Shown here piece after piece: positions 1 through 42,286 of a stretch of DNA of 42,286 bases; the first letter of the stretch is position 1, and the number at the start of each line of letters is the position of its first letter. The DNA is from a virus, in IMG/VR virus record IMGVR_UViG_3300037069_000862, positions 1-42,286 of that record; one strand, written 5' to 3'. Under the pieces are notes generated by a model. The model had not been told where the DNA came from. It made no database searches and was given only the letters and a program-made list of their open reading frames with translations. Position numbers and translations under genes: made by a program.

Positions 1-148
1 GCACGCCTTCAAGGGTGAGGATCCTCAGCTCGCCAGTGCCGTAGTTGATCGTCGCCTGCTGGCCAGTGAAGGCCTTGATGTTGTTCGGGTTGGCGCCAGT
101 CCATCGGACAGCTTCGATCACTACGGGCTTCTTGCGGAACTTGCTCAT
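1..148 (-). CDS. Conserved phage protein, 3' end cut by window edge
   Basis: An open frame starts with ATG at 148 and runs off the left edge after 49 codons. The N-terminus reads MSKFRKKPVVIEAVRWTG, a start I recognise from small conserved phage proteins of unknown function in Gram-positive phages. Its ATG overlaps the stop of the upstream gene (TGATG-type junction), as elsewhere in this operon. The length is unknown because the stop codon is outside the window. No function is assigned. Confidence 0.75.
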   Translation of the reverse strand, partial: MSKFRKKPVVIEAVRWTGANPNNIKAFTGQQATINYGTGELRILTLEGV

Positions 149-309
149 GCTGTTGCGTCCTTCTGGTAGGCGTAGGCAGGGGACAGGAGCGGGCCGGCGT
201 AATCGCCGGCCATGTCCCGCAAGGTGGCGGCGAGATCGGGGTCGAACAGGTCCGCTTGGTCGGCAGCGTCACGCAGGACGAACTCACCAGCGGATTGAAG
301 ATCGGTCAT
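145..309 (-). CDS. Small acidic hypothetical protein (54 aa)
   Basis: The start is the ATG at 309, which overlaps the stop of the upstream 50-aa gene in an ATGA junction; the stop overlaps the next gene's ATG at 148. An in-frame start further upstream would lie inside the neighbouring gene and is less likely. The protein (begins MTDLQSAGEFVLRDAADQ) is acidic in its first half, with no Cys motif, signal or membrane segment. Function unknown; it is real because it fits the continuous translational coupling. Confidence 0.6.
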   Translation of the reverse strand: MTDLQSAGEFVLRDAADQADLFDPDLAATLRDMAGDYAGPLLSPAYAYQKDATA

Positions 310-458
310 TTCCCCTCCTGGCAGATGAGCCGTTTCGGATCTTTCGGATCGGCGGGATGGATACCCAAGCCGCCGATGTAGGGCAACTCCCCGCCGCAGA
401 TGCAGCAGCGGGCCACCGTCTCGTGCCACGCGTAGTCCTCAGGCTTCTTCTCGGTCAT
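306..458 (-). CDS. Small zinc-ribbon-like protein (50 aa)
   Basis: The ATG at 458 lies inside the 3' end of the helicase gene, a 20-base overlap. Residues 18-21 are CCIC, followed later by a His (residue 34) and a Cys (residue 46), so a single metal site is possible. It ends in an ATGA overlap with the following 54-aa gene. No family recognised. The short length and position at the end of the helicase gene suggest a small accessory protein. Confidence 0.55.
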   Translation of the reverse strand: MTEKKPEDYAWHETVARCCICGGELPYIGGLGIHPADPKDPKRLICQEGK

Positions 459-1653
459 CGAAACTCGCCCTCCACTCCGCGTCCGACAGCCGCACATCCA
501 CCGGCGTCCACGGCCACTGCCCCAGTGGACGGATCCGTTTCGGCCAGTCCCGCTCGTCACGGTCGCCACGCCACGCCACCAGGTCGACATCGATCTCGTT
601 GCGGCGCAGGCCGTAGCCGAACTCAGGCCAGCCCATCAACGCGCTCGAACCGCGGGGGCGCATGTCGCGCTCGTCGTTCTTCGACTTCGAGTGGCCGGCG
701 TGAGCCTCCATCGCGATGGTGATGCCGCGGGCGCGGATCGCATTCAGGGCCGCGATGACCGGCGCCACGTGGTCGTCGGTCTGGAGTGCCCGTGGCACCA
801 TCCGGTACAGCGGGCCGATCACCAGCAGGTCCGGCTGGGTCGCATCCAGGACCTTGTTGACCCACGAGAAGTCCTTGTCGCGTGTGATGTCGATGCCGCG
901 CGGGTCGCAGTCGACGAACATCCGATCCGATGGGTCGTCGCCCTTCATTTTCGCCTGGACCCACATGGACCTGAGTTGCCGTTTCACGTGCCGCTGGGTG
1001 TTCTCCAGGTCGATGATGTGTGCCCGGATCGGCGGGATCCGCGCCTTGGTGAACGGGTGCAGACCGGCCGCCGACATGAGCGCCAGCTGCCGCAGCAGGA
1101 CCGACTTCCCCAAGCCCTCCTCGCCGGTAAGGATCAGGCGGTCCATGCGCTCGAGCAGGTTCGGGATGATCCAGTCGTACGGGTCCTCGGGCTTGGCCAT
1201 GAGCTCGCCCAGGGTCAGGGTCGCGATGTCCTGGCTGCCTGCGTCGCGCATCCCGTTGAACGCGTTCGCAGCCTCCGAGATCAGAAGTTGCGGATCCGTG
1301 CTTGAGTCTTCGGCTCGCTGCCGCAGTCGGGTTAACTGCTGGATGACCTGCCGGCGAGCAGAGAACCCGCGGACTACATTGGCGTGGAATTCGACCGTGT
1401 CGGGCAGCGCCGGGTTGAGCGTCGCAGCGAGATGGGCGCTCATCAGGTCAGCACGGGCCGCTAGGGACGACTGGACCGCCATCGCGTCCGTGGGCTCACC
1501 CGCAGCCTTCAGGTCGCGCAGGACGCCCCACAGAGCCTCGTGGGTGGAGCTCCAGAAGTCGGCTCCCGTGACGATGCTGGCGGCGCGATCGAACGCCAGC
1601 GGCGACTGGTAGCAGCAGGACAGGATGCTCTGCTCGGCGTCGGCGGAGTACAT
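439..1653 (-). CDS. DnaB-like replicative helicase / RecA-fold ATPase
   Basis: This 404-residue protein should unwind DNA at the phage replication fork. Residues 1 to about 100 look like the DnaB N-terminal domain (starts MYSADAEQSILSCCYQSP). The core is a RecA/AAA_25-type ATPase with Walker A GEEGLGKS at about 177-184 and a Walker B-like PDLLVIGPL further on, then a conserved EAHAGHS and RPRGSSALMGWPEFG region. I chose ATG at 1653 rather than the in-frame GTG at 1665 because it forms an ATGA overlap with the upstream initiator gene and has GGAAG about 5 bases upstream. It is shorter than bacterial DnaB (about 450-470 aa), like RepA/AAA_25-type phage helicases, so hexameric helicase versus RepA-like ATPase is unresolved. 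Confidence 0.85.
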   Translation of the reverse strand: MYSADAEQSILSCCYQSPLAFDRAASIVTGADFWSSTHEALWGVLRDLKAAGEPTDAMAVQSSLAARADLMSAHLAATLNPALPDTVEFHANVVRGFSARRQVIQQLTRLRQRAEDSSTDPQLLISEAANAFNGMRDAGSQDIATLTLGELMAKPEDPYDWIIPNLLERMDRLILTGEEGLGKSVLLRQLALMSAAGLHPFTKARIPPIRAHIIDLENTQRHVKRQLRSMWVQAKMKGDDPSDRMFVDCDPRGIDITRDKDFSWVNKVLDATQPDLLVIGPLYRMVPRALQTDDHVAPVIAALNAIRARGITIAMEAHAGHSKSKNDERDMRPRGSSALMGWPEFGYGLRRNEIDVDLVAWRGDRDERDWPKRIRPLGQWPWTPVDVRLSDAEWRASFDDREEA

Positions 1654-2462
1654 CACCGCTTCCACCCCTGACGCATGTCGTCGGACGGCGGCTTCGGCTG
1701 AGTGGGATTGCCACCAAAGTCAACCGGGTGGACGTTGCCGGACGGCTTGAAGTCTCGGAGCATCCAGTTCTTCCAGGTGAGCACCCAGTCGAGCTTCACC
1801 CCTGCCTTCCCGGCCTGCGCCGGCCAGTGGTTCATGAACGTCTCGTGACGCGGCAGCACGTAGGCGCTCGTCATGCCCTTCTCGACAGCCCAGTCCTTCA
1901 TCTCGTCGGTGATGACGAAGTCCTTCGGGAGGCGCGAGCCCCGTTTTGCGGGGCTACTCACTACTGGTACTTCCGTAGGAAGTACGGTCGGGTCGGGTCG
2001 GGTCGGGTCGGGTCGGGTCGGGGTAGGTGGGACACCACCGTTCGTCCCAGTGGTTGTCCCGGCATCCGTCTCACCGTCTGTCCCTACGGGCGTCCCCGCG
2101 TCTGTCCCAGTGGGACCACCATGGGGACGGCTGCCGTTCCGTCTGGCTTCACGCCACTCTTGTTTGCGCTTCCGGGCCCGCTCGCGCTCTCGCTCCACCT
2201 CCTCCTTCGAGGGCTGGAACTCGATCCAGTTGCGGAACCGGAAGCCGTCGCCGTCCACCTCCCAGAGCTCGGCGTCGACAAGGCTCTGTGCGTCCTCTAG
2301 GCAGCAACCGAAGGCCAGGATCACGCCGATCGGAACGTGGCCGTCAGTCAACTGCTGGGCGCACCAAGACCCGGCCTTGACCCATAGCCCAACAGCTTGG
2401 TTGGTGGCGCGCAATGTCTTGCGGTGGAAGGCGAACCCGTCGTCGACTTTGAACCAAGGCAC
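1653..2462 (-). CDS. Putative replication initiation protein
   Basis: This 269-residue protein begins with GTG at 2462, overlapping the HNH stop (TAGTG). Residues 1-90 (MPWFKVDDGFAFHRKTLRAT...) resemble the winged-helix N-terminal domain common in phage replication initiators that sit next to a helicase. A charged helix follows (about 85-108), then a Gly/Thr/Pro/Asp-rich linker at about 112-160 containing TGTDAGT-like and RPDPT repeats, then a C-terminal domain ending in WVLTWKNWMLRD-type sequence. That C-terminal pattern is typical of DnaD/lambda-O-like proteins that load a helicase. It is directly upstream of the helicase in the same operon. The linker DNA carries strong repeats (see the repeat feature at 1937-2020). 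Function by context and fold impression; biochemical role inferred. Confidence 0.7.
   Translation of the reverse strand: MPWFKVDDGFAFHRKTLRATNQAVGLWVKAGSWCAQQLTDGHVPIGVILAFGCCLEDAQSLVDAELWEVDGDGFRFRNWIEFQPSKEEVERERERARKRKQEWREARRNGSRPHGGPTGTDAGTPVGTDGETDAGTTTGTNGGVPPTPTRPDPTRPDPTVLPTEVPVVSSPAKRGSRLPKDFVITDEMKDWAVEKGMTSAYVLPRHETFMNHWPAQAGKAGVKLDWVLTWKNWMLRDFKPSGNVHPVDFGGNPTQPKPPSDDMRQGWKR
1937..2020. repeat. Origin-like cluster: two hairpins plus (GGTCG)x7
   Basis: Seen directly: perfect inverted repeat AGCCCCG/CGGGGCT at 1937-1943 and 1949-1955 with a 5-base loop; a second perfect one, GTACTTCC/GGAAGTAC, at 1967-1974 and 1978-1985 with a 3-base loop; then seven tandem GGTCG units at 1986-2020. 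All lie in the low-complexity linker of the putative initiator gene. Lambda-type phages hold their origin iterons inside the initiator gene, so this is a candidate replication origin. The tandem GGTCG also encodes the Arg-Pro-Asp-Pro-Thr repeat, so a coding-only explanation is possible. Confidence 0.5.
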
Positions 2463-3049
2463 TAGCTCACCTCTGTCTCAGGCGGGTTGACCCGCGTCAT
2501 GGATCCGTCGTCAGCCAGGAGGTGCCAGCCGCTGTGTAGCAGCACAGGGACCTTGGCGGGGTCGGCGGACTGGAAGACCAGCCGGCCAAGCTGGTACGAG
2601 TGCGTCCGGAAGCTCTCCAGATGCTCATGGCACTCCGGGTGGATCCAGATGATGTTGGCCGCGGACTGCACCTCGAGCGACGAGCTACCGCCCTGCTGCT
2701 GTGGGCGCCGGTGGTGACCATGGCCGATCTTGCAGGGCTGGCCGCACACCTCACACACGCCGCCGGCTCGCTTGCGTGCACGAGCCTTTGCCAGCGAGAC
2801 AGCAGCGTCCGCTGCCTGCTTGGTCGGCGATTTCCAGGGGACCTTGCGCGTTTCAGCACCAGATTTGAGGCGGACCTTCGCGCGCTTGAGCGCCCTGCCC
2901 TGCTGGTAGATCTTGCGTCCCGGTGTGGTCGCCTTGGCGCGCTGGTCACACGGCACACACTCGCCCTTCGCGGTGTGAGGTCGGTCGCCGTTGCAGGTGG
3001 GGCAGTGGCGCATGACGTACGGGCGGAAGTTGGTGCGGCGCAGCGTCAT
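2462..3049 (-). CDS. HNH endonuclease
   Basis: This 195-residue nuclease starts at ATG 3049, overlapping the methyltransferase stop (ATGA). An N-terminal zinc knuckle (CPTCNGDRPH...CVPC, residues about 18-37) precedes a basic region rich in Lys/Arg. The HNH module follows: CEVCGQPC, then HGHHRRPQQ with the catalytic His pair, an Asn in SAANIIWIHP, and HPECHEHLE with the final His/Cys. Tail-end phage HNH proteins help terminase, but here the gene is in the early operon between the methyltransferase and the initiator. It could be a restriction partner of the methyltransferase, a homing-type nuclease or a replication nuclease. The family call is strong and the role is open. Confidence 0.85.
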   Translation of the reverse strand: MTLRRTNFRPYVMRHCPTCNGDRPHTAKGECVPCDQRAKATTPGRKIYQQGRALKRAKVRLKSGAETRKVPWKSPTKQAADAAVSLAKARARKRAGGVCEVCGQPCKIGHGHHRRPQQQGGSSSLEVQSAANIIWIHPECHEHLESFRTHSYQLGRLVFQSADPAKVPVLLHSGWHLLADDGSMTRVNPPETEVS

Positions 3050-4206
3050 CAAGCCACCGCCTGCAGGTGGTTGTCGACGGCCACGAGGCGCCGGCCGACC
3101 CATTCGAAGACGGGTACGGCGACGCTGTTGCCGAGCTGCTTGTAGCGCTGCGAGTCGGCCTGACCGTCTGTCCAGCTGTCCGGATAGCCCTGGAGGCGCT
3201 CGCACTCCAATGGCGTCAGGCGGCGCACAACGGTGTCGGTGACTACAGCGTGCGCGGTTCGTGCTGCATGGCCTGACGCGTCCAATGTGTCCGCGAGTTC
3301 GTCCTGCTGCCAGCGCTCGCAGTCGGCGGAGTCGTGGGCCTTCTGTGCCTTCCGGAATGTAGCCGCGACGAAGTCCCGGGATGACCCACCTGCGGCCGCC
3401 CGGAGGCTGCCAACCGTGGACCCGTCATCGTGGATCTCCGGCACTGCGCCGGCCTCACGACCACGTAGGGCAAACGCGACGAGCCGACCGCCCTGCGCGA
3501 AGTTGTCGTCGGCGCCACCAGGCGCAGACTTCAGTGAGGTGGTTCGATCGGCGACGTAGATGATCCGACTGCCGTCAACGCTCGTTCGAGCAGCCGAGGT
3601 AGCGCCCTGCCGCGGCGTGATGCCCGCAGCAAGATCCCCCGGCACGCCTTCGGGCTCAAGGAGTACTTGCGCAGCTGCGGCCCCGGTGTCTCCAAGACGT
3701 CCGACAATGACGACGCGACGGCGCCGCTGGGGGACTCCGAAGTTTCGAGCATCCAGAATCCTCCAAGCGATCCCATACCCGAGCTTGGCAAGGTCCCATC
3801 GGACAGTCTGGAAGTCTCTTCCTCCATTGACTGAAAACAGGCCAGGGACGTTCTCGCCGATGAACCAGGCGGGACGGAAGTCAGCCAGCAGGCGCACGAC
3901 GTGCGACCACAGACCTGAGCGTGGATCGTCCATGCCCCCACGAGCGCCCGCCACGGAGTTTCCCTGGCATGGCCAGCCAGCGGTGAGGACGGTTCGTCCG
4001 GGTACAGCTCCAGCTGCTCGGCAGTCATCGGCGGTGAGCTCCGTTACGTCGTTGTGGATCACGGCTTCCGGGTAGTGGCGCTGGAGGATGGTGCGGGCGT
4101 GCTTGTCGTACTCGCACAGCAGCGCGGTGTGTACGCCGGCTCGCTCGAGTCCGAGGCTTATCCCGCCGATTCCGGAGAACAGGGACACCTCTTGCAGTTC
4201 GGTCAT
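3049..4206 (-). CDS. DNA (cytosine-5) methyltransferase
   Basis: This 385-residue enzyme transfers a methyl group from S-adenosylmethionine to C5 of cytosine in DNA. The family motifs are in order: motif I SLFSGIGGISLGLERAG (residues 8-24), motif IV GWPCQGNS with catalytic Cys80, motif VI ENVP (118-121), motif VIII QRRRRVVIVG, then a variable target-recognition region, motif IX RRLTPLECERLQGYPDSW and motif X QLGNSVAVPV. All key residues are intact. It may protect phage DNA from host restriction or mark it against its own HNH nuclease, whose gene overlaps its stop. Start is ATG 4206. The target sequence cannot be read from the protein. Confidence 0.95.
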   Translation of the reverse strand: MTELQEVSLFSGIGGISLGLERAGVHTALLCEYDKHARTILQRHYPEAVIHNDVTELTADDCRAAGAVPGRTVLTAGWPCQGNSVAGARGGMDDPRSGLWSHVVRLLADFRPAWFIGENVPGLFSVNGGRDFQTVRWDLAKLGYGIAWRILDARNFGVPQRRRRVVIVGRLGDTGAAAAQVLLEPEGVPGDLAAGITPRQGATSAARTSVDGSRIIYVADRTTSLKSAPGGADDNFAQGGRLVAFALRGREAGAVPEIHDDGSTVGSLRAAAGGSSRDFVAATFRKAQKAHDSADCERWQQDELADTLDASGHAARTAHAVVTDTVVRRLTPLECERLQGYPDSWTDGQADSQRYKQLGNSVAVPVFEWVGRRLVAVDNHLQAVA

Positions 4207-4209
4207 CGG

Positions 4210-4398
4210 TCATCCCCCCCACGGATCCCGCTGCCACAGTCCGCTTGTCGGCTGCGTCCAGGTCTGCTTGCACCGCGAACAGCGCCACTTCCCGACGCCG
4301 GGTCTGCTGGGTGGCGCGCAAAGGTGCCATGACTTCTCACACGCGTTCTGCGAGGGGCAGGGGCGTACCCGCCGGCAGGCCCTCGCGTAGCAGGGCAT
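4210..4398 (-). CDS. Small Cys-rich zinc-ribbon protein (62 aa)
   Basis: ATG at 4398 lies one base from the upstream stop at 4400. The protein has many Cys residues: CYARAC near the N-terminus, CPSQNAC, a Cys in WHLC and a clean knuckle KWRCSRCKQTW near residue 41. The final CSRC followed by Trp is typical of zinc-ribbon proteins. It probably binds zinc and perhaps nucleic acid. The other frames across this interval give Arg/Ala-rich shadows without Cys pairs. Function unknown. Confidence 0.6.
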   Translation of the reverse strand: MPCYARACRRVRPCPSQNACEKSWHLCAPPSRPGVGKWRCSRCKQTWTQPTSGLWQRDPWGG

Positions 4399-4399
4399 C

Positions 4400-4588
4400 T
4401 CACGACGCCGCCTTGGGGATGGCTTGCGTCAGTTGCAGCTGATACGCGGCCTCGTACTCATCGCGCGCTGCGAGGACCGCCGCACTCGTAGCGGCTTGAC
4501 CGCGCAGTTCGTATGGGCCGTACAGCTCCATAGGCGGGTTGCGGTCGTAGCGGTAGGCGATCACTACCCACTGACCTAGCGCGCTCAC
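4400..4588 (-). CDS. Hypothetical protein (62 aa)
   Basis: GTG at 4588 overlaps the upstream stop (GTGA). The sequence begins MSALGQWVVIAYRYDRNPP and has a predicted beta-strand N-terminus followed by an Ala-rich helix with DEYEAAYQLQL. It looks like a compact soluble protein without metal or membrane motifs. No family recognised; supported by operon coupling. Confidence 0.6.
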   Translation of the reverse strand: MSALGQWVVIAYRYDRNPPMELYGPYELRGQAATSAAVLAARDEYEAAYQLQLTQAIPKAAS

Positions 4589-4911
4589 GTCACCACTCCC
4601 GCCAGCAGACGCTCAGCAGAAGCGACCGTGCGCCCGACGTCGATGCGTGAGTGCAGCGACTTCACCTTCTGCAGTTGCACCCTTGCCAGCGCTGCTGCCT
4701 CACCTCGCTCGATCAGTTCGGTCTGGGTTGCGAGTACAGCCTGGTATTCGCGTGCCTGCACCGGACCTTCGGCGGACAGGAACGCCTTCGCCTTCGCTAT
4801 TCGGTAGAGGGCCTCGGCGTTCTCGGCTGCGAGTTCCAGGGTCTTCAGGTCTTCGATGGCCTTGTCGAGGTCTCGAGAGATCGTCTGGAGGTGGTCAAGG
4901 ATGGTGCTCAC
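4585..4911 (-). CDS. Coiled-coil hypothetical protein (108 aa)
   Basis: I chose GTG at 4911 because it forms a GTGA overlap with the upstream stop and has GGAAG five bases upstream; an ATG at 4935 would add eight residues (MAEGVEAR). The protein is almost wholly helical, with heptad-like segments STILDHLQTISRDLDKAIED and long Ala/Glu/Gln stretches through residue 95. It may be a structural or nuclease-associated helical protein, but no family is recognised. Confidence 0.6.
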   Translation of the reverse strand: MSTILDHLQTISRDLDKAIEDLKTLELAAENAEALYRIAKAKAFLSAEGPVQAREYQAVLATQTELIERGEAAALARVQLQKVKSLHSRIDVGRTVASAERLLAGVVT

Positions 4912-5138
4912 TCGGGCTTCCACTCCTTCAGCCATGCTTCGAAGTCCTGATCGAAGTTCTGGCAGATCAGCCGAGCGCACTCGTGGAAAGCCCAGCGGCC
5001 TTGGCTGAAGCGGTGGTACTCGTGGTAGTTGTGGCGATCATCTAGGCCAAGGCGCTTGTAGCGCTCAGCGGCCATCTCCTGCTGAGCCATGTCACGGCCA
5101 ATGCGGGCGAGGGTCTCAGCGAGCGGATCTCTCGTCAT
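4908..5138 (-). CDS. Hypothetical helical protein (76 aa)
   Basis: Start at ATG 5138 in a TGATG junction with the upstream gene. The protein is charged and helical, with HNYHEYHRFSQGRW in the middle and an aromatic C-terminus (FEAWLKEWKPE). One Cys pair, CARLIC, is spaced by four residues. No known family recognised. Position between the Gp37/Gp68 gene and the coiled-coil gene does not indicate a role. Confidence 0.6.
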   Translation of the reverse strand: MTRDPLAETLARIGRDMAQQEMAAERYKRLGLDDRHNYHEYHRFSQGRWAFHECARLICQNFDQDFEAWLKEWKPE

Positions 5139-6058
5139 CAGTCGCGCCTCTCGTCGTCGTCCATGTCGTACGGGTTGGTTCGCCGTTCCAGGTCGAGTTG
5201 GTCGACCGGGCTGTCCATCCCGTCACACTCGTCAGGGAACTCATCCCAAGTACGACCGTCGAGCTCGCGACCGTTGTCGTGCTTGGGACGAAGAACGCCG
5301 TCAGAGCCGTACGCGCCCCACTGCTTGAAGTGGAAGGCGATCCTGCCCGTGTTGGTCACCTGATCCCGCAGGACGCGTGCCCAGTCAGGCTTCATCGGCC
5401 TAGCGCCGCGACCTGACTCGCCCCCGACGATCACCCAATCAAGCCCCTCAAGCCAACTGCCGCCGATGAAGGACGAGACGTTCAGATCCACACCTCCGAG
5501 CAGCGGCTCACAGGACAGGAACCGCACAGCGGCGGGGGTGTCGAGCAGCGCAGGGATGCGGATGTTCGCCCATTGCTGGTTCTCGACCGAGACACCAATC
5601 CAGACGTTCGGCAGCGGCCAAGATGGTCGGGTGTCGTCGTCCGGGATCATCTCGCCGAACAGCCATTCGCGAAGGACGGCCTTGCGGAACCTCTCGCTGT
5701 TAAGCAGGGACCGCATCCGCCCGTGCCGCTTCGTCAGCAACTGGAAGGTGTGTTGCTTGGCAGCGGACATGACCGCGAACACCTGAGAGATGTACTCCTC
5801 TGGAATGTCGTCGTGGAACAGGTCCGACATGCTGTTCACGAAGATGCGGCGCGGCTTCTTCCACCTGAGCGGCTGGTCGAGCTTGTCCGGTCGTAGCTGT
5901 ACGTCGAACCCGTTCTCGAAGTAGTGGCCAGGCGTACCGCGAAACCGCTCTGACAGGGTGAGCGCGTAGCAGTGGTCGCATCCCGGTGAGACCTGCGTGC
6001 ATCCCGTCGTCGGATTCCAGGTGGCATCTGTCCACTCGATGGCAGTCTTGTCGCTCAC
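5138..6058 (-). CDS. Gp37/Gp68-family phage protein (DUF5131)
   Basis: This 306-residue protein matches the phage Gp37/Gp68 family: KTAIEWTDATWNPTTGCTQV, then the three-Cys signature GC...GCDHCYA, then a TIM-barrel-like body with FVNSMSDLFHDD, LLTKRHGRM, PNVWIGVSVENQ, FLSCEPLL, WVIVGGESG and FHFKQWG. The Cys triad (C-x6-C-x2-C) recalls an Fe-S or zinc site as in radical SAM proteins; the chemistry is not established to my knowledge. Start is GTG 6058, supported by GGAGG four bases upstream and a GTGA overlap; the longer frame to 6154 reads through an upstream gene. It is often mobile between phages and bacteria. Molecular role unknown. Confidence 0.85.
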   Translation of the reverse strand: MSDKTAIEWTDATWNPTTGCTQVSPGCDHCYALTLSERFRGTPGHYFENGFDVQLRPDKLDQPLRWKKPRRIFVNSMSDLFHDDIPEEYISQVFAVMSAAKQHTFQLLTKRHGRMRSLLNSERFRKAVLREWLFGEMIPDDDTRPSWPLPNVWIGVSVENQQWANIRIPALLDTPAAVRFLSCEPLLGGVDLNVSSFIGGSWLEGLDWVIVGGESGRGARPMKPDWARVLRDQVTNTGRIAFHFKQWGAYGSDGVLRPKHDNGRELDGRTWDEFPDECDGMDSPVDQLDLERRTNPYDMDDDERRD

Positions 6059-6399
6059 AGGTCCTCCACGATGGTCTCTACATGGCGGATGAGCGGCGGC
6101 TCCCGGTAGCTGTCCAAAGACCAGGCCGGTTCGGCTTCCACCTCGTGCCGCCATGCACCGACATGAGCCCGGTACACCATCCCTCGCAGCGCCTGTGTGG
6201 CTATACGGGCAGGGTCAGTGGTGTTCCCGGTGGCGATCTCTCCCAGCACCCGCAGAGCCTCAGCGACGAGCTCAGGGTGTAGTGCGCGGTCTTCGTAGTT
6301 GCGTTCACGGATCTCGTCGCGGATGTCCCGCCACTCTTCCGGTGTCAAAAGCGGCTGTCGGGGTGGGGTGGCGAACGGGTCCACCAGATCGGCGCTCAC
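6055..6399 (-). CDS. Hypothetical protein (114 aa)
   Basis: Start at ATG 6399 overlaps the Rad52-like stop by four bases. The protein is acidic and mostly helical (LTPEEWRDIRDEIRERNYED, ALRVLGEIATGNTTD). It has no Cys motif, signal or membrane segment. It lies between the annealing protein and the Gp37/Gp68 gene. No family is recognised. Confidence 0.65.
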   Translation of the reverse strand: MSADLVDPFATPPRQPLLTPEEWRDIRDEIRERNYEDRALHPELVAEALRVLGEIATGNTTDPARIATQALRGMVYRAHVGAWRHEVEAEPAWSLDSYREPPLIRHVETIVEDL

Positions 6400-7187
6400 T
6401 CGGACACCGCAGTTGCGTTAGCTAGCGGATAGTCGGTCAGCCACTTGGCGAACCTGTCCAGTCGATCAGCCGCGGCATCCCCGAACACCTCGCCCTGCGA
6501 CCACATCGCGAACGTCTCCTCGACAGCATCACGGTCGAGCTCGCCGCGCGTTTCCTGCCAGGCCGACGCGACGGCGATGCGAGCAACGATGACCGGATCG
6601 GGTTCGTCCTGGTTCTGCTCGCGGTCGATCTCGTCGTTACCCAACGACACCTGCTGCTCGACGCCGTCCTGTACGTCCTCGTGCTCGGCTGGCTCTTCGG
6701 GTTTCGCCGGCCAGATGTACGTGCCGCCGACGAGCGCCGTCATCTGGCCCTTGTTGTACAGCGACAGGCCGAACTGGTCACCGAGGTTGATCGCTGCACG
6801 CTTCTTCGCCAGCGACAGCGCCGACTTGTAGGCCAGGTCGTGAGCGTCCCCGCGCGCCTGGTTCTGTGCCGTGGCGGTCGAACCGTCGACGTAGTGGCAG
6901 ACCTCATTGCCACTCTCGTCGCGGATCGTCAGCCGCAGCAGGGCGCGGTAGCATACGTCCCATCGGTTGGTGCCGACCCCTGTATTCGGGTGTGCGCGCT
7001 CCTGCTCGAAGACGCACTCGACGTCAAGGATGTCGGTGTCGAACGAGCCGAAGCCGAACACCCGGATCAGGTGAGCAGTAATGTCCTGCTGGCTCACATG
7101 ACTGTGGCCTTTGCCGTCCTGAAGGACACGCTGCGGCTTGATCGGCGCAAGCAGTTGTGTCGTCTGCTGGTAGTTGAACGAACTCAT
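6396..7187 (-). CDS. Rad52-family single-strand annealing protein
   Basis: This 263-residue protein should anneal complementary single strands during phage recombination. The Rad52/Rad22 core is clear: an N-terminal SQQDITAHLIRVFGFGSFD, then YRALLRLTIRD, HYVDGSTATAQNQARGDAHD, YKSALSLAKKRAAINLGDQF and GLSLYNKG. An acidic Glu/Asp/Gln-rich linker follows at about 158-200, then a helical C-terminal domain. ATG at 7187 overlaps the upstream stop. A RusA-like resolvase lies nearby in the same operon, so annealing and resolution are encoded together. No RecE/exonuclease partner is visible in the window. Confidence 0.88.
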   Translation of the reverse strand: MSSFNYQQTTQLLAPIKPQRVLQDGKGHSHVSQQDITAHLIRVFGFGSFDTDILDVECVFEQERAHPNTGVGTNRWDVCYRALLRLTIRDESGNEVCHYVDGSTATAQNQARGDAHDLAYKSALSLAKKRAAINLGDQFGLSLYNKGQMTALVGGTYIWPAKPEEPAEHEDVQDGVEQQVSLGNDEIDREQNQDEPDPVIVARIAVASAWQETRGELDRDAVEETFAMWSQGEVFGDAAADRLDRFAKWLTDYPLANATAVSE

Positions 7188-7402
7188 GTGTTAGTTCCTT
7201 GCCGTCGTTGCCAAGCTCGGTAGTTCGTTGTCGCCCCACCGGTACCGACCGGGTCGCCGTGCGGGTCATCGATCGAGACGGCGATCCAGATGCCGTTCGT
7301 TTTCCTGCGCCACACGATGTTCACGGGCCGCTGCCGTAGCGCCTCGTCCATCTGCTTGCAGTGGACGTTGTCCGTCTTGATCTGCTGCGGGCCCTTCTTC
7401 AT
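7184..7402 (-). CDS. Hypothetical protein (72 aa)
   Basis: The real start is ATG 7402, in an ATGA overlap with the WhiB stop; the longer frame to 7567 is a shadow of WhiB. The protein starts MKKGPQQIKTDNVHCKQMDE and is basic with a beta-rich middle (VNIVWRRKTNGIWIAVSIDD). One Cys only. No family recognised. It is coupled to both WhiB and the annealing protein. Confidence 0.6.
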   Translation of the reverse strand: MKKGPQQIKTDNVHCKQMDEALRQRPVNIVWRRKTNGIWIAVSIDDPHGDPVGTGGATTNYRAWQRRQGTNT

Positions 7403-7677
7403 GCCGCACCTTCGATCTGCTCGGCCAGCCACTGCGGCTCGTACTTCTTGCGCGCGGACGGACTCAACCCGCCGTACACACCCCAGCGGCTCTTGCGGTC
7501 CACGCCCGCTTCCATGCGCATCGCGTAGTCCAAACACTGAAGCCGCACCGTGCAGGCGGTGAGACACACGGACTTGGTTGCGTTCCAGTCGTCGCCTTTG
7601 TCAGGAAAGAAAGGCGCGGTGCCGATCGACAGACAGGCGGCGCTGGAGACCCACGGCTCTTCGCGGTACTGGTTCAT
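7399..7677 (-). CDS. WhiB-family Fe-S transcription regulator
   Basis: This 92-residue protein is a Wbl family member, known only from actinobacteria and their phages. Wbl proteins hold a [4Fe-4S] cluster on four Cys and bind host sigma factor. Here the Cys are at 15, 38, 42 and 48, followed by the turn motif GVYGGLSPSAR at 66-76 and a basic C-terminus KKYEPQW. The second and third Cys are separated by three residues (CLTAC), whereas the usual spacing is two; the reading frame is unambiguous. Phage WhiB of mycobacteriophage TM4 represses host whiB2 and blocks superinfection, a possible model. Start is ATG 7677. Confidence 0.92.
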   Translation of the reverse strand: MNQYREEPWVSSAACLSIGTAPFFPDKGDDWNATKSVCLTACTVRLQCLDYAMRMEAGVDRKSRWGVYGGLSPSARKKYEPQWLAEQIEGAA

Positions 7678-8081
7678 GCGACCTCCGTGAATCGAAACGT
7701 GAGATAGCAGGCGACACCCGGCGTCTTGATCCGCCGCTGCGACGCGTACGTCTTCACCGACCGCAGATGTACATCGGAGTCCGATGGCAGCAGGCGATAC
7801 GACACGCGCTTGTTCTTGGCGGTGTCGTCGCCGATGATCCCGTCGAGACACGCCTTGATCGTCGGCTCCAGGTTCAGGCAGTCGCGCTGCCTGTTGTCTG
7901 GCCAGATCACCTCGACCTCGCAGGTCGCTGCCTGCATGTGTTCGGGTCGCTCGTGCCGCGCCATGGTGTAGGCCATCTCCCGGATGGCTTTGGTGTTCCT
8001 GGCCTTCGCCATGTAGTGGATGCGCTGGTTGCTTGTCAGCAGCAAGTCTCGCGAGATCGCGAGGTAGATCGTGGCGGTCAT
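7674..8081 (-). CDS. RusA-like Holliday junction resolvase
   Basis: This 135-residue protein fits the RusA family of dimeric endonucleases that cut four-way DNA junctions. It has the N-terminal SNQRIHYMAKARNTKAIREM segment, the central strand EVEVIWPDNRQRDCLNLEP with an Asp just before an Asn, then TIKACLDGIIGDD, matching the family order of conserved acidic residues. The first Asp-Asn pair appears as RDCLN, slightly unlike the usual D-x-D-N. Start is ATG 8081 (ATGA overlap with the upstream gene) rather than an upstream in-frame codon. It likely resolves replication or recombination intermediates before packaging. Confidence 0.78.
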   Translation of the reverse strand: MTATIYLAISRDLLLTSNQRIHYMAKARNTKAIREMAYTMARHERPEHMQAATCEVEVIWPDNRQRDCLNLEPTIKACLDGIIGDDTAKNKRVSYRLLPSDSDVHLRSVKTYASQRRIKTPGVACYLTFRFTEVA

Positions 8082-8386
8082 GAGGCACACCCGCAGTTGT
8101 CGGTGCCATCACAGCTGGCCGGGTGGCGGCGCTTCGCTATCCAGGCAGCGATCCCAGCCGGCGTGGTCTCGTCCTTTACGGGCGGGTCCCACGGTTCGGG
8201 GTGGAAGAAGTCACGCAGGGCGGCTTTGAGGTTGGGCCAGCGCACAGGCGAGCAGGTCCCCAGAACCTGCTGCCCAATTTGGTTGCCTTCGGCTACCACT
8301 CCCAGGCTGCGCTGCTGTCCATCTTCCTCACCGCCTTCCCCATCCACGAGGACTGTGGTGTCCTCGAAACCCTTGACCCCGTTCAC
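8078..8386 (-). CDS. Hypothetical protein with C-terminal Cys motif (102 aa)
   Basis: ATG 8386 overlaps the upstream stop. The first half is acidic and Gly/Gln-rich, the second half has LKAALRDFFHPEPWDPP and ends in SCDGTDNCGCAS, a compact Cys triplet that might bind metal. No family recognised. Confidence 0.55.
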   Translation of the reverse strand: MNGVKGFEDTTVLVDGEGGEEDGQQRSLGVVAEGNQIGQQVLGTCSPVRWPNLKAALRDFFHPEPWDPPVKDETTPAGIAAWIAKRRHPASCDGTDNCGCAS

Positions 8387-8739
8387 GCGCCGACTCCGAT
8401 ACGCAAGACCTCGACGCCAGTGAGGTAGCTCCAGTCCGAGTGGTAGACAACGCCGAGATCTCCAGCGGGCTCGGATCTCCAGCTGTCACCGATGCTGTTC
8501 CATCGCTGCCAGCGCAACCTGGTGGTGTCTTCCGAGCCATAGCCGACACGGCGTGCCGCGACGACACTGCCCCACTCGGTCGGCTCCTCGATGGCAGGCT
8601 TCACCTGCTCCTCGATGGCAGCAGCGATCTCGCCCCACTTGCGCCGGTTACTACCGCATTCGTCCTCGCGGCCTGCGAGATACCTCAGCGCTGAAGCAAT
8701 CTCGCGGAGGTCGGGGTCGTTCATCTTGATCTCGCCCAT
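8383..8739 (-). CDS. Hypothetical protein (118 aa)
   Basis: The start is set at ATG 8739 (TGATG junction); a second ATG at 8724 is possible. Residues 9-45 form a helical segment (LREIASALRYLAGREDECGS...), followed by beta-rich C-terminal sequence with RLRWQRWNSIGDSW and VVYHSDWSYLTGVEVLRIG. The second half resembles a small domain rich in Trp. No family recognised. Confidence 0.6.
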   Translation of the reverse strand: MGEIKMNDPDLREIASALRYLAGREDECGSNRRKWGEIAAAIEEQVKPAIEEPTEWGSVVAARRVGYGSEDTTRLRWQRWNSIGDSWRSEPAGDLGVVYHSDWSYLTGVEVLRIGVGA

Positions 8740-8933
8740 CAGTTCATCGCGTCCTGTTCGTACTGGTGGCTGGTGTCGAACCCCAAGGAATCGAGCGTCT
8801 TCTCGGTCTGCTCTGCACGCAGCCGCTCGTTGTGGCGCCAGTAGGCGAGCGCGATCGGGACGACCAGCCAGAAGACGAGGAAGAACCAGACGCACAACGT
8901 CCACGCGAACTCCAGGACTCTGCCGATGTTCAT
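8739..8933 (-). CDS. Single-pass membrane protein (64 aa)
   Basis: ATG 8933 overlaps the stop of the Excalibur gene. A strong hydrophobic segment, WTLCVWFFLVFWLVVPIALA, spans residues 11-30, followed by WRHNERLRAEQTEK and a charged cytosolic-looking tail, so the topology is probably N-out, C-in. It sits beside the Excalibur lipoprotein gene; both products are expected at the membrane. Function unknown. Confidence 0.65.
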   Translation of the reverse strand: MNIGRVLEFAWTLCVWFFLVFWLVVPIALAYWRHNERLRAEQTEKTLDSLGFDTSHQYEQDAMN

Positions 8934-9133
8934 CACTCACACGCCAATCCGTTGTGGTCACGGTCGAGCTTCGAGTTCCAGCCCGGGTCGCCCTGATGCA
9001 GCGGCAGGGACGCGCCTGCATCGCGCGCCTCCTGGCAGGACTGGAACCGTGTGCCGTTGGAACAGCCGGCCAGTGACAGCACCAGGACACCGACGATGAA
9101 CGCCGCGGCGGCCCACTCCAGGAGCGACCTCAT
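8933..9133 (-). CDS. Excalibur-domain lipoprotein
   Basis: This 66-residue protein has a short N-terminus, a hydrophobic segment and a lipobox LAGC with Cys24, so a secreted, lipid-anchored protein is expected. The C-terminal domain is an Excalibur calcium-binding motif: FQSC...EARDAGA then DRDHNGLACE, with the D-x-D-x-N/D-G loop and paired Cys. Such domains occur on actinobacterial surface proteins. In an early phage operon it could alter the cell envelope or exclude other phages (inference). ATG 9133 overlaps the upstream stop. Confidence 0.85.
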   Translation of the reverse strand: MRSLLEWAAAAFIVGVLVLSLAGCSNGTRFQSCQEARDAGASLPLHQGDPGWNSKLDRDHNGLACE

Positions 9134-9333
9134 GACGCGGCCTCACGGCGCCACACGGCCACCCGGTCGAGGAACGAGTCGGCGTCATCGACGGTGCCGT
9201 TCGGTGGGAACGTGGCCAGCAGCAACAGCCGCTCGGCGAACTCCACCTCGGGCTCTACCGCGTGGCCGGTCGCGATCATCGCGTACCGGTTCATGACGGC
9301 GTTGTCGAACAGGTATGACACGGCGGTGCTCAT
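9130..9333 (-). CDS. Hypothetical protein (67 aa)
   Basis: ATG 9333 overlaps the upstream stop (ATGA). The protein is mildly acidic and mainly helical: VEFAERLLLLATFPP, then DDADSFLDRVAVWRREAAS. No signal or metal motif. Unknown function; supported by coupling. Confidence 0.55.
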   Translation of the reverse strand: MSTAVSYLFDNAVMNRYAMIATGHAVEPEVEFAERLLLLATFPPNGTVDDADSFLDRVAVWRREAAS

Positions 9334-9881
9334 CGGTCTTCCCTCTCGAAGTTTTGTAGTGGCGTCTCATCAGCGGGTACGACGAAGGCCTCGCTGGCGA
9401 TGAAGCCGGGCGGCAGCGGCTGGTACGACACGAGCCACACCAGCCCGTCCGGCGTCGCGTACCGGTGCTCCAGCTCCCCGTTCACGGCCTCCCACACCGA
9501 GGCGTCGGTCGAGCCGTCCAGGAGCGCCGTCCAGAACGCGAAGTCCTCGGGTTGCACCACGACACGGATGCGTCCGGGATGATCCGGGTGGGGTCCGCAG
9601 GTGACCGGTCGCCGCTGCTCGGAGGTGAGGAACTTGCACAGCCGCTCGTACCAGCCCAGCAGCGCTTCGGTGTCGTTCAGCACGAGCGTCGTTGCTCCCT
9701 TGTGTCCGTGAAGGTCGAGTACGTGCCTGACGTCGGTGTAGATCGCCACCGATGGTGTCTCGCTGTCCCAGTGCACGGCGGTCAGGCCGCTGCCGAACTC
9801 GCAGACCGTGGCCACCGGGCCTTCACCGCTGACACCGGACACGTCGCGGTGGCGCATGAGGGTGGAGACTGTTGCGGTCAT
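9330..9881 (-). CDS. Hypothetical protein (183 aa)
   Basis: The start is ATG 9881 (MTATVSTLMRHRD), which overlaps the upstream stop; the frame is open to 9932 but that part lies in the previous gene. The protein is a mixed alpha/beta soluble protein with ATLVLNDTEALLGWYERL and several beta strands (RIRVVVQPEDFAFWTALL, GLVWLVSYQPLP). No catalytic signature is recognised. It is one of the larger unknowns of the operon. Confidence 0.6.
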   Translation of the reverse strand: MTATVSTLMRHRDVSGVSGEGPVATVCEFGSGLTAVHWDSETPSVAIYTDVRHVLDLHGHKGATTLVLNDTEALLGWYERLCKFLTSEQRRPVTCGPHPDHPGRIRVVVQPEDFAFWTALLDGSTDASVWEAVNGELEHRYATPDGLVWLVSYQPLPPGFIASEAFVVPADETPLQNFEREDR

Positions 9882-10027
9882 CGGGCCATCCCCTGGCCGT
9901 GCGGACTCTGGTTCGGGCACCAGGATCGCCATAGCCTTCCCGGCTCCAGTTCGCGTTTGTGCTTACGCAGTTGGCCGTCCATGTTCACGCGCACGGTGCG
10001 ACCACAGACCGGACAATCGGCAGTCAT
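9878..10027 (-). CDS. Small zinc-finger-like protein (49 aa)
   Basis: ATG 10027 overlaps the upstream stop. It begins MTADCPVCGRTVRVN and has a second possible ligand set HKRELEPG...WCPN...H, so one C-x2-C zinc site closed by His/Cys is likely. Similar 'CPVCGRTVR...DG.L..H' fingers are common in actinophages and their hosts. Nucleic-acid or protein binding is inferred. Confidence 0.65.
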   Translation of the reverse strand: MTADCPVCGRTVRVNMDGQLRKHKRELEPGRLWRSWCPNQSPHGQGMAR

Positions 10028-10212
10028 GGCGTCACCTCGTTGGCCACGTAGAAAGCGGGCCTGCCGTGGACTCGTGCCGACACCCACTGCTTCGCAGCCG
10101 CAATGCACTCGTCGCGGTTGCAGACATAGCCCGCGGCGTACTCGTGTTCGATGCCACCGAGGGGACGGGAGGTGACCATGCCGGACTTGGGCTTGTGCTC
10201 GCAGGCGGTCAT
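10024..10212 (-). CDS. Hypothetical protein (62 aa)
   Basis: ATG 10212 overlaps the upstream stop. The protein begins MTACEHKPKSGMVTSRP and contains a Cys-x-x-x-x-Cys pair in YVCNRDECIAAA, with a C-terminal WVSARVHGRPAFYV strand. The CEH plus CNRDEC arrangement may bind one metal ion. No known family assigned. Confidence 0.6.
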   Translation of the reverse strand: MTACEHKPKSGMVTSRPLGGIEHEYAAGYVCNRDECIAAAKQWVSARVHGRPAFYVANEVTP

Positions 10213-10439
10213 CTCGCCAACTCCTCTTCGAGGAAGGCGCGGTACGTCTTCGGAAACTTGCGCTTGAGGCGCGTGAGCGCGCGCTGGCGGGCGGCGGCAC
10301 GGAACCGGGAACGCTCGGAGTTGCTCTCGGTCTTGTGGGCGCTGTGCGCCGCACGGCACGACTCACAGGGGGGCTCGTCGTGGTACAGGTGGCGGGCATA
10401 CGCGGCAGGAGTACCGCAAGGCTTCAGTTCGCGGGCCAT
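10209..10439 (-). CDS. Conserved actinophage-type basic Cys protein (76 aa)
   Basis: ATG 10439 is chosen in a TGATG junction. The N-terminus RELKPCGTPAAYARHL with EPPCESCRAAHSAH is a pattern I recognise from many actinobacterial phages and hosts (PCGT-AAY-RH...C-x2-C). The second half is strongly basic and helical (RSRFRAAARQRALTRLKRKF), suggesting nucleic-acid binding. No function is assigned to this family. Confidence 0.7.
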   Translation of the reverse strand: MARELKPCGTPAAYARHLYHDEPPCESCRAAHSAHKTESNSERSRFRAAARQRALTRLKRKFPKTYRAFLEEELAR

Positions 10440-10732
10440 CACGCACCACCTGTCAGCGGCGGCCGGACTGTCACAGTGATTTCGTTCTCGGTGAGCACGA
10501 CAGCCTGCGTCCAGCCGTAGGCCGTGTTCGCCAGACCCTCGGTCTCCCGGTGCGCAGGCAACGCCCGGCACCACGCCTTCACGACACCGTTGCCGCCGTC
10601 AGTTGCGATCTCGATGCGGCCCGTCTCCCGGACCACGATCTCGCGGAAGTGCAGCTCCGGATGGTTCGTGAACAGCTGGCACAGCTTCGTCACGGTGGCT
10701 GTCTCGCCCATCCCGTACGGTGCGGCGGTCAT
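10439..10732 (-). CDS. Hypothetical protein (97 aa)
   Basis: The start is ATG 10732 (MTAAPYGMGETATVTK), overlapping the upstream stop. The protein alternates helix (TKLCQLFTNHPELHFREIVV) and strands (GRIEIATDG, AVVLTENEITVTVRPPL). No motif recognised; a small alpha/beta protein of unknown function. Confidence 0.55.
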   Translation of the reverse strand: MTAAPYGMGETATVTKLCQLFTNHPELHFREIVVRETGRIEIATDGGNGVVKAWCRALPAHRETEGLANTAYGWTQAVVLTENEITVTVRPPLTGGA

Positions 10733-10917
10733 GACTCCACCGCCGCGTACCAGCTGGTGAGGTGAAGGAGACCTTCGGGTCCGGTGGGACTGCTCACACG
10801 GCGCCAGTTCGCGGCCGTCCCCACAGGTTCCAGCAACTTCACCTCGAACGACTCGCTGCCGGGTTCGAGGATGATCCACATGCCCGGCCTGATCTCACTG
10901 CCGGCGATGGCGATCAC
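10729..10917 (-). CDS. Hypothetical beta-rich protein (62 aa)
   Basis: GTG 10917 overlaps the stop of the basic 47-aa gene (GTGA). The sequence begins MIAIAGSEIRPGMWIILEPG and is mostly beta, resembling small barrel-like domains of the 'pGMwii' kind found in many actinophages. No catalytic residues are evident. Confidence 0.55.
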   Translation of the reverse strand: MIAIAGSEIRPGMWIILEPGSESFEVKLLEPVGTAANWRRVSSPTGPEGLLHLTSWYAAVES

Positions 10918-11057
10918 TTCTTGCCCTGCTTCTTCGCGCGCTGCTGAGCGACCTCGTCCTTCTTGGCCTTCTGCTCACGCTGCACGTCAGCCAGGAACCG
11001 CCCCGCCTTCGTGGCGTGGATCCGGTTGTCCTTCGGAGCCCTGCTGAAGATCCCCAT
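10914..11057 (-). CDS. Small basic protein (47 aa)
   Basis: A short frame from ATG 11057 to TGA 10914, with perfect TGATG and GTGA junctions to both neighbours. It starts MGIFSRAPKDNRIHATKAG and ends in a Lys-rich tail (KKDEVAQQRAKKQGKK). The composition suggests a nucleic-acid-binding or charge-driven peptide. Below the usual size cut-off, so easily missed. Confidence 0.65.
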   Translation of the reverse strand: MGIFSRAPKDNRIHATKAGRFLADVQREQKAKKDEVAQQRAKKQGKK

Positions 11058-11359
11058 CACGCACCGGCCTTCGGCAGCGCTGCGGCCTCACGGAGACGCT
11101 CGCCGACCTGGTCGGTCGTCAGGCTGTTGACGACACCTTCCATGTCGGCACCCGACAGGAACACGTCGTTGTCGTCGGTGCCTTCACGCCAGGCGTACAC
11201 CTCCCACAACTCGCGGACTGCGGGTGCGCCGGACGAGTCGATGTAGGCGGCGCGGACCGCGGACACGGTGACGCCGTTGGGCAGGTGGAAGGTGTGCTGC
11301 ACGCCCCCATGTGGCAGAGGCACGGTGGTGTGCCCGTGTTCTACGCCGAAGATGTTCAT
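11057..11359 (-). CDS. Hypothetical protein (100 aa)
   Basis: ATG 11359 overlaps the stop of the membrane-protein gene. It begins MNIFGVEHGHTTVPLPHGG, has beta-rich sequence through VTVSAVRAAYIDSSGAPAV and ends in an acidic helical part (DMEGVVNSLTTDQVGERLRE). No known domain recognised. Confidence 0.6.
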   Translation of the reverse strand: MNIFGVEHGHTTVPLPHGGVQHTFHLPNGVTVSAVRAAYIDSSGAPAVRELWEVYAWREGTDDNDVFLSGADMEGVVNSLTTDQVGERLREAAALPKAGA

Positions 11360-11526
11360 CGCGACGCTCCGAACAGGAACACGCCGGCGATGAAGAGCGC
11401 CTCGATGACGACCACCACGGCGGCCACGCCTGGCGAGATCGGCTTGCGGGACTTCCCCACCTGAGCAACGGTCGTCACTGCGTTCAATACGAACCACGCG
11501 ACGAGGAACCAGAGAAACCAGTTCAC
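11356..11526 (-). CDS. Small two-span membrane protein (56 aa), first gene of early operon
   Basis: Starts with GTG 11526, preceded by AGAAGG about eight bases upstream. Two hydrophobic segments are seen, WFLWFLVAWFVLNAV (residues 2-17) and GVAAVVVVIEALFIAGVFLF (33-52), separated by a short basic loop, a hairpin membrane topology. It is the promoter-proximal gene of the long early operon. Membrane targeting is clear; function is not known. Confidence 0.65.
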   Translation of the reverse strand: MNWFLWFLVAWFVLNAVTTVAQVGKSRKPISPGVAAVVVVIEALFIAGVFLFGASR

Positions 11527-11683
11527 TGCGGTAACCTTCTTTCGTCTGGACCCCTCGGTTGCTGCTTCGCGGTAGAGCCGAGGGGTTCGGTTTTGTTCTG
11601 TTCAGGTTTGGAGTGCCGACCGGTCACGCGTCGTCGGGAGCCTCGGGGGGATGAAGGCCGCCTCTACGAGACCGGTCGGCAGA
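11527..11683 (-). promoter_or_regulatory. Structured leader upstream of the early operon
   Basis: This 157-base gap holds a 9-bp hairpin ACCCCTCGG/CCGAGGGGT at 11550-11558 and 11578-11586 (19-base loop) just before the first gene's ribosome site, and an 11-bp perfect inverted repeat GCCGACCGGTC/GACCGGTCGGC at 11615-11625 and 11670-11680 whose arms each contain the palindrome ACCGGT. The shorter pair GAGCCTC/GAGGCTC at 11638-11644 and 11688-11694 could pair around it. No convincing -35/-10 pair is seen on the minus strand. The plus strand of the first hairpin is followed by a T-rich tract, so it might terminate antisense RNA. Confidence 0.5.
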
Positions 11684-11830
11684 TCAGGAGGCTCTCGCCT
11701 CTGGTGCCAGGTAGGGGGAGTGGAGAGCGACAAGACGCTCGATCTCTTCTTGGGTCAGCGGCTCGTCGTCAGCTCCGTCGTCCCAGCCGGCTTGAAAGAT
11801 CTCTTCCGGACTCGTCAGGCGCGCGCTCAC
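11684..11830 (-). CDS. Small acidic protein (48 aa)
   Basis: GTG 11830 overlaps the preceding stop (GTGA). Begins VSARLTSPEEIFQAGWDDGA and is highly acidic with a helical C-terminus. Last gene of the repressor transcript before the structured leader. No family recognised. Confidence 0.55.
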   Translation of the reverse strand: MSARLTSPEEIFQAGWDDGADDEPLTQEEIERLVALHSPYLAPEARAS

Positions 11831-11976
11831 GAGTTGCCCTTCAAGATGTCCCGGATGTGCGAGCCCAGAGACTTCTTGGGGTTCGGCTTCTTCGAGAGCT
11901 TTGCCTCGCCGGACTGAAGGGCTTTGTCGTGCTTCTCGCCGCGGGTCGGTCGCTTGCCCGGCTTCGCGGCGTTCAC
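11827..11976 (-). CDS. Small Lys-rich protein (49 aa)
   Basis: GTG 11976 overlaps the XRE repressor stop (GTGA). The product begins VNAAKPGKRPTRGEKHDKAL and is very basic, with KLSKKPNPKKSLGSHI. It is co-transcribed with the repressor and could bind nucleic acid. Too small for automatic gene finders. Function unknown. Confidence 0.55.
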   Translation of the reverse strand: MNAAKPGKRPTRGEKHDKALQSGEAKLSKKPNPKKSLGSHIRDILKGNS

Positions 11977-12197
11977 GACGCCACCGGGTACGACCAGATG
12001 TCCTCAACCTGGACGTCGAGCGCTTTGGCAAGCTTCATGCGCAGCTCGTCGGATGCGCCGTTCTTGCCGTTCTCCAGCATGTAGATGTAGTTCGGGCTGA
12101 CCTCGGCGCTGCGGGACAGTTCCAGCACGCTGATCTCGCGCTGCGTCCTGACCTCCCGGAGCTTCTGCCCCCAGGTGATGTTCAGTTCGTTGGCCAT
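11973..12197 (-). CDS. XRE-family repressor (CI-like, 74 aa)
   Basis: The protein begins MANELNITWGQKLREVRTQ and is a compact helix-turn-helix domain: EISVLELSRSAEVSPNYIYM forms helices 2 and 3, followed by LENGKNGASDELRMKLAKAL. Only the DNA-binding domain is present, with no C-terminal cleavage/dimer domain, unlike lambda CI (236 aa). I chose ATG 12197 because it lies seven bases after a -10 TAGAGT, making the transcript leaderless. It is transcribed away from the divergent XRE gene, so it is likely a lysogeny repressor or a Cro-type switch partner. Which of the two regulators is the repressor is not settled. Confidence 0.8.
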   Translation of the reverse strand: MANELNITWGQKLREVRTQREISVLELSRSAEVSPNYIYMLENGKNGASDELRMKLAKALDVQVEDIWSYPVAS

Positions 12198-12204
12198 GAC
12201 CACC

Positions 12205-12232
12205 ACTCTACTTACTACGTAGTGCTTGTCAA
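12205..12232 (-). promoter_or_regulatory. Repressor promoter with operator palindrome
   Basis: On the minus strand TTGACA (12232-12227) and TAGAGT (12210-12205) are separated by 16 bp, and the spacer contains the perfect palindrome ACTACGTAGT (12214-12223). The ATG is at 12197, seven bases after the -10, so the mRNA should be leaderless. Occupancy of the palindrome by either regulator would block this promoter. A near-inverted copy, TAAGTAGTGG, lies at 12237-12246, facing CCACTCTACTTA at 12203-12214. Confidence 0.6.
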
Positions 12233-12263
12233 GGCATAAGTAGTGGCGAATTGCACACCTCTG

Positions 12264-12299
12264 TTGCTAAGCGATCCTTACCAAGGGATGCTTACGACC
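12264..12299 (+). promoter_or_regulatory. Possible plus-strand XRE promoter and operator
   Basis: TTGCTA (12264-12269), 17 bp, then GATGCT (12287-12292) and seven bases to the ATG at 12300. The layout mirrors the repressor promoter. The spacer sits in an imperfect dyad, TAAGC...GCTTA, 12268-12294, with nine of twelve positions matching. The -10 is weak (only its second and sixth bases fit TAnnnT), so this call is tentative. Confidence 0.4.
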
Positions 12300-12629
12300 A
12301 TGGGCGACGCACTAGACCCCGGCGGTTGGCTCAAGGAGCAGATGGAACGCCGGAAGTTGACACAGCGCGACGTGGCGCAGGCGGTCGGACTCCGCGAGCA
12401 AGCCGTCTACTACTGGCTGAGCAACAGGACTGCACCGAAGGATGAGGCCGCGGCAAAGCTCGCGGCGCTGCTCGACGTACCCCAGGTGGAGGTACGGAGA
12501 CGGTTCGGCCTCTGGGTGCCGGAAGACGGCGACCCTGAGCCGGCGCGCAGTACGGCCGAGCTCGAAGAGATCATGCGCGACCTGACCGCGGTACTTGAGC
12601 GATTCAGGTTGTGGCGGAGCGGGGACTAG
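12300..12629 (+). CDS. XRE-family regulator (Cro-like, divergent; 109 aa)
   Basis: A helix-turn-helix protein transcribed away from the repressor. The start is ATG 12300 (MGDALDPGGWLKEQMERR), and ATG 12288 would add four residues. The HTH is LTQRDVAQAVGLREQAVYYW, followed by LSNRTAPKDEAAAKLAALL and VPQVEVRRRFGLW; the last 40 residues are an acidic helix (RSTAELEEIMRDLTAVLERF) that could dimerise. As a divergent partner it is likely part of the lytic/lysogenic switch, though roles could be reversed. Confidence 0.78.
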   Translation: MGDALDPGGWLKEQMERRKLTQRDVAQAVGLREQAVYYWLSNRTAPKDEAAAKLAALLDVPQVEVRRRFGLWVPEDGDPEPARSTAELEEIMRDLTAVLERFRLWRSGD

Positions 12630-12644
12630 ACCCCACCACTACCC

Positions 12645-12746
12645 TCACTTCCGTTCATCGATGAGCTTCTGCAGCTCCTCGATCAGCGCCTCGAGCCCCT
12701 GCTCGATTTGATCCATCTGCTCTTCACTCCCCAGTGGTGACTGCAT
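12645..12746 (-). CDS. 33-residue coiled-coil peptide with strong ribosome site
   Basis: ATG 12746 is preceded by GGAGGAG with an eight-base spacer, one of the strongest ribosome sites in the window. It encodes MQSPLGSEEQMDQIEQGLEA then LIEELQKLIDERK, an ideal amphipathic heptad helix. It lies between convergent neighbours (XRE gene ending at 12629, integrase ending at 12928) and appears to be a stand-alone gene. The pattern suggests a small dimerising helix, for example an anti-regulator or excision directionality factor. The latter is only a positional guess because serine-integrase RDFs are unrelated in sequence and often larger. Confidence 0.5.
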   Translation of the reverse strand: MQSPLGSEEQMDQIEQGLEALIEELQKLIDERK

Positions 12747-12759
12747 CTGTGTAACTCCT

Positions 12760-12829
12760 CCGGTGCCCGCTCGTTGAGGTGAGCAGGCACCGGCCGCTGA
12801 TCGGTATCCCCCGTGCGGTGGCCGGTGCC
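12760..12829 (-). promoter_or_regulatory. Two competing hairpins before the 33-aa gene
   Basis: Three related arms are seen on the plus strand: CCGGTGCC (12760-12767), GGCACCGGCC (12786-12795) and GGCCGGTGCC (12820-12829). The middle arm can pair perfectly with either neighbour. Arm 1 directly abuts the ribosome site of the 33-residue gene on the minus strand, so pairing of arms 1 and 2 would hide part of the site, whereas pairing of arms 2 and 3 would free it. The stem can also be extended by GCTC/GAGC within the first hairpin. It could alternatively be a terminator pair for the plus-strand XRE transcript. Confidence 0.5.
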
Positions 12830-12898
12830 GCCATTGGATCGCTCAAGGCCGGGCGGCGATACATCTCAGCCTGTTGCATTTCGGTCACAGCCGGATTA

Positions 12899-12935
12899 GG
12901 GACCTTAGTCCCGTGGCCAGCAGGACCTTAGACCC
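12899..12935. promoter_or_regulatory. Paired DosR/DevR-like boxes
   Basis: Two GGACCTTAG-containing boxes start 23 bp apart: GGGACCTTAGTCCC (12899-12912) and AGGACCTTAGACCC (12922-12935). The first differs at one position from the mycobacterial DosR core GGGACTWWAGTCCC. The second overlaps the integrase stop codon (TAA, 12930-12928). DosR-type sites often occur in pairs. They lie upstream of the 33-residue gene on the minus strand. Confidence 0.4.
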
Positions 12936-14373
12936 GCCGCTCCACCTTGACTCGGGTCTGGTCGAACCCCGGTCCGCGCTTCAGCACCGGCAGCACCGTG
13001 ACCTTGAACAACGTGCGCACGGTCTCGGCGCGCACGTCGATAGGCTCGGCATCCCACTGCTCACGGGTGATGCCCGCCATCCGCGCCAGGAGCCGGCGGG
13101 ATGAAGTCTCCTGCAACTGCCCGCGCAGCTGCTCGATCTTGCGATCAAAGCTCACCAGCGACCGCACCAGCCACGCCGGATCGACGTCGGGGTGATCGGC
13201 CAGCTCATCCAGTTGCCCCTTCGCTACAGCCTTGCGCCGCTCGAGGCTGGCGATCTCGGCGCCCATACCTGGTTGTTCGGACTCGGCGTACACGGCTTCG
13301 ATGAAGGCAGGCTCGTTCAGCCGCCGCAGGACGCGACCGATCACGTACTCGTCCAGGTGGCGGATGTTGCGGGACACCCGGTTGGGGCAGTCCGGGTTCG
13401 AGCAGTAGTACTGCCGGGACTTCGCCGAGCGGCCCGTGATCGGCTTCGTCCAGAGCGGTCCATCGCACGAGCCGCATCGTGCATCACCCGACAGTAGGTG
13501 GATGCGCTCGCGACCGTGGGACGGGTAGAGCTCGGTCTTCCGCTTCAGCAGAGCCTTCACGTCCTCCCAGTCCTCCTGCGAGACGATCGGCTCCCACGTG
13601 CCTTCGTAGAGCTCGACGGGGGCATCCTTGTGCGGCTTGTACTCGACCAGTCCGGCGATCCGCGGTGAGACGAGCCACTGGCGAAACCCGGACGGTGTCC
13701 ACTTGTTCCCGTTGGTGGTGGTGCAGACCGTGTTCAGCCAGGCGATCACCCCGCCCTGCGACTGGCCGGCCAGCAGACGGGTCACGGCCTCGCGGCCGAT
13801 CTCAGCCTCTTCGGGGACCTGCTGCTCGAGGTCGTACAGCGGCTTTCCGGTGACGCCGAGCTCGCCGGTCGCGATGCCGAAGCCGAACGGGCGGTTGCCT
13901 CCACCGGTCGGCCGTCCTTCCTTGGCGCGCGCCTCGTTGGCTCGACGTACCCTGCGTGAGGTGTCCGCGGAAGCCTTGCACGCCTGAGCTACCTCGATGC
14001 GCAGGATGAACCGGTCGTCCTCACTGTTCAGGTCCTTGGTGCCTTGCGGTGACGCCATCGGGAAGTGCCTGTCGTCGGCGAGCTTGAGTAGGAGCTCGAG
14101 GTCCCAGGGCTGACGGATGAGCCGGTCGCCGTGGTACACAAGGATGCCGTCCAGCTTTCCGGCTTCGATGTCCGTGAGCATCTGCTCCCACTGGGGACGC
14201 TTGCGGTTCCGCTTCCACGCCGAGCGGGAGTTGTCGGGGTAGACCTTGGCCACCGACCAGCCCAACTGTTCCGCGAGTTTGCGGCAGTCGGCCTCCTGCC
14301 GCTCGACCTTCTCGAGCGAACCGTCCGGTGCGTAGCTCAGGCGGCAGTAGATCCCCGCGTTCTTCGGTGCCAT
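12928..14373 (-). CDS. int: Large serine recombinase (phage integrase)
   Basis: This 481-residue enzyme should recombine attP with a host attB through a Ser-linked intermediate. The resolvase domain starts AGIYCRLSYAPDGSLEKVERQ with nucleophile Ser13 in the Y-x-R-x-S motif. It continues with DNSRSAWKRNRKRPQW and LVYHGDRLIRQPWD, then the recombinase domain (RPFGFGI...LLAGQSQGGVIAWLN, TPSGFRQWLVSPRIAGL). A zinc ribbon has Cys in ARCGSCDGPLW and YYCSNPDCPN. A helical segment near 370-420 is the usual coiled coil, followed by the C-terminal region. All parts of the family are present. ATG 14373 lies six bases after a TATACT -10, so int may be leaderless. Confidence 0.95.
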   Translation of the reverse strand: MAPKNAGIYCRLSYAPDGSLEKVERQEADCRKLAEQLGWSVAKVYPDNSRSAWKRNRKRPQWEQMLTDIEAGKLDGILVYHGDRLIRQPWDLELLLKLADDRHFPMASPQGTKDLNSEDDRFILRIEVAQACKASADTSRRVRRANEARAKEGRPTGGGNRPFGFGIATGELGVTGKPLYDLEQQVPEEAEIGREAVTRLLAGQSQGGVIAWLNTVCTTTNGNKWTPSGFRQWLVSPRIAGLVEYKPHKDAPVELYEGTWEPIVSQEDWEDVKALLKRKTELYPSHGRERIHLLSGDARCGSCDGPLWTKPITGRSAKSRQYYCSNPDCPNRVSRNIRHLDEYVIGRVLRRLNEPAFIEAVYAESEQPGMGAEIASLERRKAVAKGQLDELADHPDVDPAWLVRSLVSFDRKIEQLRGQLQETSSRRLLARMAGITREQWDAEPIDVRAETVRTLFKVTVLPVLKRGPGFDQTRVKVERRV

Positions 14374-14379
14374 GCCCGG

Positions 14380-14385
14380 AGTATA
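14380..14385 (-). promoter_or_regulatory. Likely -10 of a leaderless int promoter
   Basis: On the minus strand TATACT (14385-14380) lies six bases before the int ATG, so the transcript would begin at or next to it. A -35 at the best distance would be CCGCGG (14408-14403), which is weak and straddles the proposed attP crossover. Integration would therefore replace the -35 region. Confidence 0.5.
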
Positions 14386-14433
14386 CGTGACATGTTGACA
14401 ATCCGCGGTCGGATCCCCAAGATGGCACGTATA
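14382..14433. other. Candidate attP site (52-bp imperfect inverted repeat)
   Basis: The arms 14382-14405 and 14410-14433 match in 19 of 24 positions when folded, with identical outer ends TATACGTG/CACGTATA and an identical inner ATCCG/CGGAT block. The centre is 14407-14408, bases GG, a non-palindromic dinucleotide as serine integrases require. Size, symmetry and position immediately upstream of int are those expected for a large serine integrase attP. The alternative is a symmetric operator between divergent promoters. Confidence 0.7.
14395..14423 (+). promoter_or_regulatory. Possible Ltp promoter inside attP
   Basis: TTGACA (14395-14400), 17 bp, then CAAGAT (14418-14423) reads toward the Ltp gene. 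A second -10-like TATAAG (14430-14435) lacks a matching -35. The proposed crossover lies in the spacer of the first pair, so integration would separate the -35 from the -10. Confidence 0.4.
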
Positions 14434-14463
14434 AGCTTTCTACAGGGGGAAGGACCCAACATC

Positions 14464-15048
14464 ATGAGTGAGTTCCAGGGCGCGCCGAGTCCGCAGCCCG
14501 TGCAGCACCCGTACCAGCCCAAGCCGCCGAAGAAGCACACCGTCCGCAACGTCATCCTCGGCGTGTTCGTCGGCATGTTCCTCGTGGTCGGTGGCTGCAC
14601 TGCGCTGATCGGTGGCGCCGGCCAGGACGCGAAGGCACCGGTGGACGTCACGTCGAAGGCGGGTACGCCGGTCGCACCGAAGCAGTCCACGCAGCCGTCG
14701 CCGAAGGTGACGCACAAGCCCGCACCGACGAAGCAGAAGCTGACCGCGGGTCAGGAGCAGGCGATCGGGGCGGCGCAGGACTACCTGTCGCTCAAGGCGT
14801 TCTCCCGCAAGGGCCTGATCGAGCAGCTGTCATCCCAGGCGGGCTCGGGCTTCTCGAAGGCCGACGCCACGTACGCCGTGGATCACATCGACGTGGACTG
14901 GAACGAGCAGGCCGTGAAGGCGGCGAACGAGTACCTCGCGATCCAGCACTTCTCCCGGAGTGGTTTGATCGAACAGCTGGAGTCGAGTGCGGGTTCGCAG
15001 TTCACCCACTCGCAGGCTGTGTACGGCGTGACGAAGGCGGGGCTGTGA
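14464..15048 (+). CDS. Ltp-family lipoprotein (superinfection exclusion)
   Basis: This 194-residue protein starts at ATG 14464 with the strong ribosome site AGGGGGAAGGA. A Pro-rich cytosolic N-terminus (28 aa) is followed by a membrane segment, VILGVFVGMFLVVGGCTALI, with a lipobox-like VVGGC at Cys45, then a Lys/Pro/Thr linker. The outer part has two host cell surface-exposed lipoprotein repeats of about 47 residues: AAQDYLSLKAFSRKGLIEQL near 103-122 and KAANEYLAIQHFSRSGLIEQL-type sequence near 152-172. This is the Ltp family, named for phage TP-J34, where it blocks DNA injection by incoming phages. It probably protects the lysogen. Confidence 0.88.
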   Translation: MSEFQGAPSPQPVQHPYQPKPPKKHTVRNVILGVFVGMFLVVGGCTALIGGAGQDAKAPVDVTSKAGTPVAPKQSTQPSPKVTHKPAPTKQKLTAGQEQAIGAAQDYLSLKAFSRKGLIEQLSSQAGSGFSKADATYAVDHIDVDWNEQAVKAANEYLAIQHFSRSGLIEQLESSAGSQFTHSQAVYGVTKAGL

Positions 15049-15251
15049 TGGACAAGGCGCGCGAGATCTACCGGGACGCGGTAGAACGGTGGCTGGCCGA
15101 GCCCAGCGGAACCTACGCTGGTCTGCACGGCATCCTCGTCGGCGTCATCGCGGAGAACCACCCTGAGCTACTCATCCGAGCGGCGGCCTTGGCTGACCAG
15201 TTTGTCTCGATTGAGCGGATCGTTGAGGAGCACGAGGCGATGCGCTCGTGA
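15048..15251 (+). CDS. Hypothetical protein (67 aa)
   Basis: ATG 15048 overlaps the Ltp stop (TGATG). The sequence begins MDKAREIYRDAVERWLAEPS and is largely helical, with LIRAAALADQFVSIERIVEE at the C-terminus. It is likely co-transcribed with Ltp. No family recognised. Confidence 0.6.
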   Translation: MDKAREIYRDAVERWLAEPSGTYAGLHGILVGVIAENHPELLIRAAALADQFVSIERIVEEHEAMRS

Positions 15252-15826
15252 GCGACCTGACCGCCGAGGAGCTCGAGCAGGGCCGGCGTAGCCTGCTGTC
15301 CCAGTTGCGGCGTGACCTGAAGCGTGACCTGTCCGAGTACCCGGTAGATGCAGCAACAATGAGAGACCTAGTGACAGTGCTGGAAGGTCTCGCGCCGAAG
15401 CCTGCTGACAACGGGTCCGCAGTCCCGTGGTCCGGCGAGCACACCGATACTCACTCGTTCGTCGGTGGCGTCTTAGCCATGTCCACTCCGAACGCGCCAT
15501 GGCACGACAGCGAAGCCGAGCCTGTGGGGGTGAGTGACGAAGCAGTCGCGAAGGCGTCCGAGGTGGTCGGTGCTGCGGCCCCGGATCTGGCCGCATACCC
15601 GGATCGCCTGGCCTACGCCACTCGTGCAGCCCTGGAAGCAGCACTGCCGTTCATGCAGCCTCAGGTAGTCGCATCCCGACCGACCAGGGATCAGATCGCT
15701 GCGGTCTGGCGTGACCACGTCTGGATCTCCGATGAGAGCCGCTGCTCGTGCGGCGACGGAGAGATCGAGCTCATGTCTCACCACGTCGCTGACGCTGTAC
15801 TCGCCCTCATGGGTGGTGCGGAGTAG
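15248..15826 (+). CDS. Hypothetical protein (192 aa)
   Basis: GTG 15248 overlaps the previous stop. N-terminal part is helical (LTAEELEQGRRSLLSQLRRD), a disordered Ser/Pro/His/Glu-rich middle follows, and the C-terminus has RPTRDQIAAVWRDHVW and CSCGDGEIELMSHHVADAV with a C-x-C and His pair. The last part resembles the small 'IAAVWRDH...CSCG' tail domains found in many actinophage early proteins. Function unknown. Largest unknown of the plus-strand island. Confidence 0.65.
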   Translation: MSDLTAEELEQGRRSLLSQLRRDLKRDLSEYPVDAATMRDLVTVLEGLAPKPADNGSAVPWSGEHTDTHSFVGGVLAMSTPNAPWHDSEAEPVGVSDEAVAKASEVVGAAAPDLAAYPDRLAYATRAALEAALPFMQPQVVASRPTRDQIAAVWRDHVWISDESRCSCGDGEIELMSHHVADAVLALMGGAE

Positions 15827-16002
15827 TGGCCAGGATCATCACGGTCAAGGACCCGAAGACCGGCCACGAGGAGACTCGCGAGTGGCCGGACGGCTTCAAG
15901 GCGATGGTTGTCTGCGATGACGGCTACTACCTGGACGGGACCGTCGGTTACAGGAACGGGACCATCATCGCCACCATCAAGAAGATACCTGACGGCGAGT
16001 AG
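15826..16002 (+). CDS. Hypothetical beta-rich protein (58 aa)
   Basis: GTG 15826 shares a base with the previous TAG stop (TAGTG). Sequence begins VARIITVKDPKTGHEETREW and contains YYLDGTVGYRNGTIIATIKK, all beta strand, so a small beta protein. No family recognised. Confidence 0.6.
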   Translation: MARIITVKDPKTGHEETREWPDGFKAMVVCDDGYYLDGTVGYRNGTIIATIKKIPDGE

Positions 16003-16024
16003 CGGTACCCTCGGACATAGCAAT

Positions 16025-16059
16025 GCTCCCCCACCTCGCGGCAGGCGAGATGAGGGAGC
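16025..16059. terminator. Hairpin ending the first plus-strand gene group
   Basis: A 15-bp stem with a 5-base loop: GCTCCCCCACCTCGC pairs with GCGAGATGAGGGAGC (16025-16039 and 16045-16059). It has two A/C mismatches on the plus strand that become G-U pairs on the minus-strand RNA. No U-run follows. It lies 22 bases after the stop of the 58-aa gene and could be a terminator or an attenuator. Confidence 0.45.
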
Positions 16060-16081
16060 GGGATCGAACAGGAGTCGACCC

Positions 16082-16117
16082 ATGACGAACGATAGCAAGA
16101 CCGAGGCTGGTGCCTGA
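16082..16117 (+). CDS. 11-residue leader peptide
   Basis: ATG 16082 lies seven bases after AGGAG (16070-16074). It encodes MTNDSKTEAGA, and its stop overlaps the next ATG (TGATG at 16115-16119). The strong ribosome site belongs to this tiny frame and not to the following gene, so the following gene is probably translated by coupling. Confidence 0.45.
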   Translation: MTNDSKTEAGA

Positions 16118-16326
16118 TGGCGATCAGCGCGAGACTGACCATCACCGACAGCCCGCCGTACGCAGGCGAAGAGCGGGTGATGACCCTCATGCGGAGCGAA
16201 GAGGACTCGTCGCTGGCCGTCCTTTCTGTCGGTGGCTACGACTTCCGTCTGACGCGAGACGAGCTTCGCGAGCTGGGCAGCTTCGCACTCACGCTCTGCA
16301 CTCAGCTTCCCGTAGGTCGGGCGTGA
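16117..16326 (+). CDS. Hypothetical protein (69 aa)
   Basis: ATG 16117 overlaps the leader-peptide stop. The protein begins MAISARLTITDSPPYAGEER and is beta-rich at first, then has a helical LTRDELRELGSFALTLCTQL. Small alpha/beta protein without known family. Confidence 0.55.
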   Translation: MAISARLTITDSPPYAGEERVMTLMRSEEDSSLAVLSVGGYDFRLTRDELRELGSFALTLCTQLPVGRA

Positions 16327-16532
16327 CCCCCGTGGATGACCTGGCACCCGAGACCCCGCTCAAGCTGAAGGCAACGACTGCCGTAGGGGCGCTCAATGCG
16401 CTCTCCGGGCAGGACGACCCTGAGAGCGACCACAGCAAGGCTGACACGATCCTGCTGGCCACCGTGCCGAACTCGGTGCGTGAGGCGTACATCGAACTCG
16501 TCAAGCGTTCGAAGTGGTGGGCCAGCGCATGA
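16323..16532 (+). CDS. Hypothetical helical protein (69 aa)
   Basis: GTG 16323 overlaps the previous stop (GTGA). It contains LKLKATTAVGALNALSGQ and SVREAYIELVKRSKWWASA, helical and slightly basic at the end. No family recognised. Confidence 0.55.
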   Translation: MTPVDDLAPETPLKLKATTAVGALNALSGQDDPESDHSKADTILLATVPNSVREAYIELVKRSKWWASA

Positions 16533-16756
16533 CCGAGACACCCGCGTACCCCGGTTACGCCACCCCAACCTTCACGGTATTCGGTGGCCGCTGGTTCGTC
16601 GGTGCCAGTCCGTGGAGGCCGAATGTCGGCTGGGTCAGCTACCACGCATCGGGTTACACCGCCGACGATGAGCGAGGGGCGTACGTCGGGTTGTTCCCTG
16701 ACAAGCAGGCTGCCGGCGAAGCGCTCGTGAAGCACGCAGGATACGAGGTGTTGTGA
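16529..16756 (+). CDS. Hypothetical protein (75 aa)
   Basis: ATG 16529 overlaps the previous stop (ATGA). It is rich in aromatic and Gly residues (ATPTFTVFGGRWFVGASPW) with a C-terminal helix (GLFPDKQAAGEALVKHAGYE). No known family. Confidence 0.6.
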   Translation: MTETPAYPGYATPTFTVFGGRWFVGASPWRPNVGWVSYHASGYTADDERGAYVGLFPDKQAAGEALVKHAGYEVL

Positions 16757-16893
16757 TGGACGAACAGAAGCTGCTGGAAGCGCCTGAGCCGCCGATAGCC
16801 GTACGTGAGGTGCTGTTCTCCGTGAATGACGCGGGCCAGCGCATCTTCCGAATCGTGACGTTCTCTCAGTGGGAAGTGGTGCCAGAACAATGA
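16756..16893 (+). CDS. Small hypothetical protein (45 aa)
   Basis: ATG 16756 shares the previous TGA (TGATG). It begins MDEQKLLEAPEPPIAVREVL and ends IVTFSQWEVVPEQ. Short and coupled, below normal gene-size cut-offs. No function known. Confidence 0.55.
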   Translation: MDEQKLLEAPEPPIAVREVLFSVNDAGQRIFRIVTFSQWEVVPEQ

Positions 16894-17021
16894 CCGAGAC
16901 CGCTGATTGCCGTTGCGGGACGATCCTGTCCCCGCAGTTCGAGTACGTCCCCGGTCCGCATCACGAGGTGGGCTGTGACCTGCGGCGTGAACCTGCCGAC
17001 GAAGGAGAGGCGGAGGAATGA
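16890..17021 (+). CDS. Small Cys/His protein (43 aa)
   Basis: ATG 16890 overlaps the previous stop (ATGA). It begins MTETADCRCGTILSPQFEYV and continues with PHHEVGCD, so Cys-x-Cys plus His-His and Cys could form one metal site. It ends in a Glu-rich tail. Function unknown. Confidence 0.55.
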   Translation: MTETADCRCGTILSPQFEYVPGPHHEVGCDLRREPADEGEAEE

Positions 17022-17239
17022 CCGAGCATCCGTTGAAATGGCTCAGCCAGCTCGACGACACGATCGCGCCTGCCGACTTCCTGATCGAGCTGCGACGTAT
17101 CGCCGACTCGCTGGAGGCGTTCACCGGGAGGAAGGCGTGTGACGGCGTGAAGAACGCCAAGCCGTGCGTCCTGGATCCGAACCACGTCGGCCACCACGCC
17201 TCCGGTGACGGCAGGCTGCATTGGCTGGACGAAGACTAG
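17018..17239 (+). CDS. Hypothetical protein with Cys/His C-terminus (73 aa)
   Basis: ATG 17018 overlaps the previous stop. The N-terminal half is helical (LKWLSQLDDTIAPADFLIEL, RRIADSLEAFTG) and the second half has KACDGVKNAKPCVLDPNHVG with a HH pair and RLHWLDED. Repeated CxxxxxxxC and His spacing suggests a zinc site. Last gene of the plus-strand island. Confidence 0.6.
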   Translation: MTEHPLKWLSQLDDTIAPADFLIELRRIADSLEAFTGRKACDGVKNAKPCVLDPNHVGHHASGDGRLHWLDED

Positions 17240-17351
17240 GTTTCGCTTTCCTTTGGTCCCCTGATGCTGCTTCGGCTAGTCACCGTCGCAGCCCAGTGGG
17301 GTGTTGACCCGGGCTCGGTACCGGGGAACTCGCCGCCAGGGAACGCGAAAA

Positions 17352-17390
17352 GCGCCTCCAACCCCCCTGGCAAGTGGGGGTTGGAGGCGC
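17352..17390. terminator. Strong bidirectional terminator
   Basis: A perfect 15-bp stem (GCGCCTCCAACCCCC and its complement at 17352-17366 and 17376-17390) with a 9-base loop. A T-containing tail follows on the plus strand and an A-run precedes it (CGCGAAAA), which is a U-run on the minus strand. It lies between the convergent plus-strand island and the late operon and should end both. Confidence 0.85.
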
Positions 17391-17401
17391 GTCTCTTGTG
17401 T

Positions 17402-17494
17402 TCAGTGGACGTTCAGCGTGATCCGGATGCCTACCAGGTACAGCACCAGGAGAAGCGCCGCGATACCGATGAGGACCCACACCCAGCGAGGCAT
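17402..17494 (-). CDS. Tiny membrane protein (30 aa)
   Basis: ATG 17494 has GGGAG nine bases upstream and is adjacent to the holin stop (TGACATG). It encodes MPRWVWVLIGIAALLLVLYL followed by VGIRITLNVH, a single membrane span over nearly the whole peptide. It is the last gene of the late operon, after the holin candidate. It may be a second lysis factor or holin modulator (inference). Confidence 0.55.
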   Translation of the reverse strand: MPRWVWVLIGIAALLLVLYLVGIRITLNVH

Positions 17495-17495
17495 G

Positions 17496-17744
17496 TCACA
17501 GGTCTCCCGGCTCGACTGGCTTCGGCTTGTTCTCCGTCTTGTACACCACGGCCGCCAGCGCGCCACCAGTAGCAGCAGCGGTGATCACAGCGATCAGGCC
17601 GCCGTGCACCCACTCAGTACCTGAGATGCCGTCACTGTCGACAGTCAGCCAGTACGCCGCAGCAGGAGCGACCAGACCAGCCAGAGCGCCGACGACCCCG
17701 GCATACTTCGCCTTCGTCGCCTGCAGCAGATCACCGGTGGCCAT
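17496..17744 (-). CDS. Putative holin (82 aa, two membrane spans)
   Basis: The protein has two hydrophobic segments, GVVGALAGLVAPAAAYWLTV (residues about 16-36) and GGLIAVITAAATGGALAAVV (48-67), with a polar linker and a charged tail KTENKPKPVEPGDL. That is the usual shape of small holins of actinophages. It lies directly downstream of the endolysin gene (two bases between the stop and its ATG 17744), which supports a holin that forms pores for the endolysin. Holins have no conserved sequence, so the call rests on topology and position. Confidence 0.7.
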   Translation of the reverse strand: MATGDLLQATKAKYAGVVGALAGLVAPAAAYWLTVDSDGISGTEWVHGGLIAVITAAATGGALAAVVYKTENKPKPVEPGDL

Positions 17745-17746
17745 GA

Positions 17747-18574
17747 TCAGACTTTCGGGGTGAGGGCCGCGGCGAGCGCGTTGAGCGCGTCGGTCTGGGC
17801 CTTCATGGCGTCGAGCACGGCCTTGCGGTAGTCGACCTCCTGCTGGTGGTAGACACCGCCCGTACCGCCGGGGCTGTAGAAGTCACGCAGGTAGTCCCGC
17901 ATGCCGTCGCTTACGTCTTGAGCAGACAAGGTGTCCTCCGTGGGTGGTGGTGTGGGTTTGACGGGCGGCTTGGCCGGCGTGGATGCCTTGCCGGCGGCGA
18001 GCATCGCGGAGAAGCTCACTCCACCCGGGTCTCCGTGGTCGTTGCCGGGGATCTGGGCGTGGCAGAAGTGCCCACCCTTGGTCGTCCACGTCGTCCGGCT
18101 CCGCGAGCTCTCAGGGACGTTGTGGGGCGGGGACTCGATGAACACCGGGAACGCGCCCGCCGGCTGCACGTCGGGGATGCCCCACGACCTGATCGCCGCC
18201 ATGAGTGCACGCCAGTTCGGGCCGGGCTTCCAGTAGGCCGTGAACGGCTTGGCCGAGTAGGCGATCACCTCGACCTGGATGCACACCTTCCCGACCCGGT
18301 TCGTACGGGTGGTGCCGTCGTTCTTCAACGCCCTGCCGGACACGTTGAGCGGCATGAACTGGCCGAGCCTGTCCGTGACCGGGTCGTACAGCACCTGCGG
18401 TTCCGCGCCCTTGTTGGTGAGGACCCGGATCATCGAGGTCCACACGGCGCTCGTGCCGGGCTGCGCCTCGGTGGCGTGCCACACGACCCGCGGCGGAGCG
18501 GTGGATGTGATGGTGCCGCCCGGCGATGAAGGGGTGATCCGTTCGGCGCCGGGGATCCAGAGTGTTCCAGCCAT
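17747..18574 (-). CDS. Endolysin, amidase-type peptidoglycan hydrolase
   Basis: The 275-residue protein carries an N-acetylmuramoyl-L-alanine amidase-like domain in residues 1-190. Candidate zinc/catalytic residues are His33 in VVWHATEA and His169/His172/His180 in GHFCHAQIPGNDHGDPG. A Pro-rich linker (PAKPPVKPTPPPTEDT) leads to a helical C-terminal part (residues about 210-275: YLRDFYSPGG, then VDYRKAVLDAMKAQTDALN), which may mediate cell-wall binding or dimerisation. ATG 18574 has GGGGAG six bases upstream. The next gene is the holin candidate, forming a lysis cassette. Confidence 0.82.
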   Translation of the reverse strand: MAGTLWIPGAERITPSSPGGTITSTAPPRVVWHATEAQPGTSAVWTSMIRVLTNKGAEPQVLYDPVTDRLGQFMPLNVSGRALKNDGTTRTNRVGKVCIQVEVIAYSAKPFTAYWKPGPNWRALMAAIRSWGIPDVQPAGAFPVFIESPPHNVPESSRSRTTWTTKGGHFCHAQIPGNDHGDPGGVSFSAMLAAGKASTPAKPPVKPTPPPTEDTLSAQDVSDGMRDYLRDFYSPGGTGGVYHQQEVDYRKAVLDAMKAQTDALNALAAALTPKV

Positions 18575-18615
18575 GACAGCTCCCCGTCTTCACTCGGTTT
18601 AATTCAGGTCTTGAA

Positions 18616-18969
18616 CTAAAGGTCCAGGGGCGGCGGGTCAGGAAATTCCTCATCAGGTAGCGCGCTTCGTAAACGCCTAACGATGATCCAGTCCCACCGC
18701 ATGTGCTCCCGGTTGCGGAGCCGTATCGCCTCACGTTCCCGTGCGGCCTCGGCCCGTTCCCGTTCCTGCTTCTCACGGTCTTCCTCACGGTCGGCCTCGA
18801 CCGCTTCCAGGCGCGCAGCGAGACGATTGAGCTCGGCTGTCTGCCTGTCACTGAAGCCGCTGTACAGCTGGCCAGCGTTGGACTCCTTCGCGCTCTGACG
18901 GGTCCACCGCCCTCCGAATAGGCCAACCACCAGCGCACCAGCTCCGACCGCCACTTGTCCCCAGTCCAC
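18616..18969 (-). CDS. Membrane-anchored coiled-coil protein (117 aa)
   Basis: GTG 18969 overlaps the previous TAG stop (TAGTG); the frame to 19245 is a shadow of the gene above. The N-terminus has a hydrophobic GQVAVGAGALVVGLFGG segment, then a long charged coil (residues about 42-92: LNRLAARLEAVEADREEDRE and Arg/Glu-rich repeats) and an acidic Pro tail. A spanin-like or lysis-accessory protein is possible by position before the endolysin, but actinophages usually lack classical spanins. Confidence 0.6.
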   Translation of the reverse strand: MDWGQVAVGAGALVVGLFGGRWTRQSAKESNAGQLYSGFSDRQTAELNRLAARLEAVEADREEDREKQERERAEAAREREAIRLRNREHMRWDWIIVRRLRSALPDEEFPDPPPLDL

Positions 18970-19385
18970 TAGGCCTCCCGCTGGACAGGCGCCCGGTCGA
19001 GACCGCGCGCGCATGCCGTGATGAATACGACGAAGATCGCGATCGACGTGGAGCCCCTCCATCCATCCGGGTAGGCGAACAGGTCCCAGCCGATCAGGCT
19101 CGCGACCCAGCCGAACGCGTACGACACGAACCGCACCAGGACAGGCACCAGCAGCCATCCCCATGCGTCGGCGTCGAGCTTGCGGTACAGCGACGCACCG
19201 ATCGCCAACAGGCCCGGGAGTCCCCACAGTGCGACCCGGATCCACACCGGGAACTGTTCGTCCAGCAGCTGACTGCGCTTCAACGGTGCGATAGCTATCC
19301 CCAGCGCGGTGAGGGTCCAGAGGACCCCCAGCATCGCGAGAGCGACACCGCGGTTACCGGCATGCTTCAGGAGGCGCTTCGGCAT
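18969..19385 (-). CDS. Four-span membrane protein (138 aa)
   Basis: ATG 19385. Four hydrophobic segments: ALAMLGVLWTLTALGIAIA, VALWGLPGLLAIGASLY, WGWLLVPVLVRFVSYAFGW and TSIAIFVVFITACARGL, with a basic N-terminus MPKRLLKHAGNRG. It resembles multi-span proteins commonly found near the lysis module of actinophages; it may be a holin or a lysogeny-related membrane protein. No recognised family. Confidence 0.65.
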   Translation of the reverse strand: MPKRLLKHAGNRGVALAMLGVLWTLTALGIAIAPLKRSQLLDEQFPVWIRVALWGLPGLLAIGASLYRKLDADAWGWLLVPVLVRFVSYAFGWVASLIGWDLFAYPDGWRGSTSIAIFVVFITACARGLDRAPVQREA

Positions 19386-19405
19386 GGATTCTCATCCCCA
19401 GAGGT

Positions 19406-19582
19406 TCAGATCTCGTCTGATGGTTCGCCGGCGGGGGCTTGGCCGGGTGGATCAGGTAACCGCCGCACAGCGAACACCGTGATCAGGGCACGGAACGCGC
19501 CGTCGATCGCGGCCTGGTTCTCCTCGAGCTTCTCGACCCTCGCGATCAGCTCGTTCAGCATCTGCTCGGTACCGTCAGGCAT
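19406..19582 (-). CDS. Small coiled-coil protein (58 aa)
   Basis: ATG 19582 shares the stop of the PIG-L gene (TGATG). It starts MPDGTEQMLNELIARVEKLE and forms a heptad helix to about residue 40, then a Pro/Gly-rich tail. Many tail modules carry such a short coiled-coil peptide between fibre and lysis genes. Function unknown. Confidence 0.6.
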   Translation of the reverse strand: MPDGTEQMLNELIARVEKLEENQAAIDGAFRALITVFAVRRLPDPPGQAPAGEPSDEI

Positions 19583-20454
19583 CAGACGTGGAAGAGATTC
19601 GCCACCGAGACACCAGTGGCGAAGTTGGCTTCGAACTGTGCGGACACCGAGTGGTAGCCCATGCCGAACGCGCCGGCGGAGGGGTTCCAGGCACGGTACG
19701 GCTTGATCACCTGGGTCCGTAGCCAGTTCGCGTAGACGGCGTAGTGGCTGCCGGTGTTGAACCAGCCGATCGAGCCGTTCGGCTTCTCCGGCGTCCCACC
19801 GGCTGCGGCGCGCAGATCCGCGGCGTACAGGTTGTTGACCACGAGCCAGTACAGGCGGCTGATCATGAAGATCGGCGTCCCCAGCATGGCCGGGTTCTCC
19901 TGCTTGATCTCCCGCAGAGCGATCCCGCAGGCCGCATGGTCCTTGTGGTGATCGGCCGGCGACATGGTGATGTGGAAGCTGTTCGGGTTGTCGCGGACGA
20001 ACGGGAAGATGACCGCCTTCGCGGCGTCGATACCTTCCCGGGTCACCGGTGCCGTGGAGGATCCCGAGGTGGTGTTGCCGAACCCGTCGAGCAGCCCGCC
20101 GACGTGATGGATCACGTTGCCGCGCGGGATCGGCACGCCGTTGCTGTCGGTGATCTGCGGGACCATCGCAGCGGACCCGAGCGCCGAGCCGGCCTCGAGC
20201 AGACGGGCTGCTGCGATCGACTCGACCGTATGCGGTTCGTATCCTTCGCGGACCGGGTCATGCAGGTACGGGTGGTCGCCGCCCGCGTTGCAGACGGTGA
20301 GACCGTTGAGCTGGTTGGCGATACCGAGCGCGCCGCCGGACGTGATCGACACCACGTTGGTCTCGAAGCCGTTGGCTGGGTAGTGCAAGCCGGCCAGGCC
20401 CATGCTCAGCTCGAAGTCGTCCGGATGAGGAACATGGAAATAGACGCGTCCCAC
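19582..20454 (-). CDS. PIG-L/LmbE-like deacetylase
   Basis: This 290-residue protein fits the PIG-L family of zinc N-deacetylases (which remove acetyl from GlcNAc-type sugars). The N-terminal signature PHPDDFELSMG has the zinc-binding His10-Pro-Asp-Asp13; a second metal region is at SPADHHKDHAACG (His169/His173). Other features are the DHPYLHDPVREGYEPHTVES loop and an aromatic C-terminus (NWLRTQVIKPYRAWN). GTG 20454 follows GAAGA. It lies in the tail-tip region, so it may act on host surface glycans or peptidoglycan at adsorption. Whether it is virion-bound or intracellular is unknown. Confidence 0.85.
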   Translation of the reverse strand: MGRVYFHVPHPDDFELSMGLAGLHYPANGFETNVVSITSGGALGIANQLNGLTVCNAGGDHPYLHDPVREGYEPHTVESIAAARLLEAGSALGSAAMVPQITDSNGVPIPRGNVIHHVGGLLDGFGNTTSGSSTAPVTREGIDAAKAVIFPFVRDNPNSFHITMSPADHHKDHAACGIALREIKQENPAMLGTPIFMISRLYWLVVNNLYAADLRAAAGGTPEKPNGSIGWFNTGSHYAVYANWLRTQVIKPYRAWNPSAGAFGMGYHSVSAQFEANFATGVSVANLFHV

Positions 20455-20457
20455 TCT

Positions 20458-20601
20458 TCAGCCCTGCGCGTACTCGTACGCGTTGATCACGGCAACATCC
20501 GCTAGCACTTCGGCTGTCGGCTGATGCGAAGAGAATGCTTCTACATTCGACAACTGGCGATCTTTGGCCGCGTCGTACTCTTCTTTCGTGGGAACGCTCA
20601 T
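20458..20601 (-). CDS. Small hypothetical protein (47 aa)
   Basis: ATG 20601 overlaps the previous stop (ATGA). Begins MSVPTKEEYDAAKDRQLSNV, acidic and helical, with no motif. Located between the small tail protein and PIG-L deacetylase; likely a tail-associated or accessory peptide. Confidence 0.6.
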   Translation of the reverse strand: MSVPTKEEYDAAKDRQLSNVEAFSSHQPTAEVLADVAVINAYEYAQG

Positions 20602-20846
20602 GTCGGGCTGACTACCTGGATGCTGAGCTTGGTCTTCGTCGCGTCGCTGACGACTAGATCCGATGAGCTGTCGACCAAGTCCACGAGCATCTGCATGAGC
20701 GTGTCCATGTCGGACTCACTGGACGCGCCCGCTGCGCTCACCACCGTCACCACGGCATGAGGTGGGTCGGACGGCGGCGATGCGAAGTGGATCTCGATCT
20801 CGTAATCCGGGTCGCCCAATCCGAGCGTAGGTGTTCCGAATGACAT
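20598..20846 (-). CDS. Small hypothetical tail-module protein (82 aa)
   Basis: ATG 20846 has AAGGAG in a strong ribosome site. It begins MSFGTPTLGLGDPDYEIEIH, then a beta-rich first half and a helical VVSAAGASSESDMDTLMQML stretch. It lies directly downstream of the tail fibre-like gene. No family is recognised. Confidence 0.6.
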   Translation of the reverse strand: MSFGTPTLGLGDPDYEIEIHFASPPSDPPHAVVTVVSAAGASSESDMDTLMQMLVDLVDSSSDLVVSDATKTKLSIQVVSPT

Positions 20847-20861
20847 TTCTTCTCCTTGGAG

Positions 20862-21374
20862 TTATGCGGCTTCGTAGGTTCCTGCGATGTTGATCTTGTC
20901 GCCTGCCCCGCGTGCATTGGTGCCGACAACGGGGATTACTGCAGACATGTAGGAATCGTTGGATGTCATGACGACCCGGAACGATGTCGATGACTGGCCA
21001 ACGCCCATGCCTGCGAATGGCTTCGTGTCGCTAACCCCGGCGTCCCAGTAGAACGCGTTGATGCCTGGGTTTCCGTTGGTGCTGTTGTCCAGCGGAGCGA
21101 CCGGGTAGCTGAAGGTATAGACGCCCGACCCCCAGGTCGTAGTTGACCCGCCGACGATGACGATCCGGAAGATGACCAGCTTCCCGGCCTGGATGTAGGC
21201 GCCGCTCTTCGTCCCGTTGCCCAGCGTCGGGTTCGTCGTAGCCGCAGCCCAAGTCGGCGTGTACGACGTCCACGCAGCGCCGATCGCGTTGAAGTTGTCC
21301 CGGATATGCGTGTTGTACACCGACGCCGCAGGATCCTCCCCTGCTGCCCATGTGCGGGGCGTGTTCCAAGCCAT
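20862..21374 (-). CDS. Putative minor tail / fibre protein (170 aa)
   Basis: ATG 21374 follows AGGAGA. The sequence starts MAWNTPRTWAAGEDPAASVY and has the WTSYTPTWAAATTNPTLGNG segment, a pattern common in short tail-fibre or adhesion proteins of actinophages, then beta-rich Gly/Ser/Thr repeats (IVGGSTTTWGSGVYTFSYPV). Its size suggests a trimeric fibre tip or receptor-binding protein. Located next to the long minor tail protein. Structural role is inferred from context. Confidence 0.68.
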   Translation of the reverse strand: MAWNTPRTWAAGEDPAASVYNTHIRDNFNAIGAAWTSYTPTWAAATTNPTLGNGTKSGAYIQAGKLVIFRIVIVGGSTTTWGSGVYTFSYPVAPLDNSTNGNPGINAFYWDAGVSDTKPFAGMGVGQSSTSFRVVMTSNDSYMSAVIPVVGTNARGAGDKINIAGTYEAA

Positions 21375-21384
21375 CGGTTCTCCT

Positions 21385-23505
21385 TTAGAGCGGAATGACG
21401 GCGCGGCGCTTCAGCCGCACGATCTCGCCGGATGAATGGGTCTTCACTACGGAGTTCTGAGAACGGGTCACCGTGAATGTCTGCGCGCTACCGGGCGTGG
21501 TTCCGGAGATCGCCGTGCAGAGCATCTCCTCGCCGGCGACCATGATCGAGAAGTCGTCCCCCGCGGTGTCCCACAAGGTCACCCCGTCGGCGGACAGCAC
21601 CGACATCGTGGTCTGCGTCGTCGTCATAGACGCGTTCACCAGCGCCGTTTCACCAGGAGAGATCCGCGAGCCCGTGGACTCGACCACGAACGTCTCGAAC
21701 GGTTCGGCCGGCATGCAGTTGAACGTGATCTGGTGGACGAACGGGTCGATCACTTCGGTGTAGCCGACGATGATCAGGTTCGCGTCGTCGTAGACGAACG
21801 CCCTCGACAGGCCCGTGATCCTGAACAGATCCCCGATATCCGCATCCTTCACCGAGTTCCGGAGCGTCGAGGTCACGCCGGTTGCCTGCAAGTTGGCTGT
21901 GACCGAAGGCCAGCGCGCCTTGTCGAGTGTCCCGATGTTCGCGACCCATCCAGCTACTGCCAGCAGTTGATCATCGGCCTGGATGTTGACCGTGATCTCT
22001 GTCTCGTAGCGGCCCACACCATCAGGCGGATCCAGAGTGGACAGCGGTCCGGTGTCGACGGTGTAGCGGTCGGATCCGCCGCCCCGCCTGGTCGCCGTGA
22101 CGTCATTGCGCAGAACCTGGTCGTCGTCCACCGGCAGCAGCGGCGATGCAGCCTGGCGCTGGTCGTAGGCGAGCGTGAACGACGAGATCTGGTTGTACAT
22201 CGACGAACTGGACACATAAAGCAGTCCCTGCGCATCACGCCGTTCGGCGAGAATGCCCATGTCGGTGGACTCGACATCACGGATCTGCTCCAGGCGCGAC
22301 TCGTCGAACTGCGGCCCCATCACCTGTGAGTCCGCCGCCGTGCCCTGGATCGAAACCGGGACATCCGCGTCGGAGCAGACCCGGGCGAGCCGGGTGAGCG
22401 CGAACTCCCCGCCATGAGCGAACGCAGCGTCGTGGTAGTCGTTGACGTCCGGGAGGTTCGCCTCGGTGTTGTCCGCCCACACGGTCAGGTGAGCCAGGTT
22501 CATCACGGTCTGACCCACGAACCGCGAGTAGTGGAACCGGAAGATCGGGACGACGGACAGCGTCTGCGTGATTCCGTTGGTACCGGAATCCACGGAGACG
22601 CCATCGATGTAGACGACGTACTGGATCGCCAGACCCGGCTGGTTCCTCAGCAAGACCCTACATGTATGGAGTTCAGTGTCCTGCAGTGCGTCGATCGCGC
22701 CGGTGGCAGAGTTGGTGATGGTGCCTACGAAGTCGTCGTAGTACGACGACTGGATCGTTCCGGCGTCGCCAGATGTATTGAGCCTGACATTGAAGTACGA
22801 GTCGTAAGACGGCCACAACTGTACGTCGAGGACACCGAACGCCGGGGACTGGAACACGAAGTCGAACGCCACGAACGCAGCGGCAGCGGCAGCGGTGCCC
22901 TGCATGTACGGGATGTCGCCGGTGGCATTCAGCTCCATGCCGGTGTCGAGCCAGGCCGCGCCCAGGTCGACACCGTACTTGAAGATCGCGCCGCTCGAGC
23001 CGAAGAACGAACCTGTTTTGCCTGGCGCGAGGTTCTGGCTGTAGATCGTGTCCTCGCCACCCATCAGCGGGTAGTACGCAGCTAGGGTGGACTGCGGCAG
23101 GATCCAGTCCCGCAGCGCGTTCGAGATCGGCGGCTGCCCCTGGCTGAGCCGGCGCAGGATGCCGTAGGCATCAACCTGGATCCAGTTGTCCGAGTGGTTG
23201 TCGTTCCAGGTCGGACCCAAGTCCGGGATGTATCCGTAGAATCTGCTGCGCGCGCCGCTATCGATAGTGCACCGGACGGGAGTGTTGCGCCCTACCAGCC
23301 CGTACAGCGTCGACATCGGGTTGCGTGGCGAGTACTTGCCGGTGCGGTTGTTGAGCTTGAACGACAACCGTTGCGGCCCGGCCTGAGACTGGAAGTCGCT
23401 CCTGCCGCGCGCGATGGTGACCTTGTCGTCCAGACGCACGTCACTGGTGATGTTGAGCCATGACCCTGGTGACTGCTCGATCTCGATGGTGATCTGGTTC
23501 GTCAT
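21385..23505 (-). CDS. Minor tail protein / tail tip (706 aa)
   Basis: The gene follows the tape measure, where distal tail and baseplate proteins lie. The N-terminal 130 residues (TIEIEQSPGSWLNITSDVRL..., then LSFKLNNRTGKYSPRNPMST) resemble the distal tail domain of many actinophages. Residues about 145-355 look like an inserted concanavalin/LamG-like carbohydrate-binding domain (AAYYPLMGGEDTIYSQNLAP...). The remainder is beta-rich with VSSSSMYNQISSFTLAYDQR and ends near FTVTRSQNSVVKTHSSGEIV. The insert may bind host glycans. ATG 23505 overlaps the tape-measure stop. Confidence 0.8.
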   Translation of the reverse strand: MTNQITIEIEQSPGSWLNITSDVRLDDKVTIARGRSDFQSQAGPQRLSFKLNNRTGKYSPRNPMSTLYGLVGRNTPVRCTIDSGARSRFYGYIPDLGPTWNDNHSDNWIQVDAYGILRRLSQGQPPISNALRDWILPQSTLAAYYPLMGGEDTIYSQNLAPGKTGSFFGSSGAIFKYGVDLGAAWLDTGMELNATGDIPYMQGTAAAAAAFVAFDFVFQSPAFGVLDVQLWPSYDSYFNVRLNTSGDAGTIQSSYYDDFVGTITNSATGAIDALQDTELHTCRVLLRNQPGLAIQYVVYIDGVSVDSGTNGITQTLSVVPIFRFHYSRFVGQTVMNLAHLTVWADNTEANLPDVNDYHDAAFAHGGEFALTRLARVCSDADVPVSIQGTAADSQVMGPQFDESRLEQIRDVESTDMGILAERRDAQGLLYVSSSSMYNQISSFTLAYDQRQAASPLLPVDDDQVLRNDVTATRRGGGSDRYTVDTGPLSTLDPPDGVGRYETEITVNIQADDQLLAVAGWVANIGTLDKARWPSVTANLQATGVTSTLRNSVKDADIGDLFRITGLSRAFVYDDANLIIVGYTEVIDPFVHQITFNCMPAEPFETFVVESTGSRISPGETALVNASMTTTQTTMSVLSADGVTLWDTAGDDFSIMVAGEEMLCTAISGTTPGSAQTFTVTRSQNSVVKTHSSGEIVRLKRRAVIPL

Positions 23506-26500
23506 CGAGAAGCACCGAAAGCCTGCTGTACGTCGCCGCCGGCTACGACCTTGACGTACTTGCGGATCATCTGCGCAAGGAACTCGTCCATCGCGGATCC
23601 GCCGGAGTTGACAACCAACTCGAACTGTTGCGACTTGGCGCCTGTCATCTTGGGCATGCGGTTCACCGGCGGCAGCGCCGGACGGCCCGCGCGGCCGACG
23701 TGGTTCAGGTGCGCGATGTGAGCAAGGTGCTGTTCGTGGAGACGGTGGAGCTTGCCCGTGATCCGATCCATCAGGCCCGAAGAACTGGCGAGCCGCTTCT
23801 TGTTCTCCGCGGCAGGGATGACCGCCTCGCCCTTGTGCAGGTATGCGAGTTGATCGTCCGGGACCCAGGGGGTGCCCTTCTCGTACCAGTGCGGCGACCG
23901 CGACGACCAGGCAGCGTATGCCTGAGCAGGGGAGCCGTAGCTCTGCTGGATGTACTTCAGGCCGGCGATCGTCTGCTGAGTCGGGTCACTGGTCTTGTGC
24001 GCACCGACCGAACCCCAGGTGGAGTCGAGGAACTGGAACAGCCCGTACGCCGTTGACGACGGATTCTGTGCGTTCGACCGGAACCCTGACTCGCCCATGA
24101 TCAGCTTGTAGAGCGCATCCCACTGGTAACCGCTGCCCCAGCCGGCGAAGCTATTCGCAATGCTCTGCACCAGCTTCGCCATACCGGTTGCATTGGGCAC
24201 CGAGCCGCCCGAGCCGATCGCGCCACCGATACCGCCGAGCGCGGCCCGCAGCATGTCCACGGTCTTGCCGCCGACGCTCTTGACGAACGACCAGGCGGGA
24301 CCCGCGCCGGACTTCAGGCCGGACAGGAAGCCGTTCATGATTGCCTTACCTGCGGGGATCAGAAGCCGGCCGTCCAGCGACACGGGACCCTTATGGTCCT
24401 TGATCCAGGTCGCGATCCCGGACACCCACTTGGTGACGCTGCCCCAGATGTTCACCATGCCGTTCTTGAACCCGGCAATCACGTTCTTGCCGGCCTGCAC
24501 CAGCCAGCTGCCCGCCTTCCCGAACGGGGCAACCAGGGGTGAGATGGCCTGTCCGTAGATCCATCGGCCAATCCCGGAAGCAACGGCAACGATGCCGTTC
24601 TTGAGTCCGGCGATGGCATTCCTACCAGCTTGCACCAGCCAGCTGCCAGCTGCACCGAATGGTACGGCGAGCGGGCTGATCACGGTGCCGTAGACCCAAC
24701 GCCCAATACCCTTCGCGACGGCGGCGATGCCGTTCTTGAAACCCGCGATCGCGTTCTTGCCGTGTTGCACAAGCCAGGTGCCGGCAGTGCCGAATCTGGC
24801 TACCGCCGGCTGGATCACGGTGGAGTACATCCAGCCGCCGATGCCCTTGGCGATGGCAGCGACACCGTTCTTGAACCCCGCGACCATGTTCTTGCCGTGC
24901 TGGACGAGCCACGTGCCGGCGGTCGCGAACCCCCCGACGATCGGCGCAATGATGGTCTTACTGATCCACTTGCCGATGCCGGACACTCCGGCGACGATGC
25001 CGACCTTGAGTCCGGCGATCAGCTCGCCGCCGATCGCTGCGAACATCGTCGATGGCGAGTGGATGCCGAACAGGTTCCGCACCCAGTTGTGGATCGGCTC
25101 CACAAGGTTCTTCTCGAGCCACTTCTCGGCCCCCGACAGCGCGTCCTTGATCCCGGACCACAGGCCACTGATCAGGTTCGCACCGACGTCATGCAGCGAG
25201 AATTGAGCCTTGGTCATCGCCGCGTTCAGAGAATCCCAGATGCCGAGCGCCACATCGGCGAGCGTTCCGCTGATGAGGTTCGGGATATCCCAGAGGTTGA
25301 CCTTGAGTCCTGTCGCCATGAACTGGGCTGTCACTTTTCCGAGCTTGACCCAGTCGACACCGCTGGCGAATCTGCCGATCGCATCCGTGGAGTCATGGCC
25401 GACCTTCTGCCAATCGACGGCCACAATAAACGCCTTGATGGCGTCGGTGAGCTTGACGCTGAGATCCTTCGTCTTCTGCAGCGCCGTGATGAAGGCATCG
25501 CCGATCGCGCCACCGAGGTTGTCCCAGTCGATCGAATGGACCAGGCTCAGGAACCCGTTGGAGACCTTGCTGCCGAGCTTGGACCAATCGACCTTGTCGA
25601 TGAGTGCGCCGATTGCGTCGAGCAGCTTGCCGGTACCTTCGCCGATGTTCTGTACCGCGTTCGTGAGACCTTCGCCGATCGCCTTGCCGAGCGGCTTCCA
25701 GTCGCCCTTCTCGATGCCGTCCTTCCAGCCGCTGATCAGCCGCCCGGCCCAGGTGGACGCGTCGGTCCACATGTTGTCGGCGATCCCCTTGAAGTCGATC
25801 GGACCGATCGCGTCCTTGAGCTTCGACCCCAGGCCCTTGAACATGTCGACCACCTGGCCGCCGATCGGCAGGACCTTGTCCTTGAACACCGACCAGATCG
25901 CCGATGCCGCCGGCGCGAGCTTGGTGCTGAAGAACGTAGATGCCGCGTCCACGGCTTTCGGCAGGTTGGTTCCCAGCCAGGTCGCGGCCTTGTCGACGAT
26001 CGGCAGCAGCGCGGTGCCGATCTGCTCCTTCAGGTTCCCGGAGATCGTGGACAGTTTCGTCAACGGGTCGGTGGCCGCGGTCGCCGCGCCGCCGAACTCC
26101 TTGCCGAGCTCCTTCAGGATGACCTTCTGGGCACCCATGACGTCGCCGGACTTGACCAGAGTCTCGATCTGCTTCTTCTGCTGACCGGTGAAGCTGACGC
26201 CGACCTTCGACAGTGCAGTGATGCCCTTGATCGGGTCGTTCAGGGCCTTGCCCAGCTGGATGCTCGCGGTCTTCACGCCGTCCTGCGTGACCTGGCCGTC
26301 GTTCATCGCAGCGGCCATGTCGGTCACGGCCGTCGTCGCCTGGTCGAAGATCTGATTGCTCTTGCCGACACCGTTCTTGATGTTCGTGAACGTCAGCAGC
26401 AGGTTCGAACCTGACTGGATCGCCTCGTCGTCGGCGCCGGTCTTGTTGCTGATCGCGGTCGCGAGATCACCGACCTGCTTGGCCGAGACCTTCGCCGCGC

Positions 26501-27215
26501 CACCCGTGGACTTGATCACCTGCTCGGTGAGTGCACCTACGCGGCGCGACTCCCGCGCCTCGTTGATGAAGCTCTTGAACAGGGACACGAATGAAACCGC
26601 GGCGAGCCCGGCGGCGATGACGCCACCGGACCGGGACACGATCCCGCCCACCGCGCCGTTCAGGCCGAGCCCGAACCGGCCGGCGAACAACTTGCCCTGC
26701 TTCGCGCCGTCGGCAGTCTCCTTCAAGCCATTGCTGAACTTGGAGCCTGCGGTCTTGCCGGCCTGCTCGAACTGCGATGCCGACCCCTTGGCTTTCTGGG
26801 CGACCTTGTCGAACGCAGACGCCTGTGCGTCGGCCAGCTGCTTCGCCGCGCCCTTCGCAGACTCCTGCGCGCCGGCGGCCCTTTTCACCGCAGCAGCGTT
26901 CGCATCCGCAGCCTGAGCAGCCTTCCGCTGCGCCGTCGCAAGAGCCTCCTCAGCCGCAGTGATCTGCGACGTCTTGGCTTTCGTGTTGCGGCGGATCTCC
27001 TCGAGCTTCGCTGTCGCTACCCGCACCTTGCCGATCGCGTCAGCTTCGGCCGCCTGGGTCTGCCTGAGCCTCGCGCTCGACCTGGACGCTTCGTCGTTCG
27101 CCTTCGCGACACGCTCCATCGCGCTCTTGGTGGCATCGACGTTCTTCGCGATCTTCTCGAACGCCGCAGAGGCACCCTTGTCCTTCGCGAAGATGTCGAA
27201 ACCGATACCCGGCAC
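23502..27215 (-). CDS. Tape measure protein with C-terminal lytic transglycosylase
   Basis: This 1237-residue protein sets tail length. Residues 1-160 are Ala/Lys-rich coiled coil. A hydrophobic segment (SGGVIAAGLAAVSFVSLFKS) lies near 195-215. The middle has amphipathic Trp-containing repeats, including four copies of about 45 residues (AGTWLVQHGKN...GFKNGIAAVAKGIGRW; DNA 24430-24950). A soluble lytic transglycosylase-like domain follows at about 1011-1115 (LYKLIMGESGFRSNAQ...AYGLFQFLDSTWGS), with likely catalytic Glu in MGESGF near residue 1042, probably for cell-wall penetration. The extreme C-terminus is charged and may cap the tail. Start GTG 27215 follows the chaperone stop. Confidence 0.92.
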   Translation of the reverse strand: MPGIGFDIFAKDKGASAAFEKIAKNVDATKSAMERVAKANDEASRSSARLRQTQAAEADAIGKVRVATAKLEEIRRNTKAKTSQITAAEEALATAQRKAAQAADANAAAVKRAAGAQESAKGAAKQLADAQASAFDKVAQKAKGSASQFEQAGKTAGSKFSNGLKETADGAKQGKLFAGRFGLGLNGAVGGIVSRSGGVIAAGLAAVSFVSLFKSFINEARESRRVGALTEQVIKSTGGAAKVSAKQVGDLATAISNKTGADDEAIQSGSNLLLTFTNIKNGVGKSNQIFDQATTAVTDMAAAMNDGQVTQDGVKTASIQLGKALNDPIKGITALSKVGVSFTGQQKKQIETLVKSGDVMGAQKVILKELGKEFGGAATAATDPLTKLSTISGNLKEQIGTALLPIVDKAATWLGTNLPKAVDAASTFFSTKLAPAASAIWSVFKDKVLPIGGQVVDMFKGLGSKLKDAIGPIDFKGIADNMWTDASTWAGRLISGWKDGIEKGDWKPLGKAIGEGLTNAVQNIGEGTGKLLDAIGALIDKVDWSKLGSKVSNGFLSLVHSIDWDNLGGAIGDAFITALQKTKDLSVKLTDAIKAFIVAVDWQKVGHDSTDAIGRFASGVDWVKLGKVTAQFMATGLKVNLWDIPNLISGTLADVALGIWDSLNAAMTKAQFSLHDVGANLISGLWSGIKDALSGAEKWLEKNLVEPIHNWVRNLFGIHSPSTMFAAIGGELIAGLKVGIVAGVSGIGKWISKTIIAPIVGGFATAGTWLVQHGKNMVAGFKNGVAAIAKGIGGWMYSTVIQPAVARFGTAGTWLVQHGKNAIAGFKNGIAAVAKGIGRWVYGTVISPLAVPFGAAGSWLVQAGRNAIAGLKNGIVAVASGIGRWIYGQAISPLVAPFGKAGSWLVQAGKNVIAGFKNGMVNIWGSVTKWVSGIATWIKDHKGPVSLDGRLLIPAGKAIMNGFLSGLKSGAGPAWSFVKSVGGKTVDMLRAALGGIGGAIGSGGSVPNATGMAKLVQSIANSFAGWGSGYQWDALYKLIMGESGFRSNAQNPSSTAYGLFQFLDSTWGSVGAHKTSDPTQQTIAGLKYIQQSYGSPAQAYAAWSSRSPHWYEKGTPWVPDDQLAYLHKGEAVIPAAENKKRLASSSGLMDRITGKLHRLHEQHLAHIAHLNHVGRAGRPALPPVNRMPKMTGAKSQQFELVVNSGGSAMDEFLAQMIRKYVKVVAGGDVQQAFGASR
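24430..24950 (-). repeat. Four 135-bp tandem repeats in the tape measure
   Basis: The Trp-Leu-Val-Gln segment recurs at about 24497, 24631, 24766 and 24901, a period of 135 bp (45 residues), together with Gly-Phe-Lys-Asn-Gly and a following Gly-Ile-Gly-Arg-Trp. Copy number could change by recombination and so change tail length. Confidence 0.75.
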
Positions 27216-27219
27216 GAGG

Positions 27220-27480
27220 TCACCCGCTTTCGTCGTTCATGTCGATCAGGGCCGTCTCGTAGGTGTAGAGCGTTGCCCAGTCGAGATCGGCGAGGTCGTT
27301 GAAGGGGATGCGGGTGGCGAGGCTCAGTCGGACGAGCCAGTAGTGGTAGCTGTTTCCGGGGTAGGGTCCGAGGCGTTCTCGTCCTCGACCGCGGCGGTGA
27401 CTTCCTCGACGTCGGCGACCTTGTCGAGGAACTCCTCGTAGTCGCCGGTCTCCTTCTTGCCGTAGAACAGAGACGCCCAC
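27220..27480 (-). CDS. Tail assembly chaperone, frameshifted part (-1 frame)
   Basis: This frame has no start of its own that makes sense; the part beyond 27324 (GPYPGNSYHYWLVRLSLATR then IPFNDLADLDWATLYTYETA) is a typical tail-chaperone C-terminus and is read by a -1 shift from the upstream frame. The full fusion is about 136 residues. The overlap covers 27324-27480. The shift may occur at the C-run ACCCCGG (27362-27356) near the end of the upstream frame; no textbook slippery heptamer is seen, so the site is not proven. It ends five bases before the tape measure GTG. Confidence 0.75.
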   Translation of the reverse strand: MGVSVLRQEGDRRLRGVPRQGRRRRGSHRRGRGRERLGPYPGNSYHYWLVRLSLATRIPFNDLADLDWATLYTYETALIDMNDESG

Positions 27481-27629
27481 GCCAGGTAGTAGTGCGACTG
27501 GATGCGCTGGTTGCCGGCCTGGTCGGTTCCCTTGAAATGGCGCTCGGTCTCGACCTGCGCCCGCGGGGTGATGGCGACGACCGACTCGCGCGAGTCGGTG
27601 TAGACAACCTTCATTTTCAGTACAGCCAT
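27324..27629 (-). CDS. Tail assembly chaperone, upstream frame (101 aa)
   Basis: The first product of the chaperone pair. ATG 27629 follows AAAGG. The sequence MAVLKMKVVYTDSRESVVAI has an N-terminal beta part, then ERHFKGTDQAGNQRIQSHYY and an acidic C-terminus (DPTPETATTTGSSD). Lambda G/GT-type chaperones bind the tape measure and the tail tube protein during assembly. A fraction of ribosomes should shift to the -1 frame before the stop at 27324. Typical order and size for actinophages. Confidence 0.85.
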   Translation of the reverse strand: MAVLKMKVVYTDSRESVVAITPRAQVETERHFKGTDQAGNQRIQSHYYLAWASLFYGKKETGDYEEFLDKVADVEEVTAAVEDENASDPTPETATTTGSSD

Positions 27630-27670
27630 GATCGTGCCTTTCCTGACCTTCCTGACCTTTTGGGCATGGC

Positions 27671-27706
27671 AGCGGGGCCGCCCAGGTCAGGTGGAACGGC
27701 CCCGCT
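27671..27706 (-). terminator. Hairpin between gp10-like gene and chaperone genes
   Basis: A perfect 10-bp inverted repeat, AGCGGGGCCG/CGGCCCCGCT at 27671-27680 and 27697-27706 with a 16-base loop, directly after the upstream stop. No U-run follows on the minus strand. It may reduce downstream expression relative to the tail tube gene or act as an RNA-stability element. Confidence 0.5.
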
Positions 27707-27709
27707 GGT

Positions 27710-28180
27710 TCAGAGTTTCCCCGCCAGTTCGCGGGCGATGTTGTCGAGGACCTTCACGAGTTCCTCGCGGACAGCGTCGGACTCGTCGAGCAGCGGTTCG
27801 TCCCAGAAGCCCTTCTTGACGTCCTGGTCGTACCACCACTGACGGTCCCCGTAGAGCGGGTGCCGCAGCCGTCCCTTGTTCAGCCCGACGAGATCCCGCT
27901 GCTTACCTTTGGGGGTCTTCGCCGAGGCCGTGAGACGTATCCCTGGATTCGAGCCGGCCAGACGCACCGCGCGTTCGACCAGGGACGTTGCTACGGCTTC
28001 GGCGTACCGATTCGGGAGGTAGCCCTTCAGGGACGCCTTGACCGCTTTCACCAGTGGATCCACGGCTCGGGTGATCCCCTGGAAGAGTTCCTTCTCCAGC
28101 TCTACGGTGCCGTAGCGGCGCAGAGCGTCCGAGAGTGCGCCGAGCTTCTCGGATCCTTCGATCCGCAGATCGGCGCTCAC
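27710..28180 (-). CDS. HK97 gp10-like tail/neck protein (156 aa)
   Basis: The sequence begins MSADLRIEGSEKLGALSDAL and has the long helix FQGITRAVDPLVKAVKASLK, then LPNRYAEAVATSLVERAVRL typical of the HK97 gp10/minor-tail-completion family, followed by basic PKGKQRDLVGLNKGRLRHPL and a WWYDQDVKKGFWDEP aromatic stretch. Start is GTG 28180, four bases upstream of the major tail stop. In most actinophages this family sits before the major tail protein; here it comes after it. Family assignment is moderate. Confidence 0.68.
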   Translation of the reverse strand: MSADLRIEGSEKLGALSDALRRYGTVELEKELFQGITRAVDPLVKAVKASLKGYLPNRYAEAVATSLVERAVRLAGSNPGIRLTASAKTPKGKQRDLVGLNKGRLRHPLYGDRQWWYDQDVKKGFWDEPLLDESDAVREELVKVLDNIARELAGKL

Positions 28181-28183
28181 TCG

Positions 28184-28582
28184 TCAGCCCTGCTTGTTGA
28201 TCGCCGAGGCCGCGTTCCAGGACGCCGACACCTCGACCGCTCCGCCGACCGCTCCGTTGACGGAGAAGTCCGGCAGGATCGTCCCGAACCAGTACTGCGT
28301 GTTGGTGAGCCGCGACGGGTACAGGTAGAACTTGCGGGCGATACCGTCGATGGCCGCCGTGTAGGTCTGGACCGTGGCGTCGTCGTAGAAGCCGGAGAAC
28401 TCACCCGACGAGTCCGGGAGTCCGGCGACGTACACCTTGTTGGCGTCACCGAAGGCGGTAACGTCGGCCTTGTCGGTCTGGGCGCTGATCGACCAGCTGT
28501 TGAGGAACGCGATCGGCTCGGGCGTACCTCCACTCAGCAGGTTCATGTAGACGGCGCCGTTACGGCCGTGGATCCTGCTCAT
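28184..28582 (-). CDS. Major tail protein (tube), 132 aa
   Basis: Start ATG 28582 with GGAG nine bases upstream; a frame to 28597 is also open. The sequence (MSRIHGRNGAVYMNLLSGGT) and the central GDANKVYVAGLPDSSGEFSG match actinophage tail-tube proteins, with an SWSISAQTDKADVTAF strand before it and a C-terminal GAVEVSASWNAASAINKQG. The position before the tail chaperone pair supports the call. The adjacent glycosyltransferase may modify it (inference). Confidence 0.78.
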   Translation of the reverse strand: MSRIHGRNGAVYMNLLSGGTPEPIAFLNSWSISAQTDKADVTAFGDANKVYVAGLPDSSGEFSGFYDDATVQTYTAAIDGIARKFYLYPSRLTNTQYWFGTILPDFSVNGAVGGAVEVSASWNAASAINKQG

Positions 28583-28612
28583 CTTGGACCACTCCAATCG
28601 TGAATGATTTAC

Positions 28613-29635
28613 CTACGACTCAAGCAGGCCAAGAAGCTGCTTGGCGTGTGCAGTGAACGTGCGGTCGGCGACCGCAGTCCTGGCTTGCCGCGCGGCTTCC
28701 TCACGGAAACCTTCGTGGCTCAGCCACCAGCGGAGTTGTTCGCTGGCGTCTTCGGGTGTCGCGAATGTCGGCAGCATCGGCAGCACCTCGTCGCCCTCAC
28801 CGCGGGGATCCCGCAGGAAGAACAACCCGGTGGCTGCCATCTCGACCTCGCGGGGACCCATCGCCCATCCCTTGTCGCTGCCGCCGTCTTCGATCTCTCT
28901 GCGGTACAGGTTCAGCCCTGCCTTGGCGGACTGGTAGAGCCGGACACCTTCGGCGTTGTCGCAGCACTGCTCGATCGGGTGCGCCAGGTACTTGCGTAGC
29001 GGCGAGTCCTCGTCGAGCCCCTGCCAGTTGCCGCCGAGCGCAACATCGACACCGTCGAAGTCCATGGCTTCGAAGAACTCGATGCGGGACTTGAATCCTG
29101 TACCGACGAACGCGAAGTCCGACGCGGCGTCGAGATCGAACGTGCCGGGTCGATGGATCTCTGGCCGGTACGCGTGCGGCATGTAGATCGACGGCGAGAC
29201 AGCGCGGAACTGTTCCAGGTTCACCGGGTCGTTCAGCAGGTTCAGGTCTGCGTGCGCCGCGATCGAAAGCTCACGTTCGGTCTCGTACGGCTGCTCGGTG
29301 TGAATCAGCACCACGCGATGACCGCGGTCGCGCAGCAGGTCGAGCATCTCGGCCTTCACCAGGAACCCGGTCACGACGATGACGAGGTCCGGCCAGAACT
29401 GGTAGCACGCCGACAGGAGACCGTTGATCGCGAGGTCGATGGCCTGCTCCGGCTCGAGTGCTTTGCGGAACAGGGAATCGGAGACGTGCAGGTATGTCCG
29501 GTCGTAGAACGTGAGCCGGTCGTGCAGGTTGTACGTGGCCACGGTCGCGCCGGCCGCTTGGAGCCCTTCGTGCCAGCCTGTGTAGACGTCGTGCACCGAG
29601 AAACCCGGGCCGGGGTGAACCAGGAGGACCCTCAC
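28613..29635 (-). CDS. Glycosyltransferase, CgeB/GT1-like (340 aa)
   Basis: Start is GTG 29635 overlapping the previous stop (GTGA). The N-terminal Rossmann part begins VRVLLVHPGPGFSVHDVYTG. A central region has LIHTEQPYETERELSIAAHAD. The C-terminal part, GLNLYRREIEDGGSDKGWAM then GPREVEMAATGLFFLRDPRG, matches the Glyco_trans_1_2/CgeB-type donor-binding domain with a Pro-Arg-Glu signature. It likely transfers a nucleotide-sugar to a virion protein, because it lies immediately upstream of the major tail gene and after the dehydratase. Substrate unknown. Confidence 0.82.
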   Translation of the reverse strand: MRVLLVHPGPGFSVHDVYTGWHEGLQAAGATVATYNLHDRLTFYDRTYLHVSDSLFRKALEPEQAIDLAINGLLSACYQFWPDLVIVVTGFLVKAEMLDLLRDRGHRVVLIHTEQPYETERELSIAAHADLNLLNDPVNLEQFRAVSPSIYMPHAYRPEIHRPGTFDLDAASDFAFVGTGFKSRIEFFEAMDFDGVDVALGGNWQGLDEDSPLRKYLAHPIEQCCDNAEGVRLYQSAKAGLNLYRREIEDGGSDKGWAMGPREVEMAATGLFFLRDPRGEGDEVLPMLPTFATPEDASEQLRWWLSHEGFREEAARQARTAVADRTFTAHAKQLLGLLES

Positions 29636-29742
29636 GGCCTCACCCCTGCGTCGTACCAGCCAGCCAGAATCCAACCGATCATGAACAGTTCTGCGGCGAT
29701 ACCCCCGAGAAGGATGAGCAGCAGTTTCTGGAATTTGTTCAC
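29632..29742 (-). CDS. Tiny membrane protein (36 aa)
   Basis: GTG 29742 overlaps the dehydratase stop (GTGA) and has AGGGA nine bases upstream; ATG 29751 is a less likely start. It encodes VNKFQKLLLILLGGIAAELF followed by MIGWILAGWYDAGVRP, a single membrane span. It is sandwiched between the dehydratase and glycosyltransferase, so it may belong to the sugar cassette. No function known. Confidence 0.55.
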   Translation of the reverse strand: MNKFQKLLLILLGGIAAELFMIGWILAGWYDAGVRP

Positions 29743-30758
29743 GCCAGCCATTCCCTGTGCTCGAGCGTCCACTCGACGGTGCGCTTCAGGGACTCCTCGA
29801 GCGGGACCGGCGCTTTCCATCCGAGCTCGCTCATCCGCGTGCCGTCCATCGCGTACCGCAGGTCGTGGCCAGGGCGCTGCGAGTGGAAGTCGACCAGTTC
29901 GTACTTGAGGTCCACGCCGGCGTACTTGGCGACCAGTTGCGCCATGGTGAGGTTGTCAACCTCGCGCTCACCGACGATGTTGAACCGATGCGGCCGGGTG
30001 GCTCCGTCGCTGTACTGCAGATCCGGGAACGGGTGCGTCAGCAGGAACAGGAGCGCGTCGGCCTGGTTGCGCGCGTGCAGGTAGTGGCGGGAGCCGATGG
30101 TTCCGTCCGGTGCTGCGTGGATCGTCATCGACTCACCAGACAGCGCGCGCTTGATCGTCATCGGGATGAACTTCTCGGCGTCTTGCATCTGGCCGATGAT
30201 GTTCATCGTGTTCGTGATAATCAGCGGCACCTGGTAGGTGCGCCAGTAGGAGACCGCGATCGACTCCTGTGCGGCCTTGCTCGCGGCGTACGGGTTGGAC
30301 GGGATCACCGGGTCCCACTCGTGCGAGTCGTAGCCGTTGGAAACCGGGCCGTACACCTCGTCGGTGGAGATCTGGATCATCCGCCGCAGCGGCATGTACC
30401 GGGCTGCTTCCAGGACGTTCAGCATCAGTGCAACGTTGTTCGTGACGAACGGCACCGGGTGGCTGATGGAGCGGTCGACGTGCGACTCGGACGCGACGTT
30501 CAGCAGGTACTCGCAGCGGTCGCCGCCGAGCTTGTCGAACGTCATCGGGTCGATCGGCGCGGACAGATCGCAGTGCACTACCTCGACGCGATCCCACCAT
30601 TCCGGGTGGCCGTCGAGCGTGGATGTGATGCGCGCAGGCAGGCCCTTGTGCCGGAACGACACGGGGCATGCGACCGCCCAGCCGGTCTCGGTGAGTATGT
30701 GCCGCAGCACGTGGCTGCCTACGAAGCCGGAGGCTCCGGAGAGAATCAGGTGGGACAT
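29739..30758 (-). CDS. dTDP-glucose 4,6-dehydratase-like protein (RmlB family)
   Basis: This 339-residue extended SDR has the NAD-binding GASGFVGS near residue 8-15, a Thr-Asp-Glu triad at 132-134 in the ISTDEVYGP motif, and the Tyr157-x3-Lys161 catalytic pair in NPYAASKAA. These are the residues of dTDP-glucose 4,6-dehydratases, which make dTDP-4-keto-6-deoxyglucose, a precursor of deoxysugars such as rhamnose. Length is standard for the family. It lies directly upstream of a membrane peptide and a glycosyltransferase, and no other deoxysugar gene is seen, so later steps may come from the host. ATG 30758. Confidence 0.88.
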   Translation of the reverse strand: MSHLILSGASGFVGSHVLRHILTETGWAVACPVSFRHKGLPARITSTLDGHPEWWDRVEVVHCDLSAPIDPMTFDKLGGDRCEYLLNVASESHVDRSISHPVPFVTNNVALMLNVLEAARYMPLRRMIQISTDEVYGPVSNGYDSHEWDPVIPSNPYAASKAAQESIAVSYWRTYQVPLIITNTMNIIGQMQDAEKFIPMTIKRALSGESMTIHAAPDGTIGSRHYLHARNQADALLFLLTHPFPDLQYSDGATRPHRFNIVGEREVDNLTMAQLVAKYAGVDLKYELVDFHSQRPGHDLRYAMDGTRMSELGWKAPVPLEESLKRTVEWTLEHREWLA

Positions 30759-30764
30759 CCTGAC

Positions 30765-31166
30765 CTAGTCCCCAATCTCGATAACGAATTCCACGGATAG
30801 GTAGTCGGTGCCGGCGTAGTTGGTGACCCGCTCTCCTTCCGCGCCTGTCACCCGGGCATAGTCGACGACCCCGCCGAGCGTGGGGTCGAAGTCGATGGCG
30901 GCCTTGATCGAGTTGTCGCCGGTGGGTGAGAGGTACTCATCGAGTGCTTCGGTTCCCACATCGGTGTTGGCGAAGGATACGAACACCGCAACACCCCAGG
31001 CGGTGTCGACGAGACCGTCGAACGACACGTCGAACTGGGTGCTGCGTCGCCGTACGACCCCAGCCGGGACCACGATCGAACCCGGTGGTCTCGCGTATAC
31101 CTGGAACTCTGGGATCGTCTCCAGCGCTGCGGCGATGCCGTCCCGGATCTGTTCGTTGGTCGCCAT
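30765..31166 (-). CDS. Putative tail terminator / neck protein (133 aa)
   Basis: Start at ATG 31166, in a TGATG junction with the connector. It begins MATNEQIRDGIAAALETIPE, with beta-rich middle (FQVYARPPGSIVVPAGVVRR) and ends YLSVEFVIEIGD. The position between the connector and the tail genes fits a tail terminator/neck protein; sequence family is not firmly recognised. Confidence 0.6.
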   Translation of the reverse strand: MATNEQIRDGIAAALETIPEFQVYARPPGSIVVPAGVVRRRSTQFDVSFDGLVDTAWGVAVFVSFANTDVGTEALDEYLSPTGDNSIKAAIDFDPTLGGVVDYARVTGAEGERVTNYAGTDYLSVEFVIEIGD

Positions 31167-32089
31167 CACGCGAATCCGGGGATGGAGCGGCGGTAGGGAT
31201 TGGCGAACCGGGCGAACCGCCGGCGCGCAGACGCGTCGAGCATCGACACGTCGAAGTCGTCAAAGCCTGAAGCGACCATGCCGGGTGAGTCCTTCAGCTT
31301 GAAGGTCTCTGCCGCGACGATCTCAGTGGCTTTCTTGATTGCCCACGGCACCGAAGGCCAGCCCCACACGCCGGTGATCTGAACCATGTCCCTGCGCCCG
31401 ATCATTTTCGGGATGATGGGGAAGAGCAGGGTCCCGACCGCACGGATCTTCACGTACGGCTTGGATTCGGGGCCAGCGTTGATGTTTGGGGTGTCGTCGC
31501 CGCACAGCAGCTGGTAGTCCCCGGCGGCCCATGCGATGGGGAAGGTCCCATCGCCGGATGGGTCGGTCTTCAGGGTAGTCACCGTCACCAGGTCGTAGAA
31601 CGCCGGCAGGTCGAGGCAGTAGTACTCCCTCGGGTTCAGGGTGCGGGTCTCGGTCGAGCGGTAGAAGGTGCGCTGGCAGTACTGCTCCATAGCGCGGGAT
31701 GCGGCGAAGCAGGCCGCATGGTACTCGAGGTCATCGACAGTTCTGTTGTCCTTGAAGCTGGACTTCAGCATGTCGACCGTGCAGTACAGCTTGCCGAGAT
31801 CCGTCTCGAGGACTTCCCAGGTGCCTGCAATCACATCCGAAGCGGCGACCGTCCCCGACCATTCGTAGGTCCAGGTGCCGGCGGTGGGGCAGGGAATGTC
31901 CTTGGTGTAGACGCCGGCGCCCGTCCGGCTGATCTGCGTCGCCGCGTAGGTGTAGGTCGTGGACACCTGCAGCGGGTCGGTGACGGTGAGGCTGATCGTG
32001 GCCGGGTCGGTGGGTGTTCCGCCGACACTGAAGGTATTGGTCAGAGTGGCGAGCTCCGCCGATCCTTCGAAGAACACCGATGCAGTCAT
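31166..32089 (-). CDS. Head-tail connector with N-terminal Ig-like domain
   Basis: This 307-residue protein seems to be a fusion. Residues 1-95 (VGGTPTDPATISLTVTDP, YTYAATQISRTGAGVYTKDI) are an Ig/decoration-like beta domain that many actinophages encode as a separate protein after the portal region. From about residue 100 (KLYCTVDMLKSSFKDNRTVD) it becomes an HK97 gp6-like head-tail connector, with AACFAASRAMEQYCQRTFY and C-terminal helical KKATEIVAAETFKLKDSPG. It links the portal to the neck. The fusion may place the Ig-like part on the outside of the connector. Confidence 0.68.
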   Translation of the reverse strand: MTASVFFEGSAELATLTNTFSVGGTPTDPATISLTVTDPLQVSTTYTYAATQISRTGAGVYTKDIPCPTAGTWTYEWSGTVAASDVIAGTWEVLETDLGKLYCTVDMLKSSFKDNRTVDDLEYHAACFAASRAMEQYCQRTFYRSTETRTLNPREYYCLDLPAFYDLVTVTTLKTDPSGDGTFPIAWAAGDYQLLCGDDTPNINAGPESKPYVKIRAVGTLLFPIIPKMIGRRDMVQITGVWGWPSVPWAIKKATEIVAAETFKLKDSPGMVASGFDDFDVSMLDASARRRFARFANPYRRSIPGFA

Positions 32090-32096
32090 GTTCCTC

Positions 32097-33938
32097 CTAG
32101 TCGGTGACGCTCGCGGATGATCTGGCTTTGGACGTTGCTACCGGCGTCGATGCGGCCCTGCCGGCCACTGTCGGAACGGACCCACGACGCGCCGTGACAG
32201 TGGCTGCCGATTGAGCATTGGTCTCCGCTCCGCTGATGATCGGTACGAACGCCACGCCGAGTGCTGCGGCAGACTCTGCTGCTGCGAGAATCCCCAGTCG
32301 AGCAGCGCTGACCAGGCCCGCTCCTGTTGCGATCCCGGCGACAGCGTTGGCTGCTCTCGTAACTGCCGGGTTCGAGGCGGATCCCATGCCGGACGCGAGA
32401 CCGGCTTGCGCCGATACTGTCGTGCCGGCGGCGGCGTTGTTCGCCGCTCCGGAGCCACTGGCGGTCGCGGGGTTGGCGCTGATCTTTCCGGTCGACTGCT
32501 GAGCGGCACCTGTACCGCTGGCCAGTCCCGCGTTGACGTTGACGAACGACCCGGTCTGCACCGTGGGGGCGTTCGCGGTGCCCGTGCCGGCCGCTGCAGT
32601 TGGTACGGGGGCAACCTTGCCATTGGCATTCGAAGCGGCGCCGGTGGCCGATGCGGACGATGGAGAGGGTGAGACGCCTCCAGCGGCAAGCTGTGCTGCT
32701 CCGGAGCCACCAGCTATGCCGGACCCGGGGGATACCTTCGAGGCCGGGCTATTGGCGACACCCGCGGCTGTAGCGGTCCCTGCGGATGCGTTCGTGGATC
32801 CGCTTGCCGTGACGGTCGCGTTATTTGCGACACCGGCTCCAGTTGCTGCAGCTGGGCTGGGAGCAATGTTCGCCGATGGGGCAGGGGCAGTGGCGGATGC
32901 GGCTGCCGTAGACGCTGCGGCGCTCGTCGATGCCGTGGTGCTGACGGTGGCGTTGTTCGCGGTACCTAACGCGCTTCCGACTGCCGCATTGGTGGCCACG
33001 CTCGGAGACGGGGCCTGAGCCGTTCCGGTCGCAGTTGATGTGGCTGGGCCTGGTTTGACCTGGCTCGTAGTCGTGTTCGCGACGCCGGATCCAGTGGTCG
33101 TGGCGGCTGAACTGGAGACGGATGGAGACGGGGCGTTTGCGGCGCCGGACGCGGAGGCTGATTGTGACCCAGTCGCAATGGAGCGCGTCGGATCCTGACC
33201 GGCACCTGCTCCCGTGGCGTTGGTGGCACTCGCATTCGTTCCAGAGCTGGCGACCTTCACCTCGACCGCGATCACAGCCCAGAAGTCCGACGTGACCGGC
33301 CACGAACAGGTGACCGAGGATCCGGTGCCGGGGATCGTCGCCATGCCGAAGCATCCGCCGCCGGAACTGTGGCTGAAGTTCGCTTGGGCTCGCTTGGTGG
33401 CCGGCGAGGTCGGGTTGGTACCGGTGTCCGACCCGACACACACACCGAACCCGATGATGCTGGTCGACGCATTCGCCGTGACCGCAGCCGTCGCCAGCGT
33501 GGTCTCGTCGGCTGCTGTGACTGCCGTGCCGAACGGGGTCGTCTGGTCCACCCCGGTGAACGACTCCGAGGCGCATTCGGCAACGGACGGTGCGCTGTTG
33601 AACGACACCACCACGTTGTTCGCACCGGTGGCCGGTGCCGCCATCCCATAGCAGGCGAGATAGCCGAAGGTGTTATCTGCGGTATGACGGGTGCCAAGTG
33701 CGTCCATCGCGACACCGGCATAGGTCACACCGGAGATCGTCTTGGCGCCGTCAGCTCCGCTGTTCTGGCCGACGCCGACGAACACCAGCAGGGCCCGTTC
33801 ACTGCCCGACGTCGTGTGAGACCAGGTGACAGAGGTTGGTGTCGTGGCGGTCTGGCCTGAGGCGGACGGGCCGACCGCATCGAACGCGAGCGCCACGCCG
33901 CCACCCCCAGAGGTTGCCTTCAGCAAAGTGAGCAGCAT
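32097..33938 (-). CDS. Large Ala/Ser/Thr-rich repetitive structural protein (613 aa)
   Basis: The start is ATG 33938, just before the upstream stop at 33941; the frame beyond is the shadow of another gene. Residues 1-230 form a beta-rich domain (AVGPSASGQTATTPTSVTWS, LLVFVGVGQNSGADGAKTIS, SWPVTSDFWAVIAVEVKVAS), comparable to surface or fibre domains of actinophages. Residues 231-548 are about fifteen degenerate repeats of 20-24 residues, rich in Ala, Ser, Thr, Gly and Pro, with a recurring Ala-x-Gly-x-Gly-x-Ala-Asn/Gln core. The C-terminus (549-613) is helical/basic. It may be a head or tail fibre shaft. Dense Ser/Thr would be good acceptors for the nearby glycosyltransferases (inference). 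Confidence 0.7.
   Translation of the reverse strand: MLLTLLKATSGGGGVALAFDAVGPSASGQTATTPTSVTWSHTTSGSERALLVFVGVGQNSGADGAKTISGVTYAGVAMDALGTRHTADNTFGYLACYGMAAPATGANNVVVSFNSAPSVAECASESFTGVDQTTPFGTAVTAADETTLATAAVTANASTSIIGFGVCVGSDTGTNPTSPATKRAQANFSHSSGGGCFGMATIPGTGSSVTCSWPVTSDFWAVIAVEVKVASSGTNASATNATGAGAGQDPTRSIATGSQSASASGAANAPSPSVSSSAATTTGSGVANTTTSQVKPGPATSTATGTAQAPSPSVATNAAVGSALGTANNATVSTTASTSAAASTAAASATAPAPSANIAPSPAAATGAGVANNATVTASGSTNASAGTATAAGVANSPASKVSPGSGIAGGSGAAQLAAGGVSPSPSSASATGAASNANGKVAPVPTAAAGTGTANAPTVQTGSFVNVNAGLASGTGAAQQSTGKISANPATASGSGAANNAAAGTTVSAQAGLASGMGSASNPAVTRAANAVAGIATGAGLVSAARLGILAAAESAAALGVAFVPIISGAETNAQSAATVTARRGSVPTVAGRAASTPVATSKARSSASVTD
32295..33248 (-). repeat. About 15 degenerate 20-24-residue protein repeats
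   Basis: Protein residues 231-548 of the 613-aa protein. Units start near residues 231, 255, 275, 295, 315, 335, 359, 379, 403, 423, 443, 463, 487, 507 and 529. Ten of the fifteen are exactly 20 residues and the others 22 or 24. The core Thr-Gly-x-Gly-x-Ala-Asn recurs in most units. No long exact DNA repeat is seen, so they have diverged. Confidence 0.75.
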
Positions 33939-33940
33939 GG

Positions 33941-34567
33941 CTACTCGATCGAGAAGACGCCGAGCACGCTCCAGCTGTACGACGCAGCAGCTGTCACGAC
34001 CTGGACCGCGAGCCCCTCGCCCTCCCGGAGCACGTAGTCCGAGACGAGATCGCCATCGGTGGGCAGGATGTTGACGAGCCCCGCCAAACCGTTCCCGGCC
34101 GCCGTCTCCTCGGTGGCGATCGGGACATCGAAGTACGCGAAGGCCTGAGTGCCACCCGCCGTGTAGGACCGTGCAGCGGTGATCTGCGCCGGAGGCGCCG
34201 GGTCGGCGGAGTCGTATTGCCGGATGGTGACCGCCGTGTTCCCGGTGGTCCCGACCGCCGACGTCTTCGCGATCCGCCAGGTATGCGGCGCGGGCGCAGA
34301 GACGACCGCCTGCGAAGGCTGCAGGAACACCTTCCGCATCTTGACGATCTTCCCGGACCCGGATGCGTTGAAGATGTGCAGGTACACCAGGTTCACCGAG
34401 GACGCGATGATGCTGGACCACGCCGAATAGGTGGGGACGGAGCCGATCAGGTGCCCGGTCGGGTTCGCCAGCATGACGACCTGATATTCCTTGGATGAGA
34501 CCGTGTTTGTCGCGACCGTCGCTCCAGTACCGGGGGTTACGTCGATCGAGTCGTTGGGTAGTGCCAT
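33941..34567 (-). CDS. Putative structural protein (208 aa)
   Basis: ATG 34567 lies after AAGG. The protein starts MALPNDSIDVTPGTGATVAT and is beta-rich throughout with GLAGLVNILPTDGDLVSDYV near the end. It is typical of small virion or capsid-decorating proteins of actinophages and follows a 161-aa protein of similar character. Family not firmly recognised. Confidence 0.62.
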   Translation of the reverse strand: MALPNDSIDVTPGTGATVATNTVSSKEYQVVMLANPTGHLIGSVPTYSAWSSIIASSVNLVYLHIFNASGSGKIVKMRKVFLQPSQAVVSAPAPHTWRIAKTSAVGTTGNTAVTIRQYDSADPAPPAQITAARSYTAGGTQAFAYFDVPIATEETAAGNGLAGLVNILPTDGDLVSDYVLREGEGLAVQVVTAAASYSWSVLGVFSIE

Positions 34568-34624
34568 GGGGATAGCGCCTTACGTGAATCCCCAGGACGG
34601 ACAGATGCAAGGGGGCAGGAGCCC

Positions 34625-35110
34625 TCAGACGGTGATGCGCCACACCCCGTTGGCGTTCCACACGATCGTGAACGTCCCGGCTGTGACGCTGTTCGCTCCA
34701 CCGAAGTAGTTGAAGCTCACACCCTGGTCGGCCACCGGAGTAGTCAGGGTGTCGTCGTACACCAGGCACCCGTAGGCGTTCGCGATGTCTGCAGTCGCGC
34801 CAGAGGCAACGTCCGGGGCGTCGAACATGACGATCCCGCCGGCCACAGTGGTCAGTGTCTCCGTGCCGAGCGAGACGCCGCCGGCCGGCCAGTCCGAGCC
34901 GCCCGTGGAATCGATCACCTCATTTGTTGCGGCCGTCCACTGCCCGGTGTTGTACGCCGAGCTCGCGGCAGCCACATCGCGGTCAGGGGTGCCGGTGTTG
35001 TTCATCAGCGCAGCCTTGAACACATCCGAGCCGCCGAGTGTGAAGGCCGCGGTGTTGGTGACGCAGTCGCTGACGAACTGCCGGAAGATGCGGGAATCGG
35101 TCCAGGCCAT
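34625..35110 (-). CDS. Putative virion protein (161 aa)
   Basis: ATG 35110 with AGAGGA upstream. The sequence (MAWTDSRIFRQFVSDCVTNT) and the Thr/Ser/Gly-rich middle resemble head-associated proteins that actinophages encode after the capsid. C-terminus is beta-rich (FNYFGGANSVTAGTFTIVW). It probably belongs to the block of decoration proteins between capsid and connector. Confidence 0.62.
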   Translation of the reverse strand: MAWTDSRIFRQFVSDCVTNTAAFTLGGSDVFKAALMNNTGTPDRDVAAASSAYNTGQWTAATNEVIDSTGGSDWPAGGVSLGTETLTTVAGGIVMFDAPDVASGATADIANAYGCLVYDDTLTTPVADQGVSFNYFGGANSVTAGTFTIVWNANGVWRITV

Positions 35111-35112
35111 GG

Positions 35113-35424
35113 TCAGTCCTCTCTTGCCGAAGCTGTAGCTGTTGGTGCGAAGACTGTGCAGTCCTGGCCGTCATCGCGAGTGGTAACCACTGACATCACT
35201 GGACGACCATCGCCGTCCAGTTGAACCTGCTCCCGGCCCACGTAATCGCCGCGCTCTACGGCCTCGACCTTCGCCTTCGTGCCAGCGGGCACGAAGGGGG
35301 TCGTGAGACCCTTCAGGCCGCGGCAGGCGTGGAACGGCATGTGGGGCTGCGTCTCGTGAGTGACGTGTTTTGCTTCGCAGTTCGGGCACTCCCACCGATG
35401 CTCGGGCGTCAGGATCGGTATCAC
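35113..35424 (-). CDS. Zinc-ribbon head-region protein (103 aa)
   Basis: GTG 35424 overlaps the methyltransferase stop (GTGA). It begins VIPILTPEHRWECPNCEAKH and carries a C-x2-C plus HACRG His/Cys, then FVPAGTKAKVEAVERGDYVG and VQLDGDGRPVMSVVTTRDDG, a pattern I recognise from actinobacterial prophages and phages with no assigned function. It is probably a zinc-binding virion-associated protein. Confidence 0.7.
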   Translation of the reverse strand: MIPILTPEHRWECPNCEAKHVTHETQPHMPFHACRGLKGLTTPFVPAGTKAKVEAVERGDYVGREQVQLDGDGRPVMSVVTTRDDGQDCTVFAPTATASARED

Positions 35425-35912
35425 TTCGTCGCCACCGCGCGAGTGTCGGCCGAGGTGGAGAGGAAGTCGACCACGACATCCTTGAAGCCACACGCCTCGA
35501 GCGTTGACCGGAGCTCGTCCGGATCGACGTTTCCGTAGTACTCACCTGGGCGCAGCAGGCCGCCGTCAACCGCGGAGTGCGGGGCCCTGCCGGGGCCGGC
35601 CATGGTGAGGATCAGCCTGCCGCCGGCCTCGAGTGCCTTGAACGCGGTCAGGCATATCTGCGGCCAGACGTCGGTGTGCTCGAAGCACTCGGTGGACACC
35701 ACGACGTCGTATTCCTGGTCGGGGACCCATGTGGCGGCGTCGGCAACAACATCCACGCCGTCTCCCTCGCGGATGTCCACCGCGACGTAACGGGTGGCGC
35801 CGGGGAACAGGTCACGGATGCTGCCGTTGACGTTGCGCCCGCCGATGTCCAGCACCTCGACGGGCTCGGAGGTGCAGTGTGCGGCTACCCACGTGAAGGC
35901 CTCGGCGTGCAC
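35421..35912 (-). CDS. SAM-dependent methyltransferase (163 aa)
   Basis: GTG 35912 directly follows the upstream TAA. Motif I is EVLDIGGRNVNGS (SAM binding), followed by RYVAVDIREGDGVDVVADA with the acidic residue that binds ribose, then EYDVVVSTECFEHTDVWPQI and LEAGGRLILTMAGPGR. This is a class I methyltransferase of the Methyltransf_11/25 kind acting on a small molecule, sugar or protein. It lies beside the family 2 glycosyltransferase, so O-methylation of a virion sugar is a reasonable inference. Confidence 0.85.
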   Translation of the reverse strand: MHAEAFTWVAAHCTSEPVEVLDIGGRNVNGSIRDLFPGATRYVAVDIREGDGVDVVADAATWVPDQEYDVVVSTECFEHTDVWPQICLTAFKALEAGGRLILTMAGPGRAPHSAVDGGLLRPGEYYGNVDPDELRSTLEACGFKDVVVDFLSTSADTRAVATK

Positions 35913-36173
35913 TTACGCCTCGCCTGAACCCTCAGCGGCCTCAGCGCGCGCCTGCGCCCGCTCCGGCACCGCGGCCTCCGGCGCCTTGCGGTCAGCCCGC
36001 TCCGGGGCGGAGGCGCGCTTGGCGGTTCGCTTCTTGCTCACCTCGTGGCTGTAGTCGCTCTTCAGGACTGCGGCGACATGCTCCGCCTCGTCGTCGCGTC
36101 CCGCGCGGACATATGCCTCGTACTCTTCGATCAACGCGGCCTTGTAGTCCGCGTCCATGTCGCGGTTGCTCAC
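35913..36173 (-). CDS. Conserved actinophage head-module protein (86 aa)
   Basis: GTG 36173 overlaps the glycosyltransferase stop. The first half, MDADYKAALIEEYEAYVRAG then RDDEAEHVAAVLKSDYSHEV, is a helical segment common downstream of the major capsid gene in actinophages; the second half is a low-complexity Ala/Glu/Arg tail. It may assist capsid assembly, but function is not known. Confidence 0.65.
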   Translation of the reverse strand: MSNRDMDADYKAALIEEYEAYVRAGRDDEAEHVAAVLKSDYSHEVSKKRTAKRASAPERADRKAPEAAVPERAQARAEAAEGSGEA

Positions 36174-36865
36174 TGGATCTCCTCAGGGTGCTCGAAGTCC
36201 GGGATTCGGGCGTAGTACTCGTTCTTCAATGCCACGCGCAGATCGGTACGGAACTTGGTGCGATGCTCCATCCGCACATTCCAGAGATCTGCGGCCTTCT
36301 CCCAGTTGCGGTGCACCGTCTCGCTGCCGTTGAGCACCTTCGTTCCACCATCCGGCGACGGCGCAGTGATGGTGTAGTGGGTCTGCTGGTACGTGATGCC
36401 TCTGAGTGCACGGAACAGCCGGCGGCAGGGAGTATTCGAGTCCAGGTCGTCGCGTTCCCACAGGGTGAGTTCGGCGACGTCACAAGTGACCGCATCGAGG
36501 AGCGCCCGCGAATCCTGCGGCACGTCGGTCAGAACTTCATCCGCGTCGATGACCAGGAACCAGTCGTCCTCGGTGGTGATGGTCTGCCCGACTTCCATCA
36601 GGTAGGCGCGCTTCTCGATTTCGTTCCCCCACCACACCTGCCGGGGTGCGTGGATGGTGCATCCCATGCCTGCGCCGGCTGCTGCGTGGAAGATCGTCTC
36701 GGCCTGTTCGGTCCCTGACGCGGGCTTCTTCAGGGCGCCTGGGAAGTTCGCGTAGGGGCCGTCTACGGCGATGATGTGGTCGCAGAACTTCCCCGCCGAT
36801 GCGACGGTTTCCGCGAGCCACGACGGGGACTCCTCGTACCAGTTCAGCAGTGCAACAACCTTCAT
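36170..36865 (-). CDS. Family 2-type glycosyltransferase (231 aa)
   Basis: Start ATG 36865 with AGGAG just upstream. It begins MKVVALLNWYEESPSWLAET and contains the nucleotide-sugar binding DHIIAVDGPYANFPG and the divalent-metal DxD motif in WFLVIDADEVLTDVP. The C-terminus includes FRALRGITYQQTHYTITAPS and ETVHRNWEKAADLWNVRME. It most resembles GT2/GT-A enzymes. It is the first gene after the capsid terminator, so its expression is lower than that of capsid. It may glycosylate capsid or other virion proteins (inference). Confidence 0.82.
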   Translation of the reverse strand: MKVVALLNWYEESPSWLAETVASAGKFCDHIIAVDGPYANFPGALKKPASGTEQAETIFHAAAGAGMGCTIHAPRQVWWGNEIEKRAYLMEVGQTITTEDDWFLVIDADEVLTDVPQDSRALLDAVTCDVAELTLWERDDLDSNTPCRRLFRALRGITYQQTHYTITAPSPDGGTKVLNGSETVHRNWEKAADLWNVRMEHRTKFRTDLRVALKNEYYARIPDFEHPEEIQ

Positions 36866-36881
36866 TTCGTCTCCTGACCTA

Positions 36882-36909
36882 TCCGGCGCGGGGCGAACCC
36901 CGCGCCGGA
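36882..36909 (-). terminator. Terminator-like hairpin after major capsid gene
   Basis: A perfect 12-bp stem TCCGGCGCGGGG/CCCCGCGCCGGA (36882-36893, 36898-36909) with a 4-base loop, only eight bases after the capsid stop. It should cause partial termination so that capsid mRNA exceeds that of downstream genes. No U-run is visible, which is common in high-GC actinobacteria. Confidence 0.75.
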
Positions 36910-36917
36910 CGGAACTA

Positions 36918-38309
36918 CTAGAAGGTCGGCGCGATGAGGCCGGTGCCGCCGATCTCGACCACGGACTTCGGGTACCGGGCAGCGGAGAACGCCAGGTAGC
37001 CGTAGACCTGCAGGCGAGTCGTCAACGTTCCCGAGCCCACCTCCGGGAGAACCCGGGTGCGGATGCTCGACTCCCACAGCAGCAGATCCTGAGCGCGGAG
37101 GATGTGAACGACATCCTCCGTGGTGGACGCGCCGAGGGTGGTCGGCATGTTCGGGTCGGTCACGACCGGAAGGCCGTGCATCTGACCAACGACCTGCTGC
37201 GACGTCACCGCCGCGAGCGTGCCGACGGCGTTCTGCGGGTTCCCGGCATCCGGGACGACCAGGGGCCGGCCGTTGGTGTCGGAAGCGGCGAGCAGGTACG
37301 CCCAGCGCCGCGGGTGCATGACGATCACCGTCGGCGGCATGAACCGGAGCGTATGGACCCGCTGGACCGCGTCAGCGATCTTCGAGTACAGCTGCGCCAC
37401 GGTCGGGGTGGCCGCCGTGTAGGTGATCGTCGTGATCCCCGACGTGCCGCGGACACCCTGGACCTGACCCGAGCCGTTCGAGCCCGAGATGACCTGCAGG
37501 TCGACCTTGGTCGCATAGTCCGCGATGAGGTCGCGGAACACGATCTCATCGAAGTTGACCGGCGACTGGTCGATCAGCTGGATCGCCAGGTCCTGCTGAC
37601 CGGCGATCGTCTTCACACCGGCCGACACCGACGAGTCGGTCAGGTCGGTCTCCTGCACCGCGCCGTTGTCCGCGGTCTGGATCGCGGTCGCGGTGCCGGT
37701 GGCGATCGTCGGGATGTTGATCGAGTCGGTGCCCGCCGGCAGCGGCTGGTTCGTCACGACATTCGCGTAGGCGCGGCCGGCGCGTGCGAGTTCGACGTAC
37801 TGGCTCATCAGCCACAGCGGCGGCACGAAGTACCCGCCGTTGCCGTCGGTGCGGAGCAGGTCGCGGAACTCCTTGTCGTTCCGGACCTCCTCGCCGTGGC
37901 GCTGCAGGCGCTGGATCGAGTCGCCGTTGTCGTCCAGGTTCAGCTGGTGCCGAACGAGGTCGCGCAGGTACGACCGGCCGTTGCCCTTCTCGTACGTGCG
38001 GGCCTCCGAGGTGACCTGCACGCGGGCCTGCGCCCGGCGGACAGCAGCAGCGCCGGCGGTGACCTGCGAGTCGCGCTCCATCTCGTCGGACAGCTCGGTG
38101 ATCCGCTCGTCGTAGCTGCGAATCTCGGTGTCCTTCAGTGCCACATCCGCGGTGATCTTGCGGAACTCGGTGTCCTCTTCCTCGGACAGGTCCTCGCGGA
38201 CCTCCTCCTCGGCGAGATCGACGATGGCCTTGCGGGTGGCGAGCAACTGCTCGCGGGCTTCGGCAGCTGCCTCGCGTCGGGCGATCAGCCGCTTCAGGCG
38301 CTCATCCAT
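36918..38309 (-). CDS. Major capsid protein, HK97 fold (463 aa)
   Basis: ATG 38309 with AAGGGG upstream. Residues 1-100 (MDERLKRLIARREAAAEARE, then KAIVDLAEEEVREDLSEEED) form the coiled-coil delta/scaffold domain typical of HK97-like precursors; the mature part follows with KEFRDLLRTDGNGGYFVPPL and GLPVVTDPNMPTTL, ending RYPKSVVEIGGTGLIAPTF. Cleavage of the first ~115 residues by the adjacent prohead protease is expected. It forms the icosahedral shell. The position after portal and protease genes agrees. Confidence 0.95.
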   Translation of the reverse strand: MDERLKRLIARREAAAEAREQLLATRKAIVDLAEEEVREDLSEEEDTEFRKITADVALKDTEIRSYDERITELSDEMERDSQVTAGAAAVRRAQARVQVTSEARTYEKGNGRSYLRDLVRHQLNLDDNGDSIQRLQRHGEEVRNDKEFRDLLRTDGNGGYFVPPLWLMSQYVELARAGRAYANVVTNQPLPAGTDSINIPTIATGTATAIQTADNGAVQETDLTDSSVSAGVKTIAGQQDLAIQLIDQSPVNFDEIVFRDLIADYATKVDLQVISGSNGSGQVQGVRGTSGITTITYTAATPTVAQLYSKIADAVQRVHTLRFMPPTVIVMHPRRWAYLLAASDTNGRPLVVPDAGNPQNAVGTLAAVTSQQVVGQMHGLPVVTDPNMPTTLGASTTEDVVHILRAQDLLLWESSIRTRVLPEVGSGTLTTRLQVYGYLAFSAARYPKSVVEIGGTGLIAPTF

Positions 38310-38415
38310 GATGAGTGTCCCCTTTCCGGGGGTTGAAGTGGTCGGATCGGCCAGTGCCAGGCCGTGATATGCGTGTTGCGGGCGGTCCGTGCCGGACCTG
38401 ATGACCTGTGCCAGG

Positions 38416-39126
38416 TCAGCGAACGAGCGCGGCGCGCGCCTCAGAGAGGCTCAACGTCCGCGCGGAGACCGGCTTCTGCTCACGCAGCAACCGGCCAAGC
38501 ATGTCGTGGACGGTCTTGAGCACGTCCTGGTCGCCCATCGCTCGCGCTTCGGCAAGAGCATCCTCGAACGACATGGCCGAAAGCGATCGGAGAAGACTGT
38601 TCATCTGCGCCGAGGTGGCGTCGTTCGCGCCGAAGTTCACCACGGACACGTCACCCTTGTGCAGCGAGACCTCGGTCAGGTCCCGCGTGGTCTCGTCGGA
38701 GTTCCAGACGTCGTTCTTGACGCGGAAGGCGAACGACATCTCGTCCATGTCGCCGCGCTGCATCTTGACCTCGAGCCGCTGGACATCGGGGTCGCGGCGG
38801 TCGAGGTTCGGCGCCTTCACGCGCAGACCCTTGCCGTCGGTCGACAACTGCAGAGTGCCGGACTTGGTGCGCGCCAGCGGCATGCCCTCATGGTTGATCA
38901 GCAGATGCAGATCGGGCTTCTCGCGCAAGGTGACGTCGAATGCTCGCTTGTCGACGCTCTCGGTCCAGCCACCACGGGATGGACCGCCGTACACGTCGTA
39001 TCCGTGACCGAACACGGTGGCGTAGCCGTCGAGCGAGAGACTGTCGCCGACGGTGCGGAGTTCGAAGTCCGATACCGAGATCGCGCGCCGCTCGGGCGCG
39101 TCGATCAATTGAGTCTTGTCACGCAT
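38416..39126 (-). CDS. HK97-family prohead protease (236 aa)
   Basis: ATG 39126 with AGGAGG upstream. The serine protease domain has the catalytic His79 in LLINHEGMPLART and Ser131 in GDMDEMSFAFRV, with the conserved SLSLDGYATVFG start. It cleaves the capsid scaffold domain during head maturation. The C-terminal helix (SAMSFEDALAEARAMGDQDV) likely contacts the capsid. The next 106 bases before the capsid start hold no gene. Confidence 0.93.
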   Translation of the reverse strand: MRDKTQLIDAPERRAISVSDFELRTVGDSLSLDGYATVFGHGYDVYGGPSRGGWTESVDKRAFDVTLREKPDLHLLINHEGMPLARTKSGTLQLSTDGKGLRVKAPNLDRRDPDVQRLEVKMQRGDMDEMSFAFRVKNDVWNSDETTRDLTEVSLHKGDVSVVNFGANDATSAQMNSLLRSLSAMSFEDALAEARAMGDQDVLKTVHDMLGRLLREQKPVSARTLSLSEARAALVR

Positions 39127-40330
39127 CTGGGGGCCCTCCTACTGCGGGAGTCTTCTCGGCCAGAGGATCCGAGCCGAGCGGCCCCATGTTCAGGGGCTGG
39201 ATGTAGTCGTCACCGTTCGGGACAGGGGCGCGGTCCTCGAGTTCGCGGATCTCGTTCACGTTCAGCCAGCCCGCATTGCGGGCGGACACATACGCATCGA
39301 AGCGGGCCTTCATGTCGCCCCGCAGCAGCGCATTGACGTTCATGCGAGCGAACTGGCCCCTTGGGAGGAGCGCACTGAAGGCCGCCTCGATCGGGTTCAG
39401 CCAGTTCGTCAGCGTGTAGGTGACGAAGCCGATGCCCTGCTGCTCGATCCCGGTTCCCCAGGACGTGGACTTGTCGACCGCGCCGATCATGTGCGGGGGG
39501 ATCCCGAACAGCATCGCGATTTCGTCGCGCTGGTAGCTGCGGGTCGCCAGGAACTGCGACTCCTCCGGGGTGATGCTGATCGGGCGCCACTTCAGGCCAC
39601 CGGACAGCATGGCAGGTCTACGCCGGCCGCCATGAGAGTCGATCCAGGACTTCTGGGTCTGTTTAGCCTGCTCGTCGGTCAGGTTCTGGTCGGTCTCCAG
39701 CACGCTCGACGGGTTCGCCGAATCGCCGAAGAACCTCGCACCGAACCGCTCCGCCGCGAGGCCGAGACTGATGCCCTGACGCGCCGCCGCGATCGGCGAC
39801 AGGCCGTGCAACTCCCCGGGAAGGGAGAAGCGGCGGATGTGGATCACATCCTCGTTCGGGACCCGTTCGCCGTCGATCCTGTAAACCGGACGGCCACGGT
39901 TGATCCCGTTCCGGTCGGCGTCCACGGTCCACGAGTCCGGGTGGATCGGGAGCATCGACGTGACGAACTCGAACCGGTCGCGTGACATCGCGATCGATAC
40001 CGACTCGCCCTTCAGTGCCAGGCAGGCGACGAGCTGCCACATGCCCTCGAAGAGGGTGAGATCGGTGAACGGTGACGCGATCAGCGACGGCACCGGAGCC
40101 ACCGATTCGCGGACGTTCCCGGTCTTGCGGTAGGCATCCAGAGGTAGGCCGGCGACCGAATCAGCCAAGAGGCGGACGCAGGCATTCACCGCCACCAGCT
40201 GCATCGCCTGCAGATCCGTCACATACACGCCGGCCTCGACGCCGTAGCCTTCGCTGTTCAGCGGGATGCGGCTCGGGTCGCCCCATGAAGGATCCCAGAC
40301 CCGCTTCTCTCGCTGCCACGGCCACTTCAC
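39119..40330 (-). CDS. Portal protein, HK97 type (403 aa)
   Basis: GTG 40330 is preceded by AGAGG. The sequence has the family core: LPLDAYRKTGNVRESVAPVP, then VIHIRRFSLPGELHGLSPIA, FFGDSANPSSVLETDQNLTD and IGAVDKSTSWGTGIEQQGIG. It assembles as a dodecamer at one vertex and is the DNA channel. Stop overlaps the protease start by eight bases, a common arrangement. Confidence 0.94.
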   Translation of the reverse strand: MKWPWQREKRVWDPSWGDPSRIPLNSEGYGVEAGVYVTDLQAMQLVAVNACVRLLADSVAGLPLDAYRKTGNVRESVAPVPSLIASPFTDLTLFEGMWQLVACLALKGESVSIAMSRDRFEFVTSMLPIHPDSWTVDADRNGINRGRPVYRIDGERVPNEDVIHIRRFSLPGELHGLSPIAAARQGISLGLAAERFGARFFGDSANPSSVLETDQNLTDEQAKQTQKSWIDSHGGRRRPAMLSGGLKWRPISITPEESQFLATRSYQRDEIAMLFGIPPHMIGAVDKSTSWGTGIEQQGIGFVTYTLTNWLNPIEAAFSALLPRGQFARMNVNALLRGDMKARFDAYVSARNAGWLNVNEIRELEDRAPVPNGDDYIQPLNMGPLGSDPLAEKTPAVGGPPDA

Positions 40331-40373
40331 AGCAATGCCTCTGTATTCCCGACGAGTGACGCGGTGATGCGAG

Positions 40374-41969
40374 TCATTCAGCGTCCTCCTCGTCTGGCCA
40401 CGCGTGAATCTGCGGGTTCTTCGTGTCTTCGGGGGGCAACTGCAGCCCCCAGATCGCGCCGGTCACGCTCACCAAGGGAGCAATGTCGTGAGGTGAGTTC
40501 TTCCGGTCCCACGCCCATGCATCTCTCAGGGGCCTGGTGACCGCGGTAGATGCGGCTATATCCAGCAGCGGCTGAGGACGATGCCGGAACCGACCCGAGC
40601 GAACCAAGTCGTAGAACGCGCCGCAGCCGCGCCCGACATCGTCACCCTTCCATTCAATGACCGTCATACCGGCGGCCGTGAGATCGTCGATCAGCGATGC
40701 GGCGGGCGAGCCGGTTTGCACGACGATCGGCCAGGTCGCCCTATGCTGATTCCCTCGATCCGTGAACCACGGAAGGACCCATTCAGTTCCGGCGCGGCTG
40801 GCGACCACTTCACCGTGCGGCAGTTGATCGTCGCGCAGGCCGGCGACCGATACGTGCGCTGTCGACCGGTTCCAGGAGACATCGAGACACGCAACGATCC
40901 CCACGTCGGCGGCTATCTGTGATAGCGGGTCTTCGGTGTCCTTCCAGGACCCGGGAGGAAAAGGACCATCGAGGGTTCCGTCCGACCATTGACACAGCAC
41001 CTCGGTGCGGAACACCCACTCGGGGTCGGTCTTGCATGACGAGGCAATCGCCCGTTCCGTGATCGTGTAACCCAGTGACGGGTTCGCCATAGCCCACCCG
41101 GCCCGGTCACGCACGTCGCAACCGGGTGGAGCGGACCACTCAAAGATGGCCAGCGAGTCATCCTCGTCCAGGGCGAGTTCGTCATCTTCGTCATCAGGGA
41201 TGGCCGGCGCCTCGTCGAGGTTCAGGCCGTCCGGATCGCCGAGAGTGGCGTGCGCCATCTTCCGCAGATACCGCAGAACCACCGATGCGGCATCACCGGC
41301 ATTCGACCAAGCGAGGATCAGCGCCATCGCGCGCGCCATTGTCGTCTTGGTGATCGCGCCCCACGCATCCCACGACTGGTGCTCACGGAGCTCGTCGAGG
41401 TTCACCAGGTCACCGGACAGGCCGCGTCCGCCGCGGCGAGATGCAGCTTTGACCTTGTACCGCTCGCCGGTCTTCAGCTCGAGCGATTTCTTACCGTTCA
41501 CCATCACGACACGCTCGTGAAGGTCATACAGCTCCGGGCGGACCGGATTGTCGTCGTCGTCGAGCTCCGTGACGAGGTTGACGGCCTGCTGCCAGACCTC
41601 TTCGGCGGTATCCAGGTCCTGTGCGGTGCCGAGGATCAGCTTGAAGCCGTACACGTACATGAACCACAGCGCGAGAATCACGGAGAGTGTGCTCTTGCCG
41701 TTCTGTCTCGCCACCAGCACAACGACATAGCGGAACCGCAGCGAATTGTCCGGCAGTAGCTCCAGCATGTGGATCAGGAGCCACCTCTGCCACGGCAGGA
41801 GATCGAGATCCAGGACTTCGGACGCAAACTCGATCACCGAGTAACCCAGTGAGGTCTTTGGAGTTAGCTTCCGTAGGGGCGGGGTATAGACCCGCGGGGT
41901 CTCACTGCCGAGGAGCTTAGGCGGAACGGTTCGGACGCGGGATCGCTCGGAGGTCACCAAGCCTGCCAC
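40374..41969 (-). CDS. terL: Terminase large subunit (531 aa)
   Basis: GTG 41969 has GGAGG six bases upstream. The ATPase has Walker A VLVARQNGKSTL (residues 87-93 as ARQNGKS) and a Walker B-like VNLDELREHQ, then an acidic insert (EDDELALDEDDSLAIFEWSA). A nuclease part follows with VGIVACLDVSWNRSTAH near its first Asp and GDDVGRGCGAFYDLVRSG. It drives DNA packaging and cuts concatemers. Ends close to the portal gene. The class (cos or pac) cannot be told from the sequence here. Confidence 0.93.
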   Translation of the reverse strand: MAGLVTSERSRVRTVPPKLLGSETPRVYTPPLRKLTPKTSLGYSVIEFASEVLDLDLLPWQRWLLIHMLELLPDNSLRFRYVVVLVARQNGKSTLSVILALWFMYVYGFKLILGTAQDLDTAEEVWQQAVNLVTELDDDDNPVRPELYDLHERVVMVNGKKSLELKTGERYKVKAASRRGGRGLSGDLVNLDELREHQSWDAWGAITKTTMARAMALILAWSNAGDAASVVLRYLRKMAHATLGDPDGLNLDEAPAIPDDEDDELALDEDDSLAIFEWSAPPGCDVRDRAGWAMANPSLGYTITERAIASSCKTDPEWVFRTEVLCQWSDGTLDGPFPPGSWKDTEDPLSQIAADVGIVACLDVSWNRSTAHVSVAGLRDDQLPHGEVVASRAGTEWVLPWFTDRGNQHRATWPIVVQTGSPAASLIDDLTAAGMTVIEWKGDDVGRGCGAFYDLVRSGRFRHRPQPLLDIAASTAVTRPLRDAWAWDRKNSPHDIAPLVSVTGAIWGLQLPPEDTKNPQIHAWPDEEDAE

Positions 41970-42216
41970 TCGGGGCCTCCTTCTTCGTACCGAGCTTCAG
42001 CCGGCCGGCGGGAGTCAGGCCCAGCGACTCGCAGTACTTCAGGTAGGTCGGAATCGACACATTGTCGAGCTTCCCGTCAGGCGTCAGCCCACCATCGGAC
42101 TGTGCATCGATCAGGCGGGCCATCCGCCGGAGAACCTCGACCGCACCCTGATCCATATCGGTCAAATGCATCGCCGCGGTCAAGGAGCCCTCGGTAGCCT
42201 CTTCGACATCACCCAT
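41917..42216 (-). CDS. terS: Terminase small subunit (99 aa)
   Basis: The ATG at 42216 is preferred because GGAGGT lies four bases upstream; an ATG at 42228 would add four residues. It begins MGDVEEATEGSLTAAMHLTD and has a helical VEVLRRMARLIDAQSDGG and an IPTYLKYCESLGLTP region, like terminase small subunits that bind packaging sites. It precedes and overlaps terL by 53 bases. The 3' end is Arg/Lys/Pro-rich (GTKKEAPSGRLGDLRAIPRP). Confidence 0.78.
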   Translation of the reverse strand: MGDVEEATEGSLTAAMHLTDMDQGAVEVLRRMARLIDAQSDGGLTPDGKLDNVSIPTYLKYCESLGLTPAGRLKLGTKKEAPSGRLGDLRAIPRPNRSA

Positions 42217-42286
42217 CGTGACCTCCATGCGCGCGACCCCGCCCAGAAGGCAGGAGGGGGATGGACGCTAGTTATCGGGTCCCTTC

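Follow-up and report, generated by a model that had tools for sequence, protein, structure and literature searches.

The gene for a large serine integrase (int) and that for a lipoprotein of the Ltp family diverge from each other, about 90 bp apart, in an actinobacterial-type phage, and an imperfect inverted repeat lies between them. We wanted to determine whether this repeat is the phage attachment site (attP) of the integrase and what integration at such a site does to the promoters of the two flanking genes. The window, by which we mean the whole stretch of DNA analysed, is an IMG/VR virus record of 42,286 bp that is classed as linear and in which head, packaging and tail genes are present. 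The integrase encoded beside the repeat has catalytic, recombinase and zinc ribbon domains; the zinc ribbon reached a Pfam score of 23.1, slightly under the cut-off of 25.3, with four out of four cysteines present. The protein is only about 30% identical to integrases from deposited phages.

The attP of a large serine integrase is expected to be an imperfect inverted repeat of about 45–50 bp close to int, with a central dinucleotide that is not palindromic. The repeat found here, which is 52 bp long and lies 8 bp upstream of int and 30 bp upstream of the Ltp gene, has these properties. It reads TATACGTGACATGTTGACAATCCGCG and GTCGGATCCCCAAGATGGCACGTATA on the two sides of a dyad centre located between the G at 14407 and the G at 14408. 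The preliminary description had reported a 52-bp repeat with this centre next to the integrase, and we found it as reported; its count of 19 matching arm positions also stands, but the denominator of 24 has to be replaced by 26 (25 without the central GG), since 24 drops the next mismatched pair as well. The outer eight pairs are perfect and the central pairs are unpaired. Among even-centred palindromes of this arm length it is the top-scoring one in the whole window, and near int there was no better palindrome candidate. The features of the locus are collected in Table 1.

Table 1. Features of the int–Ltp intergenic region and its flanking genes (window coordinates)
Feature	Position	Strand	Remarks
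Predicted attP, imperfect inverted repeat of 52 bp	14382..14433	.	19/26 pairs; counterpart in 15 relatives
Predicted crossover dinucleotide GG (CC on the int strand)	14407..14408	.	Dyad centre; centre palindromic in 0/16 sites; phiJoe crossover also predicted GG
int-side half-site	14382..14406	-	Outer motif CACGTATA, inner motif TTGTCAA
Ltp-side half-site CAAGATGGCACGTATA	14409..14433	+	16-mer identical in the 81% relative (G001)
Large serine integrase (int), 481 aa	12928..14373	-	Pfam Resolvase, Recombinase and Zn ribbon; PHROG 95 integrase
Ltp-family lipoprotein, superinfection exclusion	14464..15048	+	PF07553, PHROG 4980
Putative int -10, TATACT	14380..14385	-	6 nt before ATG; conserved
Possible Ltp -10, TATAAG	14430..14435	+	By position; weak
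Candidate Ltp ribosome-binding site GGGGGAAGG	14445..14453	+	By sequence; CTACAGGGGGAA retained in G001

Profile searches of IMG/VR with one-sequence and two-sequence profiles recovered an 81% identical integrase (G001) and about 25–30 more, down to about 37% identity. Sixteen sites were compared (the window, G001, L112, L114, L115, L116, L118–L122, L125, L126, L138, L140 and L142), and the palindrome occupied essentially the same position in all 16 genomes, that is in the phage and in 15 relatives with integrase identity down to about 50%. The site of G001 aligned without gaps, with both arms kept and the middle altered. In most relatives the best palindrome within 240 bp upstream of int was centred exactly 22 bp upstream of the sequence TAnACT. 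The in-register dyad score of the 16 sites averaged 15.8/26, compared with about 7 at offsets of 1–6 bp. Searches with the int-side pattern matched G001 only, and the 15-mer AAGATGGCACGTATA, when searched in viral contigs, was found in G001 alone, apart from chance matches. The Ltp gene was present across the site solely in the four closest phages (the window, G001, L112 and L138); the other relatives had the same palindrome site with different neighbour genes in place of Ltp. Since the site accompanies relatives that do not have Ltp, the palindrome travels with int.

The two arms changed together. Within genomes the arms matched each other better than across genomes: the observed value was 251, whereas permutation gave a mean of 214 (sd 7.5, p <= 5e-5, 16 sites, with L112, the poorest fit at 11/26, shifted by 2 bp for this analysis), and the same p <= 5e-5 was obtained with the 13 sequences that remained without near-duplicates. 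The clearest case was position 22, where the window and G001 have G in each arm and nearly all other sites have C in each; positions 19–22 from the dyad centre were near-invariant in both arms. A centre that is never palindromic is expected, because an asymmetric dinucleotide sets the direction of integration, as described for Bxb1 (PMC3642061). Half-site co-variation and a never-palindromic centre, used together, can call the attP of a serine integrase from sequence alone. Two further observations concern variation among these sites. The central dinucleotide is GG in the window (14407–14408) and CC at L004:123–124 on the same strand, with integrases that are 81% identical; this difference would reverse the polarity of integration at a common attB or point to separate attB sites. 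The attP of a 70% relative (L112:5900–6010) has one arm of ACGTA type and one of AGGTGT type, as if it stood between two recognition types.

As a benchmark we used the attP of Streptomyces phage Joe (phiJoe), whose identity integration has confirmed (PMC5311408) and whose position is given in KX815338. The dyad score peaked exactly at the annotated dinucleotide GG, with 17/26 pairs, 18 bp upstream of int. Both sites are thus imperfect inverted repeats of about 50 bp, a short distance upstream of the gene for a serine integrase, with GG at the centre. They differ in the spacing to int (18 bp in phiJoe and 8 bp here), in the number of pairs (17/26 and 19/26), in sequence and in gene neighbours, and the confirmation by integration is that of phiJoe. 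The minimal attP of Bxb1 is 48 bp long; its symmetric extreme flanks are essential for binding, those near positions 19–23 being needed for binding of the C-terminal domain, and its asymmetric central dinucleotide sets polarity (PMC3642061). The site described here resembles it in having symmetric extreme flanks (positions 19–22), but the dinucleotide of Bxb1 is GT and not GG, and the likeness is in layout. The layout of this attP is ordinary and its sequence is new. The defined 52-bp site and its distant integrase make up a candidate orthogonal integration tool.

Integrated relatives had lost the dyad. In the isolate genomes L084 and L093 the int-side half adjoins DNA for LLAALNTGHEGGC, a motif of TadA/CpaF ATPases (in Nonomuraea the uninterrupted tadA gene reads GAEVVDLLAALNTGHEGGCGTLHANT), and the dyad score drops to background, 8/26. 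Related prophages carrying the repeat intact had been named beforehand as the finding that would speak against an attP, and in both of these the palindrome was lost. In a third isolate record, G014, which shows the opposite junction, tadA is truncated after EVTQL at 36.6 kb and joined to a phage-like half; this junction lies 42 kb from the G014 integrase, which is about 84% identical to those of L084 and L093, and its reading assumes that both ends belong to one prophage. The integrases of this sister group are about 51–54% identical to that of the window, and the junctions suggest that its attP is split as predicted, with attB within tadA. The three junctions do not fix the crossover base in the tadA group, and the dinucleotide of the window phage need not equal that of this group. 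The intact dyad in the window agrees with the earlier proposal that the record represents an unintegrated molecule.

Taken with the common register, the co-varying arms and the phiJoe benchmark, these results make it highly probable that the large serine integrase of this phage uses 14382–14433 as its attP, with predicted cleavage at GG and exchange of half-sites with a host attB, as had been proposed. The same palindrome, which has a divergent gene on each side, a -10-like hexamer at either end and a Cro/C1-type HTH gene nearby, might instead be a repressor operator for the divergent int and Ltp promoters, with attP located elsewhere. We consider this very improbable: the palindrome follows int and not Ltp, being kept in relatives that lack the latter, its centre is never palindromic, unlike that of an operator, the dyad is missing from integrated relatives, and the surroundings of int offer no better attP candidate. 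From base composition, 0.12 palindromes of such a score are expected by chance per 42-kb window, so that a fortuitous repeat might be conceived of, but the expectation within the 92-bp int–Ltp intergenic gap is 2.6e-4, and, with relatives sharing both the register and the co-variation of the arms, this explanation has a negligible probability. The comparison with relatives refutes it.

For the attP, we propose that the arms would be bound by an integrase dimer. Its zinc-ribbon domain would probably contact the outer motif CACGTATA, and its recombinase domain probably the inner part, CAA(G/C)ATG/TTGTCAA. The integrase would then cut around GG, which is assigned as the crossover by symmetry, and half-sites would be exchanged with a host attB also carrying GG. 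In the resulting prophage each of the two genes, int at one end and Ltp at the other, would retain its own half-site.

The preliminary description went further and proposed that int and Ltp both receive new -35 regions on integration, and that int expression and lysogen immunity would then depend on the attachment site. The -10-like hexamers are indeed present at the two palindrome ends, and, by position, the -35 regions do fall at the crossover: at 17-bp spacing they are 14403–14408 for int (CCGCGG, minus strand) and 14407–14412 for Ltp (GGTCGG, plus strand). However, these hexamers match TTGACA at 1/6 and 0/6 positions, and a promoter scan called no sigma-70-type promoter at either side. Of the two -10 candidates, that of int, which lies in the arm, is conserved as sequence; that of Ltp is TATACA in G001 and is not preserved in other relatives. 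Both attP and attB must share the crossover dinucleotide, predicted here to be GG. Each -35 hexamer consists of its own half-site plus this shared GG, and therefore both would be unaltered by recombination; integration would swap only the sequence beyond about -36, although a spacing of 18 bp would allow a change of one base. The int -10 is retained in integrated relatives.

Statements on an integrase promoter overlapping attP were found in the literature for phiC31 and Samy only. In phiC31 attP lies within the int promoter region, as it probably does here, and int is still expressed once the phage is integrated (PMC11784100), which speaks against a dependence of int expression on the attachment site; the likeness to phiC31 is in the position of attP. 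In phage Samy, where attP is likewise upstream of int, integration separates int from a predicted promoter upstream of the att repeat and so alters its promoter context (PMC12924846); this favours an exchange of promoters, as does the change of sequence upstream of about -36, but unlike in Samy the -10 stays with int here. A coupling of att and the int promoter is thus already known. With the -35 hexamers unchanged and the int -10 kept, we regard the exchange of -35 regions as a control of int and immunity as unlikely. The term lysogen immunity is itself a misnomer for Ltp, which is a superinfection-exclusion lipoprotein (PHROG) and not a repressor. The HTH gene noted above, at 12243–12629 and convergent with int, likely encodes the lysogeny repressor.

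The most interesting part of the locus, in our opinion, is the overlap of the attP arm with the putative int -10. In 15 of the 16 sites the sequence TAnA(C/G)T stands at +22 relative to the dyad centre, and in L112 at +24, with the start codon 6–8 nt downstream; in the window the start codon follows 6 nt past the -10, and int is therefore probably leaderless. On the int side T23 is invariant and T28 near-invariant across the 16 sites, whereas the far arm does not have these residues, a sign of what may be a second constraint on this arm. In our judgement it is about as likely as not that, in this integrase group, the arm on the int side also serves as the -10 element of a leaderless int promoter, kept 22 bp from the crossover, such that the integrase would repress itself through its recombination contact. 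Bound integrase should then repress its own promoter in attP and, once the phage is integrated, in the hybrid site as well. If real, this overlap would provide a simple autoregulation independent of the integration state.

No attL, attR or attB was found for the window phage or its closest relatives. Scans of genome contigs with the integrase and the two-sequence profile returned zero relatives, and the opposite junction was not found in the outermost bases of L074 (the closest isolate relative), L078, L088 and L095, records that are trimmed at gene ends. The G001 contig is circular: its ends share a 127-bp repeat, as those of circular contigs from an assembly at k = 127 typically do, and the assembly break falls 4 bp past the dyad centre. 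The probability of a random break within 4 bp of this centre is about 9/47,775; reads from integrated phage would make a branch in the assembly graph at this break.

The tadA fragment in L084 and L093 extends for only about 40 bp before other DNA, and therefore other elements seem to have inserted there too. By eye, several tyrosine-recombinase-like genes seem to lie before the 40-bp tadA remnant in L084:1–3800, where another element is apparently inserted in tadA beside the serine integrase. In L101:3–2182 (IMGVR_UViG_2934069824_000002, 34.5–36.7 kb) a truncated tadA is flanked by a prophage and by a second, different serine integrase gene, so that a single tadA gene seems to have received two elements with serine integrases.

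What the first reader, a model, noticed from the sequence alone, without database searches (positions are those of the whole stretch)
28613..36865. Split virion-glycosylation cassette around capsid and tail genes
Two glycosyltransferases, one dTDP-glucose 4,6-dehydratase homologue, a methyltransferase and two tiny or unknown proteins are scattered among the head and tail genes, each next to a major structural gene (GT2 after capsid, CgeB-like GT before tail tube). Glycosylated actinophage capsids and tail tubes are known. This set includes a deoxysugar-type dehydratase and a possible O-methylation step, so a methylated deoxysugar on the virion is possible.
Basis: partly seen in the sequence, partly recalled or inferred. 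Interest (0 to 1): 0.72.

Follow-up and report, generated by a model that had tools for sequence, protein, structure and literature searches.

The report
Phage tail and capsid sugar-adding genes
A phage of actinobacteria carries two sugar-transfer enzymes, one packed next to its capsid gene and one next to its tail-tube gene, and the second pairing recurs in nearly every relative examined, which suggests that the virus coats its own shell and tail with sugar; no chemistry has been done.

Summary
On the minus strand lie a GT-A-type glycosyltransferase just after the capsid gene (36865-36170), a methyltransferase (35912-35421), an RmlB-like sugar dehydratase (30758-29739) and a CgeB-like GT-B glycosyltransferase (29635-28613) just before the major tail protein (28582-28184). 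It is not one split cassette. The window joins two modules with a sharp border at 35912/35913: TerL-portal-protease-capsid-GT2-connector resembles one phage group, methyltransferase-to-tail another, and neither group's records examined carry the other's GT. Each GT stays with its structural gene. The CgeB-like gene lies upstream of the tail gene in 78 of 79 contigs found by searching with the tail protein alone, and is absent in a separate branch of 21 tail proteins. GT2 follows the capsid gene in 19 of 21 close capsid relatives and in cluster J mycobacteriophages, where GT/methyltransferase insertions are already published. Best reading: virion glycosylation, the CgeB-like enzyme acting on the tail tube and GT2 on the capsid. 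A methylated deoxysugar is possible but unproven; the dehydratase is accessory (11 of 41 records) and misses the curated RmlB cut-off. New variant of a known kind.

The parts
36918..38309 (-). major capsid protein, putative acceptor of GT2
   Evidence: 53% to cluster J capsid proteins L002 and L003, 70-81% to IMG/VR contigs L188-L208 and L219
36170..36865 (-). GT2-like (GT-A fold) glycosyltransferase
   Evidence: phrog_7009 1e-68; invariant D107-x-D109 in 20 of 20 aligned proteins; model pLDDT 81, best PDB match SunS peptide S-glycosyltransferase E 3e-8, TM 0.51
35913..36173 (-). 86-aa head-tail connector-like protein that travels with GT2
   Evidence: phrog_6852 1.4e-9; next to GT2 in Thibault, Courthouse, LittleE
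35421..35912 (-). SAM-dependent methyltransferase; first gene of the tail-side module
   Evidence: PF13489 over cut-off; 71-78% to L006-L009, at best 34% in head-side relatives
35113..35424 (-). 103-aa protein of unknown function
   Evidence: weak YacG match below cut-off; 78% in L007
34625..35110 (-). 161-aa protein, phrog_644, unknown function
   Evidence: 60% in L007
33941..34567 (-). 208-aa protein of unknown function
   Evidence: 69% over 208 aa to the gene at L008 5168-5785
32097..33938 (-). 613-aa Ala/Gly/Ser/Thr-rich protein, possible further virion protein and acceptor (speculative)
   Evidence: weak minor tail match phrog_2106; C-terminal 378 aa have 28% S+T and 41% A+G
31166..32089 (-). 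head-tail adaptor
   Evidence: phrog_442 1e-20
30765..31169 (-). tail terminator
   Evidence: phrog_17840 1e-21
29739..30758 (-). RmlB-like NDP-sugar 4,6-dehydratase
   Evidence: best 10 distinct PDB sequences all named dTDP/TDP-glucose 4,6-dehydratase; STDEVYG and YAASK motifs; below the TIGR01181 cut-off
28613..29635 (-). CgeB-like (PF13524) GT-B glycosyltransferase paired with the tail-protein gene
   Evidence: (pLDDT 94.8); upstream of the tail gene in 78 of 79 contigs
28184..28582 (-). major tail (tube) protein, putative acceptor of the CgeB-like GT
   Evidence: phrog_10528 1e-11; family scans

Best explanation
The late operon encodes glycosylation of the phage's own virion. The CgeB-like GT-B enzyme, made just before the major tail protein, transfers a sugar from a nucleotide donor onto tail-tube subunits; the GT2-like GT-A enzyme, made just after the capsid protein, does the same for the capsid. 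The RmlB-like dehydratase would convert a host NDP-glucose (most likely dTDP-glucose) to the 4-keto-6-deoxy form, which host enzymes finish, and the methyltransferase would cap a sugar. SHOWN: gene identities, predicted folds, order, conserved pairing of each GT with a structural gene, and a module exchange that keeps the pairs. INFERRED: acceptor proteins, donor sugar, methylation target, biological role (perhaps shielding or stability of the particle).
For: CgeB-like gene upstream of the tail gene in 78 of 79 contigs with room, 71 of them within 100 nt, in a set collected with the tail protein alone; 42 of 44 informative loci in a second, partly overlapping set, 43 after a labelling error at L272 was found; 20 of 20 records searched whole have exactly one copy. 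On a tree of 122 tail proteins the label changes 3 times with L272 corrected (4 against a shuffled mean of 23 before correction). GT2 downstream of the capsid gene in 19 of 21 close relatives, 4 changes on the capsid tree against a shuffled mean of 18.5. Module border: TerL to the 86-aa gene match head-side relatives (49-77%), methyltransferase onward tail-side relatives (69-90% for methyltransferase, 103-aa, adaptor, terminator, dehydratase, CgeB-like and tail genes); neither set carries the other's GT. Close relatives L006 and L007 have a different, two-domain GT2 after another capsid type, again followed by the same methyltransferase; L008 and L009 have a similar ORF there. dN well below dS for CgeB-like (0.11/1.0), dehydratase (0.14/0.78) and GT2 (0.31/1.24), dS near saturation. 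GT2 fold nearest to SunS, a peptide glycosyltransferase. No strongly hydrophobic segment in either GT. Precedent: citing papers say that mycobacteriophage capsids and tail tubes are glycosylated by phage GTs (passages in PMC11600133, PMC11256854, PMC13313380).
Against: No glycan, mass shift or activity is shown. Distance matrices of CgeB-like and tail proteins correlate (r 0.56) but less than CgeB-like with the terminator (r 0.79), so pairing may be plain neighbour linkage. No acceptor residue is evident: the capsid C-terminal Ser/Thr is not kept in GT2-bearing relatives. One contig (L121/L265) has the tail protein without the GT in the stretch read, and one locus (L019) has the GT with 1.7 kb downstream but no recognisable tail protein of this family. 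The dehydratase misses its curated cut-off. Structure matches do not tell protein from DNA acceptors: T4 DNA alpha-glucosyltransferase is also among the GT-B hits.
Confidence: 0.68

Rival explanations
1. The enzymes remodel the host surface (teichoic acid, arabinogalactan, glycolipid) to block superinfection or help release, and merely sit in the late operon.
For: Phage sugar enzymes often serve this role (general knowledge). An RmlB-like dehydratase could boost dTDP-sugar flux used by actinobacterial walls. [quoted passage not shown]
Against: Both GTs look soluble (highest 19-residue hydropathy 0.88 and 1.65) and are locked to capsid or tail genes; the tail-side GT is present in 20 of 20 records while other sugar genes come and go.
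Confidence: 0.15
2. The CgeB-like enzyme glucosylates modified DNA bases, as T4 alpha-glucosyltransferase does.
For: T4 alpha-glucosyltransferase is among GT-B fold matches and BFVD matches include a 'DNA alpha-glucosyltransferase'; the window has a C5-cytosine DNA methylase.
Against: Among the 30 window proteins scanned with Pfam (10 each) there is no base hydroxymethylase or TET-like enzyme; placement beside the tail gene is not explained.
Confidence: 0.05
3. The GTs are ordinary insertions kept only by linkage; their products act elsewhere or are dispensable.
For: CgeB-like distances track the terminator better than the tail protein; a second GT is accessory on the tail side (PF00535 match in 12 of 20 records).
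Against: Near-universal retention across the tail-protein branch, low dN against dS, 24 invariant positions in 57 sequences; different GTs occupy the same post-capsid place.
Confidence: 0.1

Closest known systems
Cluster J (Omegavirus) mycobacteriophage GT/methyltransferase/kinase insertion between capsid and head-tail connector (Pope et al. 2013, PMC3706429, passages read)
   Same: The GT2 gene is homologous (45-56% in the 40 listed of 49 matching records out of 50,697, all Mycobacterium) and is followed by the same small connector gene; methyltransferases also present.
   Different: There 8-10 genes separate capsid from connector; here GT2 directly follows the capsid. Cluster J has a longer major tail protein (334 aa in Thibault) and no CgeB-like GT before it.
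Glycosylated mycobacteriophage virions (Freeman et al. 2023, doi 10.1016/j.chom.2023.05.028; paper not held)
   Same: Phage-encoded GTs with capsid and tail tube as targets, as stated by citing papers.
   Different: No proof of modification here; the reported C-terminal attachment (recalled from the abstract) finds no support in the capsid C-termini. GT families were not compared, as the paper could not be read.
CgeB/YkvP-like GT-B family (PF13524)
   Same: Pfam match over cut-off and GT-B fold.
   Different: A separate phage group with no tblastn match in 50,697 phage records, linked to a tail-protein gene.
Streptomyces phage KimJongPhill/Zuko sugar genes
   Same: Dehydratase (48%/46%), and in KimJongPhill a methyltransferase-annotated gene and a PF13524 GT beside it.
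   Different: Placed upstream of the terminase; its GT and methyltransferase are not BLAST homologues of those in the window.

Membership tests
PHROG 7009 / cluster J capsid-side GT | profile match over the full length | tested here: met
   1.4e-68, residues 1-229
PHROG 7009 / cluster J capsid-side GT | lies downstream of the capsid gene and next to the small connector gene | tested here: met
PHROG 7009 / cluster J capsid-side GT | GT-A fold with conserved D-x-D | tested here: met
   DxD invariant in 20 sequences; GT-A PDB matches at modest TM about 0.5
CgeB-like GT (PF13524) | Pfam gathering score | tested here: met
   45.4 against 25 bits
CgeB-like GT (PF13524) | GT-B fold | tested here: met
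   model pLDDT 94.8; matches include MshA, BshA, PimA
RmlB (dTDP-glucose 4,6-dehydratase) equivalog | curated TIGR01181 cut-off | tested here: not met
   206 bits against 365; still the best family by about 60 bits. Called RmlB-like only
RmlB (dTDP-glucose 4,6-dehydratase) equivalog | T-D-E and Y-x-x-x-K active-site motifs | tested here: met
   STDEVYG at 131, YAASK at 157; motif meaning recalled
RmlB (dTDP-glucose 4,6-dehydratase) equivalog | activity on dTDP-glucose | not testable with these tools
   needs enzyme assay
Glycosylated phage virion | covalent glycan on capsid or tail tube | not testable with these tools
   needs mass spectrometry
Glycosylated phage virion | C-terminal Ser/Thr acceptor on the capsid (recalled for mycobacteriophages) | tested here: inconclusive
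   terminal S/T replaced by A in GT2-bearing L194, L195, L202, L207
DNA-glucosylating phage | hydroxymethylated-base synthesis genes | tested here: not met
   none among 30 window proteins scanned with Pfam; not every ORF was scanned
SAM-dependent methyltransferase (PF13489) | Pfam gathering score | tested here: met
   39.2 against 27 bits

The most novel reading that the evidence does not exclude
A large, mostly uncultivated group of actinobacterial phages has a tail tube whose glycosylation is built in: a dedicated CgeB-like transferase was once placed between the tail terminator and tail-tube genes and has been kept by practically every descendant, possibly acting on conserved tail-tube residues (Tyr86 and Tyr88 are present in all 98 aligned tail proteins with the GT and in none of the 21 without it, though that contrast is confounded by phylogeny). 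GTs move with their acceptor genes as cognate pairs when head and tail modules recombine.
Probability: 0.38. Interest if true: 0.66.

Novelty: new variant of a known kind. Interest (0 to 1): 0.52.

Why it matters
Phage virion glycosylation was reported only recently and in few isolates (as far as the citing papers read here say). A transferase fixed beside one tail-tube lineage in dozens of environmental contigs would make glycosylation a built-in trait of a phage group rather than an occasional extra, and gives a compact two-gene pair (GT and its tail protein) to test in a laboratory host. The module exchange in this window offers a natural test of whether each GT is specific for its own structural protein.

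Tried and rejected
Tried: co-evolution test of GT and tail protein by distance matrices; not specific. Tried: capsid C-terminal Ser/Thr as acceptor; not conserved. Tried: dehydratase as core part of the system; rejected, 11 of 41 tail-side records. Tried: second GT as core; rejected, PF00535 match in 12 of 20. Considered and rejected: one contiguous cassette split by structural genes. Paper searches for a CgeB-like GT with phage tail gave 0 papers (terms CgeB, glycosyltransferase, phage, tail); searches gave no paper whose listing described this pairing (listings only). The library lacks most subscription papers, so this is not proof of absence in print.

Errors found on the way: one search counted 7 loci without the GT; five (L132, L138, L144, L154, L162) were artefacts of a tail ORF start called too far upstream, and with the search coordinates gives 78 of 79. 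L272 was labelled GT-less; tblastn finds the gene and recounts. The methyltransferase pair used a wrong frame and is discarded. For the tail-protein tree I left out near-duplicate loci by eye from the lists and rows under 100 aa, and added L013, L020, L105, L107, L024 and phage Ottawa; 122 rows went in. For the residue comparison I further dropped L024, Ottawa and L121, leaving 98 and 21. The two tail-protein sets share several contigs, so they are not independent. One search kept the best 80 of 189 relatives; the other 109 were not examined.
Full report
WHAT IS THERE. The window is a whole IMG/VR virus record of 42,286 bases, 65% G+C, with no tRNA. The late genes run on the minus strand from TerL (41969) through portal, protease, capsid, GT2-like, 86-aa connector, methyltransferase, 103-aa, 161-aa, 208-aa and 613-aa genes, adaptor, terminator, dehydratase, CgeB-like GT, major tail protein, two small genes and tape measure. 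Pfam supports the methyltransferase, dehydratase and CgeB-like GT over cut-off; the GT2-like gene is below cut-off in Pfam but matches PHROG 7009 at 1e-68. AlphaFold models give a confident GT-B protein for the CgeB-like gene (pLDDT 94.8; best Foldseek match MshA, 5e-12) and a fair GT-A model for GT2 (pLDDT 81; best match SunS, a peptide S-glycosyltransferase, 3e-8, TM 0.51).

THE TAIL-SIDE PAIR. tblastn of the CgeB-like protein finds nothing in 50,697 phage records, but 17 IMG/VR loci. In 14 of the 15 with room downstream a homologue of the tail protein follows it (the exception, L019, was checked again with a profile). To avoid circularity I searched with the tail protein instead: 189 relatives, best 80 kept. 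Of 79 with at least 250 nt upstream, 78 have the CgeB-like gene upstream, 71 within 100 nt. The exception, L121, has the tail-like gene directly after the capsid gene at a contig end. A second tail-protein query gave 42 of 44 informative loci, 43 after tblastn found the gene in L272; the remaining miss is the same contig as L121. A third, more distant query gave 4 of 33; in most of the other 29 a gene of about 140 aa, the size of the tail terminator, directly precedes the tail gene. On a tree of 122 tail proteins the presence of the GT changes 3 times, 2 without L121; the tree has few columns and many weak forks. In four genome-collection loci, including a Klenkia brasiliensis prophage-like contig and Acidimicrobiia MAGs, the pair is also present. 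All 20 tail-side records searched whole have exactly one copy.

THE CAPSID-SIDE PAIR. The GT2-like protein matches 49 phage records, all Mycobacterium; the four opened are Omegavirus, cluster J in the published scheme. In 64 IMG/VR loci found with the capsid protein, GT2 lies downstream in 19 of 21 with capsid identity of 70% or more and room (misses L192, L206; L198 ends after 13 nt), and in 0 of 42 with 50-61% identity, 29 of which have at least 2.5 kb downstream (my count from its list). On the capsid tree the label changes 4 times against a shuffled mean of 18.5. Cluster J isolates carry GT2 3.2-5.3 kb downstream.

TWO MODULES, NOT ONE CASSETTE. The best of 22 head-side relatives match the window from TerL to the 86-aa gene (49-77% identity) and barely beyond; the four best tail-side relatives match from the methyltransferase onward (78% methyltransferase, 80% dehydratase, 85% CgeB-like, 90% tail protein) and not before, save the protease at 30%. 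The border is the zero-nt junction of the 86-aa and methyltransferase genes. None of 21 head-side records has the CgeB-like gene or the tail protein. Of 29 tail-side records, none has a full GT2, one has a weak partial match; three positive controls in the same call rang. Misassembly of a metagenome contig at this point cannot be excluded, but a join exactly between two abutting genes argues against it.

SUGAR CHEMISTRY. The dehydratase's ten best distinct PDB sequences are all called dTDP/TDP-glucose 4,6-dehydratases and the motifs are intact, yet the curated RmlB cut-off is not reached (206 of 365 bits). It occurs in 11 of 41 tail-side records, so it is an accessory. Links between GT and methylation: L020 has one gene with GT2 and methyltransferase domains after its capsid; the cluster J paper describes the N-terminal half of the glycosyltransferase LittleE gp17 as a methyltransferase (passage); Streptomyces phage KimJongPhill has dehydratase, annotated methyltransferase and PF13524 GT in a row, though the latter two are not homologues of those here. 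No RmlA, RmlC or RmlD was seen among the 30 window proteins scanned with Pfam, so host enzymes would be needed.

WEAK POINTS. The GT-tail link is not stronger than the GT-terminator link by distance correlation. Residues that separate tail proteins with and without the GT (Tyr86 and Tyr88, 98 of 98 against 0 of 21) are confounded by phylogeny. No experiment was available. The experimental precedent, Freeman et al. 2023, was not held; I saw it only as cited in passages of PMC11600133, PMC11256854, PMC13313380 and PMC12894461, and the C-terminal attachment is recalled. PMC12894461 also reports ten phages without detectable glycosylation, among them one with a putative methyltransferase gene (passages).

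VERDICT. Virion glycosylation genes in actinophages are a known kind; this window is a new variant with two separately inherited GT-structural gene pairs and, on the tail side, a pairing kept in nearly all relatives examined.

Noticed in passing
window 35912/35913: Sharp border between two phage lineages (head module and tail module) in one record.
   Followed up: yes
L121 5962-6399: A tail-protein homologue lies directly after the capsid gene, without connectors or CgeB-like GT, near the contig end; chimera or real rearrangement.
   Followed up: partly
L020 1605-2786: Single gene after the capsid gene with GT2 and Methyltransf_24 domains; weak rhamnosyl O-methyltransferase match.
   Followed up: partly
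L009 11019-11666: A minus-strand gene that looks like an HNH endonuclease (by eye) between the CgeB-like and tail genes; 7 of 78 pairs have about 470-1210 nt between the two genes.
   Followed up: no
L019 6714-8438: CgeB-like GT followed by no recognisable tail protein of this family but by a 371-aa ORF; perhaps the GT paired with another tail type.
   Followed up: partly
window 12928-14373: Large serine integrase (Resolvase, Recombinase), so the phage is probably temperate.
   Followed up: no
window 2462-8112: HNH, C5-cytosine DNA methylase, DUF5131, Rad52-like and WhiB-like genes in the left part.
   Followed up: no
window 32097-33938: 613-aa protein with a long Ala/Gly/Ser/Thr-rich repeat-like half; candidate fibre or O-glycan carrier.
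   Followed up: partly
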